DNA from: Pseudomonadota bacterium
GTDB taxonomy: Bacteria > Desulfobacterota > Desulfobacteria > Desulfobacterales > Desulfobacteraceae
Length of the DNA stretch: 45,143 bases
Assembly (NCBI GenBank): GCA_018821715.1
Contig: JAHJLN010000434.1
Coordinates: 1 to 45,143 of the forward strand
Direction: 5' to 3'
Both the position numbers and the translations under genes were made by a program. The notes under the pieces were generated by a model, which made no database searches, was not told the origin of the DNA, and saw only the letters and a list, made by a program, of their open reading frames with translations. Below, in pieces: positions 1 to 45,143 of this stretch. How positions within the stretch are numbered: position 1 is the first letter of the stretch; each line of letters opens with the position of its first letter.

Positions 1-309
1 GGACTTTACCACCCCCAGATGTTCATTAAAAAGCTTGCGGTATTGGGATAACTGGATAAGCCAGTCCGGATTGTCGTCCAGAAAATAATAGGATACAAAC
101 CCTTTCTGATTGACCAGGGACGTGCCCATGGCTTCGGCAGATTGAAAAATTTCCACATTTTTATTGATGATATTTTTAAAGGTTCTTTCTATTTTATAGG
201 TATACCAGATCATCAGCGCACCACCAATCAATGTGATGCTCAAAAGGATGGCATTAACAAGGTATACTCTGTTTCTAATACTTAGATGTACAATTAATTT
301 ACCCACCAT
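1..309 (-). CDS. Sensor protein, probably histidine kinase, N-terminal part (cut by window edge)
   Basis: An open frame of 103 codons starts at the ATG at 309 and runs off the left edge without a stop. The product begins with a short cytoplasmic leader, then a hydrophobic segment at about residues 17-35 (NAILLSITLIGGALMIWYTY), followed by a helical, charged extracytoplasmic stretch (YKIERTFKNIINKN onward). This is the usual start of a membrane sensor with a four-helix or CHASE-like periplasmic domain. It is the last visible gene of the minus-strand operon that contains several receivers and kinases, 35 bases after the CBS gene. A methyl-accepting protein with a similar N-terminus cannot be excluded because the catalytic part is outside the window. 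Confidence 0.7.
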   Translation of the reverse strand, partial: MVGKLIVHLSIRNRVYLVNAILLSITLIGGALMIWYTYKIERTFKNIINKNVEIFQSAEAMGTSLVNQKGFVSYYFLDDNPDWLIQLSQYRKLFNEHLGVVKS

Positions 310-344
310 GTTGATCGTTTACTTCCTTAAATTTTGAAAAATTT

Positions 345-902
345 TCATAATGACTCTTCTTTTCTGGCAGCGCAGATTTCCATAAAAATATCGGTCAGCC
401 TTAATATTCCGACAATTTCATCTCCCCGGCTCACCAGAAGGGATTGATGATGTCCCATGACCAACTGGTGAACAGCTTGATTCAACCCTGAATCCTCCTT
501 TACATACTCACCCGGCGTCAATTTATACATGACATCAATTACTTTTTGTTTTCCCGCCTTGCGGCAAATATCTTTTAAGGGTTCATACCATAATTCATAC
601 TGATCTAAAATCGATTTCATAAATTGAGGACTGAATCCGAACCGGGGGAAAGACTCTTTTTCTCCTAAGAGTCCGTATTTCGGCTCCAAAGCCCTGATGA
701 CATCCAGTTGACTGATCTTACCAATAACCTTGCCGGTGTTTTTTTCACAGACAAGAATGGCCCGGTGCCGGTAACGGCTTTTATCAAACTGGAACTGGGC
801 AGCTTCCAATGCATCAATGGCACCGGACAAAGTGGCGTCATCAAAAACAGTGGCATACTCGGAAAGGGGAACCATTAAGTTTTTTACCAGAATTGTTTTC
901 AT
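345..902 (-). CDS. CBS-domain pair protein (stand-alone partner of a receiver)
   Basis: The 185-residue protein holds two CBS motifs: residues about 5-75 (LMVPLSEYATVFDDATLSGA, HRAILVCEKNTGKVIGKIS) and about 120-180 (IDVMYKLTPGEYVKEDSGLN, HQSLLVSRGDEIVGILRLTD). CBS pairs usually bind adenine nucleotides and report energy state. Between the two motifs lies an insert of about 45 residues (FPRFGFSPQFMKSILDQYEL) that is also present, with the same placement, in the two receiver-CBS fusion proteins at 17629 and 20474 of this window. It follows the receiver gene by 2 bases, so receiver and CBS are separate proteins here but one polypeptide elsewhere. ATG at 902 has GGAG about 12 bases upstream. Ligand unknown. 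Confidence 0.88.
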   Translation of the reverse strand: MKTILVKNLMVPLSEYATVFDDATLSGAIDALEAAQFQFDKSRYRHRAILVCEKNTGKVIGKISQLDVIRALEPKYGLLGEKESFPRFGFSPQFMKSILDQYELWYEPLKDICRKAGKQKVIDVMYKLTPGEYVKEDSGLNQAVHQLVMGHHQSLLVSRGDEIVGILRLTDIFMEICAARKEESL

Positions 903-904
903 AA

Positions 905-1345
905 TTACACATCTCCGCTTCTTCTTACCAGAAGCCTTGCTTCAGCCTTCCGGATACGTTCTTCCTGTTCATCTTTTCTTTTCCTGGCGTTTTCCAGCTT
1001 GATTTTAATTTCATCAAAATCAGCCGGTTTCATCAGGTAATCAAAAGCGCCTAATTTCATCCCCTCCACTGCAGTTTCAGTAGACCCGTGCCCGGTCAGC
1101 AAAATCACTTCAACAATGGGATGCAGAATCTTAATCTGCTGCAGGACGGCAATCCCGTCCATGCCGGGCATCCGGATATCCAGGATGACCACATCAATGG
1201 CCACATGTTCCAGCACTTCCAAAGCCTGCTTGCCATTATAGGCGGTCGAGACTTTTTCACCCTGGGCCTCAAGCCGCAGGGAAAACATTTCAACGAAATC
1301 TTTCTCATCATCTACGATCAGAACTTTTGCGGGTATTTTTATCAT
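905..1345 (-). CDS. Response regulator, receiver domain only
   Basis: The 146-residue protein is a CheY-like receiver with acidic pair DDE at residues 12-14, phosphoacceptor D56 (VVILDIRMPGMDG), the LLTGHG switch-threonine region and the conserved lysine in FDYLMKPADFDE. After the receiver there is only a basic/acidic helical tail (KRKDEQEERIRKAEARL), with no DNA-binding domain, so it acts through protein contacts or as a phosphorelay intermediate. The start at 1345 has a clear AAGGAG site. It sits 52 bases after the hybrid kinase and 2 bases before the CBS gene; the kinase partner is probably one of the kinases in this operon. Confidence 0.92.
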   Translation of the reverse strand: MIKIPAKVLIVDDEKDFVEMFSLRLEAQGEKVSTAYNGKQALEVLEHVAIDVVILDIRMPGMDGIAVLQQIKILHPIVEVILLTGHGSTETAVEGMKLGAFDYLMKPADFDEIKIKLENARKRKDEQEERIRKAEARLLVRRSGDV

Positions 1346-1397
1346 GCGTGTCTACTCCTTATCGTGTTCATATTGCTTTGTTTTTCACCATCATTTT

Positions 1398-2540
1398 TCA
1401 TTTAAAGCCTTTGGGCAGTGTGATTTTAAAACAAGTTCCTTTATTCAGATCACTATCTACCATAATCTCACCATTAAGATCTGAAACAAGTTTATGGACT
1501 ACAAAAAGTCCCAGACCCGTTCCTTCATCAAAGGATTTTGTCGTAAAAAACGGATCAAATATCTTTCCTAAATTTTCCTTGGGTATTCCCATTCCATTGT
1601 CCTTGATTTCAAAAATGATGTCATAATCGGTTTCCCTGCTTGACAACACAATGACACCGTTTTTCTTAACCGCATGAACAGCATTGTTTAAAAGGTTCAT
1701 TATAATTTGTCGAATCTGATACGGATCACTCCAGAGAACATTTTTATTTTTATCAATTTCCCAGTGAATTGTTATCTGTTTATCATCGAGATCTTTTTTT
1801 AACAGACCCAGTGTTTCATAGAACAATGCCTTCAAATCAACTTCACAAAATTCTGATTCCTTCTGTTTTACATGACCTAAAAGTTGCTGGGTAATCTTGC
1901 CGGCTCTTTTAACGCTTTTCTCGATTTTCTCGATCCCCAGCTGCAATGCCTTTTTCTGGGAGAACTTCGTCATTTCCGGCGCACTGATAATCTGTTTCAT
2001 ATACCCGGCAGACTCATTGATAATGGCCAGGGGATTGTTGATTTCATGGGCAATTCCGGTGGACAGAATGCCTAATGATACAAGCCGTTCCGTATCAATC
2101 ATTTTTTTTTCAAGTTTTGAACGATATTCAATCTGTTCCTGTTTTTCTTCCTCGTGCCGGATCATTTCATATGCCTGATTGATTTTATTAACCAGGTGAT
2201 CAATTTCCACAGGCTTTGTCAGATAATCAAACGCACCGGATTTTATTCCTTCAATTCCATCTGAAACCGCAACGTTCCCTGTCAGAAGAATGACCTGGAT
2301 TTTTGGATACGCCTGCTTAATCGCTTTTAATGTATCAATGCCGCTTATCCCGGGCATTTTTACATCCAGAACAACTACTTCAATGGATTCTCTGGCAATA
2401 ATTTCCAGGCATTCTTCTCCGTTTGAAGCCTGTATCGGATCAAATCCCCGTTTTGTAAGCCTTTTTGCGATCGCTGTCCTGAAGCCGTCTTCATCATCCA
2501 CCAGAAGAAGGCCTGCTTTATGATCATACCGTTTGTCCAT
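1398..2540 (-). CDS. Receiver-histidine kinase hybrid (receiver at the N-terminus), soluble
   Basis: The 380-residue protein has a receiver at residues 1-125 (acidic pair at 15-16, phosphoacceptor D59 in VVVLDVKMPG, lysine in DYLTKPVEID), a coiled-coil linker, a HisKA dimerisation helix with H165 in GIAHEINNP, and a HATPase_c domain with the N box (NLLNNAVHAVKKNG), G1 box (DNGMGIPKENL) and G2 box (DEGTGLGLFVVHKL). No membrane segment is present, so input must arrive by phosphorylation of the receiver, for example from the membrane kinase of the same operon. It lies 32 bases after the DASS transporter gene. The receiver-first order is the reverse of common hybrid kinases. Confidence 0.93.
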   Translation of the reverse strand: MDKRYDHKAGLLLVDDEDGFRTAIAKRLTKRGFDPIQASNGEECLEIIARESIEVVVLDVKMPGISGIDTLKAIKQAYPKIQVILLTGNVAVSDGIEGIKSGAFDYLTKPVEIDHLVNKINQAYEMIRHEEEKQEQIEYRSKLEKKMIDTERLVSLGILSTGIAHEINNPLAIINESAGYMKQIISAPEMTKFSQKKALQLGIEKIEKSVKRAGKITQQLLGHVKQKESEFCEVDLKALFYETLGLLKKDLDDKQITIHWEIDKNKNVLWSDPYQIRQIIMNLLNNAVHAVKKNGVIVLSSRETDYDIIFEIKDNGMGIPKENLGKIFDPFFTTKSFDEGTGLGLFVVHKLVSDLNGEIMVDSDLNKGTCFKITLPKGFK

Positions 2541-2572
2541 GTGTGTTTTTTATCACCTTTTTAAAAGTTCTT

Positions 2573-4153
2573 CTAAATCAAACCCAGTATTTTCCACCAG
2601 GTTCCGGCAACAATAACCAATAGTGTCAGTAAAATCGGCGTGGCAACCAGTCCGACCTTTGTCAGATCGGATGATTTAAAATACCGGTAACTGTATGCAA
2701 TGGCATTGGGGGGACAGCCGATAACCAGCAGCATGGCAAAAGAGGTTGCCATCCCCAGGCACAGCGCCAGAATCACGGGATTTACCCCTTCAAGCTGAGC
2801 CATGGGAATAACAATAGGCAGAATCAGGGCAGCTGCTGCCACATTGGCCATGGCATTGGTTACCAGGGCACCGAAAACACCTACACCAATAAACAGAACC
2901 AGCCATCCCTTTCCCTGGATCAGAGGAAAGAACAGATTGGCAAAATAATCCGCAGCTCCTGAATACCCCATGGCAAGCCCCAGGGAAATTCCACCGCCAA
3001 AGATAAACAATGCGGTTCCCCACTCCAGGTTATCATTGATGTCTCTCCACTTTAATACTTTAAATAACACCAGGCCGGCAACCCCCAGCATACCGGTGAC
3101 GGAATAATCAATTCCATGAAGGCCCTTGGTCAGCCAGAATATGAATGAAATACCGATAATGGTTAACGTTTTTTTCTCAAGCAGTGTCATGGGTCCCAAC
3201 TCTTCGTCAAAATCCGGTAATCTGAGTGTCGGGTCCGGTCTGTAAACCAGGTATACAATGAACACAGCCGCAGGAACCGTAATAATGGCCGCCGGCATGG
3301 CATACAGTATCCAATCAAAAAATGTGATCTCAATCCCTGTAAATTCTTTTAAAAAGGCTGCTGAAACCATGCAGCGCCCTCCACCGATAAGTGATCCCAT
3401 GCCGCCGCTTGAACAGGCAAAGGGTAGTGACAGCATCATGAACTTGGCAGTGTTGGTATTCGGTTCAATGCCGACTGCCCGCATCAGCGGCAACATGGTT
3501 ACAATTCCTATGGCACAGGCAGCTGCATCATGCATGAAAGTTGATGCAAGCCCGAGCCCGATGGCAATAATAAAAGTAAAACGGGTGATACTGTTGCCGG
3601 CCTTTTTTATAATATAATATCCCAGTCGTTTTGTTAAACCTGCTTTATCAAGGGCAATGGCAAAAATCAGGCAGCACATGATAAAAATTACAACCGGGTG
3701 CATATACGGCGCCCACGCACTTTTTACATCGGTGATCTGCATGACCACCAGGGAAACCCCGATTAAGACAGCAGTAATTTCCAGGGGGATGGGCTCGATG
3801 ACAAATAATATAACAAGAACAGCAAGAATGGCCAGAAAGCGTTTTGCCTTTGGTGAAAGTCCGTCAACATAATCAACTTTAATTTCGGAAAGATTCAAGC
3901 TCTTTGATTTTTGATCCAGGAATTTTACACTGGCTTCCAAAGCCCCGGGTGTGTTGGCCTTTAAAATATATGAACCGGTTTCAGCTTTTTTTCCAGGAAT
4001 AACTATAAAATGTTCTTCCACATTCTGTATCAGAATCCTTTCTATATCGCCTGTCACTTTAAACTGTGTTCCTTCAGGTCTTGGCAGCACAAAAACAATA
4101 ACACCTATCAAAAATGCAATGCCAAGTTTAAATCCATTGGTTTTATAAAACAT
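2573..4153 (-). CDS. DASS/SLC13-family anion (dicarboxylate or sulfate):Na+ symporter
   Basis: The 526-residue protein has an N-terminal membrane segment (residues 8-25), then about 80 mostly hydrophilic residues likely outside the membrane, then about a dozen hydrophobic segments. Family marks are the two glycine/asparagine-rich loops (SSGGMGSLIGGG and TNAMANVAAAALILPI) and the signature GCPPNAIAYSYRYF near the C-terminus. Known substrates of the family are C4-dicarboxylates, citrate, sulfate and related anions; the sequence alone does not tell which. The N-terminal extracytoplasmic insert is unusual for the family and is longer still in the paralogue at 21272. It sits inside an operon of receivers and kinases, suggesting that its synthesis or activity is under two-component control. 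Start 4153 has GGAGAGG. Confidence 0.9.
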   Translation of the reverse strand: MFYKTNGFKLGIAFLIGVIVFVLPRPEGTQFKVTGDIERILIQNVEEHFIVIPGKKAETGSYILKANTPGALEASVKFLDQKSKSLNLSEIKVDYVDGLSPKAKRFLAILAVLVILFVIEPIPLEITAVLIGVSLVVMQITDVKSAWAPYMHPVVIFIMCCLIFAIALDKAGLTKRLGYYIIKKAGNSITRFTFIIAIGLGLASTFMHDAAACAIGIVTMLPLMRAVGIEPNTNTAKFMMLSLPFACSSGGMGSLIGGGRCMVSAAFLKEFTGIEITFFDWILYAMPAAIITVPAAVFIVYLVYRPDPTLRLPDFDEELGPMTLLEKKTLTIIGISFIFWLTKGLHGIDYSVTGMLGVAGLVLFKVLKWRDINDNLEWGTALFIFGGGISLGLAMGYSGAADYFANLFFPLIQGKGWLVLFIGVGVFGALVTNAMANVAAAALILPIVIPMAQLEGVNPVILALCLGMATSFAMLLVIGCPPNAIAYSYRYFKSSDLTKVGLVATPILLTLLVIVAGTWWKILGLI

Positions 4154-4195
4154 GTCCTCTCCTTAACAGCTCAGCCATCATTGGTATTTTGTTTG

Positions 4196-4615
4196 TTAAT
4201 CTAAATGGGAATCCTTTATTGTTTTTTGTTGATGCTCATGTGCTTCATGAATTTTATCTATTAAGTCTGAAAGCTCACACGGTTTGCTCAGATAATCAAA
4301 GGCACCGAACATGATGCCTTCCCTGGCAGCTGTCTGTGATCCGTGTCCGGTCAGTATAATCACAGGCAGTTCGGGAACCATTCGTTTAATAACCTTTAAA
4401 ACTTCGATGCCGTCCATATCTTCCATTTTCAAATCAAGAACCACCACATGAAAATCTTTTTTCCGTAGAATCTGTATGGCCTGTGTACCGCTGAACGCCT
4501 TTGTTGCAATAATGAATCTCTTGGACAGCCTGTTGGACAGGACATTTAAATACCCTTTTTCATCATCGACCAACAGCACATTTATAGGATTCATATCTTT
4601 ATTTTTTCTGCTCAT
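4196..4615 (-). CDS. Response regulator, receiver domain only
   Basis: The 139-residue CheY-like receiver has the acidic pair in VDDEK (residues 17-20), phosphoacceptor D61 (VVVLDLKMEDMDG), ILTGHGSQ and the lysine in FDYLSKPCELSDL. A short acidic/basic tail follows and there is no output domain. It differs from the neighbouring receiver at 4631 mainly in the MEDMDG loop, where the usual proline is replaced by glutamate-aspartate. It lies 15 bases after that receiver and 42 bases before the DASS gene. A weak AGGA ribosome site precedes the ATG at 4615; an internal ATG at 4594 lacks any. Confidence 0.91.
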   Translation of the reverse strand: MSRKNKDMNPINVLLVDDEKGYLNVLSNRLSKRFIIATKAFSGTQAIQILRKKDFHVVVLDLKMEDMDGIEVLKVIKRMVPELPVIILTGHGSQTAAREGIMFGAFDYLSKPCELSDLIDKIHEAHEHQQKTIKDSHLD

Positions 4616-4630
4616 GATCTTTCTATTTTC

Positions 4631-5062
4631 CTATGGTCGACGCTCAGTAATCTCTTTTATACGGGCTTCAATAATTTTTTCTTCATGCCCTCTTTTCTTT
4701 GATGCAGCATCATTGACTTTATTGACCAGCACTTCAATGTCACACGGTTTCATCAGGTAATCAAATGCACCCAGCTTCATCCCGTCGATTGCCGTCTCGA
4801 CGGTGGCATGACCTGTCAGCATGATCACCTCAACAAGGGGCACCTTTTTTTTAATTTCAATCAATGTCTGTATGCCGTCCATCTCAGGCATTTTTACATC
4901 AAGAATAACCACTTCGATTGAGTGATTGTTTTCCAGTTCAACCAGAGCATCTTTCCCGCTGTAGACTGCAGATACATTCAAATCTCTTTTCTCCAGGCGT
5001 TTGGTAATGGTATCAAGAAAAGCTTTCTCATCATCTACAAGTAATAATTTAATCTGATTCAT
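4631..5062 (-). CDS. Response regulator, receiver domain only
   Basis: This 143-residue receiver has DDE at residues 10-12, phosphoacceptor D55 (VVILDVKMPEMDG), MLTGHATVETA and the lysine in FDYLMKPCDIE, then a charged helical tail (KRGHEEKIIEARIKEI) without DNA-binding domain. The start at 5062 is chosen because AGGAG lies 7 bases upstream; the in-frame ATG at 5077 overlaps the kinase stop as ATGA but has no ribosome site. It follows the dCache kinase directly and is its most likely cognate partner. It closely resembles the receiver at 23148, which has the same position behind the paralogous kinase. Confidence 0.92.
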   Translation of the reverse strand: MNQIKLLLVDDEKAFLDTITKRLEKRDLNVSAVYSGKDALVELENNHSIEVVILDVKMPEMDGIQTLIEIKKKVPLVEVIMLTGHATVETAIDGMKLGAFDYLMKPCDIEVLVNKVNDAASKKRGHEEKIIEARIKEITERRP

Positions 5063-5073
5063 CTTTCTTCTCC

Positions 5074-6810
5074 TCATATAATTGTTTGATTCTGTATTTC
5101 CGTATCCATGTTTTCAGGCACATCTTCCTGAAAAGGCAACCATATTCGAAATTTAGTTCCAATGTCGACCTGACTTAGAACATCAATTTTCCCTCCCATT
5201 TTCTGGATGATGCCGTAACATATTGAAAGTCCCAGCCCTGTCCCTTTTCCCACTGCCTTGGTTGTAAAAAACGGGTCAAATATCCTTGAAAGATTATCCT
5301 TGGGGATGCCGGGACCATTATCTTCAATTGAAATCACCAGATGGTTTTTCTCAATCTGACTGACTTTTGTTTCGATCTTAATGGTTCCGCCGGTTTTTTC
5401 CATGGCATCAATGGCATTGTTGATTAAATTGAGAACCACCTGCTGCAGTTCAGACGGAGAGATTCTGATATACGGAACCCCTTCATTCAGGTTTGTTTCA
5501 ATGATGACATTGTTATACCTGGCCATTTGCGCTGTTAAGGATACGATTTCCCTGATGGCATCATTCACCTGTACATCATTGACAGTGGAGTCTGTTTTCC
5601 TGGCAAAACTGAGCAGTTTATGGGTAATCTCTTTGCACCGTTTGCCCTGGGTATTGATCTGAATCAGGGCTCGTTTGAATTCATCCAGATTTTCAGCTTT
5701 TTTTAAATCTTCTTCTTCAAGAAGATCCTCTATCCATCCGGCTTCTTCAACCATGATGGCCACCGGGTTATTGATTTCATGGGCAATGCCTGCGGCAAGT
5801 TCACCGATGGTGGCAAGTTTCCCGCTTTCAACCACCTGCTGGTTCATGACCTCACTCTTTTTATCTGCACTGAAAATGAGTGCCACAATATTTTTAGGGA
5901 GCGTAAAGGCAACAAAAAGAATGGCAACACACCCGATCATAAATATGACTGCCGTCAGAAGCTGTGTTTTCCATAAATCACTGAAAACATCCTTCATGTC
6001 CTGGCGAAACACCAATATCCAGTCAATATTTTTAAGGGTGGAAATAACAAATAAATATTTATTCCCGGAAGCATCCTGTTTTTCTGTAATGACGGTTTCA
6101 TTTTTTTTAGTGCTGCTTTGCTCTGCCAGTGAGGCAATAATGGACGTGTCGAGTCTGATGTCCGCTTTGGTTTGGAGTTGACCTTTTTTATTGATAATAT
6201 AGGCGATACCGGTTTTTCCGATATGAATATTTTCCACCAGTAAATTAAATGCCCCAAAATTGATGGTTGACCGCAGAATATAATCAGAACCATCTGATTT
6301 AATCTTGACTGCAATAATAAAATGAGGATGCCCTCTTAATCCGGCAAACACATCACTGATATAAAAGGGTTTGTCCTTTGCTTTTAAAAACCATTCAGCA
6401 GTCGAATAATCTGCATTTTCAAGTTTAAACGGTCCTTCGTAAGCAAACTGGATGCCGGTTTCATTGACCAGTCCAAGATCCGTAAATGCATCTCCATATT
6501 CACTTTTTAATAATTCCAGATGTTTTTGCAAAAATATCTTAGGCGTCAGTTGCCGCTTATCAAACTGCTTGGACAGATATTGGATATTTCCTAATTTTTC
6601 CAGCAAATAGGTATCAATATTCTGGGTATGCTTTTGAACCAGCTCTGAAATATGGGCCTGAATTTTTTCAGTATAGGTCAGGTAAAATCGATAAAAAAGG
6701 AATCCGGTGGTCAATGTCATGGGAAAAAAGGACACAATCAATATCAAGACTTTGATCTTTCTGGTCAATACCTGATAAAATGCTTTCCGCTCTCTTATAA
6801 ATTGTTCCAA
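5074..6810 (-). CDS. Membrane histidine kinase with dCache-like sensor
   Basis: The 578-residue kinase has a first membrane segment (residues 20-42), a periplasmic domain of about 240 residues with double-Cache features (WFLKAKDKPFYISDVFAGLR, IGKTGIAYIINKKG, DWILVFRQDM), a second membrane segment (283-303), a HisKA helix with H344 in GIAHEINNP and a HATPase_c domain (NLINNAIDAM, DNGPGIPKDNL, GKGTGLGLSI). dCache domains usually bind small molecules such as amino or carboxylic acids; here the transporter in the operon suggests an anion ligand. The start is a TTG at 6810 with AAGGGA upstream; the next ATG lies inside the first membrane segment. It is homologous along its length to the kinase at 23624. 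Confidence 0.93.
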   Translation of the reverse strand: MEQFIRERKAFYQVLTRKIKVLILIVSFFPMTLTTGFLFYRFYLTYTEKIQAHISELVQKHTQNIDTYLLEKLGNIQYLSKQFDKRQLTPKIFLQKHLELLKSEYGDAFTDLGLVNETGIQFAYEGPFKLENADYSTAEWFLKAKDKPFYISDVFAGLRGHPHFIIAVKIKSDGSDYILRSTINFGAFNLLVENIHIGKTGIAYIINKKGQLQTKADIRLDTSIIASLAEQSSTKKNETVITEKQDASGNKYLFVISTLKNIDWILVFRQDMKDVFSDLWKTQLLTAVIFMIGCVAILFVAFTLPKNIVALIFSADKKSEVMNQQVVESGKLATIGELAAGIAHEINNPVAIMVEEAGWIEDLLEEEDLKKAENLDEFKRALIQINTQGKRCKEITHKLLSFARKTDSTVNDVQVNDAIREIVSLTAQMARYNNVIIETNLNEGVPYIRISPSELQQVVLNLINNAIDAMEKTGGTIKIETKVSQIEKNHLVISIEDNGPGIPKDNLSRIFDPFFTTKAVGKGTGLGLSICYGIIQKMGGKIDVLSQVDIGTKFRIWLPFQEDVPENMDTEIQNQTII

Positions 6811-7109
6811 TCTGTTTTTCCCTTTTTTTAATATTTCCCATAATCAATCCCTTTTGCTTTCCTTAGTATCAAAATATATGCCAGGCAAAAAAATTCTATC
6901 AATCGAGTCGTAACATATTGAAAATTTGGATAATATCGACGTGTATATATTATTCATCACATCATTGCCGTTGTCAGTTTTCTTTACACTTCGTAAAATA
7001 AATCAACCAATAGTAAACAAATCAATTTCTTCTTTTTTTAATTCACAAAAGTTTACTTGTAAAAATCCTTGACACCGATCAAAACAAACAAACGAATATT
7101 TTTTCGCAT
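6811..7109. other. Intergenic region, about 300 bases, probable promoter region of the kinase/DASS operon
   Basis: AT-rich stretch between the 1004-residue protein gene (ends at 7110, same strand) and the TTG start of the dCache kinase at 6810. No protein-coding frame with a ribosome site and no clear terminator hairpin was found. The only promoter-like sequence facing the kinase is at 6868-6894, where an imperfect sigma-54-like element and an imperfect sigma-70-like pair overlap. Confidence 0.5.
6868..6883 (-). promoter_or_regulatory. Weak sigma-54-like element before the first kinase operon
   Basis: On the minus strand the sequence is TGGCATATATTTTGAT: the -24 part fits, and the spacing is right, but the -12 part is TTGAT rather than TTGCT. 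The conserved C is missing, so the call is doubtful. The same stretch also fits a sigma-70 pair (TTGATA, 18 bases, TATATT). Estimated leader to the TTG at 6810 is about 45 bases. It is listed because the paralogous operon at 25330 has a good sigma-54 site at the same distance. Confidence 0.25.
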
Positions 7110-10100
7110 TTAAGTAATCTGATCGATCTTTGAAATGGATGATAGATAGTTTTGATATGTGGTCAGATAGAAAGATAAGGGGCGAGAAAAATTTCTTCCC
7201 AGAATGCCGTCCACAAACAGCCTGGAAATATGTTGTTCCTGTTCTAAAATTTTCTGGGACTGAAAAAAAATGATTTTTTCTTCCGGGGTCAATCTTGAAA
7301 CCATATCCAGCATTGTCATCCTTGCCCTTGGCAGATACATCCAGAAATAAAACAGGTCCAGAGAATTGATAATGATCATTACGGCAAGATCCCTTACTTC
7401 AAAATTTCTGCTGGTAAAAAGAATTTCAGGTTTTTCAAGAATCTTGAGTTCTTCTGTTTCCGGAAAAAGAAGTTCCAGCCGGGTATAGGTTTCAAACAGG
7501 TCTGAAAATTTCTTTTTAATATCTCTTTTTCGAAGATCCAGGTTATGAAACCGGTCTACCGTTCCCTCAATGACACCTGCCACGGTATCGGACGCGGCTT
7601 TTGAAATGATGGCCGCCCATTTTTGAAGGACAGTATCAATGGCCGGGATGTTGAAAAACATTAATATTGCGCTGATCAGACTATTGAACAGGATGGCAAC
7701 GGGAATGGAAAGAATGCTCCTGAAAAAATTACCCGTAATCATTCCTTTGGGAAGTCCGCGAAAAGCATTGTGGGAAGACAGATAAATTCCATTGGCCAGC
7801 GCCATGACGGAATAGAGCATCAGCGGACTGGACGACATGTTGATCCCAAAGGTTTTATCAAGGAGAAGGGTTTTAACCAGGTAATCTAAAAGCGGTACGG
7901 AAAAACCCGTATATAACAAAGCATCTGTCAGCCTTTCCCAACTGACATAATCATTCCATTTGGTCAGAGAGGACCGGTTGATACCGCCACCGCCGAGAAC
8001 CGACTGCAAAATCACCCTGAAACCGGTGATGCCAAACCAGATAAATGCACCAAAATAGGCCAGGAACCACCAGTCCTTGGTAAGAGAAAAACAGATAAAT
8101 GCCGGAACAAAGCCGGTCAAGATTTTGATGCAGTTTTTCAGCCTTGTATTAAGATTTTTCCATGATTTTTGAATGCTGGATTTCTTTGCTCCCGGCAATT
8201 CAAGTTTAAAATTGTTACTGCTTTCCTTCTGAATTCCGCCGAGCGTGACAATATTACCGTTCTTTTTCATATCCAGGGAAAAAGACTCAAAAATCCATTC
8301 CCTCTTTTTTAAGGGCATGATCTGATCAAGACCGGGCAGCCATCTGAATGCCTTCATGATCCATTTAAACAGCGGTGATATATCATTTTCCGGAAAAGCC
8401 GTCATTCGATGGCTCACATTAATGTTTGCAGGAAGAATCAATCTGTCCCCGATGGTTGTATTAATTTTTTTTATGGCCCTGAACGAAAGCGTGTTAACAA
8501 TACCAAATCCCATTCCATATGCCTGGTGTGATTTTCCGGTTGAGTCGCTTCCAATTCTGGACTTGAGCGGCCTCACCGTGTACATGTTTTTTAAGGCATC
8601 AATATCATGGAGGATATTAACAAGTTTGGGCATTCTGTCAGCCGTATCATCATATCCGGCCTGTTCTGCGGATCGAATAATTTGACGGACCACCCGTTTT
8701 AATTTTAATAAGCTTCCGGCATTAATGGCTTTCTGAAGCTGGTTAATGGAAAAAATATGCCCTTTTTCTTCAGAAAGAAAATCTTTTAAATTAATAATTT
8801 CGAGCCGGGTAATCAGACCATTCCCCTCATAAAGGATCTCAAGCACATCTTCGGGTTTTAAGTTACCAATTTTAAGTGTAATCCTGAAATCATAATGAAG
8901 CTGTTCAATCTTTGAAAAAAGGTCCATAAACCCCAACTTGAGCCTGTCGGGAACATCAGGGTCATCATTGATTGCAAAGGGATGGGTTATTTCAGGATGT
9001 TGCAAAGGATTTAAGTAGGTGGCAATAATCTCCTTTGTACTGAAACGATCCATTTTTTCCACCAGCGTTTTTATTCGCTCCTGCTCCTTTGCATCCGAAG
9101 TACCAAACACCTGATTCAGATCTTCGATACGCAATGCCATTGCCCTGACAGCCAGAAAATGGATATACTCCCCAAGATGAGGGACGGATGGCAACCCAGG
9201 GGAGGCAAATTGTAAAAATTCTTCAGGACTGAGTTTTGCCAGTTCAATATCCAGATCCCGGCTAAGGTCTTCAAGATATCGTTCATTGAAATTATCCAGA
9301 AGACGCAATACATATTTTTCCTGAAACTTTAAGACCGCTTTCCCCTGTTCCATGAAGGTTGCCACATGGGGTTCGGCAAGGAAACACAGGAAGGCTTCTG
9401 CATCAGGAAGGCCCCGTGACACCCAGATAAAAGATATAAAACGATCCCGGTATCTTGCCCAGAATTCAATTCCGATTCGAAGATCAATTTCCATGATCCT
9501 GGCAGCTTCGATCAATTCTGCCGCAAATCTTGGTTCTATACAATGATAATAAATGACCCTTAACCGCCGGATGCCTTTTATCCATGCATCCATGATAAGA
9601 TGTGTGGGAGATTTACGGCCCGATGTATTGGCATCATGCACATGATCGTCAAAAGCGATCTGATTCCACTCTTCGGGCATTTCCAGAAGATGATAGTGGC
9701 TCAAAAGCTTTCTGATAACCCTGGGTTTACCAAACGCAGCCATACGAAAATTATGGGCCAGTTGAAGTTGAAGTGAATCATTGCCCTTGGCCCTAACCAG
9801 CTCTTTCATGATCTGGAGAAGAATCCTGGCAGTATTCTTTGGCATGGGGCCATCCGCTGTATTCAGGATTTCATCTTTCAATCCCTGAAGTGCCTGAAGG
9901 CGGTTTTCTATTCCACCTCTTTCCATTGATTCAAGAAGATGAACAATGGCATAAGCCGTTCGAAGGCCCTTGGACTCTGCCAGTTCTTTGATGCCCAGGG
10001 GATGGAAAAAAGGATAATACAGTTTGCGGGTATAGCCAAGGGTTTTATCTGTATCGTAAACAGAATTGACAATCCTGATCAGGTCATGGTCTCGTCTGTC

Positions 10101-10124
10101 AAAAAATAAGTGTTTTGGCTTCAA
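7110..10124 (-). CDS. Large membrane protein with a PHP-like metal-site pattern in the N-terminal half; function unknown
   Basis: I do not recognise this 1004-residue protein as a named family. Residues 157-225 carry an arrangement typical of PHP-type phosphoesterases: HVH at 161-163 (AFDDHVHDANTSGRKSP), a lone His194 in VIYYHCIEPRFAAELIEAA, and E220 in LRIGIEF. The distances of 31 and 26 residues match those in PHP domains, where these residues bind catalytic metals. The middle is helical and soluble. Residues about 668-710, 737-757, 765-784 and 803-824 are hydrophobic, so the C-terminal half is membrane-bound. The start is a TTG at 10124 behind GGGGCGG; this is uncertain. It is 66 bases downstream of the acyl-CoA synthetase/GNAT gene on the same strand. 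Whether it is an active enzyme is not known. Confidence 0.75.
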   Translation of the reverse strand: MKPKHLFFDRRDHDLIRIVNSVYDTDKTLGYTRKLYYPFFHPLGIKELAESKGLRTAYAIVHLLESMERGGIENRLQALQGLKDEILNTADGPMPKNTARILLQIMKELVRAKGNDSLQLQLAHNFRMAAFGKPRVIRKLLSHYHLLEMPEEWNQIAFDDHVHDANTSGRKSPTHLIMDAWIKGIRRLRVIYYHCIEPRFAAELIEAARIMEIDLRIGIEFWARYRDRFISFIWVSRGLPDAEAFLCFLAEPHVATFMEQGKAVLKFQEKYVLRLLDNFNERYLEDLSRDLDIELAKLSPEEFLQFASPGLPSVPHLGEYIHFLAVRAMALRIEDLNQVFGTSDAKEQERIKTLVEKMDRFSTKEIIATYLNPLQHPEITHPFAINDDPDVPDRLKLGFMDLFSKIEQLHYDFRITLKIGNLKPEDVLEILYEGNGLITRLEIINLKDFLSEEKGHIFSINQLQKAINAGSLLKLKRVVRQIIRSAEQAGYDDTADRMPKLVNILHDIDALKNMYTVRPLKSRIGSDSTGKSHQAYGMGFGIVNTLSFRAIKKINTTIGDRLILPANINVSHRMTAFPENDISPLFKWIMKAFRWLPGLDQIMPLKKREWIFESFSLDMKKNGNIVTLGGIQKESSNNFKLELPGAKKSSIQKSWKNLNTRLKNCIKILTGFVPAFICFSLTKDWWFLAYFGAFIWFGITGFRVILQSVLGGGGINRSSLTKWNDYVSWERLTDALLYTGFSVPLLDYLVKTLLLDKTFGINMSSSPLMLYSVMALANGIYLSSHNAFRGLPKGMITGNFFRSILSIPVAILFNSLISAILMFFNIPAIDTVLQKWAAIISKAASDTVAGVIEGTVDRFHNLDLRKRDIKKKFSDLFETYTRLELLFPETEELKILEKPEILFTSRNFEVRDLAVMIIINSLDLFYFWMYLPRARMTMLDMVSRLTPEEKIIFFQSQKILEQEQHISRLFVDGILGRNFSRPLSFYLTTYQNYLSSISKIDQIT

Positions 10125-10190
10125 TCCGCCCCAAAAATCCTTTTTTAAAATGATTGGCTTGAAACATCAGCTATATCACGGCAAAGTGTT

Positions 10191-12875
10191 CTATTCAATA
10201 TTCAACTGATTATATTCAATGATCAATTCAAATTCAGACCCTTCGGCTACCCGGTTTATCGTAAAGCCCAATTTTCTTCCAAGTTTCAGCATCTGGGTGT
10301 TTTCAGCAAGGACCAAACCGTTAACACGCTTTAAGCCCTTGTCCCATGCTGCCTTGAGGCATTGTTTCAACAAGGAGGCGCCAATGCCTTTACCCTGCCA
10401 TTGATCACTGACTGCCATGGCAAATTCAGCCTGCATTCCATCCGGATAATCAATGATTCGGCATACCCCGACAATTTTTTCGTCCCTGCCCTTTCCCATT
10501 AATGCAACCAGAGCGATTTCCCGATCATAATCAATCTGTGTCAACTTTATCAGCATCTCTCTGGAAAGCTGTTTTAATGGTGAAAAAAACCGCATGTAGA
10601 CACTTCTTTTGGACAGAGAGTTAAAATGATCTATCAAAAGATCCGCATCAATAGGCCGAATGGGACGGATAAAAAACCTGTGTCCATCCACGCTTTCAAA
10701 TTCTGATTCATATTGCCATGGATAGGAACTGATTATCAGATGCAGGGGGGCGATAACCTGTGACGGTGCAATAAGAACCCTTGCATCCACAGCCATAATG
10801 TTACCGTTTTTAACAATTAAAGGATTAATGTCCAAAGCCATAATTTCCGGAAAATCGGTCATCAGTCTTCCCGTCCGTATCAACAGTTCTTCCAGTACCT
10901 CAATACTTGTTTTCGAAACAGTTCTAAACCCTTTGAATACCTTTGATATTCTTGTTTTTTCAATCATCAGCCGTGCAAGAGAGCGGTTCAGCGGCGGCAA
11001 TCCCATTGACGTATCCTGAAACACCTCGGTCAAAATGCCACCCATCCCGAAAAGAATAACAGGGCCGAAATTATCATCTTTTTTTGCACCAATGATCAGT
11101 TCATAATCTGCCTTTTCCTGCATCGTTTGAACCGATACCCCTTTTATGTCCGCATCAGGCGAATAATCCCTTGCACTTTTAATGATCCCGGCATATGCAA
11201 TTTTGACCTCTTCAGAAGTTTTGAGATTCAGGGCCACCCCATTACAGTCTGATTTGTGCAGAATATCAGTTGAACAGATTTTCAAGACAACTGGAAATCC
11301 CATTTTCTTAGATATCTGTACTGCTTTTTCTTCAGACTCAGCTATTTCTGTTGTGTTGGTTGGGATACCATAGGAAGATAAGAGCTCTTTTGCCTGGGTC
11401 TCCATAAGGCTTTGCTGCCCTGCGGCAAGGGCCTCACTGATGATCTGCCCGGCTTTTGCCCTATCGATAACAAGCTTGGTATCTGTTCTGATGGGAATTT
11501 CATGAAGCATCTCAATATTGCAGCCATATTGATAAAGATTTTTAAAGGCTCTTACAGCCCGTTCCGCAGAATCACAGGTAACGATTCCGGCCTGGTTGAA
11601 CGCCTGTCTTGAGCTTTCCACATTATCTCCGCCGATCCAGGCCGTAAAAACAGGACAAGGGGCTGTCATTAAACAGGGAATTAGTGAATTTGCCAAACTT
11701 AAAATATCCATTGTACCAACAGGAGAACAGATTAAAAGCAATGCATCAGTTTCAGGAGCAATTGCACATATTTCTGTCGTTTCTATATACGCTTTTGGAC
11801 CCGTATCTCCCAGGACATCTATGGGATTACCCTTGCTCCAGTTTTCAGGAAGCACCTTATTGAGCTGCCCAAGGGTTTGACTGCTCAGTTGAGCAGGCTC
11901 CAGTCCATGGGATGCCAGCGCATCGGCCGCCATAACCCCGGGTCCCCCGGCATTGGTGATGATTGTCAGGCCGGAGCCTAATGGGCGACGTTGTTTTGCC
12001 AGGAATTCTGCACAGTCAAAGAGTTCTTCAAATTCATTAACCCGCAAAATACCCGCACGGGCAAAGGCAGCGTCATACACTGCATCTTCTCCGGCCATGG
12101 CACCGGTATGGGATGCAGCAGCCCTGGACCCGGCTTTTGACCTGCCGGACTTAAGGACAATGAGGGGTTTTATCCGTGAAACCCATCGGGCAGCACTCAT
12201 GAAATTACGGATATTGGTGATATTCTCCATATACATGACAATACTGGTCACCGCTCTCAAAGACCCCAAATAATCGATCATGTCTGCAAAATCAACATCC
12301 ACCATTGAGCCCAAACTTATAAAATGGCTGAAACCGACATTTTCACGATAGGCAAGATCCAGGACCGATGTACAAACTGCGCCGCTCTGGGATAAAAATG
12401 CGATTTTTCCGGGCAAAGGAGACAAATGGGCAAAACTGGCGTTTAATGATATGGCTGTATTCACAATGCCAAGACAGTTGGGTCCGATAATTCTCAATTT
12501 GTGTTTCTTAGCAGTTTGACGTATCTGGTCTTCAATCTTCTGTCCTTTCTGTCCGATTTCCCTGCCGCCTGAAGAAATAATAACAGCACCTGCAAGGCCC
12601 GCCTTGCCACAGGAATCAAGGATTTTGGGTGTCATATCAATGGGCGTTGCGATCACAGCCATATCAATGACCGATCCAATGTCTTGAATTGTAGCAAATG
12701 AATCAAATCCCATAATCTGCTTATGCCGGGGGTTAACCGGATAAATTTTACCCTTAAAACCATTTATTACGAGATTTTTCATAATTGAAAAACCCACGGA
12801 ACCTTTTTTTTCACTGGCCCCGACAACTGCAATAGCTTTTGGGTTAAAAAGTCTGTGCAAATTGAGTGTGCTCAT
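10191..12875 (-). CDS. NDP-forming acyl-CoA synthetase fused to a GNAT acetyltransferase (Pat/PatZ-like)
   Basis: The 894-residue protein has a CoA-binding Rossmann domain (AVVGASEKKGSVG, residues 15-27), CoA-ligase domains, an ATP-grasp domain (about 480-700; GFPVVLKICSTDILHKSD) and a C-terminal GNAT domain (about 720-894; QWQGKGIGASLLKQCL is the acetyl-CoA loop). This order is that of the protein lysine acetyltransferases Pat/PatZ that inactivate acetyl-CoA synthetase. H256 in SHTGAMAGED lies at the position of the phospho-histidine of ADP-forming acetyl-CoA synthetases, so ligase activity may be retained. The start at 12875 is chosen for AGAGG 8 bases upstream; an upstream in-frame start at 12929 has none. 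It belongs to the usp/acuB cluster, in keeping with control of acetyl-CoA metabolism. Confidence 0.92.
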   Translation of the reverse strand: MSTLNLHRLFNPKAIAVVGASEKKGSVGFSIMKNLVINGFKGKIYPVNPRHKQIMGFDSFATIQDIGSVIDMAVIATPIDMTPKILDSCGKAGLAGAVIISSGGREIGQKGQKIEDQIRQTAKKHKLRIIGPNCLGIVNTAISLNASFAHLSPLPGKIAFLSQSGAVCTSVLDLAYRENVGFSHFISLGSMVDVDFADMIDYLGSLRAVTSIVMYMENITNIRNFMSAARWVSRIKPLIVLKSGRSKAGSRAAASHTGAMAGEDAVYDAAFARAGILRVNEFEELFDCAEFLAKQRRPLGSGLTIITNAGGPGVMAADALASHGLEPAQLSSQTLGQLNKVLPENWSKGNPIDVLGDTGPKAYIETTEICAIAPETDALLLICSPVGTMDILSLANSLIPCLMTAPCPVFTAWIGGDNVESSRQAFNQAGIVTCDSAERAVRAFKNLYQYGCNIEMLHEIPIRTDTKLVIDRAKAGQIISEALAAGQQSLMETQAKELLSSYGIPTNTTEIAESEEKAVQISKKMGFPVVLKICSTDILHKSDCNGVALNLKTSEEVKIAYAGIIKSARDYSPDADIKGVSVQTMQEKADYELIIGAKKDDNFGPVILFGMGGILTEVFQDTSMGLPPLNRSLARLMIEKTRISKVFKGFRTVSKTSIEVLEELLIRTGRLMTDFPEIMALDINPLIVKNGNIMAVDARVLIAPSQVIAPLHLIISSYPWQYESEFESVDGHRFFIRPIRPIDADLLIDHFNSLSKRSVYMRFFSPLKQLSREMLIKLTQIDYDREIALVALMGKGRDEKIVGVCRIIDYPDGMQAEFAMAVSDQWQGKGIGASLLKQCLKAAWDKGLKRVNGLVLAENTQMLKLGRKLGFTINRVAEGSEFELIIEYNQLNIE

Positions 12876-12947
12876 AATTATTCCTCTTAAATTTAACTTG
12901 AAACCACACAAACACATACGGTCTGTCAAAGCAATTGAAAGGCCCGT

Positions 12948-13880
12948 TTAAGGCACAATCCACACGGTCATTTCTCTTGCCCCTTGAATCGCTTTCCATG
13001 GGATGCGGCCGATATCAAAACTGCTGACTTCAGATCTTCCTTTTCGACCAAAAACAATGGTATCGCAATTTTCCTGCTTGGCTGCTTCAACGATTGCCCC
13101 CGCTCGACTCTCGGCGCCCTGTATGAGTTTAGCGCTGATATTCTTTTTTGGGATTCCGCTGTCTTCAAGGATTTTCCCGGCATCCCGGATAGCAGTTTCA
13201 ATTTCTTCAAATGCTGTCCTGATAAATCCGCCAGATTTTTTCTTTTTTGTTTTTTCATCAAATACATCAAAATCTCTGAGCACACTGCAAAGGACAATCC
13301 TGCAACTGGAATTTTTAATTATTTTTGCCACAAACTCAACCGCTCTTTTTGCACCTTGGGACCCATCAATCCCTATAAGAAGAGAATGATTCACTTTTTG
13401 TATCCCAGCCAGTAAAATCGGTATGCCGCTTGCCTTTTCAACCAGTTTTGTTGAAACGCTGCCCATGGTAATGGGTAAAAGTGTCTGGGAACCACCCCGC
13501 CTTCGTATCAAAAGTGCATCATATCCTTTTTGGGATTCATCCATTATATCTCTTGCAATTCCTTTTTTTCTTTCGGCGATGATACAGGTGATGGCTTCAG
13601 GCTTAAATCCTGCTTCAATGAGCATGGTTTTTGATTTTTCCATAAAGGCTTCCATTTGCTCTTTATATCCAAGTTCCCATGCTAAAACCTGGGAGGTCAC
13701 TTTCGCACTGAAAGGATCTTTTTTCAGATCGTAAAAACACTCAGGAACTTTTGTGATAATATTGTGCAGTACCAGTTCCTTTTTAAGAAACGGCTTAAAA
13801 CTGCAAAGATATTGAATGGTTCTAAATGCTCTTTCAGAGCCGTCAAGGGCCACAAGAATTTTATTTTCATTTTCAGACAT
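12948..13880 (-). CDS. Universal stress protein, tandem UspA domains
   Basis: The 310-residue protein has two Usp domains. The first starts ILVALDGSERAFRTI and ends near residue 150; the second starts LLIGIDGSQGAKRAVEFVAK and ends MTVWIVP. The ATP-loop of domain 2 (FGRKGRSEVSSFDIGR) keeps the G-x2-G-x9-G frame but has Arg where Ser/Thr is usual; domain 1 has RRRGGSQTLLPITMGS. Tandem Usp proteins often bind ATP or AMP and respond to energy or redox stress. AAGGAG precedes the ATG at 13880. The gene is preceded by a small broken gene and followed after 72 bases by the acyl-CoA synthetase/GNAT gene. Confidence 0.92.
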   Translation of the reverse strand: MSENENKILVALDGSERAFRTIQYLCSFKPFLKKELVLHNIITKVPECFYDLKKDPFSAKVTSQVLAWELGYKEQMEAFMEKSKTMLIEAGFKPEAITCIIAERKKGIARDIMDESQKGYDALLIRRRGGSQTLLPITMGSVSTKLVEKASGIPILLAGIQKVNHSLLIGIDGSQGAKRAVEFVAKIIKNSSCRIVLCSVLRDFDVFDEKTKKKKSGGFIRTAFEEIETAIRDAGKILEDSGIPKKNISAKLIQGAESRAGAIVEAAKQENCDTIVFGRKGRSEVSSFDIGRIPWKAIQGAREMTVWIVP

Positions 13881-13881
13881 T

Positions 13882-14057
13882 TTAATTTCTCCTTATTTTT
13901 TGATAGCGTATTCTCAAAATTTCTACATAAGTCACCCCATGCCTGATGAATAATTCAATTGCTAACTCGTCTATTTCGTTGATTTCTTTAACCAGGGCTT
14001 TTGCTTTTAATTCTCGACGGCCTGTTTCTTTTTGATTTTTTGGGGCTTGTTTTTCAT
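13882..14057 (-). pseudogene. Small unknown gene, apparent one-base frameshift
   Basis: A good ribosome site (AGGGAGAAG, overlapping the end of the usp gene) precedes an ATG at 14057. That frame stops after 16 codons, at 14007. If one A is added to the A6 run in CCCCAAAAAATC near the start, the frame becomes a continuous 58-residue basic protein (MKNKPQKNQKETGRRELKAK and on, with VKEINEIDELAIELFIRHGV) that ends at 13882, one base before the next usp start. The tight fit between two genes argues that it is, or was, a real gene. Either a natural one-base deletion or a homopolymer sequencing error explains it. Function unknown. Confidence 0.45.
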
Positions 14058-14058
14058 T

Positions 14059-14556
14059 TTACTTCTCCCTTTTGAATTTATCCCGGTCCCTGACGCTGAC
14101 AACCGGGATCGGAGAATGCCGGAACACCTTTTCGGCAGCACTGCCAAACAAAACCCTGGATATATTTCCACGGCCTTTGTTAGCCAATACCACCAGGTCA
14201 ATATCTTCGGTTTCAATCGCTTTTAAAATGCATTCAAAGGGAACTCCGGTATCAATCTTGATGCTCATCATTGATTTTTCATTTAAAAAATTCTCTTTTA
14301 TCAATAATTTCAATTTTTCATTCCTGTCCTTTTTCAACGTCTTGATATACTCTTCCACATCAATTCCATTTGTAAAAGCAGCCGGAAAATAAGGAACTGC
14401 CATTTGAATACTATTGATATCCCGTTGATTGATAACATTGAGAACCACAATTTCTGTATTTGGCGCCTTTGCCAGCTCAACTGCATATTCCAATACCATT
14501 AAAGAAAAATCTGAAAAATCAACGCACGCCAAAATTTTATGTATTTTTTTATCCAT
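14059..14556 (-). CDS. Universal stress protein, single UspA domain
   Basis: The 165-residue protein starts ILACVDFSDFSLMVLEYAVE and ends with the nucleotide loop ANKGRGNISRVLFGSAAEKV followed by FRHSPIPVVSVRD, the usual closing strand of the family. The loop keeps G-x9-G-S, so ATP binding is plausible. Compared with the tandem protein next to it, the single domain has a longer middle (VEEYIKTLKKDRNEKLKLL). AAAGGAG precedes the ATG at 14556. It lies 16 bases downstream of acuB and should be co-transcribed with it from the sigma-54 site at 15321-15336. Confidence 0.93.
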   Translation of the reverse strand: MDKKIHKILACVDFSDFSLMVLEYAVELAKAPNTEIVVLNVINQRDINSIQMAVPYFPAAFTNGIDVEEYIKTLKKDRNEKLKLLIKENFLNEKSMMSIKIDTGVPFECILKAIETEDIDLVVLANKGRGNISRVLFGSAAEKVFRHSPIPVVSVRDRDKFKREK

Positions 14557-14572
14557 TGCATATCTCCTTTAT

Positions 14573-15250
14573 TTAAAAAATTTTCCTGAATCCCCGGGAC
14601 AGGTCTGCCACATAATACAATTCCCCTGCTTCATGAAATTTTTCAACCAGGTAATCAAAACTTGAAGGATCAATATCAAAGGCATGAAAAAATACTTTTC
14701 TATATCCCTCTTCAATATCATCATAGGATGTCATGATACTGCACAGTCTGCCGTTATTTTTCCTGATTATATCTGTTAAGGTTTTAATGACTCCTGGTCG
14801 GTCCTTAAGTTTAAATGCAAAAATCTGTCCCTTGTTTGAAACGCCGGTAAAAGATACAAAACACCTGAAAATATCACTTTTGGTGAGAATCCCTTCTATA
14901 TTCCCGTTATTATCAAGCACCGGCATTCCGGATATCCCTTTTTGAAGCATTATTCCCGCTGCCTCATCAACCGTATGATCCGCGCGGATAGTGACAACCG
15001 GTTTTGACATGACCGATCCTATTTCAACCGAATCCAATAAGGAGGGGATTTCAAATCTATCCAGGGAAGTGGCATCAGATGGCATGGCCTTTTTAATATC
15101 ACCGTCAGTTATAATGCCGGCAATTTTTCCCTTTTTTAGAACAGGAAGCATGGAAATCACCCTTGTTTGAAATAATTTTACCGCATCACTCAAAGAATCA
15201 TTATAATCAATGGTAATGACGGATCCACTCATCCATTCTTTTATCAGCAT
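14573..15250 (-). CDS. acuB: AcuB-like protein: CBS pair plus ACT domain
   Basis: The 225-residue protein has two CBS motifs in residues 1-135 (MSGSVITIDYNDSLSDA, MLPVLKKGKIAGIITDGDI; MSKPVVTIRADHTVDEAAGI, GMPVLDNNGNIEGILTKSDI) and an ACT-like domain from about 140 to 215 (FKLKDRPGVIKTLTDIIRKN). This CBS2-ACT order and length are those of AcuB, which accompanies AcuA and acetyl-CoA synthetase control in Bacillus. Ligands of the family are adenine nucleotides at the CBS pair and probably an amino acid at ACT. Its upstream neighbour is a broken acuA, which supports the name. The start at 15250 has GAGGAAAA. It is the first gene after a strong sigma-54 element. Confidence 0.88.
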   Translation of the reverse strand: MLIKEWMSGSVITIDYNDSLSDAVKLFQTRVISMLPVLKKGKIAGIITDGDIKKAMPSDATSLDRFEIPSLLDSVEIGSVMSKPVVTIRADHTVDEAAGIMLQKGISGMPVLDNNGNIEGILTKSDIFRCFVSFTGVSNKGQIFAFKLKDRPGVIKTLTDIIRKNNGRLCSIMTSYDDIEEGYRKVFFHAFDIDPSSFDYLVEKFHEAGELYYVADLSRGFRKIF

Positions 15251-15320
15251 AATTTTCCTCCAGTATTATAGGGTTCATTTATAGCCGTATTTTTATCTAC
15301 TGCTGTTGCCTTTGCTTATC

Positions 15321-15336
15321 AGCAATTGCCGTGCCA
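15321..15336 (-). promoter_or_regulatory. Sigma-54 promoter for acuB-usp cluster
   Basis: On the minus strand TGGCACGGCAATTGCT matches the -24/-12 consensus at every defined position, with exactly ten bases between GG and GC. Estimated transcription start is near 15310, giving a leader of about 60 bases to acuB at 15250. It begins 17 bases after the last stop of the decayed acuA frame, as expected for a promoter placed just behind a gene. Sigma-54 promoters need an AAA+ activator; two candidates are encoded at 27359 and 35789. Confidence 0.82.
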
Positions 15337-15352
15337 CTTTCTTTAAAAACAT

Positions 15353-16023
15353 TCAATGTATTGTCTGGTAAGCATCTTGGGTCGAGAAAGGCCAGAAAAA
15401 ATCAAATTTTTCAAATTTAATCAATTTATATTCTTTCAATCTGTAAAAAAAGCTGACATCAATCTTTAAAGGAAAAAGATGGGATATAGAATGGGGTTTG
15501 ACCAGTTGATTGACAGATACTCTATGAACCCGAAACCCGTGTAGAGCGATATGAGCATGTTTCTATAGAACTCAAAACCTAAACCAAAATATTCAAGATC
15601 CCATGTCCATTAATAGGCAGTCAGATAGACGATTTTTTTATCTAATCGGATATCAAAAAAAAGATGCCCCAGGAGACGCCGTGCAATTCCATGGTTTCTA
15701 AATTCCCTTAATACTTCAACAGCTTTGAGTTCCATCACGGTTTCCCCATTTAACAACCCTGCCCAGCGATCTTCTGCATTCGGGTAATCAAGGATGGCAT
15801 ATCCAACAATGGTCTTGTTGTTTAAAAGGGCGAGAGCAATACTCACACCCTTTTTTAAAATGTGTTCAAGGATCTGTTTCCCGCTATAGATAGCTTTATT
15901 CTCAGAAAGGTTTGGCAAATCAAAAACAAATATCAAGTCATGAAACCGGTCCGCAGTTAAATTCGATTCAATGTGCACAAGGCCGTTGTGTGTTTTAATA
16001 TATTGATTAATGGCAGTTTCCAA
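15353..16023 (-). pseudogene. acuA: AcuA-like GNAT acetyltransferase, interrupted by an in-frame stop and a frameshift
   Basis: The intact part (TTG at 16023 with GAGG upstream, to TAA at 15610) encodes 137 residues with AcuA-like features: NKTIVGYAILDYPNAEDRW, MELKAVEVLREFRNHGIARR. It stops abruptly after VYLTAY. The same frame continues past the TAA with WTWDLEYFGLGFEFYRNM and YLSINWSNPILYP, matching the YWHWDL-type continuation I recall from AcuA, until a stop at 15466. Adding one T to the T5 run near 15473-15477 lets it run on (DVSFFYRLKEYKLIKFEKF) to a stop at 15353. The joined length of about 222 residues agrees with AcuA (about 210). This explains the 359 bases before acuB that otherwise look empty. 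The in-frame TAA is not a homopolymer artefact; the T-run slip could be. Confidence 0.75.
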
Positions 16024-16080
16024 TAGACAAAGTCCTCTGTTGCATTAAAACCAAGAGAAACATTTTTTGTATCTGCCGGT

Positions 16081-16833
16081 TCATGCGCTTGTTTTTTTTA
16101 TTCCAAATTTTTGTTCAAATGCGCATACCACTATTTGGGCAGCCTGGAATGCACCTTTAATATGATCTCTGTTGATCACCAGGTCAAACTCATCATTTGA
16201 AGCTTCTTTTTTCTGATAAACAGTTTTAAAGAATTCATGCTGCTCCATATCAAGGATATGCAATTTTCTTTGGGCCTCTGATTTATTGATGTTCAGCAGA
16301 CTTGCCAATCTATCAACCCGATAATCCTTGCTGCATATCAATCTTACGGACAAAACAGTATCCCGGGGCAAAATCAAATGTGTTCCCCGGCCAACAAATA
16401 TTGTGGGTTCTGTATTGGCCAGGGCAGTGACTGTCTTTACCAATTGTCTTACATAATCACTTTTTATAAATGTTTTTTCATTGATAAGCATGGAAAAAAG
16501 CTCACTCATTTTGCCGGGGTAACGCTCATCATAAAATTCAATTATCTTTTGTGACAGATGGGTATCCTGCACCATATGTTCCAGGATTTCTCTATCAACT
16601 ACACGATACCCAATGTTTTCCGACACAAGGTCCGCAATCTCCAAAGCACCCACTCCGATTTTCCGTGAAAAACAAATACTGTGGCTCACCAAAGGCTTTT
16701 CAAGCTTCTGTTTCCTGTCTGCCTGCTTCTTGCTCCACTTTTTAATATGCGCATCTGCCCAAGCAGCTGCCATCGGTCGCTTTTTACCATAATATCCCGG
16801 TTTATATTCTTTTTCCTGAGAATTTTGATTCAT
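16081..16833 (-). CDS. Cytidylate-kinase-like family protein
   Basis: The 250-residue protein resembles the cytidylate-kinase-like group (Cytidylate_kin2): SICFSRKIGVGALEIADLVS near residue 50 is a degenerate P-loop without the Walker lysine, followed by IGYRVVDREILEHM, IFVGRGTHLIL (about residues 143-153) and VRLICSKDYRVDRLA. True CMP kinase activity is doubtful because of the altered P-loop. A basic N-terminal extension of about 45 residues precedes the domain. It lies between the CBM48 gene (20 bases upstream) and acuA, and a second family member is encoded at 38583. AAAAGGAA precedes the ATG at 16833. Confidence 0.82.
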   Translation of the reverse strand: MNQNSQEKEYKPGYYGKKRPMAAAWADAHIKKWSKKQADRKQKLEKPLVSHSICFSRKIGVGALEIADLVSENIGYRVVDREILEHMVQDTHLSQKIIEFYDERYPGKMSELFSMLINEKTFIKSDYVRQLVKTVTALANTEPTIFVGRGTHLILPRDTVLSVRLICSKDYRVDRLASLLNINKSEAQRKLHILDMEQHEFFKTVYQKKEASNDEFDLVINRDHIKGAFQAAQIVVCAFEQKFGIKKTSA

Positions 16834-16853
16834 TTTATTTTTCCTTTTATCTT

Positions 16854-17147
16854 TTATTCAGTCACGTTTAACAAATTGTTATAGGTCCCAAAAGGATTCA
16901 ATCGGTTCTGGCGATTTGCCGGATCTTCCTGCCAGGAACCATCAACGATAAACTTATATTCATAGGTTCCGGGTGTAAGCATCAATGCCTTTTCCCATGC
17001 ACCCTGCCCTACTTTTTTCATATAATGTTTTTTGCCATCCCATTGATTAAAATCTCCCATGAGAAGAACCTCGTTGGCGTGAGGTGCATGTAATGAAAAT
17101 TCGATTCTTTTACGTTTGTTTTTTTGTTCGGATTGTTTTTCAGTCAT
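16854..17147 (-). CDS. Stand-alone CBM48/AMPK-type glycogen-binding domain protein
   Basis: The 97-residue protein is almost entirely one E-set carbohydrate-binding module: FSLHAPHANEVLLMGDFNQW, then the W in GQGAWEKALML, PGTYEYKFIVDGSW, DPANRQNRLNPFGTYNNLL. The pattern GDFN-W plus PG-YEYKF-VDG-W is that of the glycogen-binding domain of AMPK beta subunits and of branching-enzyme N-termini. There is no catalytic domain. A targeting or energy-store sensing role is an inference. GAGGAG precedes the ATG at 17147. It is the first gene behind the sigma-54 element at 17264-17279 and is followed by the cytidylate-kinase-like gene. Confidence 0.9.
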   Translation of the reverse strand: MTEKQSEQKNKRKRIEFSLHAPHANEVLLMGDFNQWDGKKHYMKKVGQGAWEKALMLTPGTYEYKFIVDGSWQEDPANRQNRLNPFGTYNNLLNVTE

Positions 17148-17263
17148 TTCAAATCTCCTCTTAAATTGATAAATTTTTCATATTACACACCTGTTGGTGG
17201 CGAATCTTGTACCTCAGATATCTCTTTTAAATTTGTTTGAATACAAAATCTAAAACTTTATAG

Positions 17264-17279
17264 AGCAATTAGTATACCA
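17264..17279 (-). promoter_or_regulatory. Sigma-54 promoter for CBM48/cytidylate-kinase-like operon
   Basis: On the minus strand TGGTATACTAATTGCT: GG and GC are ten bases apart, the -12 part is perfect (TTGCT) and the -24 part has one mismatch (TGGTA for TGGCA). Estimated transcription start is near 17253, with a leader of about 105 bases to 17147. Confidence 0.68.
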
Positions 17280-17545
17280 CTGCAGAAAAAAACCATGAGC
17301 CCGATAAACCCGGAATGTTAATCCTTCAAAAAGCCCGTGATACCTGAAAGAAAAATAGCTTGAAGTACTTTTCTGAAACCATTAATAACCTTCTTAAAAA
17401 CCATCATGGTGTCAGGATTTTTTACAGGGCGTAAAAAGATCGTCTGGATATTCCTTTTTCTAAAACCTTATCAATCTGTTCAATAACCAGTGAGTGACTT
17501 GTAAATTGAATGTGCATTTATTTATCGATGGCTGGCAAATTCATA

Positions 17546-17561
17546 CGGCATGTTACTTGCT
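17546..17561 (+). promoter_or_regulatory. Sigma-54 promoter for receiver-CBS gene
   Basis: CGGCATGTTACTTGCT has the exact ten-base GG-to-GC spacing, a perfect TTGCT and one mismatch at the first base of the -24 part. Estimated start near 17572, leader of about 57 bases to the ATG at 17629. Confidence 0.73.
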
Positions 17562-17628
17562 GTTACTATGTATAAAACAATGCAATCGATTTTGCTGGAT
17601 TAATCGGATAATAATGGAGGCAAACAAC

Positions 17629-18534
17629 ATGGAAAAAAAAATAAGGGTTTTACTGGTGGATGATGAAGACCGATTCTGTAAAACCACGTCAAAACTGTTG
17701 AATAAAAAAGGATTCGACATGGCCAGTACCAACACCGCTGAAAAGGCCATAAAGCTTTTAAAAAAAAGCCCCCGGGATGTTATTGTACTGGATATAAAAA
17801 TGGCAGGTATGGATGGACACACGGCTTTGCAGGAAATAAAAAAAACAGATGCTGACATACAGGTGATCGTGCTCACAGGATATGGTACAAAGTATTCGGC
17901 AATGCGGGCGCTTATACGAGAAGCATTTGATTATCTTGCCAAACCATGTGATGTGGAAATTCTTGCATCAAGAATCCAAGATGCCTATATGGCCAAACAC
18001 CATGGATTCAAAATCGACGGCAAAAAGGCTTTAAACATCATGACATCTATAGAAGAACTCAAGACAGTGTCTGCAGAAGATACCATAAAGAAAGCGATTG
18101 AAAAAATGATGGGTGCCAATGAAAAGATTTCTGCCTGGCCGATGGCTATGGAGGATAGCCTAAGGCCGTTGCTGGTTATAGATGAAAGAAATATCCTTAC
18201 AGGTATTTTGACAAAAATGGATGTTATCCGGGCTGTAAGGCCGGAATACGTCTCGGCTGACGGATCACTCACTCAGGAAAGTTCCAGATTTTCATCCATT
18301 TTCTGGAGTGGTTTTTTTTCGGATCGGGTAAAAGCAATTTCCTTAAAAAAAGTCAAGGATCTCATGTCCGGGTTGCCGCCGGTTATCAGTGAGAATGCCA
18401 ACCTTCTTGAAGTGGCGCATCTGATGTGGCAGGAATCGAAAAGACTGCTGTTGGTACAGGATATTTCCAAGGTGATCGGTATTATCAATGATCAGGATAT
18501 ATTTTTCGAAATAGCGACTGTAATGAAAAAATAG
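17629..18534 (+). CDS. Receiver domain fused to a CBS pair
   Basis: The 301-residue protein has an N-terminal receiver (DDED at 11-14, phosphoacceptor D55 in VIVLDIKMAGMDG, VLTGYGT, FDYLAKPCDVE) and a C-terminal CBS pair (about 135-301; NIMTSIEELKTVSAEDTIKK, LLVIDERNILTGILTKMDVI, VKDLMSGLPPVISENANLLE, LLLVQDISKVIGIINDQDIF). The CBS motifs are separated by an insert with FSSIFWSGFFSDRVK. The architecture couples phosphorylation to nucleotide-type sensing and has no DNA-binding or enzymatic output. GGAGG lies 8 bases before the ATG at 17629, which decides the start over upstream in-frame codons. It is transcribed alone from the sigma-54 element at 17546 and converges on the TauE gene. Confidence 0.92.
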   Translation: MEKKIRVLLVDDEDRFCKTTSKLLNKKGFDMASTNTAEKAIKLLKKSPRDVIVLDIKMAGMDGHTALQEIKKTDADIQVIVLTGYGTKYSAMRALIREAFDYLAKPCDVEILASRIQDAYMAKHHGFKIDGKKALNIMTSIEELKTVSAEDTIKKAIEKMMGANEKISAWPMAMEDSLRPLLVIDERNILTGILTKMDVIRAVRPEYVSADGSLTQESSRFSSIFWSGFFSDRVKAISLKKVKDLMSGLPPVISENANLLEVAHLMWQESKRLLLVQDISKVIGIINDQDIFFEIATVMKK

Positions 18535-18544
18535 CTTTCAGTAT

Positions 18545-19441
18545 TTAAATCAAAAATCCAACAATGTATTTTATAGCTACAAACAGGATACAGCCTGCTA
18601 AAATTGATTTTATATATATTTCTTTCACATGTTTTTGAGACCTTGCACCAAAATACATGCCAAGAAATCCGCCTGAACCAAACAAAGTTCCTAACATCCA
18701 GTCAGGTGCTATCGTTATATGAGGGTAAGCATAAGCTAAAAAATTATAGAAGATCACTCCGGAAACTGAGGTAACAAATGTACCCAAAAGAGCTGCCCCG
18801 GCAATCACATATACCGGCAGACCGATCAATGTGACCAGAACCGGTGCGATGATAGATCCCCCTCCGATGCCATATATACCGCCAATGATCCCTACAAAAA
18901 AACATAGAACATAGATGGTTAACGGTGCATAAGCATATAATTTCCCTCCAAATGTGAACCTTACTTTTTTAAATGAGGTGTCCGTGACGGTAAGGCTGTG
19001 AAACCCGGTTCCCGTAATCGCCTGTCTGGTATCCTTTCCTGTATTTTTACTCAAAATGTCTTTTAAGAGTTTCAAACCGATATACAACAGAACACCCCCT
19101 GCAAACACTTTGAAATTTTTAGGGTCGGGTAAAAACTCAATGCGTATCCAGGCACCGATAAAAACCCCGGGCAGGGTACCGAAAGTAATGGTTTTTGCCA
19201 GTGGCCACAGCATCCTTTTTTCTTTTATATACCGATAGACGCCACTGGGTATGGCAATGATGTTGAAAACATGATTTGTTGCGGAAACTGAAGGAGACGT
19301 ATACCCCAGAATACTCATCTGGAAAGGCAGCAGCAAAAACGCTCCGGAAATCCCGCCCATGGAAGTGAAAAATGAAACTATGAAAGCTGTAAAAAAAACA
19401 ATCAGCGGATTGGCATGGATATCTGCGATGGGGAAATACAA
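18545..19441 (-). CDS. TauE/SafE family anion permease
   Basis: The 298-residue protein has about eight hydrophobic segments and the internal two-fold pattern of the TauE/SafE family: FFTSMGGISGAFLLLPFQM near the N-terminus and GIIGGIYGIGGGSIIAPVLV in the second half. Family members export or import sulfite, sulfoacetate, taurine-derived or other organosulfur anions. The start is a TTG at 19441, strongly supported by AAGGAGG 7 bases upstream. It lies downstream of the second receiver-CBS gene on the same strand (130 bases) and converges with the first. No promoter of its own was found. Substrate unknown. Confidence 0.9.
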   Translation of the reverse strand: MYFPIADIHANPLIVFFTAFIVSFFTSMGGISGAFLLLPFQMSILGYTSPSVSATNHVFNIIAIPSGVYRYIKEKRMLWPLAKTITFGTLPGVFIGAWIRIEFLPDPKNFKVFAGGVLLYIGLKLLKDILSKNTGKDTRQAITGTGFHSLTVTDTSFKKVRFTFGGKLYAYAPLTIYVLCFFVGIIGGIYGIGGGSIIAPVLVTLIGLPVYVIAGAALLGTFVTSVSGVIFYNFLAYAYPHITIAPDWMLGTLFGSGGFLGMYFGARSQKHVKEIYIKSILAGCILFVAIKYIVGFLI

Positions 19442-19571
19442 CTCTTACCTCCTTGTTTTATACGATAAAAACAATTTTCATTTGGGTCAAAACAGCCTGG
19501 TGAATTAGCGGGCAGGTCTGCAAAAAATCTCCAGACTGTTTTGATTGTGGCGGTAAAAACCGGCACACGCT

Positions 19572-20474
19572 TTAAGAATTCAAAATTTTTTCCATTTCAA
19601 AAAACAGATCCTGCTCTCGAACAATACCTGCCGTTTTTCCGTCCAAAGTAACGATAAGCCGTCTTTCATTCGCATAAATCATCAGATAAGCCGCCTCCAT
19701 CAAATTTGAACGGCCGTCAATTGAAATGGGTGACGGCGACATGACATCACTGATACATTTATTCTTCATCTGCCGGATTCCTGCACTGAACATGCCTTTC
19801 CAGAACATGGGGGAATATTCAATACTGTCTGCCAGGGAAGGCTTGGGTGCGCTGAGATATCCCGGCATGACCAATTCCAGCATATCCCGGATGGTCAGAA
19901 TTCCTATGACACTAGTGTTGCTATCCACCACAAGAATAGACCGGTGACCGGTTTCCATCAACCGGCTGGTGGCGATTTTTGAAATAAAAGATTTTTTGAG
20001 TTCGTCAATGGCATCCTGTAATGTCTTTGTTTCTTCAATGGTGGTGTATTCTCTTATCGGGATCATGACATCCAGGACTCTGGATTCATCGTGCGTAACG
20101 GATTTATCTTTACCACGGCAGGCTTCCTTGATTTTTTCAGCCAGAAGATCAATATCACAGGGTTTGGCAAGGTAGTCAAAAGCGCCCTCAACAAGTGCTT
20201 CTCTTGCCGAAGGTTTATCTCCATGACCGGTCAGCATGATGACCGGCAGATCCGGTCTGATCTTTTTAATTTGTTTTAAGGTTTCATGCCCATCCATCCC
20301 CGGCATTTTTATATCCAGGATAACCACATCCGGATTTTCTGCAATTTTTTCAAGTGCATCCTCTCCGCTTTCAGCCAGGATCGTATCAAACCCTTTTTTA
20401 GAAAGAATTTTTTTTGTCGTTTCCCGAAATCGTTTTTCATCGTCAATCATTAATACTTTTATCTGTTTTATCAT
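19572..20474 (-). CDS. Receiver domain fused to a CBS pair
   Basis: The 300-residue protein is a paralogue of the one at 17629: receiver with DDE at 11-13, D54 (VVILDIKMPGMDG), MLTGHGDK, FDYLAKPCDID, then CBS motifs (VMIPIREYTTIEETKTLQDA, RSILVVDSNTSVIGILTIRD; ISDVMSPSPISIDGRSNLME, RLIVTLDGKTAGIVREQDLF) with the insert YSPMFWKGMFSAGIRQMK between them. The start at 20474 is chosen because GGAGG lies 8 bases upstream; the in-frame ATG at 20498 has no ribosome site. It is the last gene of the operon that begins with the kinase at 25330. Confidence 0.92.
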   Translation of the reverse strand: MIKQIKVLMIDDEKRFRETTKKILSKKGFDTILAESGEDALEKIAENPDVVILDIKMPGMDGHETLKQIKKIRPDLPVIMLTGHGDKPSAREALVEGAFDYLAKPCDIDLLAEKIKEACRGKDKSVTHDESRVLDVMIPIREYTTIEETKTLQDAIDELKKSFISKIATSRLMETGHRSILVVDSNTSVIGILTIRDMLELVMPGYLSAPKPSLADSIEYSPMFWKGMFSAGIRQMKNKCISDVMSPSPISIDGRSNLMEAAYLMIYANERRLIVTLDGKTAGIVREQDLFFEMEKILNS

Positions 20475-20518
20475 GTGTTTTACCTCCAAATTATTCATTG
20501 TTCTGCCGGGGCATCTTC

Positions 20519-21040
20519 CTATTTAAGAAAAGCCAAATAAAGGGAATATAATAAAAGGAACTGAACCATTATCGTTAACAACAGAATCAGCACTGCGGGC
20601 TTGAATGCAAGCCGGCTGGTATTTTTAAGCCCGGTATAAACCAGCCACCATTTCCACGGTTCGGTAAACCAAAGGAAAAATGACATCCAGGATACCAAAA
20701 GAACCATACCTGAAGAAAATGCATAAACGCCGAACAGCACTTCAAAACGGGATTTCTTTCCGATTGTCATCACCATTATCATATAACTTAAGCCGGCTGA
20801 AATAAACACCATGCCGACACTGCTGAAAAAGAAAATAGATCCCATCTTTACAGGGCTGGGATAATTCCCGGTAAACAGATTTGCCATTGCAAAGAAAATG
20901 CTGCAGATCATGCAGAATCCCAAAGATTTTACCCCTGTTGTATTATTTGGCAATTCCGTAAAAAACCGTCTGGGTTCTATCAGGATCTGAATCACTGCAT
21001 ATCCATAGAATTGACAGGATTTTAAAACATTCCCAACCAT
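20519..21040 (-). CDS. Yip1-like integral membrane protein
   Basis: The 173-residue protein has about five hydrophobic segments. The N-terminal VIQILIEPRRFFTELPNN and the later WWLVYTGLKNTSRLAFKP resemble Yip1-family proteins of bacteria (proline-containing amphipathic start, then GL between helices). Function of bacterial members is not established. It sits between the small protein at 21088 and the receiver-CBS gene at 19572, within the second DASS operon. The ribosome site before 21040 is weak, suggesting translational coupling or low expression. Confidence 0.65.
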   Translation of the reverse strand: MVGNVLKSCQFYGYAVIQILIEPRRFFTELPNNTTGVKSLGFCMICSIFFAMANLFTGNYPSPVKMGSIFFFSSVGMVFISAGLSYMIMVMTIGKKSRFEVLFGVYAFSSGMVLLVSWMSFFLWFTEPWKWWLVYTGLKNTSRLAFKPAVLILLLTIMVQFLLLYSLYLAFLK

Positions 21041-21087
21041 TTTTCATATTCCATTTTTTATCATGATGAATGACATCCATAATCTTA

Positions 21088-21258
21088 TTATGCTGATGGC
21101 CAGAAGCTTTTTAATTTTACAAATATCCCGGCCAGAAGCATTCCCATTGTCATAAAAAATAAAATCCTTCGTTCAAGTTCTTTTGAAAAATAGACTTTTC
21201 CATCTTTACATTTGAACCTGCCGGGCCGACCCTTTTTTAAATTACTGAATTCTTTCAT
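21088..21258 (-). CDS. Small single-span membrane protein, DASS-associated, unknown
   Basis: The 56-residue protein has a basic N-terminus (MKEFSNLKKGRPGRFKCKDG) and one hydrophobic segment at about residues 31-50 (RILFFMTMGMLLAGIFVKL). The start at 21258 is chosen because AGGAG lies 7 bases upstream; longer in-frame starts overlap the preceding gene and lack a site. It begins 13 bases after the DASS stop and may be an accessory subunit of the transporter. I know of no named homologue. Confidence 0.65.
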   Translation of the reverse strand: MKEFSNLKKGRPGRFKCKDGKVYFSKELERRILFFMTMGMLLAGIFVKLKSFWPSA

Positions 21259-21271
21259 ATCCATTCTCCTG

Positions 21272-23119
21272 TCAGAATCCGGAAAGCCCGCCAAACCCCC
21301 TGAAAATCCAGTATACGGCGGTTAAAAGAATTAAAACAATATTGGCGACAAAAAACATGGGAATGCCTACTCTGAGAAAGTCTTTGGGCTCAAGATAACC
21401 GCTGGCATAAACAATCGCATTGGGAGGCGTTCCGATAATCAGGCAATATGCAAAAGATGAGGCAATTGCCGTAGACATGGCCATAAAGGGCAAAAATGTA
21501 GTTCCAGGATGAACCAGTCCTGCCATGTTCAGGGTAATGGGACCGACAGCTGCCGCAGCAGGACCGTCTGCCATCAGGTTTGTTAAAATTGCAGTCATCC
21601 CGTTACTGACCACCATCAACGGGATACCGGCTTCCATACCAAATGGTGCCAGAAAATCAATAACAGATCTGGCAAGCCAGTAAGCCGCTCCTGTGCTGTC
21701 CAGAACCCTTCCAAAAATAATGGCGCCGGCATAAAGCCATACAACGCCCCAGTCTACTTTTTCCTGGTAATCCCGCCAGTTGACCACTCCTGTCAGGATA
21801 TACGCCACGGCACCGGCAACGGCAAGAACCCCTATTCCCGTCCGGATGGGATAGATACCCATATCATAGAAGGCTTTTTCCGTGAACCAGCCAAATACCA
21901 TGATAATAAAAATGATCAGGGCCCAAATCTGCTGTCTGCTCCAGCCCCCCATTTTATCAATTTCTGTTTTTAATTGCTCCATGGCCGGGGCCAAAGAAAC
22001 AATACGGGGTTTAAATCTGAAATTGGTCATAATCCAGGTCACCGGGATCATAATGAACAAAAAAGGGAAACAATAGGTCACCCATTGAAAATATCCGATA
22101 TCAAATCCAAACATATCGGTCAGATAGGTCATCATTATCACATTCCTGGCACCGCCGGAAGGGGCACCGGGCCCGCCGATATTGCACGCCATGGCAATAG
22201 TGATCATCAACATTTTTGCAAGTTCTTTGTCTTCAGGCACCTCTTTTGTCAGACTGTTCTGATATAAAAGCATCCCAATAGGAAGGAACATGGCTGCCAG
22301 GGCATGATCGGATATAAATGCGGCCAGAGGTGTTATGATCAGAAAAAAAATCAGGGTAATCCATTTCACATTCGGTACGGCCAGCTTCTTGAACATCATC
22401 AGGCAAACCCGCTTATCCACACCGGTTTTTACAAAAGCCGCAGCAAACATCAGACTGCCCATGATAAACCAGCAGGCATCACTCCAATAGAGCATGGCCA
22501 CTTCTTCTCGTCCGACAACCCCGGTGAAAACAAGGATCAGCCCTATACAGAATGCGACCGCAGGAAGAGGGATGCACTCGGTTAAAAAACACCCCACAAC
22601 AAAAATACCCATGGCAATGGCCACTTTTATATGCCAGGCTCCTTTGTCAGCAGATTTTCTATCCTTTTCCGAAAGGTCTTCATATTTTAATCCTGTTTTC
22701 CTTAGCTCCAATGCTTTTTGCATGATGAACAGGAACTGCTCTTCAGATACGTTTGTCTTCACATACTCATGCGCTTTATCAAAATTTTTCTGATCCGTTT
22801 CTATTCCATATTTTTTACACCATTTTAGGTCCCGTTTAAGAAATCTGGGTTTTTTCAAAGCGCCGATCTGCATGTTTTGTTCCATCATCTTTGCTGCGAT
22901 AAGTTCCCATTGTTGTGCATCAGAACTGGCCTTATTGAAAAGCACTGTGGTGAAATGATTAATAACGGCCTTAGGGCCGACATTGTATTCCATACCAACA
23001 TCCTTCATGCCATACGGCGTTGGTATAAACAGCACTGCAAAAAAAAGGACTACCGGAATGATTAAAATCTTCCAGTTAACATATTTATCATATCCGGTTA
23101 CTTGCTTTGTTTTTTTCAT
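21272..23119 (-). CDS. DASS/SLC13-family anion:Na+ symporter with a long N-terminal extracytoplasmic domain
   Basis: The 615-residue protein has a first membrane segment at about residues 15-31, then about 130 hydrophilic residues (GMEYNVGPKAVINHFTTVLF and on, ending DLSEKDRKSADKGAWHI) and a transporter core of about a dozen segments. Core marks are NIGGPGAPSGGARNV, LTNLMADGPAAAAVGPIT and the signature GTPPNAIVYASGYLEPKDFL. It is a paralogue of the protein at 2573 but about 90 residues longer, mostly in the N-terminal insert. AGGAG precedes the ATG at 23119. It follows a kinase and receiver, in the same order as in the first cassette. The substrate (dicarboxylate, sulfate or similar) cannot be read from the sequence. 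Confidence 0.9.
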   Translation of the reverse strand: MKKTKQVTGYDKYVNWKILIIPVVLFFAVLFIPTPYGMKDVGMEYNVGPKAVINHFTTVLFNKASSDAQQWELIAAKMMEQNMQIGALKKPRFLKRDLKWCKKYGIETDQKNFDKAHEYVKTNVSEEQFLFIMQKALELRKTGLKYEDLSEKDRKSADKGAWHIKVAIAMGIFVVGCFLTECIPLPAVAFCIGLILVFTGVVGREEVAMLYWSDACWFIMGSLMFAAAFVKTGVDKRVCLMMFKKLAVPNVKWITLIFFLIITPLAAFISDHALAAMFLPIGMLLYQNSLTKEVPEDKELAKMLMITIAMACNIGGPGAPSGGARNVIMMTYLTDMFGFDIGYFQWVTYCFPFLFIMIPVTWIMTNFRFKPRIVSLAPAMEQLKTEIDKMGGWSRQQIWALIIFIIMVFGWFTEKAFYDMGIYPIRTGIGVLAVAGAVAYILTGVVNWRDYQEKVDWGVVWLYAGAIIFGRVLDSTGAAYWLARSVIDFLAPFGMEAGIPLMVVSNGMTAILTNLMADGPAAAAVGPITLNMAGLVHPGTTFLPFMAMSTAIASSFAYCLIIGTPPNAIVYASGYLEPKDFLRVGIPMFFVANIVLILLTAVYWIFRGFGGLSGF

Positions 23120-23147
23120 GTTTCACTCTCCTGTAGCAATGTTTGTT

Positions 23148-23600
23148 TTATTCAGTGTCATCTTTGAGAATTTCGCGGGGAGATCTCATGTATTTCTTGC
23201 CTTGAGCAATCCGGATTTTTTCTTCAATCTTTTGACGCTTTTCAAATGCCGCTATTGCCTTTTCTAAAATTTCATCTATATCGGCAGGTTTCATCAGATA
23301 GTCACAGGCACCTGATTTCAGGCCGTCAATTGCTGAATCCACAGTGGCATGACCTGTCAGCATAATAACTTCCACCAGGGGATAAAGCGTCTTGATTGCT
23401 TTTAACGTCTCGTTTCCATCCATCCCGGGCATCTTGACATCAAGGATGACCACATGGATATTCTTGATTTTTAGTAGTTCAAGGGCTTGTTTTCCGCTTT
23501 GGGCGGTTAGAACCTCAACCCCTTTTTTTTCAATCAGTTTTTTGGTTGTTTGAAGATACCGTTCTTCATCATCAACCAGCATGATCTTCATCTTTTCCAC
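23148..23600 (-). CDS. Response regulator, receiver domain only
   Basis: The 150-residue receiver has DDEE at residues 10-13, phosphoacceptor D54 (VVILDVKMPGMDG), MLTGHATVDSA and CDYLMKPADIDE, followed by a charged tail (KRQKIEEKIRIAQGKKYM). There is no output domain. The start is a GTG at 23600, supported by GGAGG 6 bases upstream; the internal ATG is too far from it. It lies between the kinase and the DASS gene and is very similar to the receiver at 4631, which follows the paralogous kinase. Confidence 0.92.
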   Translation of the reverse strand: MEKMKIMLVDDEERYLQTTKKLIEKKGVEVLTAQSGKQALELLKIKNIHVVILDVKMPGMDGNETLKAIKTLYPLVEVIMLTGHATVDSAIDGLKSGACDYLMKPADIDEILEKAIAAFEKRQKIEEKIRIAQGKKYMRSPREILKDDTE

Positions 23601-23623
23601 AGCAACCCTCCGTAATTTTTAAA

Positions 23624-25330
23624 TTAATTTACAGCCGGCAGACGGATAATAAATGTCGTGCCGACACCTGGTTCACTTTTTACCGCCATTGTTCCGCCAA
23701 AACTTTTTATGATCCCGTAACAAACAGAAAGCCCTAACCCGGTTCCTTTCCCCACTGGCTTTGTGGTAAAAAACGGCGAAAATATTTTTTTAATATTTCC
23801 CGGGCTGATACCGGTTCCATTGTCTGTTATTTTTATGGCAATAAAATTTTCATTTTCTTTACAAGACTCTATTTTCAGCATACCTCCGGATGATCCATGC
23901 CGCTCTGCAATAGCATCCATTGCATTATTAAAAAGATTGAGCAGCACCTGCTGAAACTGGGATGGATCGCCCATGAAATCAGCACAATTTTCTGAAAGAT
24001 TGATTGCGATTTCAATACCATTGACATTGGCCTTTTTTTCAATCATATGAATTATCTCCGGTATGATATGGCATGGGCTCAATACCTGCTGTTTTGTCTC
24101 ATTTTTTCGTCCGAATTTTAAAATCGCATGGGTAATTTGAGAACACCTGTTCACCTGAAGTTTTATCTGGTCCAATGACTCCTCAATTTCTTTCATATCT
24201 TCATTTTTTCCAGCATCGATATTACCGGATATATCTTCTAAAAGGGTTTCAATAAGGGCCTGTTCATTTTTAATAATTTGAAGGGGATTGTTTATTTCAT
24301 GGGCAAATCCAGCTGCCATCTCTCCGATTTCCGCCAGCTGAGCTGCCCGAATAAGCTGATTTCCAAGGTTTTCTTTTTCCTGCCCCAATTGTTCGATTCT
24401 TTTAAGTATCCGCTCCGTCATATAAACCGCCATAACGATGATGACTGCTCCGCCGATGATCATGATGATCAGACTGATGTACAAGGCTGAATACAACGAT
24501 TTATAGGCATCTTTTTTTTCCTGTCTGACCACCAGAAGCCACTCTTTGTTCTTAAGCCAGGTTGTTGCATATAGATATTTGTTTTTTGCATCATCAGCGG
24601 CAATAAAGGTATGAATACTGTCACCGGTTGGCGGGAAACCGGAATATTCAAGATCTTTATCCATGACCCTGATATCTCCGGAACGCCTCTGGGTCTGAAA
24701 AATCCCTGCCTTATTAAGAATGTAAGATTCTCCTGTCCTTCCGATCCTTACTTTTGATATCATCCTGTCAAAAAATAAGGTATCAATGGTTGCCCTCAGC
24801 ACCCATGTTTTCTTTCCACTGCTCTGTCGCACCGCAATCACAAAATGGGGGATGTTTCGATAGCCTAAAAAAATATCACTGACATGGGATCCATTTTGCA
24901 TAACCTCTTTGAACCACAATTCCTGTGTATATTTTTTCCCCTGCAGCTCATACTTACCCGAATACCTGACATGAACCCCATTTGAATCAAAAAGACCCAG
25001 ATCAACAAACGCACCCGACCGCTTTTTTAAGTTTTCAAATATTATGTTAATAGATTCTTTTTGATTGATCTGTTCAAAATTGAAGGTGTTGGTAATAAGG
25101 TCAAGATCGGATTTTCGTTCCATTAAAAAGGACTCTATCATGTCACGATGATCACCAACGATTCGTTTTAAGCTGCTGGTGGTATTACTCTCAAGTGCAG
25201 TAGTAAAATAATAAAAACTGACCCCGATGGCCAATATAAAAGGAACAAACGGAACGATGATCATATTGGTTAAAATGGAGTGTTTAACCTGTTCTCCTCT
25301 TTGTTCATGCTTTTGATTTTTCTTGTTCAT
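23624..25330 (-). CDS. Membrane histidine kinase with dCache-like sensor
   Basis: The 568-residue kinase has membrane segments at about residues 24-45 and 283-303, a periplasmic double-Cache-like domain (LWFKEVMQNGSHVSDIFLGY, IGRTGESYILNKAG, EWLLVVRQEK), a HisKA helix with H344 in GFAHEINNP and a HATPase_c domain (NLFNNAMDAI, DNGTGISPGN, GKGTGLGLSV). Shared pieces with the kinase at 5074 include SDIFLG/SDVFAG and IPHFVIAV/HPHFIIAV, so the sensors probably recognise related ligands. The ATG at 25330 is preferred; a TTG 12 bases earlier abuts the only AAGGG. It is the first gene behind the sigma-54 element at 25393-25408. Confidence 0.92.
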   Translation of the reverse strand: MNKKNQKHEQRGEQVKHSILTNMIIVPFVPFILAIGVSFYYFTTALESNTTSSLKRIVGDHRDMIESFLMERKSDLDLITNTFNFEQINQKESINIIFENLKKRSGAFVDLGLFDSNGVHVRYSGKYELQGKKYTQELWFKEVMQNGSHVSDIFLGYRNIPHFVIAVRQSSGKKTWVLRATIDTLFFDRMISKVRIGRTGESYILNKAGIFQTQRRSGDIRVMDKDLEYSGFPPTGDSIHTFIAADDAKNKYLYATTWLKNKEWLLVVRQEKKDAYKSLYSALYISLIIMIIGGAVIIVMAVYMTERILKRIEQLGQEKENLGNQLIRAAQLAEIGEMAAGFAHEINNPLQIIKNEQALIETLLEDISGNIDAGKNEDMKEIEESLDQIKLQVNRCSQITHAILKFGRKNETKQQVLSPCHIIPEIIHMIEKKANVNGIEIAINLSENCADFMGDPSQFQQVLLNLFNNAMDAIAERHGSSGGMLKIESCKENENFIAIKITDNGTGISPGNIKKIFSPFFTTKPVGKGTGLGLSVCYGIIKSFGGTMAVKSEPGVGTTFIIRLPAVN

Positions 25331-25392
25331 AACACGATTCAACCCTTAAATGAATTCAACACATTGACCCGAATGCCCTTCATGACTCTAAG

Positions 25393-25408
25393 AGCAACTA
25401 TGATGCCG
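25393..25408 (-). promoter_or_regulatory. Sigma-54 promoter for kinase-receiver-DASS operon
   Basis: On the minus strand CGGCATCATAGTTGCT has exact GG-N10-GC spacing and a perfect TTGCT; two less conserved positions of the -24 part differ. Estimated transcription start near 25382, leader about 52 bases to the ATG at 25330. Confidence 0.7.
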
Positions 25409-25445
25409 CATGAATTTTAAATGGCGTTAAAACAGACAACCAACT

Positions 25446-25475
25446 GAAATATTAAGAAATATTAAGAAATATTAA
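25446..25475. repeat. Three perfect tandem copies of GAAATATTAA
   Basis: The unit is 10 bases long and contains the palindrome AATATT, so each copy presents the same face of the helix about once per turn. It lies 38 bases upstream of the -24 element at 25393-25408. A protein-binding or DNA-bending role is inferred; short AT-rich repeats can also arise by slippage. Confidence 0.8.
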
Positions 25476-25599
25476 TTCGAAAGAATAAATAGACGATCTG
25501 AATAATATAAAATTGTATCAGTATTTTTTACACATTGTAAAAAGTAAGCACAGCTTTAATTGAATAAAGATAAGACAAAAAGGCTTATCACTTCATTTG

Positions 25600-25627
25600 T
25601 TGACAACGGCTTGGTTTTCCTTAGAAT
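25600..25627 (+). promoter_or_regulatory. Sigma-70-type promoter for kinase/NtrC operon
   Basis: TTGACA at 25600-25605 is a perfect -35 box; TAGAAT at 25622-25627 matches five of six -10 positions, with a 16-base spacer. The kinase ATG follows at 25678, preceded by a GAGAAAGG ribosome site. This is the best housekeeping-type promoter seen in the window. Confidence 0.75.
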
Positions 25628-25677
25628 AGACCTTGTGCGCTTTTTTTAGTTTTTATTCATTTGAGAAAGGTTTATAA

Positions 25678-27333
25678 ATGAATTTCGAAAGACTCAGGAT
25701 ACTTCTGATCATTGCATTCATGCTTGTTTCACTGGTGCCCATGGCCTCACTCGGATACAAATTGATATCCCAGGGAGAAACCCTGATTCAAGAAAAAGCA
25801 TCCTCCTACTTAACGGGTTTGGCCCAAAGAAATGCTGATGCCATAAAAGAATTCATGGAGGAAAGACAAAATGACATGAGCAACCTATCCAATATGATCT
25901 GCCTATTTGGCCTTGATACCACACTGCTTAAACTGCAGTTTAAACAGATGGAGGGTCAGTTCAAACCCTATCTTGCTTTTTTTGTACAGGACAAATCCGG
26001 AAAACATGTTTTCTCAACCCTTGAAAATCCACTTGATCCGCTGCCGATTCATTCTACTGACAAATCAGGAGGTTCATTACGGGAAATAAGTGTTAAGGAT
26101 ATTTTCATGTTTACCAATGGGTCAGAACAAATTCCCGCTCTTATGATTTGCACCCCCCTATTGAATAAATCTAAAGAAAATTGCGGGCACTTATGTGCTC
26201 TGGTTGATTTCAGACTTGTTGGTTTACTGCTGAAAAAAAGCAATATCGAAGTTACCGGTGAGGTCTATCTGGTAGATAAAAACGGCAGATTTCTATCTGC
26301 ATCACGCTTTGGAGCAAAAGCGCTCAAAGACCGCATCTCTTTAATCGCCATTACAGGGAAAGAACATGGACTCCATGAAATAGCAGATTATAGAGGGGAG
26401 CGTGTGTTGCAGGCATATCAGAAAGTGGATGATTTCCCGTGGTATGTTATGGCTGATCAGGACATGGCGGAAATCTTGAACCGTATCAAGGCCCTGGGAA
26501 GGGAGGCTATTGTTTATGGCATGCTGACGGCAATGGTTGTTTTCGCCCTTGCTCTTTTTATTTCAACACTTATTGTAAATATTTTAAAAGCCAAATACCA
26601 GTATGAAAAAGAGCTTGAATTTCAAGTCATTCAAAAAGAAAAACTGGCATCCCTTGGCCTTTTGACTTCAGGGATAGCCCATGAATTAAATACACCGCTT
26701 GCCAATGCATTGCTATATACCCAGATTGCCAAAGAAGAACTGAATGAACCCGGAATCCAAATTCAAACAATTCAGCAAAGGCTTTCCACAGTCGTGGATG
26801 AAGTCAGGCAGGGAAGCAAAATCATAAGAAACCTTCTTGATTTTTCCCGGCATAATCAAAACGATTCACAAACAACAAATGTCAATAAAACCCTGACAAA
26901 ACTGATGGGAATAGCCGGTCCCCACTGCTCATCCAACAAAATTAAAGTAGAAACAGAGCTTGAAAAAGACATGCCGGATATAAAAGCGGATGCCAGCACC
27001 CTGCAGGCCATATTGACAAACCTTGTAGCCAATGCAATTGAGGCCATGCCAAAAGGGGGAAATTTGAGATTAAAAACCCGTTATGTACCGGTTTTAAAAA
27101 CAATAAAAATTGAAATTGCAGATTCAGGACCGGGAATTCCCAAAAAAGAGCTTATTCAAATATTCAACCCGTTTTTTACGACTAAAAAACCGGGAGAAGG
27201 AACAGGCCTTGGTCTTTTTGTCAGCCATGAAATGATAAGGAAATTGGGTGGTGATATCAAGGTCATCAGTTCAACCGGGGAAGAGTCCATTCAACATGGA
27301 ACAATTTTCACCATTGAATTACCCATTGAATAA
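25678..27333 (+). CDS. Membrane histidine kinase, partner of the NtrC-type activator
   Basis: The 551-residue kinase has membrane segments at about residues 8-27 and 278-302, a periplasmic dCache-like domain (GHLCALVDFRLVGLLLKKSN, GEVYLVDKNGRFLSASRFG, FPWYVMADQDMAE), a HisKA helix with H335 in GIAHELNTPLAN and a HATPase_c domain (NLVANAIEAMPKGG, DSGPGIPKKEL, GEGTGLGLFV). The HELNTPL H-box differs from the HEINNP boxes of the DASS-linked kinases and is common in NtrB-like kinases. The activator gene starts 26 bases after it, so the pair forms a complete sigma-54 control system. The signal is unknown. Confidence 0.93.
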   Translation: MNFERLRILLIIAFMLVSLVPMASLGYKLISQGETLIQEKASSYLTGLAQRNADAIKEFMEERQNDMSNLSNMICLFGLDTTLLKLQFKQMEGQFKPYLAFFVQDKSGKHVFSTLENPLDPLPIHSTDKSGGSLREISVKDIFMFTNGSEQIPALMICTPLLNKSKENCGHLCALVDFRLVGLLLKKSNIEVTGEVYLVDKNGRFLSASRFGAKALKDRISLIAITGKEHGLHEIADYRGERVLQAYQKVDDFPWYVMADQDMAEILNRIKALGREAIVYGMLTAMVVFALALFISTLIVNILKAKYQYEKELEFQVIQKEKLASLGLLTSGIAHELNTPLANALLYTQIAKEELNEPGIQIQTIQQRLSTVVDEVRQGSKIIRNLLDFSRHNQNDSQTTNVNKTLTKLMGIAGPHCSSNKIKVETELEKDMPDIKADASTLQAILTNLVANAIEAMPKGGNLRLKTRYVPVLKTIKIEIADSGPGIPKKELIQIFNPFFTTKKPGEGTGLGLFVSHEMIRKLGGDIKVISSTGEESIQHGTIFTIELPIE

Positions 27334-27358
27334 TTTTTACTACAAAACCGGAGACTTG

Positions 27359-28714
27359 ATGAAAGCATATAAAATTTTAATTGTTGAAGATGATCAAAAA
27401 ATGAATCAGGGGTTGGTATATGTCATTTCAAAAGAAGGCTATGCTACGGAATCGGTTGATTCCGGGGAAAAAGCCCTTGAAAAGATCAAGAACACTCAAT
27501 TCGATTTAATCATATCAGACTTAAAGCTTCCCGGCATTGACGGAATGGAGCTGTTGAAAGCCGCAAAAAGATATGATGCCGACATCCTTTTTATCATGAT
27601 CACCGCATACGGCACGGTCGACACAGCTGTTTCAGCCATGAAACAGGGTGCAGAAGATTATATTTTAAAGCCCTTTGATATGGAAGAGTTGAGGCTTGTC
27701 GTTAAAAAAACCATGGAAAAACGGGAATTGTTTTTAAACAATATCCGTTTACAGCAGCAACTTAAAAAAAAATATACCTTTGAAAATATCATTGGAACCA
27801 GTGAAACAATGATGGCGGTCTTTAAAACCATCAACCATGTCAAGGATTCAAAGGCAACCGTCCTTATTCGCGGAGAAACCGGCACAGGAAAAGAACTGGT
27901 TGCAAGAGCGCTGCACTTTAACAGCGACAAAGCGGCAAAACCCTATCTTCCCGTAAACTGCGCCGCCCTCAATGAAAACCTTCTGGCAAGCGAATTGTTT
28001 GGTCATGTAAAAGGGGCATTTACCGGTGCAGTGTCTGACAAGAGAGGACTATTTGAAGCGGCTGACGGCGGGACCATATTTCTTGATGAAATAGGGGATA
28101 TCGGACCAGGACTCCAACAGACATTTCTGCGGGCATTGGAAAACGGGGAAGTACAACCGGTTGGCTCCTTTGAAAGGAAAAAAGTTCTGGTACGAATCAT
28201 TGCCGCGACAAATAAAGACCTTGAGGCAATGGTTGAAAAAGGCGGTTTTAGAAAAGATCTGTATTACAGGCTGAATGTGGTTATAATTGATTTGCCGCCT
28301 TTAAGAGATCGCAAAGGAGATATTGGAATACTGGCCTATCATTTTTTAAAGCAGTACTCTGTTCAAAACAATAAAAGCATAAACCGTATTTCTCAAGAGG
28401 TTCTGAGACTGTTGGAAAATTATCATTGGCCCGGAAATGTCAGGGAACTTGAAAATATAATCGAAAGGGCAACACTGTTTGAAGTCAGTGGTGAAATCAC
28501 AAAGGACAGCCTCCCGTCTGCCTTGACAAAACCCCCTTTCGTTTCAGACGCAAAATCCGGTTCCAAAGATATAAAATCTCTGGAACAATTAAGCAAAAAC
28601 CATATTTTAAATGTTCTGGAAATGACCAATCAAAACAAAACACAGGCATCAAAATTATTGGGAATCGACAGATCCACCCTGTGGCGTATAATGAATCGCC
28701 TGGAAATGAACTAA
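27359..28714 (+). CDS. NtrC-family sigma-54-dependent response regulator
   Basis: The 451-residue protein has a receiver (DD at 11-12, phosphoacceptor D54 in LIISDLKLPG, DYILKPFDMEE), an AAA+ domain with Walker A GETGTGKE (172-179), the sigma-54 contact loop GAFTGA (219-224), Walker B TIFLDEIGD, and a C-terminal Fis-type helix-turn-helix (KTQASKLLGIDRSTLWRIMN). All parts needed for ATP-driven opening of sigma-54 promoters are present. The start at 27359 is chosen because GGAG lies 6 bases upstream; an earlier in-frame start would overlap the kinase by over 80 bases. A strong terminator follows. Its targets are probably among the six sigma-54 elements in this window. Confidence 0.96.
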   Translation: MKAYKILIVEDDQKMNQGLVYVISKEGYATESVDSGEKALEKIKNTQFDLIISDLKLPGIDGMELLKAAKRYDADILFIMITAYGTVDTAVSAMKQGAEDYILKPFDMEELRLVVKKTMEKRELFLNNIRLQQQLKKKYTFENIIGTSETMMAVFKTINHVKDSKATVLIRGETGTGKELVARALHFNSDKAAKPYLPVNCAALNENLLASELFGHVKGAFTGAVSDKRGLFEAADGGTIFLDEIGDIGPGLQQTFLRALENGEVQPVGSFERKKVLVRIIAATNKDLEAMVEKGGFRKDLYYRLNVVIIDLPPLRDRKGDIGILAYHFLKQYSVQNNKSINRISQEVLRLLENYHWPGNVRELENIIERATLFEVSGEITKDSLPSALTKPPFVSDAKSGSKDIKSLEQLSKNHILNVLEMTNQNKTQASKLLGIDRSTLWRIMNRLEMN

Positions 28715-28736
28715 ATTTTAGATTAACTTCCCTTGG

Positions 28737-28784
28737 CCGCGGTGCAAAACGCAACACTCGTTGCATACTGCACCGCGGTTTTTT
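28737..28784 (+). terminator. Rho-independent terminator after the NtrC-type gene
   Basis: Perfect 10-base stem CCGCGGTGCA (28737-28746) / TGCACCGCGG (28769-28778), with an additional inner stem GCAAC/GTTGC in the loop, followed by six T. It separates the kinase/NtrC operon from the sigma-54 promoter at 28853. Confidence 0.9.
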
Positions 28785-28852
28785 GTTTTTTATGATTTCT
28801 TCATCATTGATATAGTATGTATTTACAGTCAGTTATCCTTACTCCACCCCTA

Positions 28853-28868
28853 TGGCATGCCCCTTGCT
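28853..28868 (+). promoter_or_regulatory. Sigma-54 promoter for HEAT-pnt-gdhA operon
   Basis: TGGCATGCCCCTTGCT matches every defined -24/-12 position with exact ten-base GG-to-GC spacing. Estimated transcription start near 28879, leader of about 108 bases to the ATG at 28987. It sits directly behind the terminator of the kinase/NtrC operon. Confidence 0.83.
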
Positions 28869-28986
28869 ATTATAAATTCACAATGATTGAGCTTGCCGGC
28901 ATAACCGTTTGATTCGATTCTCAACTTGCAATTTGCCGGCAATACAACATTGTTTTTTAACTTTATTTAAAAAATCGGAGGAACAC

Positions 28987-29436
28987 ATGGAAAAGAATAT
29001 TTTTGGAAATTTAAATGACTGGGGACCTGTTCTGGAAAAATTGGAAAAACTGTCACAAAGCCGGGAACTTGGCAATTGTCAGGATGAATTGATCCGCCTG
29101 CTTCGTTTTGACCAGAACTGGCGCCTGCGAGAAGCTGCAATTGAATCTTTGCCGTTTATCGAGAATCCCGGCCTTAATCTGGCAAGGGAAGTCATTTCAT
29201 TAATCAAACGAAAGGATCTCTATTATGATGTCAGAATCCTGGCAACAGACGGCCTTGAAAAACTGGCAGCCGCTATTGTTAACAACAGAGGATTTGACAA
29301 AGATATTTTAAAACAATTTGTTCAGGAAATCATAAAAGACATGAATACGTTGCTGGCCTCACCTGAACCGCCGAAATTCCATGATGCATTACGAAACTCA
29401 ATGAATCAGGTCAAAAATATTGAAGCTGCCATTTAA
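28987..29436 (+). CDS. Small HEAT-repeat-like helical protein
   Basis: The 149-residue protein is predicted all-helical. Residues about 35-95 look like two HEAT-type helix pairs (DELIRLLRFDQNWRLREAAI, YYDVRILATDGLEKLAAAIV), the kind found in scaffold or regulatory proteins. No signal, membrane span or catalytic motif is visible. GGAGG lies just before the ATG at 28987. It is the first gene of the operon with pntAa-pntAb-pntB and gdhA, so it may assist or regulate the transhydrogenase; this is inference from position only. Confidence 0.75.
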   Translation: MEKNIFGNLNDWGPVLEKLEKLSQSRELGNCQDELIRLLRFDQNWRLREAAIESLPFIENPGLNLAREVISLIKRKDLYYDVRILATDGLEKLAAAIVNNRGFDKDILKQFVQEIIKDMNTLLASPEPPKFHDALRNSMNQVKNIEAAI

Positions 29437-29489
29437 ACAGATGGTTTAAATAATCAAATAATTGAATATTAAAACAAAGGAGTCAAAGC

Positions 29490-30659
29490 ATGCTGATCGG
29501 AATACCAAAAGAAATAATGTACAAGGAAAACAGGGTTGCAGCCCTTCCTGAAACAATTGAAAAATTTAAAAAGATAGGCTTTGATGTCATGGTTGAAACA
29601 AAAGCTGGAGCCGGGGCCTTTACCGATGATGAAGCGTACCGGGAAGCAGGAGCGTATATCGCTGATGATGCAGGTGAAATTTTTAAGAAATCAGACATTA
29701 TTTTAAAAGTCAAGGAGCCTTTATTTAATGATCGGTTTAATATGCATGAAATCGACATGTTAAAGGAGAACCAGATTCTCATTACTTTTTTGCACCCGGC
29801 CGCCCCTTCAAATCATGGTGATGTAAAAAAACTTCAGCAAAAAAACATTACCGCCTTTACAATGGACGGCATCCCCAGAATTTCAAGGGCGCAGCGAATG
29901 GACCCATTGACATCCATGAGCGCTATAACCGGGTATAAAGCCATCATCATTGCGGCAGCGAATTATCCAAAATTCATCCCCATGATCGGTACGTCCATCG
30001 GCATGATAAAACCGGCCAATATTCTGGTGGTGGGTACCGGTGTTGTCGGACTTCAGGCAATTGCAACCGGAAAGAGGCTGGGAGGTGCTGTAAAAGCGGT
30101 TGATATCCGGCCGGATGCAAAGAAAGAAGCCGAAAGCCTGGGCGTCAAGGTGGTGGGGTTTGATGCACCTCCGGAGCTGTGTGTTGGACAAGGCGGGTAT
30201 GCCAAAGCACTCTCTAAAGAATGGCTTGAAAAGGAAAGACAGGCACTGGCACCATTGGTTGCAGAATCGGATATCATTATTCTCAGCGCCCTTGTTCCCG
30301 GAGAAGTTGCCCAGCATATCATCACCAGAGAAATGGTTGAATCAATGGCCCCGGGATCTGTTATTATTGATGTATCCATTGACCAGGGCGGAAATTGTGC
30401 AGTAACTGATCCTGGAAAAGAATTAATTCATAACGGCGTCTATATCTGTGGAATTAAAAACATACCCGGATCTTTGCCGGTTCATTCTTCATGGCTGTAT
30501 GCCAATAATCTTTATTACTTTGTTGAGAACCTGTTTAAAAACAGGCCAGATGACTTTGACATGACCGACGAAATCATCAAAGGCGCTCTTGTGACACACA
30601 AAGGCAGGCTTTATCATGAAGGCACCCTCAAAGCAATGGGCTTGAAGGATAATGAATAA
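29490..30659 (+). CDS. pntAa: NAD(P) transhydrogenase alpha subunit, part 1 (domain I, NAD-binding)
   Basis: The 389-residue protein matches domain I of proton-translocating transhydrogenase: IGIPKEIMYKENRVAALPET at the N-terminus, TAFTMDGIPRISRAQRMD, the NAD Rossmann loop GTGVVGLQAIATGKRLGGAV and VDIRPD, then VIIDVSIDQGGN. These segments are also found in alanine dehydrogenase, but the next two genes are the membrane and domain III subunits, so the transhydrogenase assignment is firm. It binds NAD(H) in the cytoplasm. AAAGGAG precedes the ATG at 29490. It has no membrane tail, which is a separate gene here. Confidence 0.95.
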   Translation: MLIGIPKEIMYKENRVAALPETIEKFKKIGFDVMVETKAGAGAFTDDEAYREAGAYIADDAGEIFKKSDIILKVKEPLFNDRFNMHEIDMLKENQILITFLHPAAPSNHGDVKKLQQKNITAFTMDGIPRISRAQRMDPLTSMSAITGYKAIIIAAANYPKFIPMIGTSIGMIKPANILVVGTGVVGLQAIATGKRLGGAVKAVDIRPDAKKEAESLGVKVVGFDAPPELCVGQGGYAKALSKEWLEKERQALAPLVAESDIIILSALVPGEVAQHIITREMVESMAPGSVIIDVSIDQGGNCAVTDPGKELIHNGVYICGIKNIPGSLPVHSSWLYANNLYYFVENLFKNRPDDFDMTDEIIKGALVTHKGRLYHEGTLKAMGLKDNE

Positions 30660-30677
30660 ATTTTGGAGAACAAACCA

Positions 30678-30974
30678 ATGACAAATCTTTTACTGCTGGC
30701 AGGGGTTTTCGGGTTTTCCTTTGTGGTGGGATATTTTCTGATTTCAAGAATTCCCACATTGCTGCATACCCCGTTGATGTCCATGACAAATGCCATCTCT
30801 GCCGTCACCATACTGGGGGTTTTGATTCTTTTTTCCGTCGCATCAACCAGGACTGAGCAGATCATCGGATCAGTAGCTTTTGTCATGGCCGCTTTCAACC
30901 TTGTGGGGGGATTTGCGATTACGGACAGGATGTTAAGGCTGTTTAAGAAAAAACAAGCGGAGGCCAAAAAATAA
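30678..30974 (+). CDS. pntAb: NAD(P) transhydrogenase alpha subunit, part 2 (membrane)
   Basis: The 98-residue protein has three to four hydrophobic helices (LLLLAGVFGFSFVVGYFL, AISAVTILGVLILFSVAS, IIGSVAFVMAAFNLVGGFAI) and ends in a basic tail (DRMLRLFKKKQAEAKK). This is the short membrane piece that joins PntAa and PntB in enzymes with a split alpha subunit. The ATG at 30678 with GGAG upstream is used; a TTG 15 bases earlier overlaps that site. Its stop overlaps the pntB start by one base (TAATG). Confidence 0.93.
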   Translation: MTNLLLLAGVFGFSFVVGYFLISRIPTLLHTPLMSMTNAISAVTILGVLILFSVASTRTEQIIGSVAFVMAAFNLVGGFAITDRMLRLFKKKQAEAKK

Positions 30975-32962
30975 TGACTGAAACATACTCTGCCATGAAT
31001 CTGTTCGCAGATTTTTGTGTCATCGCTATCCTTATCCTGGGAATCTGGTTGTTTCGCTGGCCTCACAGGGCAAAGTTCGGCAACCTGACGGCGGCATTTG
31101 CATTAGCCTGCGCCGCAGGCCTGGTTTTGTATCGAAACGGCACCCTGTACCCCAACATAGTGCTGTTATCTCTTGTGGCAGGTTCTGCCGCAGGGTTCTG
31201 GGTTGCCAAACGAATTACCATGATTCAGATTCCGGCCATGGTTGCCTTTCAGCACGGTGCCGGGGGGATTGCCGCCTTTTGCCTGTCCCTTGCCGAACTC
31301 ATGCGGGGATCTCAACACCTTGGAATGATGAATGAAATTTCCGGTCTTTTAGGCCTTGCTATCGGGTCATTGACGTTCAGTGGCAGCATGATCGCAGGAG
31401 GAAAACTGTCAAACAAACTAGGACAGACCCCTAAAATACTTTGGAAGCATACCTGGCTTGTCATGATAACCCTTGCCTGCATTATCGCACTGATGATTAC
31501 ATCGCTGTATGCGCCCACAGGCAGCAGGATACTCTTTTATATTCTCATTATTTTGATGTCGGTTCTGTTTGGTGTTATTTTTTCCATTCGTATCGGCGGA
31601 GCTGACATGCCTGTGTTGATTTCATTCTTAAACGCAACCGCAGGAATTGCGGCTGCGTTTTGCGGCATGATCATTGAAAACAAGCTGCTGATTTCCTGCG
31701 GGGCCACAGTGGCTGCTTCAGGATCAATACTGACCCATGTCATGTGCAAAGGTATGAATCGCAGTCTTTTCAGGGTTTTTGTTCCTGTGAATGAATCCCG
31801 GCTCAAACCGGCAATAAAGAATGAGCAAAAACGGGTTGCAGGTTTTGTTGAAACAAAAGACCCGCATCACCCCATTGAAAAAAATAACTTTCAAACCGCA
31901 GTTGAATTTGCCCGTAAGGCAAATAAAATCATTATTGTTCCCGGCTATGGCATGGCAGTGGCCCAAGCACAGTTTGACGTAATTAACTTTTCGAACAAAC
32001 TGCTTTCCATGGGCAAGGATGTGAAATTTGCCATTCATCCGGTTGCAGGAAGAATGCCCGGGCACATGAATGTGCTTCTGGCTGAAGCGGGTGTTGACTA
32101 TGATCTGCTGGAAGAAATGGATGCCATAAATCCTGAATTCAAGGCAACCGACCTTTCCCTGATTATCGGGGCGTGCGATGTGGTTAATCCGGCTGCCATT
32201 GAAGTTGACGGCTCACCCATTTCCGGCATGCCGATTTTGCTTACCCATGAATCAAAGCATGTTGTGTGCTGTAATCTGGATGATAAACCCGGATACTCTG
32301 GTGTTAAAAATCCTTTATATGAAAACAGCAATACAATCCTGCTTTTGGGAAACGCTAAAGACACTGTGGGGCAACTTGTTGAAGCTCTTTTAGAGACTTC
32401 CCCAGCTATTGAAGGTTCTTCAAATCAAGACACCCCAAAAGGACTATTGAATTCTGCTATAATTGCATTGTCATCGGCCAAAAAGGTTATTGTAATTCCC
32501 GGATATGGCATGGCTCTGGCACAGGCGCAGTTCAAGGTGGTTGAACTCGCATCAATCCTTGAATCAATGGGGGCACAAGTAAAATTTGCCATTCATCCGG
32601 TTGCAGGAAGAATGCCCGGGCACATGAATGTACTTCTAGCTGAAGCAGAAGTCGATTATGACAAGCTTTGTGAAATGGATGACATCAATCCTGAATTTTC
32701 ACAAACAGACGTTGTTCTTGTCTTTGGTGCCTGCGACGTAGTGAACCCGTCGGCAATAGATATCCAAGGCACGCCTATTTCCGGGATGCCTATACTGATG
32801 GCCCATGATGCAAAAAGCATCATCATCTGCAATTTTGATGAAAAGCCGGGCTATTCCGGAGTGGCGAACACCTTATACAACAATCCTAAAACAATAATGA
32901 TGCTGGGCGATGCCGCATCAACGGCAAATGTTTTAATTGGTGCATTAAAGGCAAAAAATTGA
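30974..32962 (+). CDS. pntB: NAD(P) transhydrogenase beta subunit with duplicated NADP(H)-binding domain III
   Basis: Residues 1-270 are the membrane domain II (eight or nine helices; AFQHGAGGIAAFCLSLAEL, FLNATAGIAAAFCGM). Typical PntB then has one domain III and ends near 460 residues. This 662-residue protein has two, offset by exactly 186 residues: copy 1 about 300-480 (PGYGMAVAQAQ from 323, HPVAGRMPGHMNVLLAEA, GACDVVNPAA, KPGYSGVKNPLY) and copy 2 about 485-662 (PGYGMALAQAQ from 509, the same HPVAGR segment, GACDVVNPSA, KPGYSGVANTLY). Both keep all nucleotide-binding motifs, so both could bind NADP(H). They diverge elsewhere, so this is not a recent sequencing duplication. The enzyme couples proton flow to NADPH formation, fitting the gdhA gene that follows. 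Confidence 0.95.
   Translation: MTETYSAMNLFADFCVIAILILGIWLFRWPHRAKFGNLTAAFALACAAGLVLYRNGTLYPNIVLLSLVAGSAAGFWVAKRITMIQIPAMVAFQHGAGGIAAFCLSLAELMRGSQHLGMMNEISGLLGLAIGSLTFSGSMIAGGKLSNKLGQTPKILWKHTWLVMITLACIIALMITSLYAPTGSRILFYILIILMSVLFGVIFSIRIGGADMPVLISFLNATAGIAAAFCGMIIENKLLISCGATVAASGSILTHVMCKGMNRSLFRVFVPVNESRLKPAIKNEQKRVAGFVETKDPHHPIEKNNFQTAVEFARKANKIIIVPGYGMAVAQAQFDVINFSNKLLSMGKDVKFAIHPVAGRMPGHMNVLLAEAGVDYDLLEEMDAINPEFKATDLSLIIGACDVVNPAAIEVDGSPISGMPILLTHESKHVVCCNLDDKPGYSGVKNPLYENSNTILLLGNAKDTVGQLVEALLETSPAIEGSSNQDTPKGLLNSAIIALSSAKKVIVIPGYGMALAQAQFKVVELASILESMGAQVKFAIHPVAGRMPGHMNVLLAEAEVDYDKLCEMDDINPEFSQTDVVLVFGACDVVNPSAIDIQGTPISGMPILMAHDAKSIIICNFDEKPGYSGVANTLYNNPKTIMMLGDAASTANVLIGALKAKN
32024..32073 (+). 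repeat. 50-base direct repeat in pntB, copy 1
   Basis: Identical to 32582-32631. It encodes the KFAIHPVAGRMPGHMN part of the first domain III. The separation of 558 bases equals 186 codons, so recombination between copies would remove exactly one domain III in frame. Confidence 0.95.
32582..32631 (+). repeat. 50-base direct repeat in pntB, copy 2
   Basis: Second identical copy, in the second domain III. The surrounding bases of the two domains differ at many third positions, so this island of identity points to strong selection on the segment or to gene conversion between the domains. Confidence 0.95.
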
Positions 32963-33007
32963 TTTTAAATACATAAAAAAAACATTTTAACAAAACCAGG
33001 AGAAAAA

Positions 33008-34357
33008 ATGGATAATATATTGGATATTGTCTTTGCAAAAGACCCCTTTGAAAAAGAATTCCATCAGGCAGTAACAGAAGTTGTTGACTCCATAAAACCA
33101 GTTCTGGACAGGAATTCTGAATACCGGCATGCCGGCATTATGGAAAGAATTATCGAACCGGAACGTGTAATTTTGTTCAGAGTACCCTGGGTGGATGATC
33201 AGGGTACCGTCCGGGTCAACAGAGGATTCAGAATCCAAATGAACAGTGCTATAGGACCTTACAAAGGCGGTCTTCGATTCCATCCTTCTGTAAACCTTTC
33301 TATTTTGAAGTTTCTTGCCTTTGAACAGATATTTAAAAATGCATTGACCACTCTCCCCATTGGTGCTGGAAAAGGTGGTTCAGACTTTGACCCCAAAGGT
33401 AAATCAGACAGCGAGGTTATGAGATTCTGTCAGAGCTTTATGTGCGAACTTTTTCGTCACTTAGGCCCTGACACGGATGTTCCCGCAGGGGACATAGGTG
33501 TTGGTGCAAGAGAGATCGGCTATCTGTTCGGTATGAATAAAAAATTAACAAATGATTTTTCAGGTGTTCTGACCGGGAAAAGTCTTAACTGGGGCGGAAG
33601 CCTGATCAGACCTGAAGCAACCGGTTATGGTTCGGTCTTTTTTGCCGAGGAAATGCTGGCAACCCGAAAAGAAAGCCTTAAAGATAAAGTCTGCCTGGTT
33701 TCAGCTTCTGGTAATGTGGCCCAGTACACTGTTGAAAAATTAAACCAGTTGGGAGCTAAGGTTGTCACACTCTCTGATACTTCAGGATACATTTATGATG
33801 AAAAAGGAATTGATCAAGACAAACTTCAATATGTCATGTACCTGAAAAATGGAAAGCGCGGCAGGATCAAAGAATATGTCCAAAAATATCCCGAAGCGGT
33901 TTATACCGCACTTGATGGCTCATTAGATTACAACCCGATATGGAACCATAAAGCAGACTGTGCTTTCCCAAGTGCGACCCAGAATGAAATCAATGCCAAG
34001 GATGCCCAGAATATGATAAATAACGGTGTTTATGTGATCAGTGAGGGCGCGAATATGCCGACCATGCCGGAAGGTGTTGATATCTTCCTTGACAACAAAA
34101 TTCTCTATGCACCGGGGAAAGCAGCCAATGCCGGGGGTGTTGCCGTATCCGGGCTTGAAATGTCCCAGAACTCAATGAGAATCAAATGGCCCCGCAACGA
34201 AATGGAGACCAAACTCAAAAGTATCATGCAAAGTATTCATTCAACATGTCTTTCTGCTTCAGAAGAATATGGGACCCCTGGTAACTATGTCAATGGTGCC
34301 AATATTGCCGGATTTATTAAAGTGGCGGATTCAATGATGGATCAGGGTATTGTTTAA
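33008..34357 (+). CDS. gdhA: Glutamate dehydrogenase, hexameric, probably NADP-specific
   Basis: The 449-residue protein has the bacterial small GDH length and motifs: K86 in PYKGGLRFHP, K110 in FEQIFKN and the catalytic K122 in GAGKGGSDFDPKGKSD, then PAGDIGVGAREIGYLFG, a Rossmann fold (VSASGNVAQYTVEKLNQLGA) and NAGGVAVSGLEMSQNS. It makes glutamate from 2-oxoglutarate, ammonium and NAD(P)H. Location behind the transhydrogenase genes, 45 bases after pntB, suggests NADPH is supplied by PntAB. The nucleotide loop is SGN-A rather than the usual GSGNVA, so cofactor choice is not proven. AGGAG precedes the ATG at 33008 and a terminator follows. A broken paralogue is at 37088. Confidence 0.96.
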   Translation: MDNILDIVFAKDPFEKEFHQAVTEVVDSIKPVLDRNSEYRHAGIMERIIEPERVILFRVPWVDDQGTVRVNRGFRIQMNSAIGPYKGGLRFHPSVNLSILKFLAFEQIFKNALTTLPIGAGKGGSDFDPKGKSDSEVMRFCQSFMCELFRHLGPDTDVPAGDIGVGAREIGYLFGMNKKLTNDFSGVLTGKSLNWGGSLIRPEATGYGSVFFAEEMLATRKESLKDKVCLVSASGNVAQYTVEKLNQLGAKVVTLSDTSGYIYDEKGIDQDKLQYVMYLKNGKRGRIKEYVQKYPEAVYTALDGSLDYNPIWNHKADCAFPSATQNEINAKDAQNMINNGVYVISEGANMPTMPEGVDIFLDNKILYAPGKAANAGGVAVSGLEMSQNSMRIKWPRNEMETKLKSIMQSIHSTCLSASEEYGTPGNYVNGANIAGFIKVADSMMDQGIV

Positions 34358-34390
34358 TTCCTTTTGATTGATTACAGGATTACTTTTAAA

Positions 34391-34423
34391 AGGCTGGTTA
34401 TGTTTTTTTAACCGGCCTTTTTT
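34391..34423 (+). terminator. Terminator after gdhA, possibly bidirectional
   Basis: Stem AGGCTGGTT (34391-34399) / AACCGGCCT (34410-34418), with one G-T pair, followed by T run to 34423. The complementary strand carries an A/T-rich tail, so it may also end the convergent kinase/NtrC operon, whose last stop is at 34455. Confidence 0.8.
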
Positions 34424-34454
34424 ACACAACTCCAATTATAGTTTATGTAAAACC

Positions 34455-35789
34455 CTATTTTAATTTTTTTAACAGGGTTTTCCTGTCAATTTTTAAAATT
34501 TCAAGGGCTTTTGCTTTATTTCCGCCTGTCTGTTCAACAACATCCCTGACATATTTTTTTGACATATCTTCAAGGCTGAGATTCAACGGCTGACCACAGG
34601 AGATGGTATATTTCATTATGTCAGGAAAATTCACGCTGTCTATATAATCGGTTTCATTCATGATCAGATTTCGATGAATAAGATTTTCAAGCTCCCTGAC
34701 ATTGCCGGGCCAGTAATATTTTTTTAGCGCAACGATTGCCTTATCTGTAAAGACCGGCTCTTCTTTTCCAAGCTCTTTGGCATACTTTAATGCAAAATGC
34801 TGGGCAAGAAGAATGATATCATTTTCTCGGTCCCTTAGAGGAGGAATATCGATGTTGATGACATTTAAACGAAAAAACAAATCCTGGCGGAACAGTTTTT
34901 TTTCAATAAGATCTTCCAAATTTTTATTGGTAGCTGCAATAATTCGGACATCAATTTTTTTAAATTGGGTTTCTCCAACCCTGGTGATTTCTTTTTCCTG
35001 TAAAACCCTGAGCAGCTTGGCCTGGAGTTCAAGCGGCAGTTCACTGATTTCATCTAAAAAAAGGCAGCCTTTTTCTGCTGCCTGAAAAAAGCCTTTTCTG
35101 TTTTGTATCGCACCTGTGAAAGCCCCCTTTACATGGCCGAATAATTCACTTTCAAAAAGGCTTGCAGGGATTCCCGGACAATTTATGGGAATAAACGGAT
35201 AAATCGATCTTACCTTGTGGCTGTAGTGAATTGCACGAGCCACCAGTTCTTTTCCTGTACCGTTTTCTCCATTTATTAAAACAATTGCATCGTTTTTGCA
35301 GGCTTTTTCAATCCTGGAATACACGTCAAGCATCTTTGGGGAATGACCCATAATGCCGAACCGGGTCCAGGCATCATTGTATAAACTTTTTGGGTCGATT
35401 TTCTTTGCTTTTCGTTGCCAAATGTTTTTTTTAACGGCATCAAGAAGTTCCTTGTCTGTAAACGGTTTGGTAATATAATCATCCGCCCCTTCTTTCATGG
35501 CTGAAATGGCACTGTTAATGGACCCGTATCCGGTCAGCATGATAATACAGATATCCTGGAAATGGTCCCGGACATATTTTATCAGTTCAAGACCCGAATG
35601 TTTCGGCATTTTATAATCAGTGATCAAAAGATCAATTTTCTGTCTTGAAAAAATCTGGACGGCATCAGCCACACTGTGAGCCTTAAACACATGGAATCCT
35701 GCTATTTCAAGATTTCTTTGTATCACTTCGCAAGTTATGACATTATCATCAACAATGAGAATGACGTCTTTGCCATATGGGGTTGTCAT
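34455..35789 (-). CDS. NtrC-family sigma-54-dependent response regulator
   Basis: The 444-residue protein has a receiver (DD at 14-15, phosphoacceptor D58 in LLITDYKMPK, DYITKPFTDKE), an AAA+ domain with Walker A GENGTGKE (174-181), GAFTGA (222-227) and Walker B LFLDEISEL, and a C-terminal Fis-type helix-turn-helix (KAKALEILKIDRKTLLKKLK). The ATG at 35789 overlaps the kinase stop by one base (TGATG) and has GGAGG 7 bases upstream; a TTG at 35792 is too close to that site. It converges with gdhA and lies next to the gdh pseudogene, so control of glutamate dehydrogenase promoters is a reasonable guess. Confidence 0.95.
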   Translation of the reverse strand: MTTPYGKDVILIVDDNVITCEVIQRNLEIAGFHVFKAHSVADAVQIFSRQKIDLLITDYKMPKHSGLELIKYVRDHFQDICIIMLTGYGSINSAISAMKEGADDYITKPFTDKELLDAVKKNIWQRKAKKIDPKSLYNDAWTRFGIMGHSPKMLDVYSRIEKACKNDAIVLINGENGTGKELVARAIHYSHKVRSIYPFIPINCPGIPASLFESELFGHVKGAFTGAIQNRKGFFQAAEKGCLFLDEISELPLELQAKLLRVLQEKEITRVGETQFKKIDVRIIAATNKNLEDLIEKKLFRQDLFFRLNVINIDIPPLRDRENDIILLAQHFALKYAKELGKEEPVFTDKAIVALKKYYWPGNVRELENLIHRNLIMNETDYIDSVNFPDIMKYTISCGQPLNLSLEDMSKKYVRDVVEQTGGNKAKALEILKIDRKTLLKKLK

Positions 35790-36976
35790 CAATTTTCCTC
35801 CAAAGGCAAATAAATCTCAAAAATAGTTCCTTTACCCGGTTCACTGCTGACTTTAATGTCTCCATTATGGTTCTTGATAATTCCATAAACAACAGAAAGA
35901 CCTAATCCTGTGCCTTCACCAACATCCTTAGTTGTAAAAAAGGGCATGAATGTTCTGCTGATATTTTCACCGGGTATTCCGATTCCAGTATCTTCAACGC
36001 AAAGAATCGCATTTTTACTATTCTTTTTTGTAGAGAATATCAAATTCCCGCCATTTTTCATTGCCTGAATAGCATTGATCGTCAAATTCGTAATGACCTG
36101 CTTGATTTGATTGGGATCAGCTGTAACGGTTATGGTCTCAGCATATTTTTTTACAATACTGATTCCCTCCTTGATGCATCTTGCTTCTAAAAAGGTGATA
36201 CTGTTATCAATCACTTCATTAAGATTAATTGGCTCTTTGCATAATGGTGATTCTCGGGAAAATTCCATTAATTTTTTTATGATTCCCCTTGAATATATAA
36301 CACAATCTTCAATCTTGGACAGGTCTTTTTGTGCTTGTTCCGGCATGTTGGACAATTTTAATGACAATTGCGCCAGACCCAGAATATTTCCCAGCGGCTC
36401 GTTCAATTCGTGGGCGACGCCTGCAGCAAGCTGCCCTATGGTTGCCAGGCGATCAGCATGCAAAAGCTGTTGCTGGATAACTTTTCGTTTTTCATCATCC
36501 CTTAGCTTTTTCATATAAAAACTGATAATATTTGCAATCCCCTTCAGCAGATTTCTTTCTTCAATAAGAAAAGGATTCTTTGATTCCAGTGCCAGCCTTG
36601 GGTGATAAAAAACTTCTATAGCCCCCACGATCTGCCTGTCAATTGAAATATTCTCTTTTTGGCATACACTGGACTCAAAAAAGACAGGTGACAAAAATTT
36701 CTTTTCCATGAAACAAATACGGGCGCAGGAGTCTTTTGGGTATTGCCATCCTTGTGGAATAATACGGACAATTCTATCCAATGCCACATCCACATTTGTT
36801 TCCATCACCACACATTGGGCAACCTGATACAGACAGTTAAGCTCTTTTATCCTCTCTTCCTCATTACGGCAGACCCTCTTATACTCATCATAAAACCGCT
36901 GTAGTTTAAGATTTTGTTTTTGGAGTTTTTTAATCAGTTGCTGCTGTTTCTCAACTTCGATGTCTATGGGTTTCAT
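35789..36976 (-). CDS. Soluble histidine kinase with coiled coil and GAF-like sensor, partner of NtrC-type activator
   Basis: The 395-residue protein has no membrane segment. Residues 5-45 form a coiled coil (VEKQQQLIKKLQKQNLKLQR), 45-155 a GAF-like sensor (ELNCLYQVAQCVVMETNVDV, IVGAIEVFYHPRLALESKNP, LLKGIANIISFYMKKL), then a HisKA helix with H189 in GVAHELNEPLGN and a HATPase_c domain (NLTINAIQAMKNGG, DTGIGIPGEN, GEGTGLGLSVVYGI). Several cysteines in the GAF-like part (C55, C84, C88, C105) could mean redox or metal sensing, but this is speculative. It overlaps the downstream activator gene by one base. The ribosome site is weak. Confidence 0.92.
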   Translation of the reverse strand: MKPIDIEVEKQQQLIKKLQKQNLKLQRFYDEYKRVCRNEEERIKELNCLYQVAQCVVMETNVDVALDRIVRIIPQGWQYPKDSCARICFMEKKFLSPVFFESSVCQKENISIDRQIVGAIEVFYHPRLALESKNPFLIEERNLLKGIANIISFYMKKLRDDEKRKVIQQQLLHADRLATIGQLAAGVAHELNEPLGNILGLAQLSLKLSNMPEQAQKDLSKIEDCVIYSRGIIKKLMEFSRESPLCKEPINLNEVIDNSITFLEARCIKEGISIVKKYAETITVTADPNQIKQVITNLTINAIQAMKNGGNLIFSTKKNSKNAILCVEDTGIGIPGENISRTFMPFFTTKDVGEGTGLGLSVVYGIIKNHNGDIKVSSEPGKGTIFEIYLPLEEN

Positions 36977-37009
36977 TTATATCATTTTGCCCGTAATAAT
37001 GTCTTTTTT

Positions 37010-37040
37010 AAAAAAACGGGTACCCTGATTTCCGGTATCC
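37010..37040 (-). terminator. Terminator behind the gdh pseudogene
   Basis: On the minus strand the stem GGATACC / GGTACCC (one G-T pair, 9-base loop; plus-strand positions 37034-37040 and 37018-37024) is followed by a run of seven T. It separates the Cys-rich/gdh operon from the kinase/NtrC operon. Confidence 0.75.
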
Positions 37041-37087
37041 AAACTATGGTGGAAAAATAATCTATATTTCTTAAAAGTCAATATGGA

Positions 37088-38006
37088 TCAAGATAATCCC
37101 TGGTCGAGCATGGCATCTGCCACACGCCGGAATCCGGCAATATTTGCCCCCTCTACAAGGCATTTGACATTATTTTTTACCAATGTCATTGCATCATCAA
37201 GGCTAAGTTCGTTTTGTGTTGCACAAGGAAATGCAATATCGCACGGGATTATCCATGGCCGTTTCCCCGGATAAAATTTTACCTTAAAATGATCTGCATA
37301 TTCTTTTACAACATCATTTCCGCTCAACCTGAGTTTCAGCATATAATCAATTTTTTCACCGGTAACACCATCGGGATCATGGATGAATCCATCAGGACCT
37401 GAAAGCGTTATGACTTTGCCGCCAAGCTCGTTGACCTTTTTTACAACCCCCCAGGCCACATTTCCAAAACCGGAAACCGTCACAACCTTACCCTTAATAT
37501 TGTCATCAACATTTTTCAGCATTTCCTCGGCAAAACAAACAACACCATATCCTGTGGCCTCGGGCCTTAAATATCTTCCTCCCCATGCAAGACCTTTCCC
37601 TGTCAATACGCCTTTAAACGACTTGGTCATTCTGCGGTACATGCCAAACAAATAACCGATTTCCCGTGCGCCTACACCGATATCACCGGCAGGAACATCA
37701 GTGGACGCGCCAATGTGTCTTGAAAGTTCCAACATAAAACTTTGACAAAAATTCATTATTAAACTCAACCCGATGCCCGGTATTGACTTGTACCCGGCCC
37801 TGGTCATCTTTCCACGGCACCCTGAAACTGATGGATCGGTCCGGTTCAACCAGTTGCTCAAGTATCCGGTTGTCCTGATACTCTTGATTAACATCCAGAA
37901 CCGGTGCAATGGATTTAAAAACTTCTGCCACGGATTGAATGTATTCCTTTTCCCAGGGATATTTTTCCCTGAGCATTTCCAAAACATTGTTTGTATACGC
38001 GTTCAT
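37088..38006 (-). pseudogene. Glutamate dehydrogenase pseudogene with two internal deletions
   Basis: The N-terminal part (ATG at 38006 with GGAG; EKEYIQSVAEVFKSIAPVLD) aligns with the intact GdhA until VEFNN, near 37760. The next recognisable residues, in another frame, are NFCQSFMLELSRHIGASTDV: about 58 residues are missing, including all three active-site lysines (K86, K110, K122 of the intact copy). The rest (PAGDIGVGAREIGYLFGMYR, VTVSGFGNVAWGVVKKVNEL) is well kept up to VEGAN, where the sequence jumps to IAGFRRVADAMLDQGLS: about 83 residues between the two GAN motifs of the intact protein are gone in frame, near 37145. The nucleotide loop is a standard GFGNVA, unlike the intact copy. No active enzyme can be made. 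It is co-transcribed with the Cys-rich gene from a sigma-54 promoter. Confidence 0.9.
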
Positions 38007-38023
38007 GAAGTTCTCCAAGGCTA

Positions 38024-38302
38024 TTATCTGTATTCTTCACAAGTAATTACAGTGCAGTCAGTTTTTTGCAGGTGACAGGTCTCAATATTTTCACAATTGT
38101 TGCAAACTCCTTTCAAATTTGAGTTAATTGGATAATCATTTTTTTTTGGAGCCTTGTTCAAATTATTTTTTAATTCTGTTGGTTCTGTACAGGCAAACTC
38201 TTCACAAAAAATAATAGGTTTGGTGTGATTCATTTGATAACTGCATTTTTCTGCATTAAAACAATTGATGCAAAGACCGGATAGCTGTATTTTTTCTGTC
38301 AT
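38024..38302 (-). CDS. Small Cys-rich protein with two repeated four-Cys modules
   Basis: The 92-residue protein contains two copies of C-x2-C-x5-C-x(11-12)-C: C11, C14, C20, C33 (LCINCFNAEKC, FCEEF) and C67, C70, C76, C88 (VCNNCENIETC, TCEEY), offset by about 56 residues, with a lysine/asparagine-rich linker between. The pattern suggests two metal sites, zinc or iron-sulfur, but I do not recognise the family. AAGGAG before the ATG at 38302 decides the start over longer frames. It lies 17 bases upstream of the gdh pseudogene and directly behind a sigma-54 element (leader about 25 bases), so it may be the only useful product of this transcript today. Confidence 0.82.
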   Translation of the reverse strand: MTEKIQLSGLCINCFNAEKCSYQMNHTKPIIFCEEFACTEPTELKNNLNKAPKKNDYPINSNLKGVCNNCENIETCHLQKTDCTVITCEEYR

Positions 38303-38337
38303 GGTATCTCCTTTTATTAAAGTTGATTTATACCATG

Positions 38338-38353
38338 AGCAATTGATGTGCCA
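38338..38353 (-). promoter_or_regulatory. Sigma-54 promoter for Cys-rich/gdh-pseudogene operon
   Basis: On the minus strand TGGCACATCAATTGCT matches every defined -24/-12 position with exact spacing. Estimated transcription start near 38327, 25 bases before the ATG at 38302. Confidence 0.83.
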
Positions 38354-38377
38354 CTGCCATATGGTCATTTAAAACCA

Positions 38378-38395
38378 TAACATTACAGCATGTTA
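38378..38395. promoter_or_regulatory. Inverted repeat TAACAT-N6-ATGTTA
   Basis: Perfect 6-base arms separated by TACAGC, about 60 bases upstream of the predicted sigma-54 start at 38327. Possible regulator-binding site in the divergent region between the Cys-rich gene and the cytidylate-kinase-like gene. No other copy was noticed. Confidence 0.4.
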
Positions 38396-38432
38396 CAACA
38401 GTCTATCTTTTGCAGGAACCACTATTAAAACC

Positions 38433-38463
38433 TGGAAATTTTCCATACACAGGAAAATTTCCA
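38433..38463. promoter_or_regulatory. Inverted repeat, 12-base perfect arms, candidate enhancer or operator
   Basis: TGGAAATTTTCC and GGAAAATTTCCA face each other across 7 bases (ATACACA). Its centre is about 120 bases upstream of the predicted sigma-54 transcription start at 38327, the usual distance for an activator-binding site. There is no T run, so a terminator is unlikely. It could instead control the cytidylate-kinase-like gene at 38583. Confidence 0.55.
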
Positions 38464-38582
38464 CATAGTTTTACTGCAAGTAATGATTGTTTCAAAAGAA
38501 TCAATTTGATATCGTCTGGTATTAATAAATCTGCAATGTGATTTACATACGATATAGTGATCGTTTAATGATGGAGGATAAC

Positions 38583-39389
38583 ATGACGATTGTGACTATT
38601 TCCAGGGGGACTTACAGCCGGGGAAAGGAAATTGCTGAAAAACTGGCCACGGCATTGGGATATGAATGTCTTTCCCGTGAAATTGTTATTGAAGCATCAA
38701 AAGAATTCAATATCCCGGAAATAAAACTCATCCGGGCTATTCATGACGCACCCTCGGTTCTTGATCGATTTACATATGGCAAAGAACGGTATTTGGCTTT
38801 CTTTCGATCCGCTTTGCTCAAACATCTGCAAAGGGACAATATTATCTATCATGGCCTGGCAGGTCATGCTTTTTTACAGGAAATCCCCCATGTTTTTAAA
38901 GTTCGGATTATCGCTGACCTGGACTTTCGGATAGGAGAAGAAATGAAGCGCGAAAAAATCTCGGCAGATCAGGCCCGGCATATTCTGGTTAAGGATGATG
39001 CCGAGCGACGTAAGTGGAGTCTGACCCTTTATGGTTTGGATATCTGGAATCCCCAATTTTATGATATGACATTGCATTTAGATACCATGGATGTGGAAGA
39101 AGCTGTGTCCATTATTCTTCATACGATTCAACACCCCTGCTTTCAAACAACCCCCAAAAGCTGTGAAAAACTCAATGACCTTTCTTTAAACGCCCAGGTT
39201 GAGGCAGCACTGATACATGATTTCCCGAAAGCCAAGGCTGATTCCAGAAAGGGTATCGTTTTTGTAAGCATCAGGGGCTCTCTTATTGATGAAAAAAATA
39301 TTTTTTCAAAAGTAAACTGCATCATAGAGAAGATAAAAGATGTAAAAAAAATTCATATCAACATCGTTCCCTATAATATTGAAAGCTGA
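38583..39389 (+). CDS. Cytidylate-kinase-like family protein
   Basis: The 268-residue protein starts with MTIVTISRGTYSRGKEIAEK, the altered P-loop (SRGTYSRGK) of the cytidylate-kinase-like group, followed by LGYECLSREIVIEASKEFNI, IIYHGLAGHAFLQEIP, VRIIADLDFRI and DAERRKWSLTLYGLDIWNPQ. The C-terminal 60 residues (LNAQVEAALIHDFPKAKADS, GIVFVSIRGSLIDEKN) look like a BON-type alpha/beta module. The ATG at 38583 has GGAGG upstream. It is a distant relative of the protein at 16081. No clear promoter was found. Role unknown; the product may bind a nucleotide without being a CMP kinase. Confidence 0.83.
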   Translation: MTIVTISRGTYSRGKEIAEKLATALGYECLSREIVIEASKEFNIPEIKLIRAIHDAPSVLDRFTYGKERYLAFFRSALLKHLQRDNIIYHGLAGHAFLQEIPHVFKVRIIADLDFRIGEEMKREKISADQARHILVKDDAERRKWSLTLYGLDIWNPQFYDMTLHLDTMDVEEAVSIILHTIQHPCFQTTPKSCEKLNDLSLNAQVEAALIHDFPKAKADSRKGIVFVSIRGSLIDEKNIFSKVNCIIEKIKDVKKIHINIVPYNIES

Positions 39390-39442
39390 CAAATCATTTA
39401 ATAAAATCAAAAGATTTTCATAAATATCCGGTCGTATCAGCC

Positions 39443-41161
39443 ATGAAATTTGAAAAATATAAAAATCTGTCCAGACCATCCATAACTTTTTGGCGAAACC
39501 TTTTCCCCTTCCTTCGCTGGTGGAATTTCATCGGCTGGGACACAACCAGGGCAGATCTTATCGCAGGATTAACAGGAGCGGTCATTGTCTTACCCCAGGG
39601 GGTTGCTTTTGCAATGATTGCCGGACTGCCACCGGAATATGGAATATACACCGCCATAGTTGTTCCAATAGTTGCGGCATTATTCGGGTCTTCGTTGCAT
39701 CTGATTTCCGGCCCCACTACCGCTATTTCCATCATCATTTTTGCTTCTCTGAGCCCCATGGCCACCCCCGGATCGGCTCAATTCATCCAATTGGCCTTAA
39801 CCTTGACTTTTCTGGCCGGACTGTTTCAATTATCTTTTGGATTGGCCCGGATCGGGATCCTTGTGAATTTTATATCCCATTCCGTACTTGTGGGGTTTAC
39901 TGCCGGTGCGGCCATTCTTATTGCCACCTCTCAGTTGAAACACATTTTTGGCCTTGACCTGCCCGGATCGGGATCCTTTTTTACCACATGGATGACTATT
40001 CTTTCCCAGATCAACACCTCAAATCCGTATGCGCTGGCTGTAGCATCAGGGACATTCATTTGTGCCGCCCTGTTCAGATTTTTCAAGCCTCGATGGCCCG
40101 GGCTGTTGATTGCCATGATGGCTGGAAGCTTTCTGGGGCTGTTCCTTGGAGCTGAATCCCATGGTATCCGTTTGATGGAAAGCCTGCCTGCCCATCTGCC
40201 GCCGCCTTCACTACCTGACCTGTCCGTTCAAACCTTACGGGAATTGGCTCCTAAAGCTTTTGCTATTGCATTGATCGGGTTGATTGAAGCGTTGTCAATT
40301 GCCCGATCGATCGCAGCACTCTCCCGCCAGCAAATCGACGGCAATCAGGAATTCATCGGGCAGGGTCTGTCCAATATTGTGGGCAGTTTTTTTTCAAGTT
40401 ATGCCGGTTCAGGATCTTTTACCCGTTCCGGTATTAACTATCATTCGGGAGCCATGACCCCCTTATCCGCAATATTCTCAGCTATCTGTCTGGCGTTGAT
40501 TCTACTGCTTATGGCACCTTTAACCGTCTATCTGCCCATTCCGGCAATGGGTGGTGTTATCCTGCTGGTGGCATTGAATTTAATCGATTTTCATCATATT
40601 AAAACCATTATTAAAACAAGCAAAGATGAAGCTGCCGTGTTGCTGACAACCTTTCTTGCAACCTTGTTCCTTGATCTTGAATTTGCCATTTATTCCGGTG
40701 TTCTTATGTCCTTGGTTCTATATCTGAGTCGAACGGCACATCCGCAAATTCTTGATTCGACACATAATCCTGCTGCATTTGGACATTTTTTTGATCAAAC
40801 AAAAATAAAACAACCCTGCTTTAAAATTATCCGAATTGATGGTTCGCTCTTCTTTGGAGCGGTGAATCATATTATGGAGTTTCTCCACAACATTGACAAA
40901 AACAACCCCTCCAAATGTCATGTTCTCATTGTGGCATACGGCATCAACTTTATTGATATCACTGGCGCCCAAATGCTGGTAAATGAATCCAGACGCAGAC
41001 GTGGACAAAGAGGTGGATTGTATCTATGCGGTCTAAAAAAACAGGCCCGGGACGTTCTTGAACGGGGAGGCTACATTGATGGCATCGGGGCTGAAAATAT
41101 CTTTATATCTGAAACCCAGGCAGTAGCACAAATCTTAGAAAGAATCGATAACCCTGAATAG
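39443..41161 (+). CDS. SulP-family anion transporter with STAS domain
   Basis: The 572-residue protein has the SulP plan: soluble N-terminus, about twelve to fourteen hydrophobic segments beginning DLIAGLTGAVIVLPQGVAFA, with GLPPEYGIYTAIV, SGPTTAISIIIFASL and SYAGSGSFTRSGINYHSGAM, then a C-terminal STAS domain (about 450-572; IIRIDGSLFFGAVNHIMEFL, VAYGINFIDITGAQML). SulP proteins carry sulfate, bicarbonate or other anions; sulfate is plausible in a sulfate reducer but not shown. No convincing ribosome site precedes the ATG at 39443, which is unusual here; coupling to the upstream gene (53 bases away) is possible. Confidence 0.92.
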   Translation: MKFEKYKNLSRPSITFWRNLFPFLRWWNFIGWDTTRADLIAGLTGAVIVLPQGVAFAMIAGLPPEYGIYTAIVVPIVAALFGSSLHLISGPTTAISIIIFASLSPMATPGSAQFIQLALTLTFLAGLFQLSFGLARIGILVNFISHSVLVGFTAGAAILIATSQLKHIFGLDLPGSGSFFTTWMTILSQINTSNPYALAVASGTFICAALFRFFKPRWPGLLIAMMAGSFLGLFLGAESHGIRLMESLPAHLPPPSLPDLSVQTLRELAPKAFAIALIGLIEALSIARSIAALSRQQIDGNQEFIGQGLSNIVGSFFSSYAGSGSFTRSGINYHSGAMTPLSAIFSAICLALILLLMAPLTVYLPIPAMGGVILLVALNLIDFHHIKTIIKTSKDEAAVLLTTFLATLFLDLEFAIYSGVLMSLVLYLSRTAHPQILDSTHNPAAFGHFFDQTKIKQPCFKIIRIDGSLFFGAVNHIMEFLHNIDKNNPSKCHVLIVAYGINFIDITGAQMLVNESRRRRGQRGGLYLCGLKKQARDVLERGGYIDGIGAENIFISETQAVAQILERIDNPE

Positions 41162-41243
41162 TTCCTGCTCATATTATTGACAGTCTTTTCCTGATTTAGT
41201 AAGTTAGGCTCCAAGTCTTTATTATTGTGACAGGAGATATCAT

Positions 41244-42608
41244 TTGAAAATCATTATTGTTGGTGCCGGGGAAGTCGGGTATAACATTGCCAGCCGGCTT
41301 GCTTCTGAAAATAAGCGGGTGGTTGTCATTGACAAGAATCCTGAGGCCCTTAGACGTCTTACTGAAGACCTTGATGTACAGGTCATCACGGCATCGGGAA
41401 GCAGCCCAAAAGTACTGAATGACGCTGGAATCAAGGAGGCGGATATTCTTCTGGCCGTCACTGACAGTGATGAAACAAATCTTGTGGCCTGCCTGATGGC
41501 CAATATGATTTCACCCACAACCAAAAAACTGGCCCGGGTCAGAAACACTGATTTTGATCCTTATCATGAACGATTTAAAAAAGAAAACCCCCATATTGAT
41601 ACCATCATTAACCCGGAAACCGAGGTGGTGAATACCATCAGAAAGCTTATGGATGTTCCCGGTGCTGTGGATGTCGGAGCCTTTGCTGACGGCAAGGTCA
41701 AATATGTGGGAATTCGGCTTGACAAAGCGTCTCCCATGGCCGGAATACGGCTAATCGATTTTCCTTCCAGGTTTGGCGAGGACCGGCCTTTGATAGCCGC
41801 CATCATCCGAAACAATGAGGTTATTGTCCCAAGGGGGCCCAACATTCTTGAGCCCGGCGATTTAATTTATTTTGTCACCCAGACTGAAAAACTTGAGAAA
41901 ATGCTCAAACTTTTCGGTCAAAAAATTGAGCCCATTCAAAGAGCATTGATTATCGGCGGCGGACGAATCGGTGAACGGCTGGCCAAAATACTTGAAAAAG
42001 ACTCGATTAAAACAAAAATCATTGAAGCAGATATTGATCGGTGTCATTACCTTTCACAACAAATGGATAAAACCGTTATTCTTCATGGTGACGGCTCTGA
42101 CCAGAAACTCTTTATTGAAGAAAATGTGCGTCAGAGTGATGTCATTGTTTCCGTCACCGATGATGATGAAACCAATATCCTTGTTTCCCTGCTGGCTAAA
42201 AACCTGGGTGTTCAAAACACCATCACCAGGATTGGAAAATCAAACTATTTTCCCTTGCTGGCAACCATTGGTATTGAAAAAGTTGTCAGCCCCAGGCTGT
42301 CAGCGGTCAGCTCCATTTTGCAAGAGGTCAGAAAGGGAAAGGTTTTATCTGATATTTCCATTTTCGGAGAAAGGGGAGAATTTATTGAAGCCATTGCCCT
42401 TGAAACTTCTGATATAACGGATAAACCATTACGGAAAATATCCTTTCCCAAAGGCTCAATTCTTGTCTGCATCATCAGGGACGGTCAGATTATTATTCCG
42501 GCAGGCGACAGTGTTGTAAAGCCAGGAGACAGAATCATCATGTTTGCCGTTAAACAGGCTGTTAAAAAACTTGAAAAGCTCTTAACGGTTAAACTGGATT
42601 TTTTCTGA
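41244..42608 (+). CDS. trkA: Trk potassium uptake regulator TrkA
   Basis: The 454-residue protein has two RCK halves, each with a Rossmann NAD(H) site and a C-terminal TrkA_C domain: KIIIVGAGEVGYNIASRLAS with VVVIDKNPEALRRL, and RALIIGGGRIGERLAKILEK with KIIEADIDRC. This is the peripheral gating ring of the TrkH potassium channel. The start is a TTG at 41244, supported by AGGAG 7 bases upstream; no ATG is available nearby. The stop overlaps the trkH start (TGATG), so the pair is translationally coupled. A weak TTGACA lies about 65 bases upstream, without a good -10. Confidence 0.96.
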   Translation: MKIIIVGAGEVGYNIASRLASENKRVVVIDKNPEALRRLTEDLDVQVITASGSSPKVLNDAGIKEADILLAVTDSDETNLVACLMANMISPTTKKLARVRNTDFDPYHERFKKENPHIDTIINPETEVVNTIRKLMDVPGAVDVGAFADGKVKYVGIRLDKASPMAGIRLIDFPSRFGEDRPLIAAIIRNNEVIVPRGPNILEPGDLIYFVTQTEKLEKMLKLFGQKIEPIQRALIIGGGRIGERLAKILEKDSIKTKIIEADIDRCHYLSQQMDKTVILHGDGSDQKLFIEENVRQSDVIVSVTDDDETNILVSLLAKNLGVQNTITRIGKSNYFPLLATIGIEKVVSPRLSAVSSILQEVRKGKVLSDISIFGERGEFIEAIALETSDITDKPLRKISFPKGSILVCIIRDGQIIIPAGDSVVKPGDRIIMFAVKQAVKKLEKLLTVKLDFF

Positions 42609-44059
42609 TGCGCTGGAAATTTATCGCAAGTATTATCGGTATTCTTTTGGTTTTCCTGGGACTGTCCATGGTGTTCCCTTTACTTGTCAGCTTTCACTAT
42701 CATGATCTAGCCCATGACAATTTTATTCGCTCCATCGGCATTACCATGGTGGCAGGGCTGATCCTTATTCTTGTGTCAAAAAAAAGAGACAGTGAAGAGT
42801 ATATCAATCAGAAAGAGGGGATGACGGCTGTTGCTCTGGCCTGGACAGCCATTGGTCTTTTCGGTGCCCTGCCCTTTTATTTTGACCCTGAATTCACCAA
42901 TTTTACCGATGCTTTTTTTGAATCGGTTTCCGGATTTACAACCACCGGATCATCTGTGATGACGGATATTGAAGGTGCTGCCAAGAGTCTTCTTTTCTGG
43001 AGAAGTTTAATCCAATGGCTGGGCGGCATGGGAATTATTGTCCTGTCCCTTGCCATACTGCCGTTTTTAGGGGTGGGGGGCATCCAGTTGTATAAAGCAG
43101 AAGTCCCAAGCCCGGTACCGGATAAGCTTACACCAAGGCTGAGTGATTCGGCAAAAATCTTATGGGTTGTTTATGCCGGGATCACCCTGACCCAAATCAT
43201 TTTTTTATTAGGGGGCGGCATGCCGTTGTTTGAAGCAACCTGTCATGCATTAACTACCCTGCCCACCGGTGGTTTTTCTCCGAAAAATGCATCTGTTGCC
43301 CATTATAACAGTGCTTTTTTCGATTATGTGATGGTTATTTTTATGGTCCTGGCAGGCATTAATTTTTCCTTGCATTACCAGATGCTCAGGGGTAAAACAC
43401 TTGCTTTCTGGGAAGATACAGAATGCAGATTTTTTCTTGGACTGACACTGGGATTGACCCTCCTGGTTACATGGGATATTTATGGCTCGGTTTACACTTC
43501 TGTTAAAGATGCCTTCCGGTTTGCAAGCTTTCAAGTTGTCTCAATTCTTACCACAACCGGATTTGCAACAGCAGATTATGAAAAATTCCCGGGATTAAGT
43601 CAGGTTATTTTGTTTGTCTGCATGTTTATCGGGGCCTCTGCGGGATCAACCGGCGGCGGCATGAAATGTGCCAGGATTCTTGCCTGTTTTAAATATTGTT
43701 ACAGGGAATTGTTCAAGATCATACACCCCAGAAGCATCAGTCATATCAAAATCAATAATACGGTTATTTCCGATGAGGTGCTTCGAAGTATCATGGGATT
43801 TCTGGCGCTTTATATCGGTCTTTTTGTCCTGTCAAGCATTGCTCTTGCCTGCATGGGCGTTGACATGATGACGGCTTTTGGTGCGGTTGCCGCCTGCATC
43901 GGGAATATCGGCCCTGGATTTGGAACGGTTGGCCCCACGGAGAATTTTGCCCACCTGCCGGTTCTTGGAAAATGGCTGCTTGCCTGGTGCATGCTGTTGG
44001 GCAGGCTGGAAATTTATACGGTTATTATTCTCTTTGTTCCTGAATTCTGGAAAAAATAA
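42608..44059 (+). CDS. trkH: Trk potassium uptake channel TrkH
   Basis: The 483-residue protein has the four pore repeats of the TrkH/KtrB family with the filter glycines in TTGSSVM, PTGGFSPKNA, TTGFATADY and GNIGPGFGTVGP, and the usual VSGFTTTG and SAGSTGGGMKCARI segments. It forms the membrane channel driven by TrkA. It overlaps trkA and converges with the cNMP-fold gene at 44072, only 12 bases apart, with no clear terminator in between. Confidence 0.96.
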   Translation: MRWKFIASIIGILLVFLGLSMVFPLLVSFHYHDLAHDNFIRSIGITMVAGLILILVSKKRDSEEYINQKEGMTAVALAWTAIGLFGALPFYFDPEFTNFTDAFFESVSGFTTTGSSVMTDIEGAAKSLLFWRSLIQWLGGMGIIVLSLAILPFLGVGGIQLYKAEVPSPVPDKLTPRLSDSAKILWVVYAGITLTQIIFLLGGGMPLFEATCHALTTLPTGGFSPKNASVAHYNSAFFDYVMVIFMVLAGINFSLHYQMLRGKTLAFWEDTECRFFLGLTLGLTLLVTWDIYGSVYTSVKDAFRFASFQVVSILTTTGFATADYEKFPGLSQVILFVCMFIGASAGSTGGGMKCARILACFKYCYRELFKIIHPRSISHIKINNTVISDEVLRSIMGFLALYIGLFVLSSIALACMGVDMMTAFGAVAACIGNIGPGFGTVGPTENFAHLPVLGKWLLAWCMLLGRLEIYTVIILFVPEFWKK

Positions 44060-44071
44060 AAAAAATCTTTA

Positions 44072-44545
44072 TTAAACTTGTTTAATTTCAGGGTGTGTTG
44101 CCAGAGAATTCAAAAACTGCCGGGTATGACGGTCCATTCTTGATTTAAAAAGTTCAACCACTTTTTGCATCAAGGTGTGTCCGATCTCGAAATCTGATTC
44201 AAACAACTCCCGCATCTGATCGCCTGAAACAGTAATAATTGAGCTTGTCTGGGCACAGATTGCCGTAAAAGTACTGACAGCCTCCCCCATTAAAGCAGAG
44301 ACCCCGAATGTTCTTCCGTATGATACTTCATCCAGGGTCAATGATTTTCCTGAACCCGATCGGCTGTTTAAAAAGACTTTACCGGAAACCAGCATATATA
44401 AAAGCTTTTGTTCCTGTTCCTGCCGAAATAGAATGCTTTCTTCATCAAATGTTTCAAGCTGTGCTATGGCGCCAACTTTTTCAAGTACACTACCCGGCAA
44501 ATCTTTGAGAAAAACTATTTTTTTCAGTACGTCTTTTTCAACCAT
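44072..44545 (-). CDS. Stand-alone cyclic-nucleotide-binding-fold protein
   Basis: The 157-residue protein is one cNMP-type beta-barrel: FLKDLPGSVLEKVGAIAQLE, SILFRQEQEQKLLYMLVSGK, then FGVSALMGEAVSTFTAICAQ, and a C-terminal helix with basic residues (KSRMDRHTRQFLNSL). There is no helix-turn-helix. The phosphate cassette lacks the arginine that binds the cyclic phosphate in CRP-like proteins (STFTA instead of RTA-type), so cAMP binding is doubtful. AGGACC precedes the ATG at 44545. It is 40 bases downstream of a paralogue. Confidence 0.85.
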   Translation of the reverse strand: MVEKDVLKKIVFLKDLPGSVLEKVGAIAQLETFDEESILFRQEQEQKLLYMLVSGKVFLNSRSGSGKSLTLDEVSYGRTFGVSALMGEAVSTFTAICAQTSSIITVSGDQMRELFESDFEIGHTLMQKVVELFKSRMDRHTRQFLNSLATHPEIKQV

Positions 44546-44585
44546 TGTTATAGGTCCTAACTAAAATTATGTTAATTCAGCTAAA

Positions 44586-45092
44586 TTAAATCACAAGGGT
44601 AAGATTTTCAATATCATTAATGTCTTCTTTTAATTCAGGATTTTCATCCAGGGTCTTTATGATCATTTGAGCCCTTAAATCCATATGTCGTTTATACTGT
44701 CTGGCAACACCCAGCATCATATAATAGGCCAATTCATGATTCGTCTCAAATAATTGAATCATTCTTTTGCCTGAAAGGGTAATAACCTCGCAGGGTTCCT
44801 GACAAATTGCCGTATAAGAAGCTTTTGATCCTTTAATGAGTGCAGAGGTGCCGAAAGAAGACCCGGATTGGATATAATCGAGAATCACATCAATTTCTGC
44901 TGTAAGTTCTTTTTTTACCAACACCTGCCCCATAATCAGCATATAAAATGTGTCAACCTTATCATTCACTGTTATCAATTGGGTATCGATCCCAAAAATG
45001 CTTAATTGCGCTTCATTGGCGATAATCTCAAGCAAATGATTGGGAACATCCTTTAAAAGGTTGATCCGCTTTAAATCTTCTATTTTTACCAT
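44586..45092 (-). CDS. Stand-alone cyclic-nucleotide-binding-fold protein
   Basis: The 168-residue protein is a paralogue of the one at 44072: INLLKDVPNHLLEIIANEAQ, QLITVNDKVDTFYMLIMGQV, FGTSALIKGSKASYTAICQE and a basic C-terminal helix. The ligand cassette again lacks the usual arginine (KASYTA). There is no DNA-binding domain. It starts at 45092 with GAGG upstream and 51 bases before the window edge, so further genes of the operon may lie beyond. A role as protein-protein adaptor or sensor next to potassium transport genes is possible but unproven. Confidence 0.85.
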   Translation of the reverse strand: MVKIEDLKRINLLKDVPNHLLEIIANEAQLSIFGIDTQLITVNDKVDTFYMLIMGQVLVKKELTAEIDVILDYIQSGSSFGTSALIKGSKASYTAICQEPCEVITLSGKRMIQLFETNHELAYYMMLGVARQYKRHMDLRAQMIIKTLDENPELKEDINDIENLTLVI

Positions 45093-45143
45093 AGTTAAGC
45101 CTCGTGTGCTAAGTTAATACATAAACCAAAAAAACAAAAGAAA

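Follow-up and report, generated by a model that had tools for sequence, protein, structure and literature searches.

A transhydrogenase beta subunit with two tandem domains III and an altered coenzyme loop in Desulfobacterales

Introduction

Why would a proton-translocating transhydrogenase carry its nucleotide-binding domain III (dIII) twice in the same chain? The question is raised by a pntB gene on contig JAHJLN010000434.1 of assembly GCA_018821715.1 (Desulfobacterota; Desulfobacteria; Desulfobacterales; Desulfobacteraceae), of which we analysed a stretch of 45,143 nt, called the window below. One dIII per beta chain is the pattern of proton-translocating transhydrogenases, and the window PntB has two. 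In known enzymes, dIII turns between domains I and II, and both dIII cannot face domain I together (PMC5742237). Current models of this proton pump hinge on how the dimer shares its two dIII and on their alternation between the two other domains, and enzymes that naturally have two, three or four dIII, together with a chimera described below, offer direct tests of alternation, stoichiometry and linker length in coupling. Residue numbers called E. coli positions refer to E. coli PntB or, for domain I, to the corresponding part of the E. coli alpha subunit.

Results

Two complete domains III in one chain

The pntB gene belongs to a run on the forward strand that comprises a small HEAT-like gene, pntAa, pntAb, pntB and gdh (Table 1), and it is the only PntB gene found in its assembly (5.73 Mb, 447 contigs, 95.7% complete). 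It begins with ATG and has no internal stop. The product matches the Pfam family PNTB (PF02233) with 711.4 bits, against a gathering cut-off of 31.7, in two stretches, and PGYGMA recurs at residues 323 and 509, an offset of exactly 186 residues that appears in the DNA as a repeat spacing of 558 nt. Open reading frame, Pfam match and motif positions thus agree with the original prediction, which placed two domains III in tandem at this offset and its listed motifs in both.

Table 1. Features of the transhydrogenase locus, in window coordinates.
Feature	Position	Strand	Basis or remark
Small protein gene ("HEAT")	28987..29436	+	Precedes pntAa; 15 loci have a homologue upstream of pnt
pntAa, domain I (NAD site), 389 aa	29490..30659	+	Retains equivalents of R120, Q125, D128 and D195; Glu for K261
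pntAb, first membrane helices of domain II	30663..30974	+	PNTB_4TM match
pntB, 662 aa, one domain II and two tandem dIII	30974..32962	+	Open reading frame, Pfam, motif positions
Domain II, membrane part, residues about 1-270	30974..31783	+	Has the equivalents of H91, S139, D213, N222 and R265
Arg206 (E. coli position 208), mark of the NxD type	31589-31591	+	Alignment
dIII copy 1, residues about 303-473	31880..32392	+	Motifs, alignment, model
Asn434-Leu435-Asp436 for E. coli Lys424-Arg425-Ser426, copy 1	32273..32281	+	Alignment
Linker between dIII copies, residues 474-488	32393..32437	+	Mostly polar or small residues; low model confidence
dIII copy 2, residues about 489-659	32438..32950	+	Motifs, alignment, model
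Asn620-Phe621-Asp622 in KRS motif position, copy 2	32831..32839	+	Alignment
Glutamate dehydrogenase (GDH)	33008..34357	+	Above NCBIfam cut-off for NADP-specific GDH

Each chain contains two complete dIII folds. An AF2 model, built with 16 aligned sequences, gives them the same order of helices and strands; its confidence is modest (mean pLDDT 68, pTM 0.45), and it is silent on the assembled dimer. The 24 best Foldseek matches of this model are transhydrogenase structures. With two intact dIII per chain the dimer would carry four, provided that dimerization proceeds as in other transhydrogenases, and on that condition the suggested change of stoichiometry would hold. The linkers between dIII consist largely of Ala (22%), Ser (12.5%), Pro (11%), Gly (11%) and Glu (10%), with almost no aromatic residues.

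The two window copies are 61% identical in both protein and DNA (ungapped, 171 residues), with 73-75% identity in the best DNA stretches, and 76% of their synonymous sites differ; such divergence means that the doubling is old. Both copies are under purifying selection. In comparisons of the window with four relatives, domain II has dN/dS values of 0.083-0.109, copy 1 of 0.100-0.151 and copy 2 of 0.123-0.152; over all ten pairs the ranges are 0.079-0.275, 0.092-0.172 and 0.059-0.193, respectively. Selection on the two copies, a check proposed along with the original prediction, is therefore similar, and both are constrained.

A coenzyme loop without Lys-Arg-Ser

When 193 dIII from 127 distinct PntB are aligned, the loop at E. 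coli positions 424-426 separates two types. The ordinary or KR type (70 PntB, 71 dIII) has Lys-Arg at 424-425, followed by Ser (67) or Gly (4). The NxD type, or N-type (57 PntB, 122 dIII), has Asn at 424 and, in 121 of the 122, Asp at 426, the lone exception being an Asn in the second copy of L039. Loops D and E set selectivity for NADP over NAD, and KRS 424-426 lies at the NADP site (PMC9529548). Both window copies belong to the NxD type, with NLD and NFD where an NADP(H)-selective dIII has K-R-S(G). A loss of basic residues combined with the gain of an acidic one is the usual direction of change from NADP to NAD. Because KRS is gone and Asn and Asp are conserved in its place, a strong preference of the domain for NADP(H) has probably been lost, and NAD(H) may be preferred. 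The description of both domains as complete and NADP(H)-binding consequently holds for the folds and is in doubt for the coenzyme: a loss of binding residues confined to one copy, which would have spoken against the prediction, is not seen, but the KRS motif is missing from both.

The remaining nucleotide-site residues of dIII (PGYG, HP.AGRMPGH, D392, N395, GMP, G430) are conserved with few exceptions; 8 of the 122 N-type dIII, which are truncated, broken or of different lineages (L028, L035, L047, L180, L178, L095), were dropped from the position table. At position 428, the second residue past the Asp, 101 of the 122 N-type dIII carry Lys or Arg versus 22 of the 71 KR-type dIII, and both window copies are basic there. 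This residue might take over part of the phosphate binding.

Two or more dIII were read in 44 of the 57 N-type PntB and one in 13, among which are two doubles cut by contig ends (L028, L035) and one broken gene (L180). Just one of the 70 KR-type PntB (L093) has two dIII; its existence means that a chain can have doubled dIII without the motif change. A search of open-licence papers found none on repeated dIII or on a transhydrogenase or PntB lacking KRS.

Domains I and II of the NxD type

The residues R120, Q125, D128 and D195 of domain I, which we take from the R. rubrum structures to act in NAD binding, are invariant in 46 N-type and 43 KR-type sequences. A swap of sites, with domain I taking NADP, is unsupported given the invariant D195. 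The change of Lys261 to Glu is found in 84% of the 46 N-type domains I; the human LIPGK loop, which holds the equivalent of this Lys, is predicted to contact NAD (PMC5026163). In domain II, S139, D213, N222 and R265 are invariant in all 57 N-type and 70 KR-type PntB, and the window has H94, S138, D211, N220 and R263 at the proton-path and coupling positions, where H91 or Asn, S139, D213, N222 and R265 are expected. Judged by these residues, domain I would bind NAD(H) and domain II would carry the proton path.

A further mark of the NxD type lies at E. coli position 208 of domain II, which is Arg in 98% of N-type versus Pro in 87% of KR-type PntB. The Arg of the window may face the altered dIII loop, and the chimera L072 has Pro at this position.

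Distribution and copy number

The two-dIII form is widespread in the family and order of the window, and searches of these genomes showed the architecture to be common to a clade, a point that the original prediction had proposed to check. All genome counts are drawn from a sample of public genomes and are biased by query and thresholds toward relatives of the window. A search of 86 genomes of the family gave matches in 33 (E up to 0.001). Two dIII were read in 25 of these, two of which are truncated at contig ends, and a single dIII in three (G008, and G045 and G076, which share one sequence); the other five yield fragments or broken genes. In the order, matches came from 14 of 146 genomes (E up to 1e-60): nine have two dIII, four a single dIII of N-type and one an ordinary PntB. 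In the phylum, 9 of 297 genomes match (E up to 1e-60), the window's own among them; the others comprise two with four dIII, one KR-type double, one N-type single and four ordinary forms.

The four-dIII protein of genome G480 was also used as the query in the class of that genome, a class that we suspect to be Desulfovibrionia. Of 149 genomes, 15 gave a match (E up to 1e-50): nine carry four dIII, one carries three and three have ordinary forms, while one further locus is truncated at a contig end and another is broken. Two genomes, G946 and G1021, each have a second pntB, one gene with four dIII and the other with three (L174, L184, L177, L185). In five four-dIII proteins the copies are 73-96% identical within the protein. 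The four-dIII relatives and the loss of KRS both lay beyond the original prediction, the copy number in relatives not being visible from the window. With E up to 1e-50, matches were also found in 95 of 200 genomes of Gemmatimonadota (the phylum of the seed G228) and 46 of 201 of Chloroflexota (the phylum of the seed G230); in each phylum, loci were readable in 29 other genomes, all of KR-type with one dIII.

Evolutionary history

The NxD type forms one clade by domain III (UFBoot 99-100) and by domain I (UFBoot 100 without L019, 95 in the rooted display with L019). A FastTree phylogeny of 118 N-type and 25 KR-type dIII, with KR-type subsampled and identical sequences removed, likewise has an N-type clade free of KR-type members (SH-like support 0.961). 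Domain II trees do not recover the NxD type as one clade, owing to the chimera L019/L072 of genome G229, in which NxD-type domains I and III are joined to a KR-type domain II. Compared with the ordinary PntB of the same genome (L078), the chimera is 61% identical in domain II and 46% in dIII. That domains I and III sit together on a foreign domain II fits their role as hydride partners, although this is one case. Genome G228 also holds both types (L095, L110).

In the FastTree phylogeny the Desulfobacterales copies 1 group together (0.935), as do copies 2 along with the single-dIII forms L050 and L047 (0.963); a reduced UFBoot tree supports copy 1 as a clade (99) and yields no supported clade for copy 2. 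Clean sister clades of copy 1 and copy 2 were thus found in neither tree, and single-dIII forms fall between. Repeated dIII occur in four lineages that appear to be separate, namely Desulfobacterales, the four-dIII class, Gemmatimonadota L095 and KR-type L093, and homogenization between copies could hide older shared origins. Two lineages (G008; G045 and G076) seem to have reverted to a single dIII, which would make the second copy dispensable there if the assemblies are right.

Comparison with known transhydrogenases

With the PntB of E. coli, R. rubrum and T. thermophilus and with mitochondrial NNT, the window protein shares the order of domains II and III, the PNTB Pfam match, the placement of alpha before beta genes, and the standard motifs (proton-path residues, PGYG, HPVAGRMPGHMN, D392, GY.GV). 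It differs from them in its two dIII per chain, in N-x-D for KRS, in Arg at 208 and in Glu for K261 of domain I. It scores 507.4 bits against NF006974, the NCBIfam equivalog for the Re/Si-specific NAD(P)+ transhydrogenase subunit beta, below the cut-off of 689; the KR-type double P0002 also falls short (671), and the four-dIII protein P0001 passes (907).

The four-dIII PntB (L091/P0001 and those of eight more genomes, in another class) have the N-x-D loop and domain order of the window and Ala/Pro-rich linkers; they differ in having four dIII, or three in some relatives, and in having Asn at 391, which is Cys in the window. The KR-type double (L093/P0002, G401) resembles the window in its two tandem dIII but retains KRS in both, and its copies are 83% identical. 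In domains I and III it is sister to the NxD clade, and its domain II groups with ordinary PntB.

Gene neighbourhood

The original prediction had offered a partner encoded nearby, either GDH or the HEAT-like protein, as a reason for the doubled domain, and neither accounts for it in general. A GDH match within about 0.8 kb downstream of pntB occurs in three distinct loci only, starting 45 bases past the pntB stop in the window and about 0.2-0.8 kb away in the other two. Many loci have too little sequence past pntB to be judged, and no GDH match was seen in loci with at least about 4.5 kb downstream of it, for example L006, L007, L013, L015, L016, L098-L102 and L109. The HEAT-like gene is common near pnt, but it also adjoins two single-dIII forms, L103 and L106, and the search did not find it near L002-L005, L007 and L008 (blastp E up to 1e-4, ORFs of at least 60 aa). 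Its product in the window has no Pfam or NCBIfam match, "HEAT" being the label given with the original prediction.

Discussion

We lean, by a little, toward an NxD-type transhydrogenase in which dIII acts as a nucleotide carrier that has been multiplied on flexible linkers and has acquired a changed, probably NAD-tolerant selectivity. Each dIII would alternate on its linker between docking on domain I, for hydride transfer, and docking on domain II, for proton gating. Four carriers per assembled dimer would then serve two domain I sites and two channels, and a free dIII could exchange or hold nucleotide while another is docked. Why multiplication would be useful is a guess, as single-dIII enzymes are the rule elsewhere. 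Lipoyl domains of 2-oxoacid dehydrogenase E2 likewise sit on flexible linkers. These domains have no homology to dIII and a different chemistry, dIII being without a covalent prosthetic group. Repeated dIII would share a working principle with the repeated lipoyl domains of pyruvate dehydrogenase, but no common descent. The number of lipoyl domains per E2 chain varies (PMC8421416).

Alternatively, the enzyme could use NADP(H) in the ordinary way, with the Asn-x-Asp loop, perhaps aided by the following Lys, binding the 2'-phosphate differently or more weakly and the repeats offsetting weak binding or raising throughput. We regard this as a serious possibility, though one that we would not bet on. 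The GDH encoded directly downstream of the window pntB is of NADP-specific type, which also counts against a changed selectivity, the nucleotide site of dIII is otherwise conserved, and the KR-type double is an instance of doubling without the motif change. The enrichment of basic residues at 428 points the same way, but 21 of the 122 N-type dIII lack one. Moreover, Lys and Arg are gone from 424-425 in every N-type copy, acidic 426 is all but fixed, and NADPH could come from another source, since the genome contains a presumably NfnAB-like pair, for which the GltA model scores above its cut-off. Net chemistry requires two different coenzymes: were NAD(H) used at both sites, no net redox reaction would be left for coupling, an argument that NADP(H) is still used to some extent.

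A more radical proposal takes dIII to bind NAD(H) and not NADP(H), so that two to four mobile carriers would serve a membrane exchanger moving protons during NADH/NAD+ exchange. The dIII of R. rubrum is said, in work on nucleotide specificity by Huxley et al. in 2011, to bind NAD(H) as well, with proton slip possible, and the proposal rests on that statement; we consider it unlikely. The missing net redox reaction, the NADP-type GDH next door and the basic residue at 428, which may bind phosphate, all speak against it. If it were true, the protein would conduct protons under the control of NADH or sense the NADH/NAD+ ratio, in place of making NADPH, a transhydrogenase fold put to a new purpose.

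Somewhat less probable still is a division of labour, suggested in the original prediction, in which one dIII is catalytic and the other is regulatory or senses the nucleotide pool. The copies do have separate signatures in 30 two-dIII proteins (mostly CCNLD versus VCNFD, with differences at E. coli positions 319, 363, 388, 422 and 450), and the dIII kept in both apparent losses is of copy-2 type. Nevertheless, there is no clear sign of such a split in the sequences: neither copy has lost invariant residues or shows relaxed constraint, and the close similarity of copies in the four-dIII proteins is unlike that of specialized domains.

Neutral recombination between repeats, by which the number of dIII drifts and extra copies are tolerated as passengers, would agree with the variable copy number among relatives and with the resemblance of copies inside four-dIII proteins. 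We find it improbable, as both copies are under purifying selection and strongly diverged at synonymous sites, and two dIII are the state of most matching genomes in the family (25 of 33) and order (9 of 14). An assembly duplication, conceivable in a genome of 447 contigs, has next to no chance of being the explanation and was rejected, because the copies are too divergent, the architecture recurs in independent assemblies, and three or four dIII occur in the one-contig genomes G946, G964 and G1021.

A multiplied, NAD-tolerant carrier would mean that this sulfate-reducer enzyme may differ from the textbook transhydrogenase in coenzyme, stoichiometry and coupling. Given the loss of KRS across the NxD type, genes in these bacteria that would probably be annotated as NADPH-producing transhydrogenases may work with a different coenzyme balance, and this would bear on metabolic models of the bacteria.

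The window holds several other features. Genes for response regulators and histidine kinases are numerous at 345-6810, 17494-28714 and 34455-36976, some beside transporters. The pnt genes lie between NtrC-type regulators, and in many relatives such a regulator is found ahead of pnt. At 37088-38018 on the reverse strand is a second glutamate dehydrogenase gene, about 3 kb from the intact gdh; it has SGPDG in place of SDTSG at the coenzyme region, consists of two overlapping ORFs and apparently lacks the central and C-terminal blocks, and it is likely a pseudogene.
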